Source: Pseudocercospora fijiensis CIRAD86 (taxonomy: Eukaryota > Ascomycota > Dothideomycetes > Mycosphaerellales > Mycosphaerellaceae). Taken from it: DNA of 64,000 nt. Location of the stretch: assembly GCF_000340215.1 (NCBI RefSeq), contig NW_006921532.1, positions 8,623,409-8,687,408 on the forward strand, read 5' to 3'. The notes beneath the pieces are model-generated. The model was given only the letters and a program-made list of their open reading frames with translations. It did not search any database and was not told the origin of the DNA. The position numbers and the translations under genes are program-made. The first letter of the stretch is position 1, and each line of letters starts with the position of its first letter. Shown here in pieces: positions 1-64,000 of this stretch.

Positions 1-1913
1 TTCGAATACTATACGACTATCTACCTCGTAGTCCTCGAATATAGCGAATATAGTATAGCCGGCACCTACGCCTACAGTTACCGAGTTAAAGAGGCGTAGA
101 AGAGGCAGGAATTAGCTAGATCTAGTATTGTAGGCGCATACGAGAGCACTAAAAGATAGGGAGCCTTTAAAGGTAGATAGAGGTAGGTATAAGGCCTTCT
201 ATTGTATCTACTACGACAATAACGACCCTAATCGGTATACGTTAAACTCTAGCAACGCGCTTTAGTACCTAGCAAAGAAGCACTTCATTTTTATCGGTAG
301 CGAGAAGCGGAAACTTAATAGTACCTATTAGACTAAGATTGACCTCTCTACGTTATAGAAGAAGCAAGGCATTATTAACTCTAATAAGACTATTAATATC
401 CTTAAAGGAGCCGCGGACAAGGACAGGTTTAGGTACGCCCTTGCTCGCTATTCTACGGCTAGCAGTATCGCTTATAACGCACTAGTTATAAAGGAATTTA
501 GAGACGTTATATTAGCAGTTAACCTATACGTAGAACACGTCCTTTTAAAGAGCTATACTTTACTATATCCTCGCATTCTATATAACTTCGAGAGTTAGCG
601 AGAACGAGTTAAAATAGTACTATTAGAAGCGCTTAGCTATCTTTACTTCTATACTAATATATAGAAGTTATAATACGGCTATAAGTTCTTCTAGGCTATT
701 AATTGCTAGTATATTAATCTACGCGGTTAACTAGTCTAAATACTACTAGATATACTATATCTACCGCCTAGTTCTTATACTAGCGACTTCCTTGCGGAGG
801 CCGTTCTTCTATACTTCTTAACCTTCTAAATCGCTAGCAAACTAGGCTAGATAACGACTAATAGCGGCTCTAATAACAATGCGCTTAGCCTAGCTATTAA
901 GCGCTTTATAGACTCGCAAGGGCACTCGTACTAGAAGGACCGTCGGTTACGCTATATTAGCTATATTCTTAACCGTATAATAATAGCCTTTATATTTGCA
1001 AAGGACGTAGAGGCCGCGGAAAGCGAGGAGTTTAGTTAAACAGTGCTAACTACCGATAGTAATAGCGTATCTATTTCTAGGTAGCTTAATATAGACGTTA
1101 ACTCCTTCGTTAAACAAGGTCTACTATAGCGGCTATTCGTACTCGCTAAGCTTCTACGCAAGAACGATAACTACAATATCTTCTAAGAGGTCTATAAAGC
1201 CTAGCCTCAATTGCTATATATAACTCTAAAGATCCCTAGCGAGATACGATAGAATAGTTAGCTTCTTATAATAGAAGAGGCTATTTAAACAAGGCCTATT
1301 CTAAATACCTTCTTCGATAGAATGCTATACCTCCGCGAGTTTAGCTTAGCTAAGGACGACTAGAAGGTCCTTACGTATACTCGGAGGTTCCTTAATCTAT
1401 TTAAAGAGGTTACTCTTCGGCTAGAAGGCAACGCTATTACCTTCGATATATATTAAGAGTCTATAGAATATCTAAGAAGCTACTTTAGTCGCTCGGCCGC
1501 CGAGAATAAGTATAGAACAGTCCTTATTCGGTCTATTAACCTTGCAAGGGTACTATTTAACAAGTACTATAGCCTTAACTAGAAGAGCCCTCTCTACGTT
1601 ACTATAATACTACTATATCTAACTCGGCGACTTGCTTAGCTTTAAGGCCGCTCTATAGTCGACGTAGATACCTTACTATCGCGTTGAAGAGCACTTTAGA
1701 ACGATTATAAAGTACGCCTCGGAAGCTATTAACTATAGTCTATACCGTAACGCTTATTCGAAGGGCTCTCGGACCTTAAACGCTAGCAAATTAAGTCTTA
1801 GACCGACCTTATTACTACTAATAAGGACCCCTTCGAGGCCTTTATATACGCTAGTCTAATAGTACTACTACTAGTTAGCGAGAAGCCTATTCTTATAAGT
1901 CCTATTAACTAGT
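1..1913 (+). pseudogene. hAT-1 transposase remnant (BED finger + RNase H-like core)
   Basis: A hAT-family DNA transposase reads on the plus strand once RIP-type stops are ignored. From about 196 there is a BED zinc-finger-like stretch (YCIYYDN, later a run ending LAKKH) in which Cys/His codons appear changed to Tyr. Around 845-1010 follow TTNSGSNNNAL, the hAT TTDxxSNN motif, then KDRRLRYISYILN and IIAFIFAKDVEAAE, matching the family's RRxRCxGHIxN...FLFGKDVEA blocks. Near 1540-1640 the run FNKYYSLN*KSPLYVT matches the KYY...SPxY block before the C-terminal dimerisation domain. The catalytic Asp is Asn (AAT at 860-862), as expected if ACTGAT became ACTAAT. The gene is cut at 1913 by Chr-1; its C-terminus and TIRs lie outside the window. 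Bases 1-190 hold no further recognisable domain. Confidence 0.8.
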
Positions 1914-2110
1914 TGTAAGAAGGGTTATATTAGTAGGTAGATAGGGTAGTAGTAGGTATAAGTAGTATTCGATAGAGAACTAGGAGGAGAAGGAGGAAGG
2001 TAGGCTAGTTAGCCTAACGCTAAGCGCCAAGCCCTGCCTAAGGCACTAAGACCCTAGCTTTACTCGGCCTAATTATATGCTAATCACGTATAGCCTCTTT
2101 AGCCCTAATA
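1914..2110 (-). repeat. Chr-1 3' LTR (197 bp)
   Basis: On the plus strand it starts TGTAAGAAGGG and ends TCTTTAGCCCTAATA. It is the same 197-198 bp unit as at 4863-5060, 8810-9006, 15719-15915, 15919-16115 and 28381-28578. The polypurine stretch agaagggaagcg (minus strand) lies next to it on the internal side, as expected for a 3' LTR. Confidence 0.9.
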
Positions 2111-3250
2111 TACGCTTCCCTTCTAAAGGCCGCGCCCTCGTAGCCTATCTATATTCCAATCTCGACCTCTATTGCTACTAACTTAGCAAGTCTAATAAGC
2201 CGCTTAGCCGCGCTAAATTAAATACTTAACTACCTAATTATGTAACTATATCAAACCTTACCTCTAAAACAATACAATGTATAACTCTAACTACGCTATC
2301 TCTATATATAATAGACTATAAAGTAATATATATCTATAAGAATTGAGGGCCTTCGACTAATTATAATACGAGCGCGTCTTCCCTACTATAATAGGTAGAC
2401 GTACGAGGTATTACAGCCCTGCCTCCATTCTAAGTAATATCGTACCGAGTTCTTTACGTCTACTCTTAAAAGACCTAGCAATGTCCGCTTCCGAGGGTTG
2501 TTCTTATTATTACGAGGACTATTATTGTTCGTAGTTTCGCTAGCCCTAATTGGTTAGGTTTGGCAGCCTTTAAGTATTAATCTTATCTTATCTTTTCAAA
2601 AAACACAGCTCGTCTAGTTTCTATAGGTAAAGGCTATTATAAGTGTAGTAGTAGAGGTTCGCCTCGCTTAAAGGGTTAGAAAGATCGAAGAGTAACCTAT
2701 TATCCGCAAGATCGACCCCGGCTAGCTTAGCTCTATAGTTTTGCCCTTAGTTAGTTAGTCTATCGAGCTACTTAATCCTTTTAAGCCTTAATATTTTGAC
2801 TTAGCCTTAAAGTTTTGATCAAAGTTTTAATTAAAGGTGCCTTAGGCTCGTAGTACGGGTAAGGTTATATTATAGGCATAGTAACAATAGTAAGTAATGT
2901 TAATAATAGCGGCGCTAGCCGTCTTAGCGCTAACTTTACCTTGCTTCTAATTTCCTTCTTTAACTAATAATAACTTAGCAACACCGTTACTAACATAGCC
3001 GCGCCGGCCGCGCTATTATAAGCGCGACGCCGTCCTCGCCGATCGCCTAGGCCTCGAGGCCTTAATAGAATAAAGGAATAAGAGGGAGCGTTAAAGAAGG
3101 GTCTTATAGGGGCGCTAGTAAAGAGATAGCGTTAACACTTAGTGCGCATTCACTATAGTAGTATAGTCTTATTATCCCTTACTAACAATTGTCTTACCTC
3201 TAATTAGTTAGCTAATAGCACCCTAGGGGTAGTATTATTCCTAGGCGATA
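2111..3250 (-). other. Chr-1 3' noncoding region with GC-core palindrome
   Basis: About 1.1 kb between the pol end and the 3' LTR, without a coding frame I can follow. It is homologous to 5061-6285 and 14533-15718. A CCCCNGGGG-type palindrome sits at 3213-3237 next to the end of pol. Confidence 0.75.
3213..3237. repeat. GC-core palindrome, Chr-1
   Basis: 25-nt imperfect palindrome with core accctaggggt and TAATA/TATTA-type arms, just after the pol end. Confidence 0.75.
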
Positions 3251-4862
3251 TTATAGGCCCTTAGCCTTCTTCTTGTTCTTTATACTAGTCTAATACTTAT
3301 TTAATAACTTAGTTATGTCCTCGAAGGAACCTTTAGCTTCCTACGAGTCCTATTTAGGTAGATAGCCTTGCTATCTTAGCAGGTACTCCTTCTTGCCTTG
3401 TCTAGTCCGATACTTTAGTATACGCTCTATAGACTATAGTTCTTTACTATTAGCTAAGACTTCTTCTAACTCGGTAGGCGCTTTATCGCCTTTACGCTAG
3501 TAGTATAGTTTAAGGAGGGATATATAGAAGGTGTTATAGATAGTATAATAGGGTAGAAGCTATAACTAGTAGGCCTATATGCCCTTAGCCTCTCGAATGC
3601 GGAATAGGCTAATATATCTTAGTGCGAGCTTAGGCCTTGTTTTGCTATTAGGTAATAGGTGTTTGCGGATACAGAGGTTCTTAGTACTTAGCATAACTAT
3701 ATCGCCTTATTTAAAGGTTATTAGTATATAGCGCTTATCGTAGTAGGTCTTTTAGTACTCTTAAGCCCTTGTTAGCTTCTTAGCTATCTTAGTATAGATT
3801 TCTCGCATCTTCTAGACACGTTCTATTACCGCTAGTATTTCTAGTACTTAACGCGCTTCCCTTTCCTTACGCTCGGCCTCGAGCGGTAGGGGGTCTTGTA
3901 GTATAGTAGCGTTCTAGCCTATTATAGCTATATATAGTAACACCTTAGTTAATAAGTAGACACTGTTATTATATACGAATTTAGCTAGTTGCAGGAGGTT
4001 AACCTAGTCGCCGGGGTTCTCGTTAATGTAACTGCGTAGGTACTACTACAGGGTAGCATTCTGCCTCTCTATTTAACCGTTAGTCTATAGATAGAAGGCT
4101 ATTAATAGCCGATGCTTTAGTCTTAGCTATAGGCATATTTCGCTCTAATAGTAAGATATTAGTATCGATCTACGATTAGATACTATCCCCTTAGGGGTTC
4201 CCTAATAGGTATAGAAGATATTAGTCTATAGCGCTTCTACTATATTAATAGCAGTCTAATCTTTCTGCGCCGGGATGTATCGAGCGCCTTTAGTAAATCG
4301 ATCTACTATAATAAGAATAGCATTATATATATCCTTGCTGCCCCTACGCTTAGTAGGAGGAAGGCCTATAATAAAATCTATTATAAGCTCTACGAATAGC
4401 TTCCTAGGAATAGGAAGTAAAGACAACTCGCTAAATAGCAGGTGCTTTAGTACTTTAATACGCTAGTATACTACGTAGGTCTGTACGTATTCTTTTATAT
4501 GCCGTTTACTATTCGGCTAGTAGTATATACGCGATAGTAGCTCGTGCGACCTCTCTATACTATAGTAACTAGCGAGCTTACTATTATAGTGCCTCTTTAA
4601 AAGCTCTTATCTAATCGATTGTTTAGCGGGGATATAGTATCTGCCCTTAAACCTTAAGTAACCTTTGTCGTCAATCGACTAATTACTCTTACTAGATCGA
4701 GTCGTTCGCCTACTTATAAGCCTATTAATACGTTTAATAGCAAAGGCGTCCCTCTGCTAAGTACGCAATAGCTTATCTATAAACGATTAACTATCCCCGT
4801 TTGTAAGATTATTTAATAGCACCCGTACTATTAAACGAGGTACGTATTATATATATCTAATA
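3251..4862 (-). pseudogene. Chr-1 pol, integrase and chromodomain part
   Basis: Minus-strand remnant of the C-terminal half of chromovirus pol. Going from high to low coordinate it covers the integrase zinc-finger region, the catalytic core (LIIDFI...GLPPTKR antisense to the plus-strand frame at 4275-4466), the C-terminal domain, and a chromodomain-like end (minus-strand R.RKGKKEYLLR. motif near 3380-3420). The core motif is VSNRRS where VSDRGS is expected, consistent with RIP of the second catalytic Asp. The RNase H and RT parts continue at 28584-29886. Confidence 0.8.
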
Positions 4863-5060
4863 TGTAAGAAGGGTTATATTAGCAGGTAGATAGGGTAGCG
4901 GTAAATTAGTGTAGTATTCGATAGAGATCTAAGAGGAGAGGGAGGAAGGCAGGCAAGTTAGTCTAACGCTAAGCGCTAAGCCCTACCTAAGGCACTAAGA
5001 CCCTAGCTTTACTCGAGCCTAGTTATATGCTAATTACGTGTAACCTCTTTAGTCCTAATA
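4863..5060 (-). repeat. Chr-2 3' LTR (198 bp)
   Basis: Same family as the other chromovirus LTRs. Its partner 5' LTR at 28381-28578 is also 198 bp. Confidence 0.92.
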
Positions 5061-6290
5061 CACGCTTCCCTTCTAAAGGCCGCGCCCTCGTAGCCGGTCT
5101 TTGTTCTAACCTCTATCGCTACTAACTTAATAGGTCTAATAAGCTGCTCGATCCGCGCTAAATTAAACACGTAACTACCGATTATATAACTATATCAAAC
5201 CTCACCTCTAATACAATACAATATCTAACTCTAACTGCGCTATTACTACGGCTATAGTAACAATAAGGTGCTATATAGCTATATAAATTGAAGGCTAGCA
5301 ACTAATTACAATACGAGCGCACCTTCCCTACTACAATAGGTAGGTATATAGAGTATTATAGTACTGCCCCCGTTCTTAGTAAGGTTGTCCGAGTTCTTTG
5401 CGTCTACTCTTAAAAGACCTAGAAATGTCCGCTCCGAGGGTTTGTCCGTTCCGAGGGTTGTTCTTATTGTTACGAGGACTATTATTTACTGTCGTAGTTT
5501 TACTAGCCCTAATTAGTTAGGTTTAGCAGCCTTTAATTGTTAATCTTATCTTATTTTTTTTAAAAAACACAGCTCGTCTGGTTTCTATAGATAAAGGCTG
5601 TTATAAGTATAGTAGTAGAGGTTCGCCTCGCTTAGGGGGTTAGATAGATCGAGGAGTAACCTATTGTCCGCAAGATCGACCCCGGCTAGCTTAGCTCTAT
5701 AGTTTTGCCCTTAGTTAGTCTACTAGTCGCTTAATCTTTTAGGCGGCTTAAAGTTTTAACCAAAGTTTTAATCAACCCCTTAGTGCCTTAGGCTCGTAGT
5801 ATAGGTAAGGTTGTGTTTGTAGGCGTAGTAATAATAGCAAGTAATATTAATAATAGCGGCGCTAGCCGTCTTAGCGCTAACTTTACCTTACTTCTAATTT
5901 CCTTCTTTAACTAATAACAACTCGGCAATACTATTACTAATATAGCTATATCCTTCCTTTCTTAAATAGTAACATACTCCGCAATACTATTACTAATATA
6001 GCCGCGCCGGCCGCGCTGTCGTTATTATTATTATTACTATCCGCGCGCGCTATCCCCGCTAACCGCCTAGGCCTCGAGATCTTAATAGAATAAGGGGGCG
6101 CTAAGAGAAGGGTCTTATAGGGTACGCTAATAAAGAGGTAGTTTCCTAAAAGAGTTGCGAATAGTTAACGCGTTATAGCGCGTTTATTAGCACTCGGTAC
6201 GCGTTTACTATAGTAGTATAGTCTTATTGTCCTAGTTTGCCGGCCTCTAATTAGTTAGCTAATAACACCCTAGGGGTGCTATTAATCCTA
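5061..6290 (-). other. Chr-2 3' noncoding region
   Basis: Noncoding 3' region homologous to the Chr-1 and Chr-3 equivalents, with the palindrome at 6260-6284. I see no gene in it. Confidence 0.75.
6260..6284. repeat. GC-core palindrome, Chr-2
   Basis: TAATAACACCC / TAGGGGTGCTATTA arms around a CCCTAGGGG core, next to the pol end. Confidence 0.8.
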
Positions 6291-7052
6291 GGCCTTAGTA
6301 GTAACATTATAGGCCCTTAGCCTTCTTCTTGTTCTTTGTACTAGTCTAATACTTATCTAATAACTTAGCTATATCCTCGAAGGAATCTTTAGCCTCCTAC
6401 GAGTCCTATTTAGGTAAATAGCCTTACTATCTTAGGAGGTACTCCTTCTTGCCTTGTCTAGTCCGATGCTTTAGGATACGTTCTATAGACTATAGCTCTT
6501 CACCGTCGGCTAGTATCTCTTTATATTTAGTAGGGGCTTCTTTAGGGCCTCCGCGGTAGTAGTATAGTTTAAGGAGGGAGATATAGAAGGTATTATAGAT
6601 AGTGTAGTATAGTAGGAGCTATAACTAATAGGCCTAGCTATTGCCCTTCGGTTCTCGGATTCGGAATAGGCTAATAAACCGTAGTGCTAGTTTAGGGCGC
6701 GTTTTACTATTAGGTAATAGGTGTTTACGGATACAGAGGTTCTTTATACTAAGTATAACTATATCGCCTTGCTTAAAGGTTATCGGTATATAGTGTTTGT
6801 TATAATAGGCCTTCTAATAGGCCTAGGCCTTTGCTAGTTTATTAGCTATCTTAGCGTAAATCTCTCGCATCTTTTAAACCCTCTCGATAGCCGCTAGTAT
6901 TTTAGGGGCTTAACGCGCTTCCCTTTCCTTGCGCTCGGCCTCGAGCGAGGTAAATAGATCTTGTAGTAAGGCAGCGTTTTAGCCTATTATAGCTATATAT
7001 AGTAAAACCTTAGTTAATGAATGCACGCTATTATTATATACAAATTCGGCCG
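6291..7052 (-). pseudogene. Chr-2 pol C-terminus (integrase end, chromodomain)
   Basis: Minus-strand remnant of the integrase C-terminal domain and chromodomain, colinear with Chr-3 13735-14490. A chromodomain marks the chromovirus clade, where it is thought to guide integration to heterochromatin. The gene continues upstream at 23623 after removal of hAT-2. Confidence 0.75.
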
Positions 7053-7060
7053 GTTATAGG

Positions 7061-7080
7061 TAGACCCCGTAGTGGTTCGG
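7061..7080 (+). repeat. hAT-2 left TIR
   Basis: 20 bp, identical to the reverse complement of 23595-23614. It is followed by several copies of TTGGTTT. Confidence 0.95.
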
Positions 7081-7492
7081 GTTGGTTTAGTTTGGTTTAC
7101 TAAGCCGAAACTCTAGTTTGGTTTAGGTTGGTTTGCTAAGCAACTATATAAGTAGCTAGTTCGAACCATATAATTTATCGGTTTTTAAGAAGTATACGAA
7201 TGTATACGTAGCTTCAAGCAAGCCCTTTGTAAGACTTAGCAGTATAGCCGGTAGCGTAGCCGGCATTTTTAGTCCTTAGTACTTATAGAATTTTCGAATC
7301 CTACTTAGGCTACGTAGTTGTATAAAGGTACTTATATAACCTCAAATCTATAGACAATTAGCTAAAGGCACTAACTAATCAAAAGCATATATACATATAT
7401 ACAAGGCATTATAGTTCAGTTCGGAAACTGCACTCCTTAGGTATGAATTTTATCCTTTCGTTTACGGTTCAATTCCCTAACTGCTTAGTAGA

Positions 7493-8283
7493 ATGTCTTT
7501 ATCTAGATCTAGGCAGAACTTATCGATTTCCCTAGAAGTCCTCCTCCTTAAGAAGTTTATACACTTTCCTACCGAACTATTCGACAATATTAAGTACTAG
7601 GATAGCTCCTCCCTCGGTATCGGTATAGTATATAAAAGAGCTATAAGGCAGCTCTACAGAACGTTCTACCAGTTACTCGCTATACTAAGGCCGAATACTA
7701 GTTCGTTCCTTAGAACTCTTAGTTATTTAGGAGATATAAAGGGTAGGGCAGGTAGTAACTTCGTATTATATAAGGAGGTAGAGGCTGCTATAGAAGAGGC
7801 CTTTAACCTATAGAAGATAGTAAAAGATATAGAGGCAGCTACAGGTCTAGGTACCTAGTTGAATTTCTAGTAGGTAGAGTATAAAGATATTTAGAGGGAG
7901 TATTAGGTAGAGTTGCGAAGGCAGGTATATAATATACTCTAGAAAACAGGGATAGTGCCTATAACTATAACTATTAGGCTCTTCAACCTTCCTTATTTTT
8001 CCCTATTTTCTTTTTATAAAAATCTAAACTAATATAAATCAACCGGAATGTCTATCTTCTTTTAGTTCTTTAAAAAACCTAGCAGCGTAGCTAGCAGAGT
8101 AGCCGGCAGCGTAGCCGGCAGCGTAGCCGGCCTTTTTACTCCTTAGTACTAACGGGATTTTAGGAGACTTCTATTCCGTACGGCTAATAAAGTATACTAT
8201 ACTATATATATATACTTAGAGAGTATTTAGAGCGCCGTATATAGCGCCGTATAATAGCGGCTTATTTCGCATATAGAAAAGCT
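7493..8283 (+). pseudogene. Unknown ORF in hAT-2 left arm, probably spliced
   Basis: Not recognised. It begins with ATG (MSLSRSRQNLSISLEVLLL...) and reads for about 165 codons with only RIP-type stops. The composition is basic at the start, then mixed helical (EVEAAIEEAFNL). A candidate intron ends at TACTAAC...TTTTAG (8151-8163) and contains GCCGGC repeats at 8081-8132, like the introns of the minus-strand genes. A GTATAT donor after CGAAGGCAG near 7923 is possible but not certain. It converges on the H3-like gene on the opposite strand. Real coding status is likely; function unknown. Confidence 0.45.
8081..8132. repeat. GCCGGC-centred tandem repeat (putative intron)
   Basis: About four copies of an AGCGTAGCCGGC-type 12-mer, upstream of a TACTAAC...TTTTAG acceptor on the plus strand. 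Confidence 0.7.
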
Positions 8284-8356
8284 TATAGATAACACTACGA
8301 ACATCCTTTCTACTAGAACATCTATCCTACCTAGTACCGTCTCGAATGTAGACATT

Positions 8357-8809
8357 CTAGCCTTTTAGAATCTAATCGAGTACTTTAAAATCCTTATCTA
8401 TAATCGTTATACGCTTCGCGTAGATAGCTATAAGGTTAACCGCTAAAATAGTATTAGTATAGTCCGAAAAGAGGTAGAAGAGAAATATATATTCGAAGAT
8501 ACGAACTAGGTAGGCTTCTATAGCCTCTTAAAGGGCGCCTATCGCGGAGGCTTAGAAGCGAAGGTCCGTTCTATAATCCTAGGCAATTTCGCGAATAAGT
8601 CGTTAGAAAGGAGCTTTACGGATTAGGAGCTTAGAACTCTTCTAATATTACCGAATCTAACGGAGGGCTACGGCTAAAGAAGGATTAGTAAAAAGATAGT
8701 AAGAATGCCGGCTACGCTGCCGGCTACGCTACCGGCTACGCTACCGGCTACGCTACCGGCTATAAATAGGACTTACTTCCTAGGCGCTATCGACGCTTCG
8801 CACGATTGC
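8357..8809 (-). pseudogene. Histone H3-like gene, fold-coding exons and end of exon 1
   Basis: Minus-strand histone H3. Exon 1 ends at 8777 (...RRQRLG plus one base). Intron 1 is 8674-8776: GTAAGT donor, TACTAAT branch, CTTTAG acceptor. Exon 2 (8491-8673) starts CC GTA GCC CTC CGT, so the junction rebuilds GTVALR; it continues IR.Y.KSSKLLIRKAPF and LIREIA.DYRTDLRF, then ASAIGAL.EAIEAYLV. Intron 2 is 8443-8490 (48 bp, ACTAATACTATTTTAG acceptor). Exon 3 reads VNLIAIYAKRITIIDKDF and stops near 8357. The whole fold aligns to canonical H3 without gaps. Stops are RIP-type (Gln codons), and IYAKR is probably IHAKR. The last helix (KVLD.ILKG) lacks the usual RRLRGER arginines. Chr-3 splits exon 1 at 8809; the rest is at 16121-16352. 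The joined gene is 178 codons if the assumed start and stop are right, against about 136 for canonical H3. Confidence 0.88.
8705..8762. repeat. GCCGGCTACGCT tandem repeat inside H3 intron 1
   Basis: Nearly five copies of a 12-mer (GCCGGCTACGCT, one-base variants), wholly inside the predicted first intron of the H3-like gene. Confidence 0.85.
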
Positions 8810-9006
8810 TATTAGGGCTAAAGAGGCTATACGTGATTGGCATGTAACTAGGCCGAGTAAAGCTAGGGTCTCGATGCCTTAGGCAGGGCTTAGCGCTTAG
8901 CGTTAGGCTAACTCTCCTGCCTTCCTCCCTCTCCTCCTAGATCCTTATCGAATACTACACTGATTTACTACTACCCTATCTACCTGCTAACATAACCCTT
9001 CTTATA
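8810..9006 (+). repeat. Chr-3 5' LTR (197 bp)
   Basis: Begins TATTAGGGC (TGTTAGGGC before RIP) and ends CCTTCTTATA. It holds the 11-mer atcgaatacta at 8947-8957, complementary to the bases just after the LTR, so the R region probably starts near 8947. Confidence 0.92.
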
Positions 9007-9017
9007 TAGTATTCGAT
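9007..9017 (+). promoter_or_regulatory. Putative self-priming primer-binding site, Chr-3
   Basis: tagtattcgat immediately follows the LTR and is the exact reverse complement of 8947-8957. In Tf1-type elements the first 11 nt of the transcript anneal to the primer-binding site next to the LTR; length, position and perfect pairing match that arrangement. Chr-2 shows the same pair (28370-28380 with 28430-28440). Confidence 0.75.
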
Positions 9018-9039
9018 CTACCCTTTAAGGGCAGTAGCT

Positions 9040-10605
9040 AGATAGTCCTTATTTTAAGCTTTTAGCGGTATAGCTATAATAACTAATCTAACTATATTGC
9101 GCCCGAAGAACGGGACCTATACGTACTATTCTATCGAAACAACCGTACTAATTATTAAGCAAGGCCTTCTATACGGCCTATTATACCGAGTTAATCGCAC
9201 TAAGCCGATATCTACTAATTCCGCTACATCCGCATCTTAGGGGCCTATAATACATTATTAGTGTTACCCCTTACAATAGCCGGCTTATTACGAAGCAACA
9301 ACAACCGTGCTACCGCTAGCAGCGCTAGCAATAACAACGCTAGTAGCACAGTTCCCGCTAAAGTGCCTACTAAAGTGCCTCCTACTAAAGAGCCTACCGG
9401 AGAGCCTGTTAAAGAAGAACCTATAATTCTAGGTAACGACCTAGAATTGCCTATCGACGACATTCTTAACAATATTATTAACCGTCGATATAGCTAACTA
9501 GCCTTTAGCCCCCAACTAGTAGGGAGACTCTAAGAAGCTACCTAAAACAGGCTTACTGCCCTACGTTAAGAACAATAGCTAAAGGATAATCTCCTCGAGA
9601 TTCGCCGCCTATAGGAAGCCCTAACAACTACTGCTAGACTAGAACTAGTAGCAGGACCTTCCATTTAAAAGAAGGATACTAAGCTTAAAGACTGTACCGT
9701 ATTTAATAGCTCTAGCCGCAAGCAGTACAATAATTACATACATAATTGTAAATTGAACTAGCGGAATGCACTAAGGGCCCTGCTAGACGACTATTCGCTA
9801 GTCGTCTATGCTATGTAATACATTAATGGAGACCTAAAACGCACCTAGGATAACTATTTTGACTCCCTTAACGATTAGACCGCTATTTAGTAGCAGACCT
9901 ACAAAACCATTATGCTAGATACCCTTAGAAACCCTATACTAAGGCAATAATATGCTTAGGACTAATACCTTCGAGCTAAACAAAAGACTAATCAATCGGC
10001 TCGCTTATTTAAGGCCTATTTAAAGACCCTCGAGGACGATCTACTAGCTAAGACCGACTCTATCTAGATTTCCGAAATACGCCCTAAATTGCGATAGGAA
10101 TTGGTCCTTAAATTAGACCGCCGCCGTGTGTTTGAACAGACCAACCTAATACGCATTCAATTTATAGTCGAGGTAGAAACAGCTAAACGAGCTATCTAGC
10201 TCTAGTAACGACTAGAATTAAGGATCCGACCTGCTAGCAACCGTAGCAACCGTAGCCGCGGAGGAAACCAAGGTTCCTACTAAGACAACAATACTAACAA
10301 TAGGAACAGTAACGATCGTAGAAGAAGCCGTAGCCGGCGGCTATATAGAGGAGGCCGCGATAGGGGCCGTAGAAGGGGCTCGTATCCCTATAGTACTAAT
10401 CGCTCGGCTAATAATAGCGGCAATAGCTATAGCAATCCCCTAACCGGACTAAAGTGCTTCAATTGTAACAGTACTAGCTATCTACTAGGCCAATACGACA
10501 AACCTAAGAACTAGGCCCGAATCGACCGTACTACCGCTAAGTACCGAAAGCACCTTTTAGTAGCTAACGCTACCCCTATAGGCCAACCTTCGAAAAAAGA
10601 ATAAG
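9040..10605 (+). pseudogene. Chr-3 gag
   Basis: Capsid/nucleocapsid polyprotein remnant. The N-terminal part includes a Lys/Pro/Thr-rich segment (9261-9497, repeated KVP.KEPT motifs) that reappears in Chr-2 on the minus strand at 27875-28123. A capsid-like region near 9690-10200 (DCTVFN..SRKQYNNYIHN, later YLRAKQKTNQSARLF) precedes an Arg/Asn/Gly-rich tail. A zinc knuckle near 10450-10500 reads CFNCNSTSYLLGQYDK, where the family expects CxxCx4Hx4C. His and the last Cys have become Tyr, as RIP predicts; the Chr-2 copy keeps the last Cys (near 26870). RIP stops throughout. Confidence 0.8.
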
Positions 10606-13600
10606 CGCCGCACTAACTGTTAGCCTTATACGGCGTAAGACTATCGATATTGTGCTAGCTATTATACGTACCTATCTCGTATCGGACACGTATAGAACTA
10701 ACTATAAGACTAAGGTTATACTAGATCTAGGAAATTCAGTTAGCGCCCTTATTAGCTATCGCCTAGCTAAGCAATTAGACCTTCGACAACTGCCTAGGAC
10801 TAACCTACTAACCCTTGCTTAGTTTAATAACGCTCGGCACTTGACCTACGGAGCCTACTATGTCTATATAGCCCTAAAGGACGACCTCGGCAATAAGCGC
10901 CTGCTAAACTTTACTGCCTACGCAGTAGACATAGATAGCCTCCTCTCCGATATTATTATTAGCAACCCTGTTCTTAAGTACTACGCTATAGTTATAGACC
11001 TAGGCCTTTAATAGTAGCGATTTAGAATCGCTCGGAAAGAGGATATTAAACACATCGATGTTAGCGAGTGCCCTAATAATATTAGGGTCCTATTTATTAG
11101 CAACCTAACCCTAGCTAATCCGACGGTCGACCTGCTCGGTAATAATAATAAGCCTATGCTCCCTAATAGCATAGATCCTAATTAGCTTGCTCGTATACTA
11201 GAGCCTATCCGAGAGACCTATATTAATGTGTTTAAATACTACCTAGCATCGACATTGCCTATATTCAAAGAGACGGATTATAAGATTGACATTATAGAGG
11301 GCAAAGAGGTTCCTTTTAGCCCCCTCTATAACCTTAGTAAACGAGAGCTTGCTATACTACGTAAGTACCTAGAGGAAAACCTAGCTAATAGCCGCATTCG
11401 GTATAGTAACAGCCCTACTAGTGTACCTATCCTGTTTGTTCTAAAGAAGGATAGTAGCCTACGTTTATACGTCGATTACCGTAGACTTAATGCTATTACT
11501 ATTAAAGACCGCTGTCTACTTCCGCTTATTAATAAGACCCTCGATCGCCTTTCTAGGGCTTACTTCTATACTATACTAGATATTAAGGATGCGTACTATC
11601 GTATCTGTATTCGCAAGGGCGATGAATAGAAGACGGCCTTTCGCACTCGTTATAGCTATTTCGAGTACTTAGTTATACTATTTAGGCTAGCTAATGCCCC
11701 TACTACATTCTAGTCCTATATTAATCGGGCCCTTTCGGGCCTATTAGATTACCTCTATATAGTTTACCTAGATAACATCCTAGTTTATATACACTCTCCT
11801 AACATTGCGGAATACTAGGCTATAGTCCGTAAGGTACTCGATCGCCTAAGGGCCTATAGTTTATACTGCAAACCCTCTAAATGTACCTTTGCTGCTAAAG
11901 AGGTATCCTTCCTTAGCTTCCTCGTATTAACCGAAGGTGTTAAGGCTAATCCTAATCGGATTAAGACTATTACTAAGTAGCCAACCCCTACTAGTATTAA
12001 GGAGCTTCAATTATTCCTCGGCTTCGCTAATTTCTATCGTCGCTTTATTAAGGGCTATTTACGGCATATAATGCCCCTAACTGAGCTTACTAAAACTAAG
12101 GCTAACCTAACTAGAGAGTTCAAATAGACTAACAGAGCACAAGCCGCGTTTAACGGTTTGAAGAAGCGATTCACTAAAGTCCCTTTATTACACTATTTTA
12201 TACTAAATAAGCAGATCCGAATTGAGACTAACGCTTTACAGTTCGCTATATTAGCTATAATGTCTTAGCAGTTAGACAGTAACTACTACTAGCACCTAGT
12301 TGCCTTCTTCTCGAGAAAGATAATTAATGCTAAGCGTCGCTACGAGACCTACGAGTAAGAGCTCTTAGCTATTATCGAGGCCTTTAAGCATTAGAGGCAC
12401 TACCTCGATAGGGCTTAATATACAATACAGGTCTATACAGACTATAACAACCTCCGTAGAATCACGAAGGTTACTAGGGTTATAGGTCGATAGGCTAGAT
12501 AGGCCGTCTACCTCGCTAGGTTTGATTTTAATATATTACATCGGCTAGGCGTAAGCAACCCTACTAATAGCCTATCTAGGCGACCTAATTACGACAGCGG
12601 GACTTAGCAATCCATTAATTCATTGTTTCTAACCCTGTAGTATAAGATTGCTATAGCCTATATTGTTAATAAGCACGCGTAGGATAAGCGGCTTACCGGA
12701 CTCCGCGACGGCTTAAAGCATATTAATGCTCTTGCTATATTAATAGTGCGTATTAAGGCAAGAGCTAAGGACACAGATAGGAGAAGTTATAATAACTCCC
12801 TAGTCGATATCGCTATATACAGTAACAGCGATTAAAGCACTAATGCAGTTAATCCGGCTACTAGTGCTATTAGATGTATATAATGCATACCTCGTTTAAT
12901 AGCGAGGGTGCTATTAAATAACCTTGCAAATAGGGATAGTTAATCGTTTATAGACGAGCTATTACGTGCTTAGTAGAGGGACGCCTTTGCTGCTAAACGT
13001 ATCGATAAGCTTATAAGTAGGCGAAAGACTCGATCTAGTAAGAGTAACAATTAGTCGATCGATAACAAAGGTTATTTAAAGTTTAAGGGCAGATACTATA
13101 TCCCCGCTAAACATTCGATCCGACAAGAACTTCTTAAGCGACACTATAATAGTAAGCTTGCCGGTTACTATAGCACAGAGAGGTCGTACGAGCTACTATC
13201 GCGCATATACTACTAGCCGAATAGTAAGCGGGATATAAAGGACTACGTAAACACGTATACCGTATATTAACGAGTTAAAGCGCCGAAGCACTTGCTATTC
13301 GGCGAGTTGTCTTCACTCCCTGTCCTAAAGAAGCTATTTGCAGAGCTTATAATAGACTTTATTATAGGACTTCCGCCTACTAAGCGTAGGGGGGAAGTGT
13401 ATAATACTATCCTTGTTATAGTAGATCGATTTACTAAGGGCGCTCGATACATCCCGGCGCGTAAGGATTAGACTGCTATTAATATAGTAGAGGCGCTATA
13501 GACTAACATCTTCTATACCTATTAGGGAACCCCTAAAGGGATAGTCTCTAACCGAGGCTCGATATTTATATCGCACTATTAGAGCGAAATATGCCTATAG

Positions 13601-14488
13601 CTAAGACTGAAGCATCGGCTATTAACAGCCTTCTATCTACAGACTAACGGTCAAATAGAGAGGCAGAATGCTACCCTATAGTAGTACCTACGCAGTTACA
13701 TTAATAAGAACCCCGAGGACTAGGTCAACCTTCTATAACCGGCCGAATTTGTATACAACAATAGCGTACATTTATTAACTAAGGTTTCACTATATATAGC
13801 TATAATAGGCCAAAACGCTGCCTTACTATAAGACCTATTTACCTCGCTCGAGGCCGAGCGTAAGGAAAGCGAAGCGCGTTAAGCCCCTAAAATACTAGCG
13901 GCTATCGAGAGGGTTCAAAAGATGCGAGAGATTTACGCTAAGATAGCTAACAAACTAGCAAAGGCCTAGGCCTATTAGAAGGCCTATTATAACAAACACT
14001 ATATACCGATAACCTTTAAGCAAGGCGATATAGTTATGCTTAGTACAAAGAACCTCCGTATCCGCAAACACCTATTACCTAATAGCAAAACACGCCCCAA
14101 ACTAGCACTACGGTTTATTAGCCTATTCCGAATCCGAGAACCGAAGGGCAATAGCTAGGCCTATTAGTTATAGCTCCTACTACACTACACTATCTATAAC
14201 ACCTTCTATATCTCCCTCCTTAAACTATACTACTACCGCGGAGACCCTAATAAAGAAGCCTCTACTAAATATAAAGAAATACTAGCCGACGGTAAAGAGC
14301 TATAGTCTATAGAACGTATCCTATAGCACCGGACTAGGAAAGGCAAGAAGGAGTACCTGCTAAGATAGTAAGGCTATTTACCTAAATAGGACTCGTAGGA
14401 AGCTAAAGCCTCTTTTAAAGACATAACTAAGTTGTTAGATAAGTATTAGACTAGTATAAAGAACAAGAAGAAGGCTAAAAGCTCGTAA
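10606..14488 (+). pseudogene. Chr-3 pol (PR-RT-RH-IN-chromodomain)
   Basis: Protease region near 10715 (VILDLGNSVSALIS). RT core 11228-12110: RLYVDYRRLNAITIKDR, then AYFYTILDIKDAYYRI, then the polymerase motif at 11765-11776 as YLDN instead of YLDD. RNase H near 12180-12600, ending LGVSNPTNSLSRRP. Integrase 13090-14130 with H.KRHYN zinc-finger remnants, LIIDFIIGLPPTKRRG, VSNRGSIF (expected VSDRGS, Asn at 13550-13552) and GQIERQNAT. Chromodomain near 14310-14420 (ERIL.HRTRKGKKEYLLR). The frame ends in TAA near 14488. Loss of catalytic Asp fits TGAC to TAAC. Order and chromodomain place it among fungal chromoviruses. Confidence 0.92.
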
Positions 14489-15718
14489 TGTTACTAAGGC
14501 TTAGGATTAATAGCACCCCCGGGGTGCTATTAGCTAACTAATTAGAGGCCGACAAACTAGGACAATAAGACTACACTACTATAGTAGACGCGCACTAAGC
14601 ATTAACAAACGCGCTATAACTGTTAACTAATCGCCTGCTCTTTTAAGGGATCTACCCCTTTACTAGCGCACGTAACAAGGCCCTCCTCTTAGTATTTAAG
14701 TCCCCCTCTTGTTCCTTTCTTCTAACGAGGCCTCGAGGCCTAAGCGATCGGCGAAGGCGTACGCGTAGCGGATAGTGCCGGCGGTGTATTAGAAGAAACG
14801 GCGCGCGCCTATGTTAGTAACGGTATTGCCGAGTTGTTATTAGTTAAAGAAGGAAATTAGAAGCAAGGTAAAGTTAGCGCTAAGATAGCTAGCGCCGCTA
14901 TTATTAACATTACTTGCTATTATTACTGCGCCTATAGACATAACCTTACCCGTACTACGAGCCTAAGGCACTAAGGGGTTAATTAAAACTTTGATTAAAA
15001 CTTTAAGCTGCCTAAAAGATTAAGCGACTAATAGACTAACTAACTAAGGGCAAAACTATAGAGCTAAGCTAGCTAGGGTCGATCTTGCGGATAATAGGTT
15101 ACTCCTCGATCTATCTAACCCTTTAAGCGAGGCGAACCTCTACTACTGCACTTATAATAGCCTTTACTTATAGAAACTAGAAGAACTGAGTTTTTTAAAA
15201 AGATATAATTAGTTAACACTTAAAGGCTACTAAACCTAACTAATTAGGGCTAGTAAAACTACGATAGTAAATAATAGCTCTCGTAATAATAAGAGCAACC
15301 CTCGGAACGGACAAACCCTTAGAAGCGGACAACCCTCGGAAGCGGACATTACTAGGTCTTTTAAGAGTAGACGCAAAGAACTCGATACGATATTACTTAG
15401 AATAGAGGTAGGGCTATAATACCTCGTACGTCTACCTATTATAGTAGGGAAGACGCGCTCGTATTATAATTAGTCGAAGGCCCTTAATTCTTATAGATAT
15501 ATATTACTTTATAGTTTATTATATATAGAGATAGCGCAGTTAGAGTTGTATATTATATTGTTTAGAGGTAAGGTTTAACATAGTTATATAATTAGGTAGT
15601 TAAGTATTTAATTTAGCGCGGCTAAGCAGCTTATTAGACTTGCTAAGTTAGCGGTAATAGAGGTCGGGATTAGAATATAGGCAGGCTACGAGGGCGCGGC
15701 CTTTAGAAGGGAAGCGTG
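14489..15718 (+). other. Chr-3 3' noncoding region
   Basis: 1.2 kb without a followable gene, conserved in Chr-1 and Chr-2. It starts with the palindrome at 14508-14532 followed by gctaactaattagagg, and ends in a purine-rich tract (agaagggaagcg) next to the LTR, the likely plus-strand primer. Confidence 0.75.
14508..14532. repeat. GC-core palindrome, Chr-3
   Basis: Best-preserved chromovirus copy: TAATAGCACCCC, centre C, GGGGTGCTATTA. It begins about 20 bp after the pol stop. Confidence 0.9.
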
Positions 15719-15915
15719 TATTAGGGCTAAAGAGGCTACACGTGATTAGCATATAACTAGGCCGAGTAAAGCTAGGGTCTCGATACCTTAGGCAGGGCTT
15801 GGCGCTTGGCGTTAGGCTAACTCTCCTGCCTTCCTCCCTCTCCTCCTAGATCCTTATCGAATACTATACTAATTTACTACCACCCTATCTACCTGCTAAC
15901 ATAACCCTTCTTATA
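15719..15915 (+). repeat. Chr-3 first 3' LTR (197 bp)
   Basis: Directly follows the polypurine tract; begins TATTAGGGC. Confidence 0.9.
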
Positions 15916-15918
15916 GTG

Positions 15919-16115
15919 TGTTAGGGCTAAAGAGGCTACACGTAATTAGCATGTAACTAGGCCGAGTAAAGCTAGGGTCTCGATGCCTTAGGTAGGGCTT
16001 AGCGCTTAGCGTTAGGCTAACTCTTCTGCCTTCCTCCCTCTCCTCCTAGATCCTTATCGAATACTTCACTAATTCACTACTACCCTATCTACCTACTAAT
16101 ATAACCCTTCTTATA
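15919..16115 (+). repeat. Chr-3 second, tandem 3' LTR (197 bp)
   Basis: Separated from the first by gtg (15916-15918); it keeps an unmutated TGTTAGGGC start. The TSD ATTGC follows it, not the first LTR. Confidence 0.9.
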
Positions 16116-16120
16116 ATTGC

Positions 16121-16352
16121 TACTAGCAGTAGAAGCGCTAGTTATCGTCTTACGTAGAGCCTTACTCGCCGTTATCTTACGCGGAGCCTTACTCGCGACG
16201 CCCTTTCTAGTACCGGAGCTAGCGGTAGTAGTAGCAGCCCTCTTACGTTAATATACTATACTCGTTCTACTATTTCCGGTCTTGTTACGACCCGTAGAAG
16301 CACTAGGTCCCTTCTTGCGAGGCGTCGTAACTTAGTTAAGTAGACTCGCTAT
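16121..16352 (-). pseudogene. Histone H3-like gene, exon 1 (N-terminal tail)
   Basis: Minus-strand exon that continues at 8809 once Chr-3 and its TSD are removed. The start I favour is ATA at 16350-16352 (ATG before RIP; reading .ASLLN.VTTPRKKGPSAS), giving a tail of about 88 residues before TVAL, twice the canonical length. The diagnostic part is TRKGVASKAPRKITASKALR. It aligns with the H3 tail so that the positions corresponding to R8, K9, K14, APRK, K23 and R26-K27 are kept, while S10 is Gly and no Lys stands at position 4. A second basic motif, TTPRKKGPSASTG, lies nearer the N-terminus. The linker before GTVAL is about three residues longer than in H3. A TTAACTAAG acceptor just inside the exon is an alternative that would shorten it. 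Confidence 0.82.
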
Positions 16353-16639
16353 TATAAAAGTCGTCGAATTAAGGAAAAAAGTGCGTTACGAAGGTATACG
16401 AAGGCGCGCGCGGAGCGAGGGTATTACGGAAGTAGTAGATATAGAGCGTAGAGGTATAGGTATCGATACGAAGGTTAAATATAGCGGTAGTATCGCGGTA
16501 TCGCTAGGCAATAGAGTAAGCTTCGCGCAAGCCTATATTATAGTAACGTTAGAGTAAGGAAAGAAGGCAGGCATAGCTAAAAAAGGTAGGCACGGCTAAA
16601 AAAGGCAGGTACGGGAGACTTTGAAATATAGCCGGCATA
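16353..16639 (-). other. hAT-2 spacer, no gene recognised
   Basis: Upstream of the H3-like start; a candidate promoter region. GCCGGC pairs begin near 16625. No clear coding frame. Confidence 0.4.
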
Positions 16640-17550
16640 TATAGCCGGTATAGTAATAGGCGAAAGCCTCCTTTTAATAAATAGCCGGCGTAATAATAGT
16701 ATCTTACTATAGTATAGATATTCTTTAGTAATGCCTTTACTAGCTATAGTAATCTTATAAGTAACCTAGGCCTATTACTAGTAAATATAAGAAATATTAG
16801 GTAGGCTATACTAAACAAGCTAGTTATTTAGTAGGAAAAGGCCTACTACCGTCTCTATATACCGGCTACGAGTGCCGGCTATCGCTCTAAATTCAACTCC
16901 GCCCTATCTCGGAGGCTAAGGTACCGAGCGGAAACCCTATAGCTTATATTTACTCGGTTATCGCGGAGCGCTTATAGGTAAGGTATTAGAAAAGAGTATA
17001 AAAAGTACGAGAAGAGTATCCTAGGATATAGGTCGTAAGTGAATAAGAGTAGTACGCCTAGTTATTTATATAGTACGTTACTCTATACGACTAAGAGCCT
17101 ATATTATCTTATGCTTCGCTTATAAGACCTCGACTCTACTAGTATACTATCGATCTCTTCCTCGGTCGCTAATACGCTGTCTTAATTCTTCTTCGAGTTG
17201 CCGGACTTAGTACGCATCTATAGCTATATAATAGCGCTACGTATTATAGAGAATTTCTCGTTAAAGTTTCTCTCTCGTAGGCTTGCTATCTACCTCGTAG
17301 TATAGAGTATTAAAGTGCTAATACTAAAGAATCTCCTTATAGTTAGGATACTAGGGCTCCTTAGGACCTTTGTGTTTTAGGTCTAAATAGAGACGTATTA
17401 TAAACGTTCTATCGCCCTTTCGCTTACTACCCGCTAGGTCGCGATATACGAAGAAACTAATCTAAATGTAGCTCGTCTCTATAATAGCCAGGTAAATATA
17501 GAGCGCTAGGTTTCTACTTCGTACCTTAGATTTAGGGACGGCGCGGAGAT
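16640..17550 (-). pseudogene. Unknown ORF X in hAT-2
   Basis: Not recognised. The minus-strand frame reads LALYIYLAIIETSY.I, then RTFIIRLYLDLKHKGPKEP, later DSKPTRENFNEKFSIIRSA and EEEIDSILVESRSYKRS, with only RIP-type stops across about 200 codons. It lies downstream of the second histone fold on the same strand, and a GCCGGC pair at 17568-17585 (GTATCC donor candidate, TTCTAATT branch candidate) lies between them. It could be a separate gene or a C-terminal extension of that histone; the splice phase does not settle this. A faint look of fungal tyrosine-recombinase-type (DUF3435) sequence is not strong enough to name it. Confidence 0.4.
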
Positions 17551-17620
17551 AAAATTAGAAATATAGCCGGCACCTATAGCCGGCAAAAGGATACGAAAAT
17601 AGGCCTCCTCCTAGGTTAAT

Positions 17621-17870
17621 CTAACGACTAAATACAATTTCCAACTAATCCGCTATAAACCGACGCCGAATTTTAGCTAGAAGCTATATATCTTTATTTT
17701 AAAGAGTAACCCGCTTCGTATAGATAGCAAGGAGGTTTAAAAGCTTAAGCTCGGTTACGAGAAATGCCTCCGTAGCTTCCTAAAGAGTACTAATCGCCTT
17801 AGCCGTAAATCGTATACTAGACCGAAAATCTAATATATTTCTCGGACGAGTCGCTAGAAAGGAGTCTTAG
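17621..17870 (-). pseudogene. Second histone H3-like fold, truncated by assembly gap
   Basis: The minus-strand frame from the gap edge reads KTPF.RLVREI (canonical KLPFQRLVREI). After a one-base frame change it reads AISTL.EATEAFLV, then LLNLLAIYTKRVTL.NKDI, corresponding to H3 SAIGALQEA.EAYLV and NLCAIHAKRVTI..KDI. Spacing between FLV and the AI.xKR block equals that of H3. It differs from the first H3-like gene in sequence and lacks its second intron, so it is a distinct paralogue and not a recent duplicate. EAFLV is also the form seen in CENP-A, but the loop-1 region is too damaged to classify. The N-terminal part lies in the gap; TAG near 17621 may be its stop. Confidence 0.78.
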
Positions 17871-18453
17871 NNNNNNNNNNNNNNNNNNNNNNNNNNNNNN
17901 NNNNNNNNNNNNNNNNNNNNNNNNNNNNNNNNNNNNNNNNNNNNNNNNNNNNNNNNNNNNNNNNNNNNNNNNNNNNNNNNNNNNNNNNNNNNNNNNNNNN
18001 NNNNNNNNNNNNNNNNNNNNNNNNNNNNNNNNNNNNNNNNNNNNNNNNNNNNNNNNNNNNNNNNNNNNNNNNNNNNNNNNNNNNNNNNNNNNNNNNNNNN
18101 NNNNNNNNNNNNNNNNNNNNNNNNNNNNNNNNNNNNNNNNNNNNNNNNNNNNNNNNNNNNNNNNNNNNNNNNNNNNNNNNNNNNNNNNNNNNNNNNNNNN
18201 NNNNNNNNNNNNNNNNNNNNNNNNNNNNNNNNNNNNNNNNNNNNNNNNNNNNNNNNNNNNNNNNNNNNNNNNNNNNNNNNNNNNNNNNNNNNNNNNNNNN
18301 NNNNNNNNNNNNNNNNNNNNNNNNNNNNNNNNNNNNNNNNNNNNNNNNNNNNNNNNNNNNNNNNNNNNNNNNNNNNNNNNNNNNNNNNNNNNNNNNNNNN
18401 NNNNNNNNNNNNNNNNNNNNNNNNNNNNNNNNNNNNNNNNNNNNNNNNNNNNN
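17871..18453. other. Assembly gap (583 N)
   Basis: Run of N between the second H3-like fold and the transposase C-terminus; it probably hides that histone's tail and the end of the transposase gene. Confidence 0.99.
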
Positions 18454-21240
18454 TCTTTAGTAACCTACCTTAGCGATTCTAGTAAAGGAGATAGTATCGG
18501 AATACTATAATAGATTCGAAGGTAGTAGGCGAGTATATTCGATTAAAGCGGCCCTAGTAACGAGCGATACTAAAAGACCTCTTATAGCCTATACCTACGC
18601 TCGGGATAGCGAGGACGTCCCGAGCGACCGACGCTATCGTTAGAAACTTAGGCTCTAACCGCTACTATATAGCGAGAATATCGTCTCCGAATTCGTCTAG
18701 AAGACCGGTAAGATCTAGAGATTATTAGCCCTTTTTCCGAGCCTACGGGTTTATACTTACTCGCGCGCCGATAGAGATCGAACTCTTCTTTATTTACTTT
18801 AGTAGTTGCTTCCTCTTCTACCTCTACTTCCTACCTACGAAACAGGTATAATATCGGAGCCTTCTAAACCTTCTTTTTCTTTATAGGAGCTGTATTTAGA
18901 CTAGTTTCTTTCCGACGCTCGTAGAACATCTTTTCTAGAATAGTCTAGTAATGCTTCGGCTATACCTCGTCCGCCTTCTATTCCGGCCTCTACTAGTATA
19001 TATCCTTTTCTACCGGGTTAAGCAAGTACGCAACGCTATAGATATCCCCGAACGAGTTAAAGGTAGTACTATAATATTTATACAACTTAGTATAGGAGGT
19101 GTCTATAGCTTTCGTTATAGCTACTTTTTAGGGAACGCTCTTCTTAGCTAGCTTAGCTACGGTTTCCTCGAGCTCGTTAAAGAGCTAGTTATAGTACGCA
19201 AAGACAAGGTAGATCGTCGGTCCTCGGGTTCTTCTAATCGTAGTAGTAACCTTCGCGTAATGCTTACTAATATCGACGAGATACTCTACTTAGCGCTATT
19301 CGGCGGCGGTAAGGCCGAGCTACTTAATACCCTCGGAACTCTAATAGATCTCGAGAGCGGTACGTAAAGTATATCCCCTCGTAACTATATAGAAAGTCGA
19401 ATCGAACCGGGTCTTAACGTCTTAGGTAAAACGGAGTAGGCGCTAAGGAGGCCGCTTTTGCTATCGCTTATTCTATACGATATTCTAGGTATCGGTTTTA
19501 GGGCGCTCGATTAGGTTCTTTTAAATAGCCTCGAATCGGTTATATCTCTATAAGCTCGAGTTCGTATATATTGCTAGACGACGAAGCTAGAGAAAAAGAG
19601 TTAGAACTATACTAGGTTGCCAGCTATAGGTACCGGCTACGGATAAAAGTTATACCTTATATAAAACGAGAGCGAGGCTCTCTACCTTATCCCGTCTTAT
19701 TACTGTAATAAGTTTCTCGACTTTCGACTTTGCTTTATCCTTATCTAGGATCTTCTATTAGTCGTCGTTTAATAGTACAATTTTAAGCGTCTTAAAGAGG
19801 GCTCGGATCGCGATTTAAACTATATAAGCGAGGTAGGGAAACTTCTATAGGGATATAACTAGCAACGACGTCGGCTCCGATTCGTTAGGGCTAGGGCTAT
19901 TAATAGGCTCCTCTTTATCGTTATTATCGTGCGTATTGTCGTACGTATCCGGAATCGTAGCGAGCTTAATATTCGGAAGATTAAGCTAGATTATAGACCT
20001 TATAATCTCCTCTACGTACTCGACCCTATCGATACAATTAGTAATTTTAAAGACATATACGAGTAAATTGTATATACAACGCCTTATACAATGTTCGATT
20101 ATTACTAGCGTTGTCCGTAGTAATCGAGATTAGTTTCGTTATTACGCTAACTCTGTCTATTGCCGTATAGATAAGCTTCGCTATATCCTTACTAGTATAG
20201 GAACCTAGAATTTTAGGGAATCCGATTATAAGTTCCTAGAGTTTCTAATCCGAATTAATAAAGTATAGTATAATCGAGAGGAAGGAGGCTCTTATAGTCC
20301 GGCTTAACTAGCTATCGATAGCAATAGCTACTCGGCGAGTATTACGGAGGATCTCCCGAATGTCGTCTAACGTAGCCTCTTTATTCTTTTCGAATATAAT
20401 ACGCTAGGTTGTCGCGCCGAGAAATAGGGGAGGGTAGTTTATAAGATATAGGTATATCTTCTATATAGACTCCCTTTCGTAGAAGTCTTCCGGAAGACCG
20501 TTTATAGCTAGCATTTCGTTTACTAGTTGCTTAAAGTCTTCGAGGAAGAAATCGGTAGCCTTTAATCCTAGAGCTTCCTTAAGCGTAGCCTATAATAATT
20601 AGCTAGACCTCTACGGTTAATTTAAGTAGCCGGAATCTGTAGCCGGAATCTGCAGCCGGTAGCTATAGCCGGCAGCTATAGCCGGCATTTTAGAAGACGT
20701 ACCTCTTTCTAGAACGCTATATCTATATTAACTCTCCTCTCTCCTTAAGATTCCCGACACCGTTTAGAATAGAGATAGTTCGTAGGCGATAAGTTCCTAT
20801 CCCCTAGTTTCGGGTGTTTTAAGATTAAACCGTAGAAGTTGTAGATAATTACTAGTTAACCTTTAAGTCGAGAAGTCGTATAACGGTGCAATGCCCCCTC
20901 TATAAAGAACTTCTAGAATATATCCGTTCGCTCCTTACTCCCCTATCGCATCGAGTACTTCCGGAGTTTATACTCCTTCGAACGTAAGTATAAAGGGAAC
21001 TATATCTTATAGACCTATTAATTGAACTGCTCTATATACTCGGGTTTCTAAAGATACGCCTAGCTAGCCTTTTCGAAGATTTCCGGGTTAATACTCGATA
21101 TTCTTATATCTCCGAACAACCTTCTACTTAGACTCCGTAAAGGTAAGGACTAGATAGTAGTACCCTATAATAAATTCCTACTACTAGGATTCGGAGAGGA
21201 TAAATCTAGCCCTAATCGTCGTCTAGGACTTAATAGGCTC
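18454..21240 (-). pseudogene. hAT-2 transposase (hAT family, with introns)
   Basis: Minus-strand hAT transposase; the start is uncertain (21100-21240). Key blocks: RRVAIAIDS.LSRTIRASFL and LIIGFPKILGSYTSKDIAKL, then ISITTDNASNNRTLYKAL near 20110-20140 with catalytic TTD intact. Further on come LRRLAIYTNSS, DVKTRFDSTFYIVTRG, and the hATC dimerisation end near 18490-18720 (DDILAI..RLEPKFLTIA, then DVLAIPSVGIGYKRSFSIAR). Two predicted introns keep the frame: 20590-20702 (GTACGT...TTATAG, KE/ATLKEA) and 19587-19655 (GTATAA...TTCTAAC...CTCTAG, LYK/LRRLA). Both contain GCCGGC motifs. It should catalyse cut-and-paste mobility of hAT-2; here it is dead through RIP stops. Confidence 0.9.
20627..20688. 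repeat. GCCGGC repeat in transposase intron
   Basis: About five GCCGG-containing units, GCCGGCTATAGCT-like toward the donor end of the intron, entirely inside predicted intron 20590-20702. Confidence 0.75.
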
Positions 21241-21477
21241 GAAGGTAAGTATACGACCTCCTCTCGACGTTGTCGCAATCTCGCTCGTATACTAGACTAT
21301 TTCGACTATCGTCTCGTTATTACCCTTCCTAGTATAGCGCCTAGTATATATACAATGTCGGTCGGTATATTTTAAGGTTTCGTACGGTAAGGTAAGGACT
21401 TAGGAGTAGTAGATATATACTAGTAGCTATAGGGAAACACCCTTTCTTTTATAGCATCGTATCGTTAGGAACAGCTA

Positions 21478-21606
21478 GGTAGTAAATAGCTAGCTACCTT
21501 TTTTTTTGTTTCCTAGCTACCTAACTACTAGATTTTTTTTCCTAGCTACCCTAGCTAGCCTAACTACTAGAATTTCTTTCCTAGCTACCCTAACTACCTG
21601 AATTTT
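21478..21606. repeat. Tandem repeat (CCTAGCTACC..TAACTACTAG units)
   Basis: Roughly four imperfect 30-40-bp units joined by T-rich runs. On the minus strand they read as repeats of LG.LGKK, so they either end the upstream gene or lie just after it. Confidence 0.7.
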
Positions 21607-23024
21607 GCCTTCTATACGGCGGCTCTCTCCTACTAACGGAACCGAGCTACTATACCTAACGAATCTAAGCTCGTTTTTAGTCTTAATCTATCCTCTTTCG
21701 GTATAAGACACTCGATAAGCAAATGCTTAGGCCGAGTCTAACTACGAAACCTAAGACTAACTAACAGCTCTATTAACTAATCCTAATCCTCGAACTCCTT
21801 CCGCTTCTTAGTAAAAACCTTAAAGAGCGCTCGAGCTTCTTCGGGTACCTACGGAGTAGTCGAGATAAAGCCGTATCGCTAAAATAGGTAATCCTTCGGA
21901 GGCTTATATAGAGATTTAGAGAATTCTAACGCTAACCTATCCTACTAGTAGCTTAGATTCCGGATATAAGCCCTTTCTACCTTAGTAAAGATTTTATATA
22001 GTAGTAGCACTCTGCCTTCGAGAAACGCTTTCTATTTAACTATTAGTATCTGCCGGCTACGAACGCCGGCTATATATGCCGAGTATAGAATAATTACCTA
22101 TACCCCTTCCTCCTATAGTAACACTTCTGCCGTCCCTAGATACCTAGCCCCGATCGCATTAATCGTAAGCCACTTTGCCTTTATAGACGTAAAGGCTTCG
22201 CTCTAATACTAATAAAGAAACTTCTACTCTATATCGAGGATATAAAGACGACTAGTCTCGATTCTAATCCTTACTAGCTTTTCGTAGTAGCTTTAACTAT
22301 AATTTTCTAGATTAATAGGACTTATACCTTAGCCCTTTACTAGTATCTCGTCTCTTTAACTGTGCTCGATCTACTCCTAGCGCTTATCGTCTATAGCGTT
22401 AGGCCCTAAGACTATACCTATTACTAGATCGACGTATAGTATCTCCTCGCTTTTTTCAGTTCCTTTATTCGTAGTATTAAGCTCTATCGCGGCATCCTAA
22501 ACTCTAGCATTGTTGTTCTCGGCTATCTAAATATCTCCGTTACTATCGGTCGTATCGATAGAGGTAGCGGCTATAGGTCTGAATGCTATTAGTTAACGTG
22601 TTAAAGAAAAATATGCCGGCTATAGCTACCGGCTACGGCTGCCGGCTACGGCTGCCGGCTATAGCTACTAGCTACGGCCGCTAGCTAGATTGACTTACGC
22701 TGCTAGAACTTTACGCTCGAAAACTAGCCGCAATTCTTTCCTTCTCTTAGCCTTCTCTTAGGTTGTCTTCTTATTCTAACCTTCACTTTTTTCTATAGGC
22801 GCTAGCTATCGATAGAATGCCTTATTCCGCGCCTTTCTTCTCTTATCCTTAGCTCTTTTATCCTTATCTATCTTGTCCTTTCTCTCGCGGTCTCGTACGG
22901 AATTCTTCTTCGTAGAGTACTCCTCTTTAGTCTTACGCTTTTTAGTTAGACGCTTAGGTAAAACAAACTCGCGGTCTTTAGTTCTATCTTCTATTTAGCG
23001 CGCGGCGCGCTTCTCTCTTACTAT
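21607..23024 (-). pseudogene. Unknown three-exon gene in hAT-2
   Basis: Not recognised. The proposed start is ATA at 23022-23024 (ATG before RIP), giving a strongly basic N-terminus rich in Lys/Arg/Asp/Glu (RLTKKRKTKEEY, later RERKDKIDKDKRAKDKRRKA). Intron 22579-22698 (GTAAGT...TTAACTAAT...ATTCAG, LAA/PIAATS) and intron 22032-22097 (GTAATT...TACTAAT...AAATAG, EEGV./KAFLEG) both keep the frame and both carry GCCGGC motifs. Later exons read RIETSRLYILDIE.KF, then DRLALEFSKSLYKPPKDYLF and PEEARALFKVFTKKRKEFE. Many stops are TAG where Trp or Gln fits. The basic start suggests nuclear localisation or nucleic-acid binding (inference). It lies upstream of the transposase on the same strand. Confidence 0.55.
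22615..22690. repeat. GCCGGC repeat in intron of unknown gene
   Basis: Six units of GCCGGCTATAGCT / GCCGGCTACGGCT type inside predicted intron 22579-22698. Confidence 0.75.
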
Positions 23025-23160
23025 TATAAGGGAAAGGGGCGGGGGCGTAGCGTATAGTAGTTATTATCGGTATAGGTATAGAGGAAGAAGTTAAAAGTAT
23101 AAGAATATCGCGAAGCCCTAATTATTGCCGCCTACGTAACGTTATATAGGTAAGCTTTCG

Positions 23161-23480
23161 CAACTACGGCAACTACGCCCCGGCAATAGCAACTACGCCC
23201 TAGCAACGGCAACTACGCCCTAGCAACGGTAACTACGCCCTAGTAACGGTAATAAAGCGTAGTAAATACAACCTAGTAACTATTATAGCCGGCAATCGTA
23301 GCCGGCAGTCGAATAAGAGTGTCCTTATAGCAAAACTACGCCCTAGCAACGGCAACTACGCCCTAGCAACGGCAACTACGCCCTAGCAACGGCAAAAGAG
23401 CGTAGTAAATATAACAGAGTTACTATTATAGCCGGCAATCGTAGCCGGCAGTCGAATAAGAGTGTCCTTATAGTAAAACT
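23161..23480. repeat. 20-bp minisatellite in higher-order array, hAT-2 right arm
   Basis: The unit aactacgccctagcaacggc occurs about 4.5 times at 23161-23250 and three times at 23335-23393. Each block is followed by a shared ~85-bp segment containing two GCCGGC motifs and gaataagagtgtccttatag, giving a period near 142 bp. Its subterminal position fits a transposase-binding array (inference). Confidence 0.85.
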
Positions 23481-23594
23481 AATACAGTCTCTAGTTCAAA
23501 CTAGGAATCTATATAGTTCGAAAAAACCAAACCGGAACTAGGGAGCTAGTTCGCCGCTAAGAAACCAAACTATATACGTTTGGTGGTTCGGAAA

Positions 23595-23614
23595 CCGAAC
23601 CACTACGGGGTCTA
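23595..23614 (-). repeat. hAT-2 right TIR
   Basis: Exact reverse complement of 7061-7080, followed by the TSD copy GTTATAGG. Confidence 0.95.
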
Positions 23615-23622
23615 GTTATAGG

Positions 23623-26600
23623 AGGTCGACCTATCTGTTAGAGTCCTTATTAATATAGCTTCGTAAGTATTGCTATAGCGTAGCATTCTACCTTTCGGTC
23701 TAAGTATCTATTTATAGATAGAATGCTATAGATAGGCGATGCTTAAGTCTTAGCTGTAGGCAAATCTTACTCTAATAGTAAGATATAAATGTCGAGCCTC
23801 GATCGGAGACTATCCCTTTAGGGGTCCCCTAATAGCTATAGAAGATGTTGTTTTATAGCGACTTAGCTAGGTTAATAGCCGTCTAATCCTTTCGGGTAGG
23901 AATGTAACGAGCGCCCTTAGTAAACCGGTCTACGACAACTAGGATAGCATTATATATATCCTTACTACCCCTACGCTTAGTAGGCGGAAGGCCTATAATA
24001 AAATCTATTATAAGCTTAGCAAATAGCTTCTTTAGAATAGGGAGTAAAGATAACTCGCTAAATAGTAAGTATTTCGGTACTTTAACTCGTTAATATACGG
24101 TATACGTGTTTACGTAGTCCTTTATATCCCGCTTACTATTTAGCTAGTAGTATATACGCGATAGTAGCTCGTACGACCTCTCTATACTATAGTAACCGGC
24201 AAGCTTACTATTATAGTGTCGCTTAAGAAGCTCTTATCGTATCGAATACTCGGTAGGGACATACAATCTGCCCTTATAGCGCAAATAGCTATCGGTATTA
24301 ATCGACTAATTCTTGCTAGATCTAGTCTTGCGGCTACTTCTAAGCTAATCTATACGAGTAGCAGCAAAAGCGTCCCTTTGCTAAGCGCGCAACAGTTCGT
24401 TTATAAAGGCTTAACTATCTCCTTATACAAGTTCGCTTAATAGTACCCTCGCTATCGTACGTAGTACGTACTATATATATCTAGTAGTACTAGTAGCCGG
24501 ATCAACTATAGTAGTACTTTAATCGCTATCGCTATATATAGCGATATCGACTAGGGAGTTATCGTAACCCTTCCTATTAATATTATTAAGCTTAATACGC
24601 ACTATTAATATAGCAAGAGCATTAATATACTTCAAGCCGTCGCGGAGTCCGGTAAGCCGCTTATCCTACGCTTGCCTTACTACGAGGTCTATAGCAATCT
24701 TGTACTATAGGGTTAGAAACAATAAATTGATGGATTGGGTTTTGCTATCGTAATTAGGTCGCCTCGATAGGCTATTAGTAGGGTTACTTATACCTAGCCG
24801 ATATAATATATTAAAATCAAACCTAGCGAGGTAGACGGCCTATCTAGCCTATCGACCTATAACCCTAGTAACCTTAGTAATGCTACGAAGGTTGTTATAG
24901 TCCGTATAGACCTAAATAGGGTACTAAGCACCGTCGAGATAGTAGCGCTAGTATTTAAAGGCTTCTACGATTGCTAAGAGCTCTTACTCGTAGGTCTCGT
25001 ACCGACGTTCTATATCGATTATCTTCCGTAAAAAGAAGGCAATTAGGTGCTAGTAGTAGTTACTGTCTAACTACTAAGACATTATAGCTAATATAGCGAA
25101 CTATAAAGCGTTAGTCTTAATACGGATTAGTTTACTTAGTACGAAGTAGTATAATAAGGGGACTTTAGTAAAGCGCTACTTTAAACCGTTAAAAGCGGCT
25201 TATGCTCTATTAGTCTATTTGAACTCTCTAGTTAGGTTAGCCTTAGTTTTAGTAAGCTTAGTTAGTAGCATTATATGCCTCGAATAGCCCTTAATAAACC
25301 GGCGGTAGAAGTTAGCAAAACCGAGGAATAATTAAAGCTCCTTAATAGACGTAGGAATAGGCTATTTAGTAATTGTTTTAATCCGGTTAGGATTAGCCTT
25401 AATACCCTCGGTTAATACGAGGAAGCTAAGGAAGGGCACCTCTTTAGCAGCGAAGGTGCATTTAGAGGGTTTGTAGTATAAGCTATAGGCTTGCAGGCGG
25501 TCGAGTACCTTACGTATAGCAGCCTAATATTCCGCAATGTTAGGTAAGTGTATATAGACTAGGATATCGTCTAGATAGACTACGCAGAGGTAGTCTAATA
25601 GGCCTAATAGGGCCCGGTTAATATAGGACTAGAATATTGTAGGGGCATTAGCTAGGCCGAATAGTATAACTAAGTACTTAAAATAGCTATAGCGAGTGCG
25701 GAAGGCCGTCTTCTATTTATTACCCTTACGAATACGAATGCGGTAATAGGCGTCCTTAATGTCTAATATAGTATAGAAGTAGGCGCTAAAAAGGCGATCG
25801 AGGGTCTTATTAATAAGCGGAAGTAGATAGCGGTCCTTAATAGTAATAGCATTAAGCCCTCTATAATTAATATATAAACGTAGGCTACTATCCTTCTTAG
25901 GAACAAACAGGGTTAGTACACTAGTAGGGCTATTGCTATACTAAATTCGACTATTAGCTAGGTTCTTATCTAGGTACTTACGTAGCATAGCAAGCTCTCG
26001 TTTACTAAGGTTGTAGAGGGGCCTAAAAGGAACCTCTTTACTCTCTATAATATTAATCTTATAATCCGTCTCTTTAAATATAGGCAATGTCGATACTAGG
26101 TAGTGTTTAAACACATTAATATAAGTCTCTCGAATAGGCTCTAGTATACGAGCAAGCTAATTAGGGTCTATGCTATTAGGGGGCACAGGTTCTTCGTTAT
26201 TACTACCGAGTAGGTCGGTAGTCGGGTTAGCTAAGGCGGAGGCTAGTATTAGGTTGCTAATAAATAGGACCCTAATATCGTTAGGGCACTCGCTAGCATT
26301 AATGTGTTTAATATCCTCTTTCCTAGCGATCCTAAATCGCTACTATTAGCTGCCTAGGTCTATAGCTACGGCGTAGTGCTTAAGAACAGGGTTGCCGAAA
26401 ATAATAGTAGCTCCCCTATATAGGTTGTCTATATCTACGGCGTAGGCAGTAAAGTCTAGTAGACGTTTATTTCCGAGGTCGTCCTTTAGAACTATAGGAA
26501 TATAGTAGGCCCTATAGGTTAAGTGCCGAGCGTTATTAAACTAAGCAAGGGTTAGTAGGTTAGTCCTAGGCAATTGTCGAAGGTCTAATTGCTTAGCTAG

Positions 26601-26745
26601 GCGATAGCTAATAAGGGCACTAACTGAATTTCCTAGGTCTAGTATAACCTTAGTTTTATAGTTAGCTCTATACGTGTCCTATATAAGACAGGTACATATA
26701 ATAGCTAGTATAATATTAATAGTTTTACGCCGTACGAGGCTAACA
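23623..26745 (-). pseudogene. Chr-2 pol (IN core, RNase H, RT, PR)
   Basis: Minus-strand continuation of Chr-2 pol after hAT-2. The integrase core near 23790-23830 keeps VSDRGS, where Chr-1 and Chr-3 have VSN. The zinc-finger region lies near 24150-24280, RNase H near 24740-25200, RT near 25260-26150 and protease near 26590-26680 (LDLGNSVSALIS). The polymerase motif at 25566-25577 is still YLDD. RIP stops remain frequent. Colinear with Chr-3 10606-13735. Confidence 0.9.
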
Positions 26746-28369
26746 GTTAGTGCGGCGCTTACTCTTTTTTCGAAGGTTAGCCTATAGGGGTAGCGTTAGC
26801 CGCTAAGAGGTGCTTTCGATGCTTAGCGGTAGCACGGTCGATTCGGGCCTAGTCCTTAGGTTTGTCGCATTAGCCTAGTAGATAGCTAGTACTATTACAA
26901 TTAAAGCACTTCAATCCGTTTAGGGGATTGCTATAGCTACTATTACTGCTATTATTAGTTAAGCAATTAGCATTGTAGGGATACGAGCCCCTTCTACGGC
27001 CCCTATTACGGCCTCCTCTATATAGCCGTCGGCTACGGCCTCTTCTATAGTCGTTGTTACTGTTCCTATTGTTAGTATTATTGTTCTAGTAGGAGCCTTG
27101 GTTTCTACTACGGCTATAGTTGCTAGCGGCTAGTCGTATCTTAGATTCTAACCGTTACTAAAGCTAGACTATACGCTCTACAGTTTCGACTTCTACTATA
27201 AATTAAATACGTATAAGATTGGCCTATTTAAACACACGGCAGCGGTCTAATTCAAGGACTAGTTCCTATCTTAGTTTAGGTCGTATCTTAGATATCTAGA
27301 TAGAGTCGGTTTTAGGTAGCAAATCGTCCTTAAGGGTCTTTAGATAGGCCTCGAAGGATCGAGAGGTTTAGTCGGCCTTTTGTTTAGTACGTAGGTATTA
27401 GTCTTAGGCGTATTATTGCCTTAGTATAGGGTTTCTAAGGGTGTCTAGCATAATAGTCTTATAGGTTTTCTACTAAATAGCGGTCTAATCGTTAAGGGAG
27501 TCGAAATAGTTATCCTACGTACGCTTTAGGTCGCTATTAATATACTGTATAGCATAGACAACTAAGGAATAGTTATCTAGCAGCGCTCTCGGTATATTGC
27601 GCTAGTTAAGCTTATAGTTACGAATATAGTTATTGTATTGCTTCTAACTAGAGCTATTAAACACGGTGCAGTCCTTAAGTTTAGTATCCTTCTTCTAGAC
27701 TAGGACTAATAGTAAGGAAGGCCCTACTATTGGCTTAGTATTAGTTGTTAGGGCCTCCTAAAGGCGGCGGATTTTAAGGAGGTTATCCTTTAGCTATTAT
27801 TCTTAACGTAGAGTAGCGAGCCTGTTTTAGGTAGCCTCTTAAAGTCTCCCTAATAGTTAAGGGCTAAAGGCTAGTTAGCTATATCGTCGATTAATAATAT
27901 TGTTAAGAATGTCGTTAATAGGCAATTCCGGATCGTTACCTAGAATTGTAGGTTCTTCTTTAGTAGGCTCTCCGGTAGGCTCTTTAGTAGGAGGCACTTT
28001 AGTAGGTGCTCTAGTAGGCACTTTAGTAGGCACTATGCTACTAGCGTTATCGTTGCTAGCGCTGCTAGCGGCGCCGCGATTGTTATTTCGTAATAAGCCG
28101 GCTATTATAATAAGGGGTAGCACTAATAATATATTATAGCCCCTTATAGTACGGATATAGCGGAATTAGCGAGTATCGGTCTAATATACTTAACTTAGTA
28201 TAATAGGCCGTATAGAAGGCCTTGCTTAATAATTAGTACGGTTGTTTTAATAGAGTAGTACGTATAGGTCCCGTTCTTCGGGCGCAATATAGTTAAATCG
28301 ATAGTTTCCGTAGCTATACCGCTAAAGGCTTAAAATAAGGACTATCTAGCTACTGCCCTTAAAGGGTAG
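26746..28369 (-). pseudogene. Chr-2 gag
   Basis: Colinear with Chr-3 gag. The zinc knuckle near 26865-26915 reads CFNCNSTSYLLG.CDK, keeping the last Cys but losing Gln to a stop. The Lys/Pro/Thr-rich N-terminal segment is at 27875-28123. Confidence 0.8.
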
Positions 28370-28380
28370 ATCGAATACTG
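28370..28380 (-). promoter_or_regulatory. Putative self-priming primer-binding site, Chr-2
   Basis: Minus-strand cagtattcgat next to the 5' LTR. It pairs with the LTR 11-mer at 28430-28440, apart from one position explained by RIP (CTG to CTA). Confidence 0.7.
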
Positions 28381-28578
28381 TATAAGAAGGGTTATGTTAG
28401 CAGGTAGATAGGGTAGCGGTAAATTAGTATAGTATTCGATAGAGATCTAAGAGAAGAGGGAGGAAGGCAGGCAAGTTAGTCTAACGCTAAGCGCTAAGCC
28501 CTATCTAAGGCACTAAGACCCTAGCTTCACTCGAGCCTAGTTATATACTAATTACGTATAACCTCTTTAGTCCTAATA
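28381..28578 (-). repeat. Chr-2 5' LTR (198 bp)
   Basis: Minus-strand 5' LTR next to gag; the TSD TAATA follows at 28579-28583. Confidence 0.92.
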
Positions 28579-29886
28579 TAATAGCACTAGTAGCCGGAAC
28601 TACTGCAACCTCTTCTATAGTGCTATCGCTATATAGACTATTACTATAAATAGCAATGTCCTTAATCGAGTTATTATAGCTCGAGCGATCTACGTCCTTT
28701 CTTTTAATATACACTAGAAGAACGACAACTCCGCTATAGTATTCGTTACCGCCGCGGGGTCCGGGAGTCCGCTTATCCTACGCTTGCTTATTAACAATAT
28801 AGGCTATAGCAATCTTATACTATAGGGTTAGAAACAATAAATTAATGTACTAAGTCTCGCTATCGTAATCAGGTCGCCTCGATAGGCTATTAGTAGGGTT
28901 GCTTACGCCTAGCCGATATAATATATTAAAATCGAACCTAGCGAGGTAGACGGCCTATCTAGCCTATCGACCTATAACCCTAGTAACCTTCGTAATTCTA
29001 CGGAGGTTGTTATAGTCCGTATAGACCTGAATTGTATGCTAAGCACTATCGAGATAGTAGCGCTAATACTTAAAGGCTTCTACAATTGCTAAGAGCTCTT
29101 ACTCGTAGGTCTCGTATCGACGCTCTATATCGATTATCTTCCGTAAAAAGAAGGCAATTAGGTGCTAGTAATTGTCCTTATCTAATTGCTATAATATAAT
29201 AGCCGATATAGCGAACTGTAAAGCGTTAGTCTTAATACGGATCTGCTTGCTTAGTATAAAATAGTATAATAAGGGGACTTTAGTAAAGCGTTGCTTTAGA
29301 CTGTTAAAAGCGGCTTGTATTTTGTTAGTCTATTTAAACTCTCTAGACGGGTTAGCCTTAGTTTTAGTAAGCTTAGTTAGTAGCATTACATGCCTCGAAT
29401 AACTCTTAATAAACCGACGGTAGAAGTTAGTAAAACCTAGGAATAATTGAAGCTCCTTAATAGACGTAGGAATAGGCTATTTAGTAATTGTTTTAATCCG
29501 GTTAGGATTAGCCTTAACACCCTCGGTTAATACGAGGAAGCTAAGGAATAACACCTCTTTAGTAGCAAAGGTGCATTTAGAAGGTTTGCAATATAGTCTA
29601 TAGGCTCGTAGGCGGTCGAGGACCTTACGTACTATAGTCTAGTATTCTATAATATTAGGTAAATGTATATAAACTAGGATATTATCTAGGTAAACTATAT
29701 AGAGATAGTCTAATAGGCCCGAAAGGGCCCGATTAATATAGGACTAGAATGTTGTAGGGGCATTAGCTAAGCCGAATAGTATAACTAAGTACTCGAAATA
29801 GCTATAGCGAGTATAGAAGGCCGTCTTCTATTCGTCGCTCTTACGAATGCAGATACGATAGTATATATCCTTAATGTCTAGTATAG
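28579..29886 (-). pseudogene. Chr-1 pol continued (RNase H and RT part)
   Basis: Resumes Chr-1 after Chr-2; the first five bases are the TSD copy. It contains RNase H and most of RT on the minus strand, with the polymerase motif at 29681-29692 as YLDN. It stops abruptly in the RT at 29886 where Gy-4A begins; the remaining RT, protease and gag are not in the window. Confidence 0.88.
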
Positions 29887-30292
29887 TAAAGGACGGAAAC
29901 TAATACTACTACTACTACTTATAGCAATAGTATAGGCTACCGAGGGTAATATAACCTATAGTAATATAGGCAGCTATATTTAGCAAGATAGGATAACGAG
30001 ACTGTCGCTTAGGCTAATAACTAGAGCCCTGCAATATAGGCATTGTAGAAGTATAACATAAACAATATGCTATACGAGGTTGATAATCTATCTACTCTAT
30101 AGAAGGAGGCCTCTTATATAGGCTTAAAACTAGCCTATAGGTATAGGGCCGGTTACTAGCTAATATCCCTCCCTTTCTTCGTATCTAACTAGATACGCTT
30201 TATATTGCGCGCTTAAAACAAACATGTATGCATCCTTAGCGCTATTAGCTAAGGCTATTTTTAGAACTCCGTAATAATACCCCCGGGGTAGT
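29887..30292 (-). repeat. Gy-4A 3' LTR, distal part
   Basis: Begins taaaggacggaaac exactly as at 54750. It is colinear with 54750-55161 (shared ...accgagggtaatataacctatag...) until Gy-5 interrupts it at 30292. The remainder is 43587 to about 43609. Confidence 0.82.
30272..30292. repeat. GC-core palindrome in Gy-4A LTR, split by Gy-5
   Basis: TAATAATACCCCCGGGGTAGT, then Gy-5, then ATTA at 43587-43590. The Gy-5 TSD GTAGT lies inside the palindrome. Confidence 0.85.
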
Positions 30293-30414
30293 TGTTACGA
30301 AGGCAGGCATAGGTATAGGCTAGGTAGGAGGCCCTAGCCTCCTATAGTATATACTTCTCTAAGCCTAGATAGACTTAGAATAATTATCTACTTTATAATA
30401 TACGATATATAACA
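30293..30414 (+). repeat. Gy-5 5' LTR (122 bp)
   Basis: Contains the self-complementary stretch taggaggccctagcctccta. The paired 3' copy differs by only a few transitions. Confidence 0.93.
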
Positions 30415-30417
30415 AAA

Positions 30418-30436
30418 TGGTAGCTTCGCTTCGAGC
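30418..30436 (+). promoter_or_regulatory. Gy-5 primer-binding site
   Basis: TGGTAGCTTCGCTTCGAGC begins with TGG, complementary to a tRNA 3' CCA end. The chromoviruses here use a different, apparently self-priming layout. Confidence 0.65.
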
Positions 30437-30890
30437 ACTAGCGTAAAATACGTACTAACCGTCTCTAAACGGACTATCCGAACTACGGTTTACTATTCCC
30501 CTCTCTAAGGCGAAAGTCTTCTACGCTAAAGGAGAGTCCTAACGAACTACTCTAATACTACTTTCCGTACTATTAAACGCCGTAGCTATACTATAAGAAA
30601 GAGGCTATAATTTAGCACGAAAACATACGAGACCTACTAGCGAATCGGTACGGAAATTAACGATAGACCTAGCCTAGCGCCTCGGCGCGCTTTACGCTCC
30701 CTCTATTAATACCCTTACTTGCTAAGGGTAGGAACGACATTTCGGGTTAGTAGGAGCTAGGCACCTAACCCTCCTAACTTCCCTTTTAGGGTATAAGGAT
30801 ATAGAAGGTTCCGATTACTCTTACGGTAGCTACTACGTCTATACCTACGGTTAATATTAAGATAGTACCCTATTCCGTCTTTTAGCGAAC
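30420..30890 (+). other. Gy-5 5' leader
   Basis: Between the primer-binding site and the first followable gag frame. No separate gene seen. Confidence 0.5.
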
Positions 30891-33800
30891 AATATCTACG
30901 TCTTAATATAGGAGCTTATAGCATTAAAGGACTAGGAATCTCCGAACGATCCGCCGCCTATAGCCTAGGAGGATTGTATTCTTCCCGAATTAAAGGAAGA
31001 TAGATACTACCTAGTTTATATAGTATATATACTACTAGCCTTCTTAAAACTAAGGCAGTGTCTAAACAAGCTGTTCGAGAAGGATCTTAGGTATAGAGTT
31101 ATCGCTATTACCGAGTAGTGCGAGGATCCGGAGGAGGCTAAACCTCTACGTCGCCTAAGGTTATAGTCCCGTATTCTAGATATAGACAAAGACGCGACTT
31201 CTAAACCTTAGATACGCGCTAAGATTATTAGTTCGTAGGTTAACGACAACTCCCTATCGCTTTCCGCTATACGATAAGTATATCGTCTAACTTCGCACTA
31301 GTCGGATAGCCTATACTTCGCTTAGTAGCTAGCAGAACACCTTAAGTCTACTAACGAGAATCCGGCCGTAGGCGAGAATTAGCTACGTCGCCGCAAGGTT
31401 TATATCCCTCTACGACTAGAGAAGTAGGGCGTCTGTCGCTTAATTAAGGACGAGAACTTAGGCTAAGCTAAGCCTAATAGACGTAGGGAGTCTTTTAAAA
31501 TCAACCCGCTAATAGGTAACGTTTTTAAGAATTTCGGTGCCTTTCGTAAAGACGACCTGCCTCCTAAGCCTCGCGAGAGCTTATTAATCTCGGTATCTAG
31601 CAGTTCGATACTTAGCTTACTACCGGATTCCTAGCTAGAAGGAGAAGATATATCGGGTAAGTAGGCTCTAGGATCTATAGTACCGGCGAACGGTATAGCC
31701 GGCGCTAAATAGCGAGATAAAATTAGACAAATAAAGTCCTAGGTAGCTTAGTAGCTAGCCGAGCAACGCACTAAGGCAGATAATAATCGAGCTACGGATC
31801 GTATACGTCTATAGAGGGTACTAGACGAGTAGCGCGAGGCTTACGAGATCGAGATATAGGCCTAAATCTAACAAGCGTTTAACGAAGGCCGTAAGGAGGC
31901 TATAAGAGCTAAGAACAAAAGCAGAGATAAGGGTATAGAAGCTAGTAGAGTACTACCTCCGACAGCCTTAGAATAGCGCTATACTATCGATACAAATAGC
32001 ATCCCTAAATTGTTCCTTACCGATAAACAGCGACGGCGAAGGAGGAATACTAAGTCTACTAGGCACTTTAACGACGAGGTTACCGCTAATAATAACGCTA
32101 CTACTAATACTAATGCTAATGCTAGGAATAATAGGAATAATAATACCTCCGCTAGTACTAACAACGACAATACTAGATACGATAAGCTAGAGGCATTAGT
32201 AGGAAAACTAGTAGAGGTAATATAGTCTAACAACGCCGCCTTAGCGGCCCTACGACCGAATAATAACTATTCTAGGCTACCGGGGCAGTAGCGATATAGA
32301 AATCTTTACGCGATACGTAGCCGAACTAGCTAAGGTACGACTAGAGCTAAGTAGCTAGCTAATTAGAATCGGAATACTCGAGCTAGTATCGTACTAGAGA
32401 TTAGCTCGGAACGCTACGCCTATAGAGGCCTTAGCGCTAAAGGCAATCCTAGGCCTACCTAAGATAGGGCCGGCTTTATAGACCCGAGGTTCGAGCCCGC
32501 CGACGTATATACTCTACTATACGCTAGTCCTCCTTATACTCTAGTTACGGACTTTAGCTAAGAGGTCGCGCCCTATAAGTTCAAGCCTAAGTAAGTTAGG
32601 TATTTTAATAAGGACCTTCCGGAGAGTAAGGGCAAAGGCCTAGTTGTATATATTAGTAATACGGCCTATTATCGAGACGTTTTTACTTTTATTACTCGCC
32701 TCGATATAGCTATTTAAGTAGGCGAGTATCTAGTAGCAACCCTACGTCTATTACTATATAGATGCCTTTAGGGCTCCGCCTTAGCTTAGTACCTTTATAG
32801 CCTTACTAACGATCGACGTACGCTCCTTTAAACTAGCCCGGGTATCGAGCGATAGAAGGAGGCCTTACGCGAGTAGTTCCGATTAGACCCCTTAGTCGCG
32901 GCGCGCGAATTAGAATCGGAACAATATCGCATTAAGGAAGTCGCGGCCTAAAAGAGCGTAAGCGAATTCGTTATTAACGTTATACGTTTAGCGTAGTAAA
33001 GCAGTACGGAGTTACTTATAGGGCAAATTAACTATACCTTCCGGAAGATCGTACTAGAGCTACGTAGCGATCTTAATACGCCTACGCTATTATAGACGTA
33101 TTAGACGCTTATCGATATAATATAAGCTTATTATACGATATAGGTAGAGTTATATCCTCTAGGTAGCACTACTGCCGGCTACTATAATAGTAAGTTAAAC
33201 CTTCGACGTAGCGATTCGGTATAGGGTAGGTTCGTAGACCCTAGGTTTGCGTCTAAGTCTCGTTTTAATACTAGACGCTCGTCTTTTCTTAGAAATAACA
33301 ATCCCTATAATCGGTAGCAACCTAATACATTCTAGTAACGCCGTTAGCCTAGATTATAGGTCTATAGCCGCTAGAGACTATAGGGCGTAAACGTAAGCGT
33401 AAACGAGAAAATAGTAGACGCCCGCGGTCTCCCGTAGTATCTGAATCCTTAGAGATAGTAGACGAATTTCGGAAATGTAAGAGGCTAAGGTATTCCCGTA
33501 AATTCCTAGGCTCGTAGTAAAGCTACGTTCTTCTACGATTTAGTAGACCTAGGGTAGGAGACTAACTATTAAGAACTAGAATACGACGATACTATCTAGG
33601 CCGAGGGTAGAGAGTAGGCCGAGGATTAGTATATAGCCGGCGAAGATATCGGCGGTATCGAGGTAGAAGAAAACCTAGCTCTTCCTACTATAAATCTATA
33701 GTTAACTCTAGTATACTACGCCTAGCCGTAGGTTCGTAGACCTAAGGTAAATGCCTAGCCTTAACGCGATAAGACGCGATCCGAAGGTCGGTAGACGCGT

Positions 33801-34100
33801 TACAATATATACGGAGAGGTTTTCCGCTCGGTAAACGAGTTTTTTAATAGCTACCTCGATTATACGTACCCTAAGGACGCTACTAGGAAGCGTACGAATA
33901 TTCTTTATAAGCTAGCTTTAGGAAACTCCTCGAGCTAGAAGTAAAACTAGTTACTACTAGCTAGTATAAAACGGCAAGTCTACCGGAAATTCTAGAATCC
34001 CTAGCGGTAGCGGAACCCCCGAAGTCGCCGGGTCGCTTACTACCGGATAAGCAAACATCTTTATACCTAGTAATAACGATTATAGTAGGATAGCCTAGCT
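30891..34100 (+). pseudogene. Gy-5 gag, unusually long
   Basis: Frame with RIP-type stops only. The N-terminal part is rich in charged residues (LPELKEDRYYLVY, RESFKINPLIGNVFKNFGAF). A coiled-coil-like stretch (LAEQRTKADNNRATDRI) precedes an Asn/Thr low-complexity run near 32060-32170. A capsid-like domain near 32590-33170 reads VRYFNKDLPESKGKG, GEYLVATLRLLLYRCL, LRE.FRLDPLVAARELE and EFVINVIRLA, the form of retrotransposon gag capsids. A Cys/His knuckle is not clear: FRKCKRLRYSRKF near 33470 may be its remnant in another frame. About 1,000 codons before pol, longer than the usual 300-500. Confidence 0.7.
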
Positions 34101-37100
34101 AAATATCGATACCTATACTTCTAGTACTATAGCCCGCGACCCCTAGTCTATTAATAGATATCTAAGCCTAAATATTCTAGTCTATATCGGTATCGCGCCT
34201 CCCCGTAGCGGATTATACGCCTACGCTAGCGGGCGTAGCTTTTCCTATAGAAGATTCTTCTACTACGATCGCTCTATAGTAGACTACGCCTAGCTCTATC
34301 TATATATTAGATTTGCTACTAGATATCCTAGCGGGCGTAGCGACTACTATCGGGAGGTCCCCGATTAATCTAGACGCGCTAAATGCTTAGAATACTATAA
34401 TATTAGTTACGGAGTAGCCCTAAGTCTACTATATCGCCTAAACGGCTAAGGCTACGCCCTTAGCGGGAGAGGCGTAGTACTATACGATTTTATCGAGTAT
34501 CTTAAAGATTTCTTCCTCTATCGACGATAGGAAGGCTCGCGTAGAGAAGCGCTCCTTCGGTACTATTAATAACCTTATACTATAGGTCTATTATATACGA
34601 GAACGCCCTTAATAGGAATTGCAAATTATACCCTACTTAGTAAAACTCCCTTCGGGAGACCTAGCTTATACCTTTAGATATTACGATATTGTCGAAGCGA
34701 ACTACGCCCTTTCTCCGGAAGGGGATTTTAAGCGCGTTTGCCTCGATACTAGTACTAAAGCATCTATAATAGACCGGGGGTAGCTAACTATATAACTAGG
34801 GCAAGACGATATTTAGTATCTTAAGCAACCTCTAGAATTCCGTAGTTTAGCTAGAAGTATATAGTACGAGTAATAGATTAATTTGTCGATATACTTTCCT
34901 ATCTTCGCTAGGCATTCTTAGTTACCCGCTCTAGCCTATATTAAATAGCTAGTAAGGGTAATACTAAACTTATCCTATAATATACTCCTCGGGATAGATA
35001 TTATAACGCCCGTAGGATTTATTATCTATACGGGCGCTAGATATATCGAGATAATAGGAAACGACGGCGCGCTTATACTAATCGCCTATTCGCTAAAATC
35101 TAATCGTTTCCTACGCGCTAATATTAAGTCTATAAATAGACTAAGAGTACTACTACGTATAGCCGTTATAGCTAAGGTATAAATCGATAAAGCCGACGCT
35201 CTAAAGGACGCAAATAGGGACTTCCTCTTTGCGCTAAATCTACTAGGCCTCCCTAATATAGCGGTAGTATACGCCTATATAGCCGAACTAGAGATACTAG
35301 CGGTATAGGTCCGCAACCTTAGCTACGATAACGACTTAATTATTTAGCGATATCGAAGTATAGGCGAATTATAGGAACTATAGCTAGATAACTTCTACTA
35401 GATCGACGAGTTCGATACCGACCCTAGGTCGATAGAGCGTAAGATTAGCGGCGCGCCTCTTAGACGAGATCTACGACTAATAAATAGGCTCTACTATATA
35501 TCCGAATCGATAGACCTACGGTCCCTAGCAGTTTTTTAAAGCGACGCTCTAGGCTAGCTTTACTTAATTCCGCCTCTAGCTAAAGACTCCGCAAATCGCG
35601 ATTAGGCTAGAGTAGGCCTATAATTCCGGCGGATCCGTAAATCTTAACCTACTATTTACGGACTTAGCGAAAACGACGAGATAGACTTAATAGACCTAGA
35701 CTGCCCTTCCGATACTACGAAGATCTTAGTAGATATAGGGATAGCTACCGTTACAACCTTAGCTAGAGTAACGATCTATATAGCGAATCTAGATACCGCG
35801 GCAGCCTTAGACATTAGGTCTATCGTAGAGAAATACCCCTAACTATAGATAGATCGAGGTACGACGATCGATCTTCCTAAAGATAGATAGCTAGAGCTCC
35901 TACTTAAATCGGGCTAGGAAAACGAGAAGTTTAGTAGCAAGGTCTATCGCATATCCGATAAGGACAATATAGAGGTAAATAAGTAGTTTAATAAGCTTTA
36001 TACTTAAGGCAAAATAGCCCATAGTAAAAAGCTATCGCCGCTAGTATAGCTAGTCTTTATAGTCTAGAGAACTCTTTTCCGCGACGATAGTACTACGTAT
36101 AGGAAGCCGCGCGTAGTAATCGACATCCGAGGCCTTAATAGTATATCCTAGAAGGACACCTACCCGCTACTACTCTAGGACGATATTATCGCGAAATTAC
36201 GCGGCTATAAGTATATTTCTATTATAGATATAAGATCTATATTCTACTAGTTTGTAGTCGCGGAAAAGGATCGCTAGAAATTTACCGTTAATACTACGTA
36301 GGGATAGAAATATCTAAAAGTCGCTACTATAGGTTACTATAATAGCGTATAGTATATATAAAGACTACTCGACCGTACTCTACGGGAATTCGGCGATATA
36401 GCGAATAGGTATATTAACGATATAGTTCTCGGCTCGGTAGACCTAGAGTCCTACCGAGATTTGCTTAATCGCGTATTTAAAAAAATAGATAAGATACGGT
36501 TTAGCTTAGAACTAGGAAAGGCGTTCTTAGGTTTCCCCTTTATAAAAATCCTAGGTAGAGAAGTAGACGGAAAAGGCTTCGTAACGTAGGCAGATCGACT
36601 CGTAGTACTACGAGAATTAGAAAAACCTACTAACGCTAAACAACTTAAGCAATATCTCGGACTAGTAGGCTACCTTAGGTCTACGGTACTATACTACGGA
36701 AGAATTACCCTACCGCTATAATAGGCGAAAGTCGCGGCTATAAAGGATTATTAGGCTACTCAAACGAAAGGAGGCAAGCGACGCGCTTAAATATAGGGCG
36801 CGCGCCTCTAATAGACTAACGAAATAAATACCGCTTAGGAAATTATATAGTCGATATAGTCGGAAGAGTACTGAGGGCTTCTTTAGTATTTTAACCCTAA
36901 GTCTACCCTCTATATCGACGTTAATATATCTAAGGAATTCGGAATCGGGGTAATATACTACTAAGTCTATAGAGACTTAGATATAGAATACGAGGAGCCC
37001 GAACTAGTAACTCGTAGAGACGATATAGTTTCGGATTTCGTTAATAGTACTACCTAGTTGCGGAGATCTAAGCAATTCCCGCGTAATAGACTTAAGGTCT

Positions 37101-39610
37101 TAGGATTTACTAGCTATATACTTACCGGGGCCAAAGCCTACTACTAGCCTATAGAACTCGAATTGTTCGGGATAGTATAGGCAATTAAGAGGGCCTCTTA
37201 TATAGTAGATTCCGCGCTAAAGACTATCGTAGTTACCGACTATAGTATAGTTACGGCGATAGCGAAAAAGATATAGATCGTAACGACGGTGTCTACGGCT
37301 AGCCTTAACCGCCGAATTATCTAAGCCGCGGTATATATTTCCTAGTTTACAAACCTCGACATTATTTATAGGCCGGGTAGGAATTATATCGCTCCCGATA
37401 TACTCTCCCAATTGTAAGGCGCGAGCTCTCCTAATCGATATAACCTTAATATAAGCGGCCTCGACGAGATTCCCGCGATATTAGTAAGAGCGCCGATATT
37501 AGAAATACTACGAAACCCTACGTCTATCGACGATATCGGGAGCAGCGTAGAAAAGGTATATATTATAGAAAGATCTAGACGAGATACGAACGATACCTAG
37601 AATCGGCCTACGCTAAGGACCGGTACTATACCCCCTTACCTAGATCCTAGGCCGCGATCCTTAGCCCTTCCGAACTTCTATCTAAGCGTTCCTATTCTTC
37701 CTACTATAGCGTTAGTTAATATAGCATCCCTATCCGGGATCGACTATACTAAGTGTTTTCTTTCGCAACTTAATAGATATAAATACTAGGCCTACGATAA
37801 GATCCCTATATTTTTTTATAGTCTCTAAGGGGAACCTAGCTATTATATTAAAACGGTTATATCGCTATCCGATAACTTTAAGACCCAGCTAAGATAGGCT
37901 TATTAGGAAGACCGTCCGTAGAGACGTTTACTCTCCGTCCTTTAGTTTATCGAGATAGCGTATATATAGGAATAGCAACCTTAGCCGGATCGAATATTAA
38001 ACCGGTAGGCGAGGAGGAAGCAGAAACGCGAGCGAGATAGAGAGCTTAAGCGAAGATCCGTATACCTCGAAGCCGCCTAGCGTAAAGATAGTAGCGAGAA
38101 ACTATAGGTCTATCCTAAGGCGACGCCCGGCTACCTCCTAAAACCGCCTTCTCTCCGCTCTTTAGAGAATACGGCCGCTTATAGTATATAGAACGCGCTT
38201 AAGAGACTAGACGATGTTCCTATAGACCTAAAGTCCTTATATAGTATTAGATTCTTTCGGAAGGACGGCCTTATCTACTACGTCGACCTAGTTTTACTTT
38301 ACTCTCGATTATATATTCCTTTCGCCTTTACTTACGAGATCTTTAAGATAGTATATAACCTAAGGTACTACGCGGGGTTCTAGCGTACGCTCGATTGAGT
38401 TAACGCTAGTTTCTATATTAGGAACTGCCGTCGACATTTAGAACGATATATCGATTAGTATAATATATATAAGGCGAACTAATCGACTCGATATAAGCCC
38501 TATAGCTAGCTTAACCTAATAGACTCGAAGTATCGACTTCCTATAGACGTCTAAATAGCAGATTAGATTATAGGGCTCCTACCTACTAACGAAGGTTTTA
38601 ATACGCTTCTTATAGTAACCTATAAGAAGTTTAAACGGGTTTTACTCCTTCTAGGCAAATGCTAGTAGACTATAGAAACGTAGGCAGCCTAGTACCTTAC
38701 GGCTATCTAAGAGCGATCTTAGCGAGTCGCTAAAGTCTTTATCTACGATCGAGATCCTAAATAGCTATCGAAGTTTTTTACTATAATAATAAAGCTACTA
38801 GGTGCTTCGATCCTCGCCTCTATAGCTTACTACCTATAGATAGATAGCTAGTCTAAGCGTATAAATTAGACCGTTAAGATCGCTATATAGTATTTTATTA
38901 CGGCAAATCTAGATATATAGTAGACGGACGTCCTTCCCTCCCTTATATCCTATCTCGGGAGTGTTAAGAATACGAGTACCGGCGTCTCGCCTAATAAGAT
39001 ACTTTTCGGGTTCGATTTAAATATAGACGCTTTTGTCGGGCTTCGAGAATTGTAGCTAAAGGACTACGTAGCGCTATAATAGCAATTTCGTAATATAGCT
39101 AAAGAATCGATAGCCTTCGTAGCGGTAGATATAAAGCACCGCTATAATACTAAGCATTAGTATATATTCTTCGAGCCGGGAGACTATACTATACTTAGGC
39201 TATATTACGGATATCGCGTATATAGTTAGAGCTATCGCAAATATAGCAATTAGGCTATAGGCCCTTTTAAGATTAAGAGAAGGATAGGCAAGCTAGCCTA
39301 TAAACTAGAGCTACCGAAATTAGCTAAGTTCTACCCGGTAATATCGATCGCGTAGCTTAAGCTAGCCCCTAACCTAGTAAAGGACCCGTTCGTAAGACTA
39401 TACGACTGCATCCCCGTACCGATAGACCTATAGTCCGAGCAACTAGTAATAACCCCTAAAGGCGTTTTAGGGAAGCGTAGTTCTAGAGAAAAGACGGAAT
39501 ATCTAGTTAAGTAGAAGGACGAGTAGCCGATAATAAATAAATAGATTAGGGTAGACAACCTTCTAAAGAGCAACGCTTACCTAATCGACTAGTTCGAGGA
39601 CTCCTAAATT
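34101..39610 (+). pseudogene. Gy-5 pol core (PR-RT-RH-IN)
   Basis: One reading frame holds all domains. Protease C-terminal part near 34970-35040 (YNILLGIDIITPVGF). RT 36010-36740 with PRVVIDIRGLNSIS, YKYISIIDIRSIFYQF, and the polymerase motif at 36410-36421 as YIND where YIDD is expected. RNase H 36860-37420, ending YRPGRNYIAPDILSQL. Integrase from about 37900, with LPTNEGFNTLLIVTYKKFK and YDRDPK. A C-terminal module near 39230-39560 reads AIGPFKIKRRIGKLAYKLEL, FYPVISIAQLKLAP and KTEYLVK.KDEQ, resembling the GPF/chromodomain end of fungal gypsy integrases. The Asn fits TTGAC becoming TTAAC by RIP. Confidence 0.88.
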
Positions 39611-42600
39611 ACGGATAAGCAGATTAGTTAGATAAAACTATCCCTAATATTGCGAATACCTACGTAGGTCGCGCCGATAGTAAAGCGACTCTAGTCTAAT
39701 AATAATAAAGAGGAATAGCTACGGCGAGATACGTAGCCTATAAGACGATAGCCGCTAAGAGGAGGTAGAAGGCCGAACTATACGGAAGATAGCGACCCTA
39801 AGTCTATTAAGAAGGTTACCTAACCCGACGCCTAGGAAGCGCAAATAGGTTAGTCGGCTACCGATATAGACCCGAACTAGCTAACTTCGCTAGTAAGCAA
39901 AAATGCTATATTAAGCGAATCGATTAGCTTAGACGTATAGTACGATTTCGACGCCGACGACGAGAAGCCTACCTAAGCTAGGAAGAAGGCTATCCTCGGC
40001 GCGCGCGTAGTACTACGGGCGGATTAGCTTATCGACATTTTGCCTAATAGACTAGCGGCGTACCTCGCATCGGTCTAGCTATTATATTTTAGCCTTAACG
40101 AATTCAAGACGGCGCTTATTAACCCGGATTCTATATACGGTTCCGAAAAGCATATAAATTAGTAATACGCCCCTCCCGGCGAATAGCCTAAGGCGATTTA
40201 GAAGAGTACGGGCGAGATCTACCCTCCTAGATAGATAAGGAAAGGCTAGAGCGGACCGAAAAACCCTTACTACGGTACTAACGTACGCTTACTCGAGTAG
40301 GCGACCGCTAGTAACAAGCTACTATACGATATTAACGAAGGCGATTTCTCTATAAATAACTCGATCTTATACGCCCCTAAGGCTCTAGAGGACCTTACGA
40401 TACCGGACTACGCTATCCTAAGATACGAGCGGGATAGTCTTACTTACGTAACGGCTTTTTAGACGATTTACTAAGGCGAAATAACGCCTATTGCCGTCGC
40501 CTACTACGCGCTAGTATACTAGGTTATAGAAGGAGTATACTGCCTTACAAACTATATAGAGGTAGCGAGTTGTTTCGCCGGACTAATCGCCGATATAGTC
40601 GAGCGTTATAAGGCAGATTTAAGGTAGAGAATTGTCGCCGACCTCGAGTCTATCTACGATATCTTCCCTAAACCCTATCCGGCGCTAATTCTTTAGGGCG
40701 AACAGCTAAAAATATAGCGCTCGATATATATATAGCTAATTGCGGCGCTTATAGACGACGAGAAGTAGCAATTAGAATACGGCGATATTACTAGGGATTT
40801 CGAGCGCGTTATTCGCAACTTTTAGATATAGTTAGGCCGTTTCCTACTAGGCCTACGCGCCCTACTAATAGACCTAATATTAAGTCTTATACCGGCTACC
40901 TAAGGTATAATCTTCTAGGATATTCCTTTAGCCTACTACGAGGAAAAGGCTAAAACGATAACGAAGGATAGATACTAACGCCCGGCGATACTACTATATC
41001 CTAACTATATAAAGTAGAAGAAAGCAATCGACTAGAGGATATCTATATAGACTAAGAAATTTAAGGCTAAACTCTAAAAATAGAAGGCCTAGGAGCAGGC
41101 CGACGTAAAGGCTTAGAAAGTAGCCTAGAAAGCCGCGAAAGTATAGAAGGCCGCCTCTGCCTCGATAGCTAGAAAGCGTAAGAATGCGCCTACGTCGGCC
41201 CTAACTACTACTAAAAAGGCTAAGTCTACTAAAGCCGACAATAGTAGAGCTAACCTACTAACTACTACTAAAAAGGCTAAGTCGACTAAAGCCGACCTGC
41301 TAACCGCTACTAAAAAGGCTAAGTCTACTAAAGCTAACGATAGCAAAGCCGACCCGGATACCGGGAAAGGCAAATCTATAAAGGCGCCCGCCGGGAAGGC
41401 CGCAATAGTAGGAAAGGCTAAGTCTACTAAAGCGTAAACCGCGGCGCCGGAGAAAGCAACCGATAAGGGCAATTTAGACTTAAGCAAACCTATAACTCGC
41501 GTAGATAAAGAGATCGTAGACGCCGCTATCTACGTAGAACTAGCTCCCTAAGGACTCCTTACGGATTCGACGATCCGCCTCCCTACGAGCCGTTTCGACT
41601 TTCCGAGACTTATAATAGCTTTCCGCAACGTAGACTTAGAGCGGGTACTACCCGGTAATAAGCTACGTCTATTAAGGGAGTAGGAGAAGGATTTTATCCG
41701 CCGCTCTATAGCTTTTTACGAACTTAATATCGATACTAGCTAGCTTATCCTCGCGATATTCCTAGACGAAGAATAGAAAGCCTACCTCTACTATCTAATA
41801 CTAGTCGTATTAAATTTCAACTACGAGTGCGGAAACATTTACTTCTAGGTCTCCTAAATACTAGTATCCGCTTAGGATAAGATCGAGAAAATTAATAAAG
41901 CCGACCCTTTTCTAAATCGAGATTTCGTTACTAGTATATCTAGAGACAATAGAGACGTAGATATAAACGCTTTCCGCAACTAGATAAACTAGATACTAAG
42001 TTACGCCCCTAAGTAAATAATAAACGTTATTTAACAAAACGGCGACCGCTTAATACTTTACCTAATAAGTAAGCTCCTTATATCGGCGGTACCCTTACTA
42101 TTAAAAGCCGCCGTCCTTCGATACTAGATAAAGGCGCTCGTCCTAATAGACGGGAATAACGAGATCTAGCCTATACCCTAGGCGACTATCGTTTACTATA
42201 AAGGAGATAACAACGTTAGATAGCTACTTAAGCACTTCGCGCGGGAACTCGACGACCGAAGCGGCGGACGGCCGCTATAGCAAATCGCGACTAAGGATAC
42301 TAGGTACTCTAGGTCTACTATAGACAACGCGTTTCGGCCCCCTAGGGAGGATATTCTCGATAAGCTCGAGGCCGTAAAATAGCTATATTTCGCGGAGCTA
42401 ATATATGCCCGCCCCGTAAAGATAGTCTAGTAAATTCCGCTAGAGCCTACGTCTATCGACGATAGCTATACCTTACTAATCGAGGCGATACGCGACTATA
42501 GATAGAACGACGACGCCTTTCGAAAGGTATTAGCTACGTTATAAGGAAATTAGTAGGAGGATACCGACCCGTAAGAATTTAAGCAATACGTCGGCCTTCT

Positions 42601-43385
42601 TATAAGAGCCGTCGGCGACGCGCTCGAAGATAGCGGCTACGATTAAGTAATAGACGACGAAGACTTCGCCGAACTAGACGCCGACGAGAGGTTATAGTAC
42701 GAGAGATATATCGCGCTATATTAGAAGTTCGGTACCGCGTTTACCTAACTACTAGAAGAGAATTAAAGAGAGGTTATAGACTACGGCAACTAATTCGACT
42801 AGGAAGGTACCGCCTAGGATAGCAAATTCGACCCTACTAACCTTAAGGATATTATAGAGTTTATAAATATACTCGCCGATTTCTAGTTAGAAGACGGTAC
42901 TATTAAATACAATAACGAAGACGAGCCGACCCTAAGTCTACCCCTAATTATCGATTCTATCTAGCGTATATCTAAAGAACCTAACTCCGCTACGAATGCG
43001 ATTAAGGCTATAAAAGACCTGCCGCTACTATAGTACCTTAGATAAAAGGAAAGCGACCTTTTTAAACTGCTTACCGCGCTCTATAGATTAGTACGACCGA
43101 GCGGCGATAAGGGCCTACGTAAGGCGCTCGGAAAACTTACTATAGAGACTTTTAATAGTCTATATCCTACTAACAAGAAAAAGGGCCTCCGCTTTCTAGA
43201 ACTACGCCCTCTATAGTAAGGAGAACCCGATAACGAGCATCCTAGAGACCCCGCAGTTAGCGAATAGTAGTACTTCTTACACTCTCGCGCGTTAACGACC
43301 TAGCTAGAGGAAATAGGATATTAAGCATTAGCGGGCAAGGAAGAATTAGGATAGCGAGGCGAAAAATAGGGGCGTATAGCCTAAA
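39611..43385 (+). pseudogene. Gy-5 pol C-terminal extension of unknown function
   Basis: The pol reading frame continues for about 1,250 codons after the integrase, interrupted only by TAG/TAA of the kind RIP makes, to near 43385. Whether one of the stops (for example TAA after FEDS near 39606) was the original pol stop cannot be told. I recognise no domain. Visible parts: an acidic stretch (QYDFDADDEKPT), a globular region (FKTALINPDSIYGSEKHIN, EDLTIPDYAILRYERDSL, EVASCFAGLIADIVERYKAD), a KKAKSTKA repeat at 41205-41440, then another globular region (LPTSRFDFPRLIIAFRNVDL, EFKQYVGLLIRAVGDALE). No obvious membrane helix argues against an envelope protein. Long even, uninterrupted similarity to protein sequence suggests it was coding. 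Confidence 0.6.
41205..41440 (+). repeat. Coding tandem repeat KKAKSTKA
   Basis: Five copies of a 12-20-residue unit centred on KAKSTKA (DNA aaggctaagtctactaaagc), basic and Ala/Thr-rich, resembling linker-histone-like low-complexity tails. Confidence 0.85.
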
Positions 43386-43459
43386 ATCTCTTTTGTTATA
43401 TATACAGATACTAAGTCTACCGTCCGCGTAGTCGTAGACATTTCGGGACCGGGGGATTC

Positions 43460-43581
43460 TATTACGAAGGTAGGCATAGGCATAGGCTAGGTAGGAGGCC
43501 CTAGCCTCCTATAGTATATACTTCTCTAAGCCTAGATAGACTTAGAATAATCATCTACTTTATAACACACGATATATAACA
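43460..43581 (+). repeat. Gy-5 3' LTR (122 bp)
   Basis: TATTACGAAGG (TGTTACGAAGG before RIP) to GATATATAACA, preceded by a purine tract. Confidence 0.93.
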
Positions 43582-43647
43582 GTAGTATTAATCCTAGATA
43601 CTATAATTATATAAAAACAACTTCCTAAGCAATACTATATAGACTTA

Positions 43648-46600
43648 CTATTACTTTAACGCGCCGTAATCCTTACTAGCAATAACCTTATCTGCTAGTC
43701 GGCTTTCGAAATCTCCTCTATATACGTTAAAGCTATTAGCACCGAAATACTGTCCCTTATAGAGAGCTTAATTAACGAGGAGGTTAGTAGCCTTTTCCGT
43801 CGTAGCATTCTCCTAATCGTATAGATATTCCTTAAGTCCCTCGTTATTAAGCTAGAGGATCTGTTTAACTTCGTTCTAAATAACGTAACTTAACTAAGGA
43901 ATCCTACTAACTAGGGCGTCGGAGATATAGCCGAGGCCTTCGACTAAGATAGCTATAGGGAAAGCGAATAGTACGAAGGAGTTAGAGGCTAGGAGGGCGG
44001 TTAGATTGCAGTGCGCTTTAGCAACCTAAGAGACTGTTAAGTTCTCGTAACCCTTAACCTTAGTGCCGTTAATAACGCGAGAGTAGCCTAGGTTAATTAA
44101 TATACGGTTGCTCTTAGTCTTTAGATTACTATATAGTAGGTATAGTATCTAAATAGAGACCTCGTACTCCTTTAGAGGGTTAAGGATCTACTCCGCTTTA
44201 CGCCCCTTACTATTAGGCTAACTATCGAATATATAGTCGAGGTCGTCGTCGGTAAGGTACTTATTAGTAAGCTTGCCGATCTTACTTAGTAGGACTAGGC
44301 TACGAGCCTTAAGCTTCTTAACCTAGTTCGCAAAGACCTCGGGCTAATATATACCTTCGATAACAGTAGAGTAGCTAGTCTTATCCTTAGATATAAGGCA
44401 GACCTTAATACGTAGGTAACTAGCACCCTCGCTAGCTACGAGCTTAACTATATCTTATCCGAGACGAGTAGACTCCTTAGAAGGACAGTTTTTATAAGTA
44501 CTGCTAACCTTAAAGAACTTAGTAGGCTTAGGGACGGAGATAAGCTCGTATACGTAATTAGGTCGAAGGGCGATAGCTAAGAGCTATAGGGCAGGGTACT
44601 AGCGGACGATTTAGTTACTTATACTATAAGTTTAAAAGGCATTGCGGCCTTCTTGCTTAGACTTAGGCATTGCACGCATATACTAAAGGTACATTTTAAA
44701 CTCCTCCTATATTAGATCGATAAGGAAAGGAAGATATACTCTACGAGGCTCTTATAACTAACTAAAGACTTAAGGGAAGATAGTATTGCTAGTCTAGCGA
44801 AAGCGGTCGAAGGAGGTGCCTTAGCTAAGGATACCGGTAACGAACTTGCTCTAGCGATTTGTTAGCGTAAGGGCGCGAGTAATAGTACTAGTAGGGTTAA
44901 ACGCGTAGAGTCCTAGAGATATCGGGGCGGTAATAGGGCGTCTAGGAAACTAGTCGGTATAGGCCTAATTAGCCTTAAGGGTAGTAAAGGCATCTTAATT
45001 AGGGATATTACGTCTAATCTTTAATAGGCGGCTAATAAGGACACTCGTCTTAGCACTAGCATAGAGACTATACGCCTTAGCGGCCTTCTTAATATAGCTA
45101 GCATATATAGTAAACGGCTCTTCGCCTAGCTTGCTAAGGTCGTCGTACTACTAATAGATAGATAGAGCGACAGTTGCTTTGCCTATATCGGCCTTGTAAA
45201 CTATATCGATCTCGGTAATAAGATATGCGATAGAGTTACCCTTATAGGAACTATAGATATTCTTAGTTAATAGCATTAGCGAGAGGCCTCTATACCTACG
45301 CTTACTAAAGGAACCTTCGGAGGAAATACTATCTTCTAGTAGCGTATCTAGTATATTAACATCCGAGTTACTATAGTTAGTACTAGAAGGTATAGTAGAC
45401 TTCTTAGCGGCCTTCTAGAATGCCTAGCGAGCCTATAACGCCTTCTAACGCGCTAATTCTGCCTTAGCGCGCTTATCTTAAACTTCTTAAGGGACCTTAC
45501 GGTTGCGGGTCGAGCGGCGATCTTATACCTATATCTCTATAGCGAGCGCTAGACTAGTAGCCGTATCGGCTTCCGTCTTAAGGCGAAGGACCTTGCGTTC
45601 GAGAACATCTACGATAGGAGCCTCTTAACCCTTAACAATAAAGCCTATACTATTAATACGATAGCCCTTCTCTTTTAGTAAATCTTTAGTAGACTAAGCG
45701 TTAAGATCTACCTCGGCAATAGCGTCCTTATACCGCTTCTAGTAGGCTATCGTAAAGTCGTTAAGTACGAAGGTTAAGTTAACTAATTGCTTGCCGTACT
45801 TCTTACTAGTAGTAGAGACTCGATAGATTATAGTGCGGGAAAGGTACTCTACTCCCTTACGACGGACCGGATACTTATTAACGAACGACGCAACCTACTT
45901 AGCACGCTCTTATCTATCGTAGGCGAAGTTAATAAGGCTCTTTAGGAGACTACTCGGACCTCCCTACTACTCTAAGGCTTAATTAAGGTTCCTAAAGCGT
46001 ATACGAATCGTAGTGCCTGCCGTTTCGAGGCTATAGACGATAGGAAAGGCTTAATAAAGCTCTATATCCTAAAGAACGTCTCGCTTAAAGATGCGCTTAC
46101 TAATGTCCTAGCGCAAGTTGTTTATACCGTACGATACTAAGATAGTAGCCTTCTTAATATTTCGATCGATAACGCGTAGCAAGGTACGAGCGGTCTTAAT
46201 CTTCTTTTAGGGGTCGTCGATAGCGGTAACGATCTAGAAATAGTGCTCGAGGCTAGTTATAGCGGCTAAGGCGCTATCGGAGGGGGCTTCGATCGGGACT
46301 AGTACGCCTACCTCCGTTTAGGCCTTTGTGCATTAAGGATTACGTTCCGCGGTGGTGGTAGTAATACAGTCAAATTTAGGGTTCTTTTGCCGACTTCCGA
46401 TCCACCAATCACACACTACTCTACCTAATCCTTTGCCTAAAGGCCTAAAGCTAAACCGCTGATTTTTATCGTAGATTCCGCTATTAAAATACGATCTCGC
46501 TACACTAACGACAACTAGCAAATCTAATACGAGGAGGTTGTAGCCCTGCTAATTGCGAGTCTAACGATCTAAAAATCTCGTATATGCGACATATACGCGC

Positions 46601-47043
46601 TAAGTTACACCAATTTAGCGTAGACAAACGAGTTAGGCGAGACTAGCAATTTATGTTTCCTAATAATAATTCTCGAATTTGTGAAGCAATAGTATTATTA
46701 AAATAGCGGATATTCTTAATTACTGAATTATCTAGGAACCGTCTCTATAAAGTGCTATACTACGGGTAATAGTTATTGCGGTATTCGAGCTAATATATAT
46801 ATGCTAGTAGGTAGATAGGCGAGCCTGCACCCGCCTAGAACGGTTTGTCGTTAGGCGCTTCGCTAGAATAAGATCTCGAATAGCGCTAAACCTAACGTAG
46901 TATAGTGTAGAAATGGAAGTTACGAGCACACACACGAATTCAACTACGAAGCGCCTAAATGGAGGTAGTAGTACGCCTAGGTTTAGGGCTAGTAGGTTGC
47001 TACTACTGCTAGCGCCTAGCAGATTTAGGGCACTAGAAGACAT
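43648..47043 (-). pseudogene. Gy-4A ORF2, unknown protein (interrupted by MITE)
   Basis: Downstream of pol on the same strand, starting ATG at 47041-47043 (MSSSALNLLGASSSSN), ending near 43648. Without the MITE and its TSD it is 2,727 nt, a multiple of three. It is colinear with Gy-4B ORF2. I recognise no family. Motifs: an early RIFKRDVL and LETAGTTIRIRFR, a Lys/Arg-Ala-rich middle, then PNYVYELISVPKPTKFFKV, NLGYSRVINGTKVKGYEN and DKVIASKDYGALK at the end. No catalytic signature is evident. Candidates would be a structural or nucleic-acid-binding protein; this is open. Confidence 0.65.
46308..46968. mobile_element. MITE, 661 bp, hAT-like ends, weakly RIPped
   Basis: Inverted ends CTACCTCCGTTTAGGC (46308-46323) and the reverse complement of CTACCTCCATTTAGGC (one mismatch). 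8-bp TSD TAGTACGC at 46300-46307 and 46969-46976. It is absent from the homologous ORF2 of Gy-4B. No transposase inside. Unlike its surroundings it keeps many CpA and TpG dinucleotides (acacacacg, ggtggtggtag, ccaccaatcacac), so it arrived after RIP or escaped it. Confidence 0.88.
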
Positions 47044-47468
47044 CTTAGTCGACCGGAGCGGAAAGGAGTTAGTAACGAGTTTGCAAAAACGTTCGTAGCT
47101 TATTAATAATAATTAAAGGGTTTAGATAGAAGAAGAGGGAGGGGGTAGGCGGTAGTAAGTTAGTTAGTATTTAGGTAGAAGAAAGAGCTTAGAAAGCTCG
47201 CCTTAAATAGGGTATAAAGGTAGCATAGTCCGTATGTTCCGGTAAAGCAAACGGATAACGACTATATATAGACCCTAAAAAGTAAAGCTATATACGAGAC
47301 TCTTTTATTAGTAGGGCAGGCTAAAGTTTAACAATCGATCTAGCTAATTGCTAGTAGCGACTACGCGCCTTTATTAACCTCTAGCTTTTGTAGATTCTCG
47401 CGCACTCGAAATATAACTAGTTAGTTCGAGCACCTAGTAGTAATCTATAGTAGTAAGGCTAGCGGGAC

Positions 47469-47493
47469 TAATAATACCCCCGGGGTAGTATTA
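47469..47493. repeat. GC-core palindrome, Gy-4A intergenic 1
   Basis: TAATAATACCCC / CGGGGTAGTATTA; the counterpart in Gy-4B is 58395-58419. Confidence 0.88.
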
Positions 47494-47894
47494 GCCTTTC
47501 TCTAGAGATACTCGGCAACTAGGAGTAAATCGCCTAGGCCTAGCGTAGCTTATATTAGCCTATAGCACTATCGTTATAGATATAGTATTACCTTTTATAG
47601 TAGCAGGTATATAAACGTAGCCTATGCGTTCTTCTTTCTTCTAGATACTAAGCTTAGCGGCCTAAGGTCCCTATTCTTAGAGGCTATAGGCCTAGGTTGC
47701 TACGTCTATCTAAGAGCTAGGAAGGGGGAGGGATCCTCCCTTTTTTAGTATCCTACGTAGCTAATGCTACTTAGGGTAGGAACAATCCTCTCTAGCGGAG
47801 TATCTTATTATCGTTGCTACCTAAGGGCGGTTACTAGAGACTAGGAAACTAGAGGGAAGTAGTCCTAGAAGGGCGGGAGGTTAGGTTCGGCTAG

Positions 47895-47930
47895 CTTCCG
47901 AATGCTACCCCCGGGGTATTATTCGGAAGT
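47895..47930. repeat. Extended GC-core palindrome, Gy-4A intergenic 2
   Basis: Arms extend beyond the core to about 36 bp (cttccgaatgctac...gtattattcggaag). Confidence 0.88.
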
Positions 47931-48167
47931 TATCCCTCGTATAGTTCTTTCTAAGGAAAAACAAAAAGAGGGAAGCTATAGCAACATTAATCGAAGGCAA
48001 AAGACAAAAGAGTAAAACAATAGACAAGGTAAAAGCAAAGGAGGGTAATAACTAAGAGTATTAATATCCGTAGGAATAGGTAGTAAGGACTAAAGCTAAA
48101 GGGTAGCGCTTAGCGCGGAGAATAGTTAATAGGTAAGGAAAAGTAACGCAGCGGGAAGGACAAGTAA

Positions 48168-51100
48168 TTATTTAGTCTCGGGGTCGTCTAGCTATAATTC
48201 TAGGCGGTCTTTATCGCTAGACTAGTTAGGTTCCTTAGAGTTAGAGTTAGATAGCTAGAAGTCTAGTTTACAATTAGAATCGGAATTAATATCGGAAACG
48301 CTCTATATATAGTTAACCTATATATAACCCTCCCTTTGTTCTTAAGTTATTCCTAATAGCTTACTAAGACGAATCTAGGGATAGGTATAGTTCTTAGGTA
48401 GAACAGGGTCTATAATAGCGGTAGGATCCTCCTCCCGATAGGTATCTAAGGACAGTAGAGGGTCTATAGAGGCACTAACTTCCTCCTCGGTCGGCGGAGG
48501 GCGGGTAGGTTCGCGTAACTTAACGATCTTCTTTAGATTAGCCCGAGGGTAAGTATACTTCAAGGTAGCACTATCTAGCTCCTAAAGAAGGTATACGGAA
48601 CCCGAGTAAAGGACCTCCTTTACTCTATAAGGACCCTTCTACTTAAAGGCTAGCTTATAGGAGTAACTATACTCTAGTTCGGACCGGTATAGAAGGACTA
48701 TATCGCTAACCTTTAGAGGTTCCTAATTAATAGTATTATAGTTATTAAAATACTGCTTAGCCTCTTCCTAAAGCCGACGTTGTCGAGCAAGACCCTCCTA
48801 AGAAGTCGTAGTTATATCCTTAAGAGCCTTAGCCCGTAGGGCAAGAAGATCTGCCCTAGTACGAACAGACCCCTAATCGTAAACGCCGTACGTACGATAG
48901 GACAATTTAATAGGAAGAACGGCGTCCCTTCTAATTATAAGCTCCGCCGGCGTAAGCCTAGTCGTATCGATAATAGTAGTTCGGTCCGCCTAGAGAAGGG
49001 CTAGGACGCGGGTAGAGATAGGAACTAACCTGTCGCTACTATTAGTTATCTTAGACAAGGCATTAATTAACGACCGATAGCCGCGCTTAATAATAGCATT
49101 CGACTAGGGATAGTACGGGGAGATACGAACGTTCTTCGCCCTATACGAAACAAGTAGCGCTTAAACCTCCTTAGCTATATTGTTCGTAGCGTTATCTAAG
49201 ATAACCTCGTAAGGTATTCCCTAGCGGTAAAATAGATCCTTAAATAGGAAGGTAGCTATATTACGGGCATTAATAGCACCGCAACCCTTATAGAAATAAT
49301 AGGCCTCTAGCTATCGAGAAAGACTCTCTCGAATAATATATAAGCTATTATTACGGCTAAGATAGACCCTATCGCTATACTACCGCTCCCTAACTAACTA
49401 GGTAGTAGGGATACGTAGCTCTCCTAGACGTCGGTAGCTATTCCTAAAGTTGCACTTAGGATAGCTCTTATAGTAGTAGGAGACATTAGCCTATACGCCG
49501 TCCTACTAGTAGCGTCGACGAAGGATATCGAAGGTGCCCTCCGCCGCCCGGTAGCCGAGCTTATCGTAAACGGAACGAAGGATTTCTTATCGGGCTGCCG
49601 GATCGTTAATAATACGCTAGAGTAGTATATTAACTATAGCCTATCGCTAAAGGATGCGATCCTTAATAAGGAACCTCCGAGAATAGCGAATAATACGACG
49701 ATATTAACTCTTTAATAGACTAGGAGCTCTCTTCGTATAGGTAAGGAAGTAGGCGATATTATAGGAGTCGTCGGAGTAGACCCTATTAAGGATATTATCC
49801 CTGCCTAGTTCGCCCGCCTTAGTATCGTCCTAGTCCTCGCTATTAGTAGTAGGGTCTTCGTTAGGCTAGTTACTAGGTTAGTCGTCGGTAGTAAATCTAG
49901 TAATTACCGGCATAGCGTTAATATAGAAGGCAGTAAAGAAGGTACGGTTAATAACCGCGTCGATATCCTCTTCTTCTATTATCTCGGCGATGTCCTCTTC
50001 TATAGTAGGCCTTCTAGAAAGGCTATCCGGTCTAGTATACTTCTTACTAGGAATATAGAAGACGTCGCAATTAAACAAATAGATCTAGGCAACCTACCGA
50101 GCTATCGTAGAGTTAGGTAGGTCGGATGCTATACGGTTAAGTTAATAGACTAGCGTCTAAGCGTCGACTTCTAGGCGAAAGAATACTCTAAACAGCTAAG
50201 GCCGGAACTTCTTAAGAGCCTTATAGATACTAAGGCACTCTCGCTTGCTAGTATCGTATCGGGCCTCGATTAGTTTCTATAGACTAGACTCGTACTAGAT
50301 AGGGTAACGTAAGGAGGGCTCCTTACGATTATACTATATTAGTATCTCGCCGTAGCTTTCCTCGCTCGAGTCGATAGCAATAATTAGCAGACCTGCTCCT
50401 TCCGAGTAGTTAATAGAGGTAAGCGTAGGCGCGCTAATAAGTGCCTTAGTAACCTTATCCTTAGCGGCTTAGTAAACGGAGGTCTATTTAAACTCTATAT
50501 CCTTCTTAAGTAAGGCGTATAGAGGCTTATATACTAACGTAAAGTTCTCGACCTAGATACGGAAGTAGGAGACTACTCTAAGCTAAATCCGGACATCTTT
50601 CTAATAGGTAGAGTCTAGCTAGGATATAATCTTTAGGACCCGTACATTGTTAGGATAGCGGCCGTTTTTATTAGTAACAAACCCGACAATGTTTATACGC
50701 TTATATAGGAGCTAAAGTTTCTCCCTATATACTGTTAAGTTAGCCCGCTCTAAGTCGCAGAGGATACTATCGAGGTTCTAGATATGTTTAAGAAAGAACC
50801 TCCGGATACCTAGCTCTACTTCTTCGTTGTTATACCTAGTTTTAGGACCTTTAATACCGATGTCGTCGAGGAAAGGCATCGTAGTATAAGAAATATAAGC
50901 CGCGAGGACTTAGTTTATAATACGCACGAACTAGGCTACTAAGTTAGTCGCCCCTTAGGGAAGGGTAGTCTGTCTATATAGTCTAAGAGGCGTTTCGAAA
51001 CTAGTTAGGTCTCTACTATTAGGGTAGAGAGGTATCTAGTCGTAGCCCGAGAACACATTAACTAGCGAGGCTACTATATAGTTAGTAAAGGCTTCTAAGA

Positions 51101-51885
51101 ACCTATTAGTCTCCGGAGGAAGATTAGCATCTCTAATCGTAACTACGTTAAACTTCTAGGCAGCGTTAATTAGCCGATACTTCTTTAGTTCCCTAGGAGC
51201 TGTCTTCTTCTAAACTAGGAAGTATAGATTGCGATACGAGGTATAGGAAGGCTCTAAGGTACTAGCCTTTATACGCTGCCGTATTATATCCTTAACTATA
51301 CCTCTTAGGCTTAGGTTTAGCTTAAACCCTAGGTAAGCCTAAGGCTTATACTCGATCGTTCGGATCCTCTATAAAGGGGCAACCTCCGGGTTAATCCTAC
51401 CTAGATACGTAAAGTTATATACTAATACGGCTTCGCGGTTATACAGAAGCTCGTATAGCAAATCTAGTTTAAGATCCGAAAGCTCGATACTAGGTTTAAT
51501 ATTCGCTAGTCTCTCCGGCGTTAGCCTCGATCCCCTAGGAATAGCGGAGAACTTTTTAGTAATATACCTCTAGTCGTATAGACTATCCCTAGGTATTAAT
51601 ATCGCTTCGCGGTTAAGGTACTTTTATCGCTAGTTAGGATTTCCGCTAGGATTAGACCTATCGGTTATATATACGCTGCCCTTTACGGGCTTAATCTTAT
51701 TAGCTACCCTCTTATATAGGGTATATATACTAACCGCTCGTAATACCCGAGCCCTCTCTCTTTAACGTTAGGCCTAGAGATTAGCGCAATAGAACAGCGC
51801 GCAAACTTTATTAGAAGTCTCCTTAAGTCGGTAGGTATACAGCTAGTAATCCTAATTTATAATTCCGGCGAAAACGTTAGATTCC
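48168..51885 (-). pseudogene. Gy-4A pol (RT-RH-IN)
   Basis: Minus-strand pol in a frame different from gag-PR, beginning just after the palindrome at 51886-51910. RT near 50620-51560: ELKKYRLINAA.KFNVVTIR, then NVFSGYD.IPLYPNSRDL, P.GATNLVA.FVRIIN, and MPFLDDIGIKGPKTRYN, where FLDD is the intact polymerase motif. RNase H ends near 49900-50078 with FYIPSKKYTRPDSLSRRP. Integrase 48600-49560: SYPKCNFRNSYRRLGELRIP, then VILDNATNNIAKEV and YYP.SNAIIKRGYRSL. The tail ends TAA at 48168-48170 after an acidic stretch. Ty3/gypsy order. No chromodomain recognised. Confidence 0.88.
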
Positions 51886-51910
51886 TAATAATACCCCCGG
51901 GGTATTATTT
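51886..51910. repeat. GC-core palindrome between Gy-4A gag-PR and pol
   Basis: TAATAATACCCC / CGGGGTATTATTT. The gag-PR frame ends at TAG/TAA codons just upstream on the minus strand. Confidence 0.88.
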
Positions 51911-54749
51911 AATCGGCGCTCTAATTAGTTAGTTCGGATTCGGGCTCGGGTAGATCCGCTTCCGGCGGCGATAATTGCGATAGCATTATTACCGAGACTC
52001 GTATACTAGGTTGTCGTTGCCGTATTATTATACTCGCCGTCGCTTCGAGCATTCGCCTCCTTAGTATAGAGCCTAGAAACTTGCCTTAACGTACGGAGCG
52101 GCGCACCTCTAGATATAACCTATTTAAGCTATACTAACTTATAGCGTAGATTGCCGGTCTTATAACCGCGCTATAGCGTTTCCCGAAGAGCGCTTAGAAG
52201 TAGTAAGGATATCCTCGTAGGACTTATAGCTAGTGTTTCCGATATAACTAGTAAATACGACTCGGTTACCCTTCTAGTTAGCGATAGTTCCTTCCTAGGA
52301 GCTATCGTCGTAGTTACGCTAGATATCCCGGGTTATACGAGACTATAGACGACCTAGAATAATTGGCGTGTTCGGGTTAGCGGTAATCTAGAAGGTAAAG
52401 GAAAAGCATATACCGAAAGCGTCTACTATAATATTATAGTAGGTACCTACTAGCGTAACCTCCCTATTTACCCCCTATATACTAAGGGAAATATCTCTGT
52501 TTATTAGTAGTCGGAGCTGTTTAGCCTAGCGCTTACTTATAATAAGTAACTCTAAACTATTATTAAGCATTGCTAGTAACTACTAACTATAGCTTCCGAT
52601 AGTAACTTAAATGTAGATAGCGGGAACGACGGCAAAGGAACGGGTAACTATAGAAAGGTCTATATTATTAGGGATAGAGTAAAGTTCCTTAGGTCGAGGA
52701 GGTCCTACTCGACCGATTTATTAGCTAGTAAATCGGACAGCCTTAATAGAGAATTAAACCGAAGCAGGGTCGGTATTATTACTATCCCCTCGGCCTATCT
52801 CCTTAATCCCCTCTTCGTTAGTATTATCGATAGTCTCCTAGCTCTCGTAGGTTACTAATTCGCCTTCTGCTAACTCCTAGGCCCCTAAAAATTTAGGAAG
52901 GAACTATAGGGAAGAGACGTCGATATAGTCCTCTCGCCCCTATTTACGTCGGAGGGCTGCAAGGTCTTTTATAAAGGTAGCATCGTTAGGAATCCGGCTC
53001 TAGAACAGGTTAGTAGGCAAACCGTATACTAGAAGCTCTCCTATAGACACGTTAGACTTAAGGTCTAGGAACTATAAAGCCTAGAAGAGAGCATTTGCCT
53101 TTATATCGTAAGAGTTAGTAGGCCCGGCACTATACTTCTTTATATACCTATTAAAGCGAAAGCTCTTTAGGTCGGCTAACTTTCGTTTATAGGCCGGCGG
53201 ATTAGCTAGGCCTAGGGTACTACTAAGGTCGGTAGTATTATCCTCTATATCGATATTAGGAGTCTCTAGTACCTCTAGAGTAGCTATACTAGCTCGGGTT
53301 GTACGGTCTTTAGCTGTCTAGAGTGTCTTAGTCTTAGCGACTAATTATCGCTGTTTCTTAGCCTTATTAGTTGCCTGCTTCTTAAGTATCCTAGTAGGGG
53401 CTGCCGTACTAGGGCGGGTAGGGTTCTACGGGCTCTTACCCTTACCCTAGGACTAGGTTTAGGACAACTAAGTTTAGGACCTTATAGTAGCGTAGACATC
53501 TATACTGTTCTTAGTAACCGCGTAAATATTAGTAACTGCGTCCGGGTCCTAAGACACAAAGTTAACTTTAATAGGCTTAGTAGTACCGTTACTACTCCGC
53601 TCCTTAACCTGTTTTGCCCTAACCTTCTAAGTTTCTCGTTTAGTAATAGCGGCGAGGGTACTATTCCTAGTGTCCTTAAACTCGATCTTACTACTATACT
53701 TCTTCTCTAGAAGACTCCTAAGTTAAGGCAGCTTTAGGGCTCTACGATCCTACTCGAAGTTAATCTTGTCGCCGGTATCGGTATAGTAGAACCGACTATT
53801 TACTTATATAACGAGCTTCCTCTTAAGAAGCTCTTTCTAGATAGAGCAGTCTAATTAAATATATTTGAAACTGCCGTATATCTAGCACTTACTATCTAAG
53901 TTAGAATAGATCTTCCGTATAGCGTAGACGTTAACTAAAGGGGCCTTAGGGTAGTTAGGATCGGAAACCTAGTAGACCGGTAGCATATCCTTTAGTATAC
54001 TAGTATTAATAACCTCCCTAACTCGCTATAGTGCTTTCGTATTAAGGTTAAGCTAGGCTAGGGATTTAGCTAAGTCCGTAACGTCCTAAGAGTGCTTAGT
54101 AATAGTAGGAGTTACGGTCTTAGGACCGCTCTACGACTTAGGAAGGAACTTAGGTCCTCTACTTCCCGAGGCGTCGCTCTTTACCTAAGCTAGGTTATTC
54201 CGGTCCTCGCCGTAAATAAACTTCTTCGTATCGGCGGAGCTATTAATATCGTCCTTAATAGCCTCTAGGACCTCTTTATACTTCCTAAAGGTCTCGGGAT
54301 TGGCTTCGCTAAGCTTATAGCGACGGAAGATACGCTTAGCTATAGACTATAGTAACCCTTTAAGGAGCAGCCTCGTTCTCTAAGAATTCTCGAGGTCCTA
54401 CTAGTCGATGCCGTCCGCTAACTTAATAAACTCGCGGACGTACTCCTTTAGGTCGTTATCTTCGGTACGCCTCTCTATATAGAGGTTCTTAAGCTACGTA
54501 CGACTGCCTTTAATATAACGGCTATTACGATCCTAGTACTCCCTTATAAAGGCTTGCTTAAAGACCTCCTAGTCGGTATTAGACTTATCGTCCTTTTCTA
54601 GGTAGCTAACTAGGGTTCTAAGGGTTCGGTAAAGCTTAGTAATAGTAGTCCTCGTAAGGGACCGGACCTTATACTAGTCCGACTCTTCTTCGAGTCTATA
54701 CTCGGTTAAATTGTCCTTAAAGCGTTCTACGTACGCCGTAGCGTTCTAC
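51911..54749 (-). pseudogene. Gy-4A gag-protease, 5' truncated
   Basis: The gag part from 54749 reads YVERFKDNLTEYRLEEESD and TITKLYRTLRTLVSYLEKDD, then SRYIKGSRT.LKNLYIERR, EFIKLADGID and KRIFRRYKLSEANPETF, a retrotransposon capsid pattern. A long linker follows, then a retropepsin-like domain near 52330-52640: AMLNNSLELLIISKR.AKQL and SFTF.ITANPN. The first Asp is Asn (LNN.SE, LDNGSE before RIP). The N-terminus is missing because Gy-4B starts at 54750 inside gag. Confidence 0.8.
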
Positions 54750-55184
54750 TAAAGGACGGAAACCAAAACCACTACTACTACTAGTAGTAATAGTATAGGC
54801 TACCGAGGGTAATATAACCTATAGCAATATAGGCAGCTATGTTTAGTATAATAGGATAACAAGACGGTTGCTTAGGCTAATAACTAGAGCCCTACAACAT
54901 AGGCATTGTAGAAGTGTAACATAAACAATATACTGTACGAGGTTGGTGCTCTATCTACAATATAGAAGGAGGCCTCTTATATAGGCTTAAAACTTAGCCT
55001 AGGTATATAGGGCCGGTTACTAGCTAATATCCCTCCCTTTCTTCGTGTCTAACTAGATACGCTTTACATTGTACGCTTAAAACAAACAGTTATGCAGTAA
55101 CCTTAGGCATCTTAGCTAAGGCTATCTTTTAGAGACTCTATAATAACATCCCCGGGGTAGTATTATTCCTAGATTCTATTAACA
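54750..55184 (-). repeat. Gy-4B putative 3' LTR (about 435 bp)
   Basis: Noncoding terminal block from taaaggacgg to ...gattctattaaca. The inner boundary is inferred from a minus-strand TGTTAATAG start; no 5' LTR is available to confirm it. Confidence 0.65.
55141..55165. repeat. GC-core palindrome in Gy-4B LTR
   Basis: TAATAACATCCC / CGGGGTAGTATTA; the unbroken counterpart of the site split by Gy-5 in Gy-4A. Confidence 0.85.
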
Positions 55185-55228
55185 TACAAAAACAACTTCC
55201 TAAGTATCCAATCTACTACGCTAACTTA

Positions 55229-57985
55229 CTACTGCTTCAATGTACCGTAATCCTTACTAGCAATAACCTTATCTGCTAGTCGGCTCTCGAAATCTCCTCC
55301 GCATGCGTTAAAGCTGTTAGTACCGAAGTACTGTCCCTCGTAGAAAGCTTAATTAACGAGGAGGTTAGTAGCCTTTTCCGTCGTAGTATTCTCCTAATTG
55401 TATAGATATTCCTTAAGTCCCTCGTTATTAAGCTAGAGGATCTATTTAACTTCGTTCTAAACAACGTAACTTAACTAAGGAATCCTACTAACTAGAGCGT
55501 CGGAGATGTAGCCGAGGCCTTCGACTAAGATCGCCGTAGGGAAAGCGAATAGTACGAAGGAGTTAGAGGCCGGGAGGGCGGTTAGATTGCGGTGCGCTTT
55601 AGCAACCTAGGAGACTATTAAGTTCTCGTAACCCTTAACCTTAGTGCTATTAATAACGCGAGAGTAGCCTAGGTTAATTGATATACGGTTGCTCTCGGTC
55701 TTTAGATTACTATATAGCAGGTATAGCATCTGAATAGAGACCTCGTACTCCTTTAGAGGGTTGAGGATCTACTCCGCCTTACGCCTCTTACTATTAGGGT
55801 AACTATCGAACATATAGTCGAGGTCGTCGTCGGTAAGGTGCTTATTAGTAAGCTTACCGATCTTGCTTAGTAGGACTAGGCTACGAGCCTTAAGCTTCTT
55901 AACCTAGTTCGTAAAGACCTCGGGCTAATACATACCTTCGACAATAGTAGAGTAGCTAGTCTTATCCTTAGACATAAGACAGACCTTAATGCGTAGGTAA
56001 CTAGTACCCTCGCTAGCTGCGAGCTTAACTATATCTTGTCTAAGACGAGCAGACTCCTTAGAAGGACAGTTTTCGTAAGTACCGCCAACCTTAAAGAACT
56101 TAGTAGGCTTAGGGACGGAGATAAGCTCGTATACGTAATTAGGTCGAAGGGCGATAGCTAAGAGCTATAGGGCAGGGTGCTAGCGGACGATTTAGTTGCT
56201 TATACTATAAGTTTGAAGGGTATTATAGCCTTCTTGCTTAGACTTAGGCATATTACGTATATACTAAAGGTATATCTTAAACTCTTCCTATATTAGGTCG
56301 ATAAGGAAAGGAAGATGTACTCTACGAGGCTCTTATAACTAACTAAAGACTTAAGGGAAGATAGTATTACTAGTCTAGCGAAAGCGATCGAAGGAGGTGC
56401 CTTAGCTAAGAATGCCGGTAACGAACTTGCTCTAGCGATCTATTAGCGTAAGGGCGCGAGTGACCGTACTAGTAGGGTTAAACGCGTAGAGTCCTAGAGA
56501 TATCGGGGCGGCAATAGGGCGTCTAGGAAACTAGTTAGCATAGGCCTAATTAGCCTTAAGGGCAGCGAAGGCGTCTTAATTAGGAACCTCGCGACTAATC
56601 TTTAATAGGCGACCGACGAGGATACTCGCCTTAGTACTAGTATAGAGACTACAGACCTTAGCGGCCTTCTTAATATAGTTAGCATACATAGAGAACGGCT
56701 CTTCTCCTAGCTTACTAAGGTCGTCGAGCTGTTAATAAATAGAGAGGGCGGTAGGGGCTTCGCCTATTACGGCTTTAGGAACTATATCGATATCGGTAAT
56801 AAGGTACGCGATAGAGTCGCCCTTATAAGAACTATAAATGTTCTTAGTTAACAGGATCGGCGAGAGGCCTCTATTTCTACGCTCGCTAAAGGAGCCTTCG
56901 GAGGAGACATCTTCTAGTAGTATATCTAGCATATTAATATCCGAGTCCCTATAGTTAGTACTATAGTTAGTACTATAGTCGGTACTAGAAGGAGCGCTAT
57001 ATTTCTTAGTAGCCTTACGGAGGGCCTAGCGAGCATACAATGCCTTCTTACGCGCTACTTCGGCCTTAGCGCGCTCGTCTTGAACTTCTTAAGGGACCTT
57101 ACGGTTACGGGTCGAGCGACGATCTTTAGCCTATATCTCTATAGCGAGCGTAAGACTAGTAGCCGTATCGGCCTTAGTTTCTAGGCGAAGGGCCTTACGT
57201 TTAAGGACATTAACGATAGGAGCCTCTTAACCTTTAATAATAAAGCCTATACTATTAATACGACAGCCCTTCTCTTTTAGTAGATCCTTAGTTATCTGTA
57301 CGTTAAGATCGACCTAGACAATCGCGTCGTAGTGCTTCTTCTAGTAGGCTGTCGTAAAATCGTTAAGCGTAAAGGACAAGTTAAGTAACTGCTTACCTAC
57401 CTTCTTACTAGCGGTAGATATACGATAGATTATAGTACGAGAAAGATGCTCGGCGCCTTAACGACGGACCTTGTACTTGTTAACGAACGAAGAGACCTAC
57501 TTAGCACGCTCTTATCTACCGTAGGCGAAGTTAATAAGGCTCTTAGGAAGACTGCTTAGTCCTCCCTAGTATTCGAAGGCCTAGTCGAGGGTCTTAAAAC
57601 GCAAACGAATCTAGGTGCCGGCCGTCTCGAGGCTATAAACGATAGGAAAGGCTTATTCGATATCTATATCGTTAAGAACCTCGCGCTTAAAGATACGCTT
57701 ACCGATAGACTAACGTAAGTTGTTTATGCCGTACGCAACTAAGATAGCAGCCTTCTTAATGTTCCTATTAATAACGCGTAGTAGGGTGCGAGCGTTCTAG
57801 ATCTTCTCTTAAGGGTCTTTAAGGGCGGTAACGATCTAGAAGTAGTGCTCGAGGCTAGTTATAGTAGCTAAGGCGCTATCGGATAGGGCTTCGATCGGGA
57901 CTAGGGCGGCTAGGCTTAGGTTAATAGGGGCAGGTAGGTCGTTACTACTACTAGCGCCTAGCGGATTCGGGGCGCCGGAAGACAT
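55229..57985 (-). pseudogene. Gy-4B ORF2, unknown protein (919 codons)
   Basis: Uninterrupted counterpart of the Gy-4A ORF2: ATG at 57983-57985 (MSSGAPNPLGASSSNDLPAP), early LVPIEALSDSALATITSLEH, ending KVIASKDYGTLK. before TAG at 55229-55231. The frame is continuous for 2,757 nt apart from RIP-type stops; this agrees with the Gy-4A length once the MITE is removed. The Ser/Ala/Pro-rich start and Lys/Arg-rich middle (TRNRKVP.EV.DERAKAE) suggest a nucleic-acid-associated protein, but no family is recognised. Separate start codon and 1.1-kb spacer argue it was not part of the pol polyprotein. Confidence 0.7.
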
Positions 57986-58394
57986 AGTCGACCGAGGCGG
58001 TTTAGAAACGAGTTTGCAAAGTATATTCGTTGCTTAATAATAATAATTGAAGGGTTTAGATAGAAGGGGGGTTTTAGGCGGTAGCGAGTTAGTTAGTAAC
58101 CGAGTAGAAGAAGGAGCTTAAGAAGCTCGCTTTAAATATAGTGCGAAGGTAACGTAGTCCGTATATTCCGCGCTAGTAAAGCAAACGGATAACGGCTGTA
58201 TATGAAAGTAAAGCTATATACGAGACTTCTTTATTGTTAGGGTAGGCTAAAGTTTAACAATCGATCTAGCTAATTGCTAGTAGCGACTACGCGCCTTTGT
58301 TAACCTTTAGCTATCGTAGATTCTCGCGCACTCGAAATGTAACTAGTTAGTTCGAGTCCTTAGCAGAAATCTATAGTAGTAAAGCTAGCGGGAC

Positions 58395-58419
58395 TAATAA
58401 CACCCCCGGGGTAGTATTA
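58395..58419. repeat. GC-core palindrome, Gy-4B intergenic 1
   Basis: TAATAACACCCC / CGGGGTAGTATTA. Confidence 0.88.
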
Positions 58420-58832
58420 GCTTTTCTCTAGAGATGCTCGGTAACGGGGAGCAAGTCGCCTAGGCCTAATATAGCTAATCCGTCGATGTATTAGCCTATA
58501 GCACTACCGCTATAGATGCAGCATTACCTTTCACATTAGCAAGCACGTAAAGGTAGTCTGTGCGTTTACCTTCTTCCTTCTTCTAAACGCTAAGCTTAAT
58601 AGCCTAAGGTCCCTATTCTTAGAGGCTATCGGCCTAGGTTGCTATGTCTATCTAAGAGCTAGGAAGGGAGAGGGATCCTCCCTTTCTTAGTGTCCTACGT
58701 AACTAGTGCTAATTATAGTAGGAACACCCTCTAGTAGAGTACCTTGTTATCGTTATTACTTAAGGGTGGTCGCTAGAGTCTAGGAATCTAGAGGGAAGTA
58801 GTCCTAGAAGGGTAAAGGGTTAGGTTCGGCTA

Positions 58833-58869
58833 TTTTCCTAATACTACCCCCGGGGTATTATTAGGAAAA
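58833..58869. repeat. Extended GC-core palindrome, Gy-4B intergenic 2
   Basis: Almost perfect 37-bp palindrome (ttttcctaatactac...gtattattaggaaaa). Confidence 0.9.
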
Positions 58870-59102
58870 CACGCCTCGTACAGTTCTATCTAAAGAAACA
58901 AGAGTAAAGGAATAAAGTTATAGCAACATCTCGAAGGCTAAAGAGCAAAACAATAGACAAAGTAAAGCAAAAGAGGGCAACAACTATAAGCATTAACACC
59001 GTAGGAACAAGTAGTAAGGACTAAAGCTATAGGGCGGCACTGCATTAACAGCGCGGAGAAGGCAAGGAAAACAACGTAGTAGAGGCAGGGAAAGACAAGC
59101 AA

Positions 59103-62100
59103 TTATTTAGTCTCGGGATCTAGCTATAATTCTAGGCGGTCTTCGTCGCTAAACTAGTCGAGTTCCTCCTCGGAGTTAGAGTTAGATAGCTAGAAGTCCG
59201 GTTTACTATCGGAATTAATATCGGAAATGCTCTACGCGCAATTAATACGTATATAACCCTCCCTTTGTTTATAAGTTATTCCTAATAGCTTACTAAGATG
59301 TATCTAGGGATGCGTATAGTTGTCGGGCAGAATAGGATCTATAATCGCGGTAGGATCCTCCTCTCGATAGGCATCTAAGGTCGGTAGAGGGTCTATAGAG
59401 GCATTAACTTCCTCCTTAGTCGGGGGAGGGTAGGCAGGCTCTCTTAACTCGACGACCTTCTTTAGGTTAGCCCGGGAATACGAGTGCTTTAAGGTAGCAC
59501 TATTAAGTTCCTAAAGTCGGTACGTAGAACTATCGTAAAGGACCTTCTATACTCTATAAGGCCCTTTCTATTTAAAGGCTAGCTTATAGGAGTAACTGTA
59601 TTCTAGCTCCGACCGGAATAGGAGAACTATATCGCTAACCTTTAGAGGTTCCCAATTAATAGCATTATAGTTATCGAAATACTGCTTAGCCTCTTTACGA
59701 AGGCGCCGTTATCGAGCAAGTCCCTCTTAAGAAGTAGTAGTTATATCCTTAAGAGCTTTAGCGCGTAGGGCAAGGAGATCCGCTCTAGTACGAATAGACC
59801 CCTAATCGTAAACGCTATGCGTACGATAGGACAACTTAATAGGAAGAACGGCGTCCCTCCTAATTATAAGCTCTACTAGCGTAAGTCTAGTCGTATCGAT
59901 AATAGTAGTTCGATCCGCCTAAAGAAGGGCCGGAACGCGGATAGAGATAGGAACGGACCTGTCCCCTCTATTAGTTATCTTAGATAGGGCATTAATTAAA
60001 GACCGATAGCTACGCTTAATAATAGCATTCGACTAGGGATAGTACGGGGAGATGCGAACGTTCTTCGCCCTATACGAAACAAGCAGTACTTAAACTTCTT
60101 TAGCTATATTGTTCGTAGCGTTGTCTAAGATAATCTCGTAAGGTGTTCCCTAGCGGCAAAACAGATCTTTAAATAGGAAGGTAGCTATATTACGAGCATT
60201 AATAGCGCCGTAGCCCTTATAGAAATAATAGGCCTCCGGCTATTAAGAAAGACCTTCCCGAATAATATAGAGGCTATTGTTCCGGCTTAGATAAACCCTA
60301 TTACCGTACTACCGCTTACTAACTAATTAGGCAGCGGGGATACGCAACTCGCCTAGCCGACGGTGGCTATTCCTAAAATTGCACTTAGGACAGCTCTTAT
60401 AGTAGCGAGAGACATTAGCCTATACGCTATCCTACTAGTACCGCCGACGAAGGATATCGAAGGTGCCCTCCGCCGCTCGGTAGCCGAGCTTATCGTAAAC
60501 GGAACGAAGGATCTCTTATCGGGCTGCTAGGTCGTTAATAATACGCTAGAGAGGTGCATTAACTATCGCTTATCGCTAAAGGATTCGATCTTTAACTAGG
60601 AATCGTCGAGAATAGCGAATAACCCGACGGTATTAACTCTTTAATAGGCTAGGCGCTTTCTTCGTATAGGTTAGGAAGTAGGCGATATAATAGGAGTCGT
60701 CGGAGTAGACCCTATTAAGGATATTATCCCTCTCTAGTTTATCCGCCTTAGCTTTAGCCTAGTCGTTATCGTTAGTAGTAGGGTTCTCGTCGGGCTAGTT
60801 ACTAGGTTAGTTGCTAGGTTAGTCGTCGGTAGTAGGCCTAGCGATCGCTAGTATAGCATTAATACAGAAGGCAGCGAAGAAGGTACGGTTAATAACCGCG
60901 TCGACATCTTCTTCTTCTATTATTTCGGCAATGTCCTCTTCTATAGCAGGCCTCCTAGAAAGGCTATCCGGTCTAGTATACTTCTTCCTAGGAACGTAGA
61001 AGACGTCGAAGTTAAACAAATAGATCTAGGCAACCTACCGAGCTATCGTAGAGTTAGGCAGGTCGGAGGCTATATAGTTAAGCTAATAGACTAGCGTCTA
61101 AGCATCGATTTCTAGACGGAAGAATACACTAAAGAGCTATAGCCGGAACTTCTTTAGAGCCTTGTAGACTCTAAGGCATTCTCGCTTACTAGCATCGTAT
61201 CGGGCCTCGATCGGTTTCTATAGCCCGGAGTCGTACCTAATAGGATAACGTAAGGATAGCTCCTTACGGTTACACTATATTAGTATCTCGCTATAGCCTT
61301 CCCTACTCGAGTCGATAGCAATAATAATTAAACCCGCTCCCTCTAAGTAGTTAATAGACGTAAGTGTAGGTGCGCTAACGAGTGCCTTAGTTACCTTGTC
61401 CTTAGCCGCTTAGTAAATAGGAGTCTATTCGAACTTAGTATCCTTCTTAAGCAAGGCGTATAAGGGTTTGTATACTAATGCAAAGTTCTCGACCTAGATA
61501 CGGAAGTAGGAGACTACTCTAAGCTAGGTTCGGACATCCTTCTAATAGGTAGGATCCGGCTAGGACACTATCTTTAGGACCCGCGTATTATTAGGATAGC
61601 GGCCGTTCTTATTAGTTACAAACCCGACAATGTTTATTCGTTTGCATAGGAGCTAAAGCTTCTCCCTATACACCGTTAGGTTAGCTCGCTCTAGGTCGTA
61701 GAGGACACTATCGAGGTTCTAAATATGTTCGAGAAAGAACCTACAGATGCTAGGCTCTACTTCTTTATTGTCGTACCTAGTTTTAGGGCCCTTAATGCCG
61801 ATATCGTCGAGGAAAGGTATCGCTATATAGGAGATATAGGCCGCGAGGACTTGGTTTATAATGCGAACGAACTAGGCTACGGAGTTAGTTGCCCCTTAGG
61901 GAAGGGTAGTTTGTCTATATAGCCTAAGAGGTGTCTCGAAACTAGTAAGGTCGCGGCTATTAGGATAGAGAGGGTCCGAGGGATCTAGTCGTAGCCCGAG
62001 AAAACATTAACTAGTAAGGCTATAACACAGTTAGCAAAAGCTTCCGAGAACCTATTAGTCTCCGGAGGAAGGTTAGTATCTCTAATCGTAACTACGTTAA

Positions 62101-62835
62101 ACTTTTGTATAGCGTTAATTAGACGGTACTTCTTTAGTTCCCTAGGAGCTGTCTTCTTTTAGACTAGGAAGTATAGATTGCGATACGAGGCATAGGAAGG
62201 TTCTAAGGTACTAGCCTTTATACGCTGTCGTATTATATCCTTAACTATACCTCGTAGGCTTAGGTTTAGCTTGAAACCTAGGTAGGCCTAAGGCTTATAC
62301 TCGATCGTTCGGATCTTCTACGGAGGGGCAACCTCCGGATTTATTCTACCTAGGTAAGTAAAGTTATATACTAACACGGCCTCGCGATTATATAGAAGCT
62401 CGTATAGCAAATCTAGTTTACGATCCGAAAGCTCGATGCTAGGTTTAATTTTCGCAAGCCTCTCCTCTATTAGCCTTAACCCCCTAGGGATAGTAGAAAA
62501 CTTTTTAGTAATATACTTCTAATCGTACGGACTATCCCTAAGTAGTAGTGTCGCCTCCTAATTAAGGCACTTTTGTCGCTAGTTAGGATTCCCGCTAGGA
62601 TTGGACCTATCGGTAATATATACGCTGCCCTTTATAGGCTTAATCTTATTAGCTACCCTCTTATATAGGGTATATATACTAATCGATTGTCGAACCCGAG
62701 CTCGCTCTCTTTGTCGCTAGGCTTAGAGATTAGCGCAACAAAACAGCGCGTAAACTTCTTTAGAAGTTTCCTTAAGTCGATAGGTATATAGCTAGTAGTC
62801 CTAATTTATAACGCCGGCGAAAACGTTAGATTCGT
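59103..62835 (-). pseudogene. Gy-4B pol (RT-RH-IN)
   Basis: Colinear with Gy-4A pol throughout: RT near 61550-62480, RNase H end at 60819-61019 (FYVPRKKYTRPDSLSRRP), integrase near 59500-60520, stop TAA at 59103-59105. RIP differences from copy A are scattered, so the two copies were mutated independently. Confidence 0.85.
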
Positions 62836-62860
62836 AATAACACCCCTAGGATAGCATTAG
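62836..62860. repeat. GC-core palindrome between Gy-4B gag-PR and pol
   Basis: Weaker copy (acccctaggat core), at the same boundary as 51886-51910. Confidence 0.7.
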
Positions 62861-64000
62861 ACTCGCGCTCTAATTAGTTAGTTCGGGTAGACCCGCGTCC
62901 GGTAGTAATACTTGCGACAGTATTATTACCTTTACTCGTATATTAGGTAGTTGTTGTGTTATACTCGCTATCGCTTCGAGCATTCGTCTTCTTAGTATAG
63001 AACCTAGAAACTTGCCTTAACGTACGGAGCGGCGCACTTCTAGAAATAACCTATTTAAGCTACACTAACTTATAGCGCAGATTGCCGGTCTTACAACCGC
63101 GCCGTAGCGTTTCCCGAAGACCGTCTAGAAGTAGTAAGGATATCCTCGTAGGACTTGCAGCTAGTATTTCCGACATAACTAGTAAATACGACTCGGTTGC
63201 CCTTCTAGTTAGTAATAGTTCCCTCCTAGGAGCTATCGTCGTAGTTGCGCTAGATACCTCGGGTTATGCGAGACTATAGTCGACCTAGAATAATTAGCGT
63301 GTTTAGGTCGGCGGCAATCTAGAAGGTAAAGGAAAAGCATATGCCGAAGGCGTCTACTATAACATTATAGCAAGCACCTACTAGCGTAACCTCCCTATTT
63401 ACTCTCTATATACTAAGGGAAATGTCTCTATTTATCGGCAGCCTAAGTTGTTTAGCCTAACGCTTACTTATAATAAGTGACTCCGAACTATTATTAAGCA
63501 TTGCTAGCATCTGTTAACTATAGCTCCCGATAGTAACCTAAATATAGATAGCGGGGACGACGGCGAAGGAACGGGTAACTACGGAAAGGTCTATATTATT
63601 AGGGATAGAGTAAAGTTCCTTAGGTCGAGGAGGTCCTACTCGACCGATTTGTTAGCTAGTAAATCGGATAGCTTTAATAGAAACTGAAACTAGAGTAGGG
63701 TCGGGATTATTACTATTCCCTCGGCCTATCTTTTTAACTCCCTCTTCGTTAGCATTATCGATAGTCTCTTAGTTCTCGTAGGTTACCGATTCGCCTTCTA
63801 CTAACTCTTAGGCACCTAAAAATTCAGGAAGGAACTATAGGGAAGAGACGTCGATATAGTCTTCTCGTCCCTATTTTCGTTAGAGGGTAGCGAGGTCTTT
63901 TATAAAGGTAGTATCGTTAGGGATTCGGCTCTAGAACAGGTTAGTAGGCAAACCGTATACTAGCAGCTTACCTATAGACACGTTAGACTTAAGGTCTAGA
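62861..64000 (-). pseudogene. Gy-4B gag-protease, partial
   Basis: Protease part of the gag-PR frame, colinear with 51911-53090. The retropepsin-like stretch near 63430-63510 reads MLAMLNNSSESLIISKR and AKQLRLPI, with Asn in place of the expected Asp as in copy A. The capsid part lies beyond the window. Confidence 0.78.

What the first reader, a model, noticed from the sequence alone, without database searches (positions are those of the whole stretch)
8357..16352. A hAT transposon encodes a complete histone H3-like protein
Seen: removing Chr-3 and two introns gives a continuous H3 on the minus strand of hAT-2. It has a tail with KAPRK and ASKA.RK, the exact GTVALR junction, KLLIRKAPF, LIREIA, TDLRF, ASAIGAL, EAYLV, AKR, and fold spacing identical to canonical H3. 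Both introns have fungal donor/branch/acceptor signals and keep the frame. The enclosing element is proven by perfect TIRs and an 8-bp TSD. Inference: either transduplicated host H3 or a transposon-owned histone that could mark, package or shield the element's chromatin. I know of no described hAT element carrying H3, though I cannot search.
Basis: partly seen in the sequence, partly recalled or inferred. Interest (0 to 1): 0.93.

Follow-up and report, generated by a model that had tools for sequence, protein, structure and literature searches.

The report
Known jumping gene with two histones
This is a stop-riddled copy of what is very likely an already published fungal jumping-gene family that carries two different histone H3 genes, which likely worked for the element before the fungus's presumed defence against repeated DNA mutated them.

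Summary
Window 7061-23614 is a hAT-type element (identical 20-bp TIRs, 8-bp TSD GTTATAGG). Its minus strand encodes an H3: the window's own exons, with X at each stop, hit Pfam Histone at 5.7e-27. A gypsy-type retroelement (8810-16115) splits exon 1. The belief that no such element is described is wrong. Dhillon et al. 2019 (Mobile DNA) describe what is very likely this family in Pseudocercospora fijiensis: 784 H3-like sequences in 471 hAT elements, full-length 9.5-9.9 kb, 20-bp TIR, 8-bp TSD, all RIP-inactivated. Manning et al. 2013 describe an H3-carrying hAT in Pyrenophora. The two H3s are distinct paralogues (46-53% identical in the core), both present in three subfamilies. The published "16-aa insertion" behaves as a 48-bp intron; a second, length-variable intron lies one codon from a host H3 intron. 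Both argue against simple transcript capture of that gene. Its transversion-only dN/dS is 0.37 between two subfamilies, not significant in other comparisons. One H3 lacks Leu126 (mostly Ala), the other has Leu110: the two positions of an engineered bump/hole H3 pair. Verdict: known element, with a testable new reading of its histones.

The parts
7061..23614 (-). hAT-type element (16,554 bp here including the gypsy insert and an assembly gap; 9,596 bp in copy L031, which lacks the insert)
7053..7060 (.). target-site duplication GTTATAGG, left
23615..23622 (.). target-site duplication GTTATAGG, right
7061..7080 (.). 20-bp terminal inverted repeat, left
   Evidence: 20 of 20 identical
23595..23614 (.). 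20-bp terminal inverted repeat, right
16121..16352 (-). H3-A exon 1, first piece: N-terminal extension and H3-like tail
8777..8809 (-). H3-A exon 1, second piece (beyond the gypsy insert)
8674..8776 (-). H3-A intron 1 (103 bp here; 69-116 bp in the 25 of 26 copies in which the donor was found), GTAAGT donor, 12-bp minisatellite inside
8491..8673 (-). H3-A exon 2: start of the histone fold
8443..8490 (-). H3-A intron 2 (48 bp), likely the stretch read as a 16-aa insertion in the 2019 paper
8357..8442 (-). H3-A exon 3 with the terminal stop
17645..17870 (-). H3-B, 3' part of the second H3 gene; the rest falls in the assembly gap; one frame change near the gap edge
   Evidence: bounds counted by hand
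17871..18453 (.). run of N (assembly gap); copy L031 has about 0.94 kb here, including the first part of H3-B
18454..20620 (-). hAT transposase region (approximate bounds; its 3' end runs into the gap), in several frames with stops; ITTDNASNN at 20098-20121, dimerisation-type motif at 18605-18625

Best explanation
This is one copy, full of TAA/TAG stops and split by a retroelement, of what is very likely a published ~9.6-kb hAT transposon family of the fungus Pseudocercospora fijiensis that carries two different histone H3 genes, which likely served the element as its own H3 variants before repeat-induced point mutation (RIP) likely inactivated them. Shown: hAT-type ends, two H3 paralogues (A and B) in every long copy held, introns in A, three subfamilies that all carry both, CpA nearly gone and TpA in great excess. 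Inferred: the H3 coding sequence was captured from a fungal host long before the subfamilies split; the proteins were made, paired with host H4 and entered nucleosomes; their changed tails and H3-H3' interfaces altered chromatin in the element's favour, for instance by weakening silencing; RIP then ended the family. How such H3s would reach the element's own DNA is not shown; an effect over the whole genome is equally possible.
For: H3 identity: two histone stretches in one of six frames of L031, E 1.1e-43; 1.8e-31. Multicopy. Both A and B in all 20 long records, 19 distinct copies; 12 of these were picked by one of the two genes alone and all 12 carry the other; six were picked because they showed both. 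Three subfamilies by DNA identity; A (6 rows) and B (4 rows) are each one group across them with support of 100/99 or better. Introns: intron 2 is 48 bp in 26 of 26 copies, GT kept in 4 of 26; intron 1 varies from 69 to 116 bp in the 25 of 26 copies where the donor was found, some lengths not multiples of 3, while its acceptor lies at the same distance from intron 2 in 26 of 26. Constraint: transversion dN/dS of A, S1 x S2, 0.37 (95% 0.18-0.69); A+B 0.41 (0.24-0.73); one of these pairs read in the two wrong frames 0.88 and 1.17. All 188 in-frame stops in 26 A cores are TAA or TAG, none TGA. Transversion periodicity over the transposase region and both H3s. Published description.
Against: dN/dS is not below 1 with confidence for A in S1 x S3 (0.91 and 0.70) or S2 x S3 (0.55, 0.29-1.16), nor for B alone (0.47-0.70 in five pairs, every interval includes 1); pooled A+B, S2 x S3, 0.65 (0.37-1.26). 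No transcript or protein evidence. No H3-A core that I read is free of stops. The Pfam match for the transposase is below its curated cut-off (0.0066; 16.6 against 21.4 bits), and DUF659 was not found in my scans. The 2019 authors read the cargo as a captured transcript that was inactivated.
Confidence: 0.6

Rival explanations
1. Passive transduplication, the published reading: a host H3 transcript was picked up by a hAT element, copied along with it without any role, and inactivated by RIP.
For: PMC6710886: no intact copies, no intron recognised, 94% of H3-like copies similar to the third exon only. In my data H3-B has no intron at the GTVALR junction where the host H3 has one, as a transcript copy would; most dN/dS intervals include 1.
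Against: H3-A has two introns, one of them a single codon from a host intron; A and B are 46-53% identical and both kept in three subfamilies; dN/dS 0.37 between S1 and S2; the tail keeps H3-type lysine contexts (by eye).
Confidence: 0.3
2. The element captured the centromeric H3 (CenH3), and the cargo is a mobile centromere mark.
For: H3-A shares RQIRQYQKS with the host CenH3 in some copies and has a long N-terminal extension.
Against: The A(S1) core is 70% identical to host H3 against 57% to host CenH3 (B(S1): 57 against 51); neither has the longer loop 1 of the host CenH3; in the tree the host CenH3 groups with cnp1 and not with A or B.
Confidence: 0.03
3. The H3 match is a chance reading of repetitive, mutated DNA.
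For: The first-stage reader joined four pieces across a 7.3-kb insert.
Against: PF00125 at 5.7e-27 with X at stops and no histone match for the backward control; in L031 and most other copies tail and core lie together without that insert (exceptions: L014, whose intron 1 donor was not found and whose tail was not read, and L016, whose tail is interrupted by other sequence).
Confidence: 0.01

Closest known systems
Histone-H3-carrying hAT family of Pseudocercospora fijiensis (Dhillon et al. 2019, PMC6710886; text parts 1-5 of 7 read, supplements not)
   Same: Length, 20-bp TIR with two RIP-variable positions, 8-bp TSD, CpA-to-TpA bias, two H3-like sequences per full-length element, the second with 16 extra codons, location in AT-rich repeats; the intact host H3 sits on scaffold 6 there and on contig 6 here.
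   Different: Nothing found in the element itself: I take the window to hold a copy of this family, though I had no published sequence to compare. My reading of the cargo differs: distinct paralogues, the extra stretch an intron, a second intron in H3-A, some evidence of constraint, and a weak hAT dimerisation match that the paper did not find; conversely I did not find its DUF659.
H3L hAT element of Pyrenophora tritici-repentis (Manning et al. 2013, PMC3538342; abstract and section 20, part 1 of 2, read)
   Same: hAT with transposase, a further ORF and an H3-like gene with insertions in the tail that fits neither H3 nor CenH3.
   Different: 5.6-kb form (10 copies) and 2.3-kb form (16 copies), H3L nearly identical and mostly intact, with ESTs, one H3L per element; the 2019 paper found no DNA similarity between the two elements. 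I had no H3L sequence to compare.
DNA transposons carrying chromatin-modifying genes: TET/JBP in fungi, SET methyltransferases in Phytophthora elements (PMC12730594; passages read)
   Same: A DNA transposon with a gene that could counter silencing.
   Different: Those are enzymes; here the cargo is a chromatin building block.
Engineered obligate H3X/H3Y heterodimers (Ichikawa et al. 2017, PMC5626479; passages read)
   Same: The design puts a hole at 126 (L126A) in one H3 and a bump at 110 (A110W) in the other; H3-A has a non-Leu residue, mostly Ala, at 126, and H3-B has Leu at 110.
   Different: Natural, with a much milder bump (Leu, not Trp); no dimerisation was tested.

Membership tests
hAT superfamily | short terminal inverted repeats | tested here: met
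   20/20 identical; 258 hits of the TIR pattern in the genome, 0 for the backward control
hAT superfamily | 8-bp target-site duplication | tested here: met
   window 8/8, L031 7/8; only these two copies had both ends in hand
hAT superfamily | transposase with C-terminal dimerisation domain | tested here: inconclusive
   PF05699 at 0.0066, 16.6 bits, below the cut-off of 21.4; motifs by eye; DUF659, reported in the paper, not found in my scans
Histone H3 | core histone fold of H3 type (PF00125) | tested here: met
   predicted helix order of H3-B as in H3, mean pLDDT 68.1, pTM 0.39, a model of modest confidence
Histone H3 | modifiable N-terminal tail | tested here: met
   H3-A S1 tail aligns by eye with the lysine contexts 9, 14, 18, 23 and 27 of the host H3, after an N-terminal extension; H3-B has a lysine-rich tail only
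Histone H3 | forms nucleosomes with H4 | not testable with these tools
   -
CenH3 (CENP-A) | longer loop 1 and grouping with CenH3 | tested here: not met
H3-carrying hAT of P. fijiensis (Dhillon 2019) | 9.5-9.9 kb, 20-bp TIR, 8-bp TSD, two H3-like sequences, the second with 16 extra codons, RIP bias | tested here: met
   9,596 bp in L031
H3-carrying hAT of P. fijiensis (Dhillon 2019) | host genome is P. fijiensis | tested here: inconclusive
H3L hAT of P. tritici-repentis | same H3L and transposase lineage | not tested
   no H3L sequence in hand; not among the rows listed

The most novel reading that the evidence does not exclude
The transposon encoded a co-evolved pair of H3s that prefer each other: H3-A with a hole at position 126 and H3-B with a bulkier Leu at 110 form heterotypic tetramers, a natural counterpart of the engineered H3X/H3Y pair, so the element builds asymmetric, host-distinct nucleosomes that resist silencing.
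Probability: 0.1. Interest if true: 0.85.

Novelty: already known. Interest (0 to 1): 0.38.

Why it matters
A transposon that keeps its own histones would be a direct way for a mobile element to act on the chromatin that silences it. The phenomenon is in print as gene capture followed by inactivation. If the H3s were kept by selection, as part of the evidence suggests, they become a natural experiment on which H3 tail and interface changes a selfish element favours. The interface observation would also give a testable natural case of asymmetric nucleosomes.

Tried and rejected
Shared His113-to-Tyr in A and B looked at first like a private interface change (349 of 356 database H3s examined hold the motif, and all 349 have His). 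Rejected: the codons are TAC in 26 of 26 A copies and TAT in 23 of 23 B copies and CpA is almost gone, so it is what RIP does to His. For the same reason an apparent Pro-to-Leu before GTVALR, the Val at 126 in some copies, and residue 110 of H3-A (ATA in all 26) are not used as evidence.

A and B as one clade: not supported and not rejected (AU p 0.28), so one capture or two stays open.

Protein-database searches for close relatives of A or B in other species had 593, 7881 and 7995 hits, of which 120 each are listed; searches scored only the candidates sharing most words. No listed row is above 64% identity, and those with names are called H3 or H3-like or are uncharacterised; one search was swamped by proteins of about 280 aa with two H3 domains. 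Pyrenophora H3L was not among the rows listed. Pfam scans of six frames of L031 found the two histone stretches and nothing else at E 0.01. A fold search was not run, because the H3-B model is of modest confidence. The genome tool holds no relatives of this genome, so the other five species could not be checked. The last sub-step of the script failed (a library was missing); its first part ran and is what I use.
Full report
WHAT WAS CLAIMED.

CHECK. The exons 16352-16121, 8809-8777, 8673-8491 and 8442-8357 join in one frame. With X at every stop the window's own protein scores 94.8 bits against Pfam Histone (E 5.7e-27); its core written backwards has no histone match. The element is 7061-23614, with 20-bp TIRs identical base for base and GTTATAGG on both sides. 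A run of N at 17871-18453 is an assembly gap.

GENOME. The window lies in an unnamed 73.9-Mb genome of 30 contigs. The H3-A exon 2-3 region has 39 further places at 98-99% identity (40 scored of 406 candidates). Histone-domain matches number at least 150 (150 scored of 772 candidates); these include the host H3 on contig 6 and a host CenH3 on contig 5, whose best solved relative is named cnp1 (fission yeast by recall). A TIR pattern with two ambiguous bases occurs 258 times, its backward control never.

ANATOMY. Copy L031, without the insert, is 9,596 bp. It contains two histone stretches in one forward frame: H3-B, and about 2 kb downstream H3-A. All 20 long records held contain both; L021 and L031 are the same copy, so 19 distinct copies. 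Six records were chosen because they showed both; 12 were chosen by one gene alone, and all 12 have the other. A third coding-like region upstream, by transversion periodicity, carries hAT-type motifs; its Pfam match to the hAT dimerisation domain (0.0066) is below the curated cut-off. DUF659, reported in the literature, was not found in my scans.

SUBFAMILIES. In the stretches that match L031, copies L034-L037 and L043 (S2) are about 74-87% identical, L039 and L040 (S3) about 84-92% apart from one short piece at 75%, and the other copies (S1) about 90-100%, chiefly near 95%. All carry A and B. In a tree of 24 rows (23 different), A (6 rows) forms one group and B (4 rows) another, with support of 100/99 or better; A plus B as one clade is neither supported nor rejected (AU p 0.28). 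Core identities: A(S1) to host H3 70%, A(S2) 58-60%, A(S3) 57%, B 57-59%, A to B 46-53%.

INTRONS. In 26 distinct copies H3-A has a 48-bp stretch that ends in TTTTAG; 4 of 26 (L012, L019, L025, L042) keep GT at its start and the other 22 have AT, as expected where TpG becomes TpA. Removing it restores the H3 spacing at that point (by eye). This fits the 16-aa insertion that the 2019 paper reports in the second H3-like sequence and puts down to mutation. The other intron, GTAAGT to AG at the GTVALR junction, was found in 25 of 26 copies (not in L014). It varies from 69 to 116 bp, holds a 12-bp minisatellite, and several of its lengths are not multiples of 3, while the acceptor stays at one distance from intron 2 in 26 of 26. 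The host H3 has an intron at the same junction, one codon earlier (by eye). This argues against an intronless transcript copy as the source of H3-A in its present form, although introns gained after capture are possible. H3-B shows no intron at that junction.

CONSTRAINT. Using transversions only, which RIP does not make, dN/dS of the H3-A core is 0.37 (0.18-0.69) and 0.37 (0.17-0.77) for two S1 x S2 pairs, 0.91 and 0.70 for two S1 x S3 pairs (intervals include 1), and 0.55 (0.29-1.16) for one S2 x S3 pair. Five H3-B pairs give 0.47-0.70, all with intervals that include 1. Pooled A+B: 0.41 (0.24-0.73) for S1 x S2, 0.65 (0.37-1.26) for S2 x S3. One H3-A pair (L041 x L035) in the two wrong frames gives 0.88 and 1.17. 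Per codon position the S1 x S2 transversion rates are 0.090/0.085/0.188 for A and 0.044/0.020/0.069 for B, against 0.21-0.33 in two stretches taken as non-coding, where the alignment is poor. Several pairs were tested without correction, so this is support, not proof. In the 26 H3-A cores there are 188 in-frame stops, all TAA or TAG.

RIP CAUTION. L031's element has 74 CA against 1,498 TA dinucleotides. Apparent His-to-Tyr, Pro-to-Leu and Ala-to-Val changes must therefore be discounted, and I withdrew one early lead for that reason. What RIP cannot explain: residue 126 of H3-A is not Leu in any of 26 copies (Ala 17, Val 8, the Val codon being what RIP makes of the Ala codon, Met 1; one search recounted 25, leaving out L034), and residue 110 of H3-B is Leu (CTT) in all 23 copies in which the motif was found, of 24 tried. 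Among 349 database H3s with the motif (of 356 examined, all of them hits of my own searches), none has Ala at 126 and 2 have Leu at 110. In yeast, L126A is lethal when both H3s carry it, and the engineered pair combines a hole at 126 with a bump at 110 (PMC5626479, passages). That H3-A and H3-B pair with each other is inference.

TAIL. By eye, the H3-A S1 tail keeps the lysine contexts of H3 9, 14, 18, 23 and 27, after an N-terminal extension; the number of KAPRK-type modules differs among copies. H3-B has a lysine-rich tail with little resemblance.

PRIOR ART. Dhillon et al. 2019 (PMC6710886; parts 1-5 of 7 read) describe the family in P. fijiensis and five relatives: 784 H3-like sequences in 471 elements of P. 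fijiensis, 133 of them full-length (9.5-9.9 kb), 20-bp TIR, 8-bp TSD, one or two H3-like sequences per element, all inactivated, read as capture of a transcript. Manning et al. 2013 (PMC3538342; abstract and section 20 part 1) describe an H3-like gene in a hAT of P. tritici-repentis with ESTs. A 2026 paper repeats the 784 figure (PMC13041039, passages). I found no printed statement of the intron reading, of the two H3s as distinct selected paralogues, or of the 126/110 observation in what I read of these papers or in my searches; subscription papers and supplements were not covered.

VERDICT. The added value is a revised reading of its histone cargo and one speculative but cheap test.

Noticed in passing
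window 8443-8490; compared in 6 S1, 5 S2 and 2 S3 copies: H3-A intron 2 shows no transversion between S1 and S2 over 48 bp and 0.5 on average against S3, although the coding sequence of one S1 x S2 pair differs by 33 transversions in 267 sites; gene conversion, splicing constraint or a retained-intron isoform are possible.
   Followed up: partly
window 15718-16115: The retroelement insert appears to have two LTR-like units in tandem at its right end (15718-15915 and 15916-16115) against one at the left (about 8810-9004).
   Followed up: no
window 7245-7271, 8084-8140, 8698-8754, 20626-20691, 22610-22675: Clusters of a GCCGG-rich repeat recur inside the element in both orientations, one of them inside H3-A intron 1.
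   Followed up: no
window 6900-7059 and 23615-23973: Both flanks of the hAT match the inside of the gypsy-type insert in inverted orientation, so the hAT itself seems to have landed in a related retroelement.
   Followed up: no
L034, L037, L039 and L040, H3-A tail: The tail has extra lysine modules in L034 and L037 and is shorter in L039 and L040: part of the H3 tail looks like a tandem repeat that changes length.
   Followed up: partly
L036 against L035, H3-A loop 1: Two copies of one subfamily differ in a block around loop 1, which suggests recombination between element lineages.
   Followed up: no
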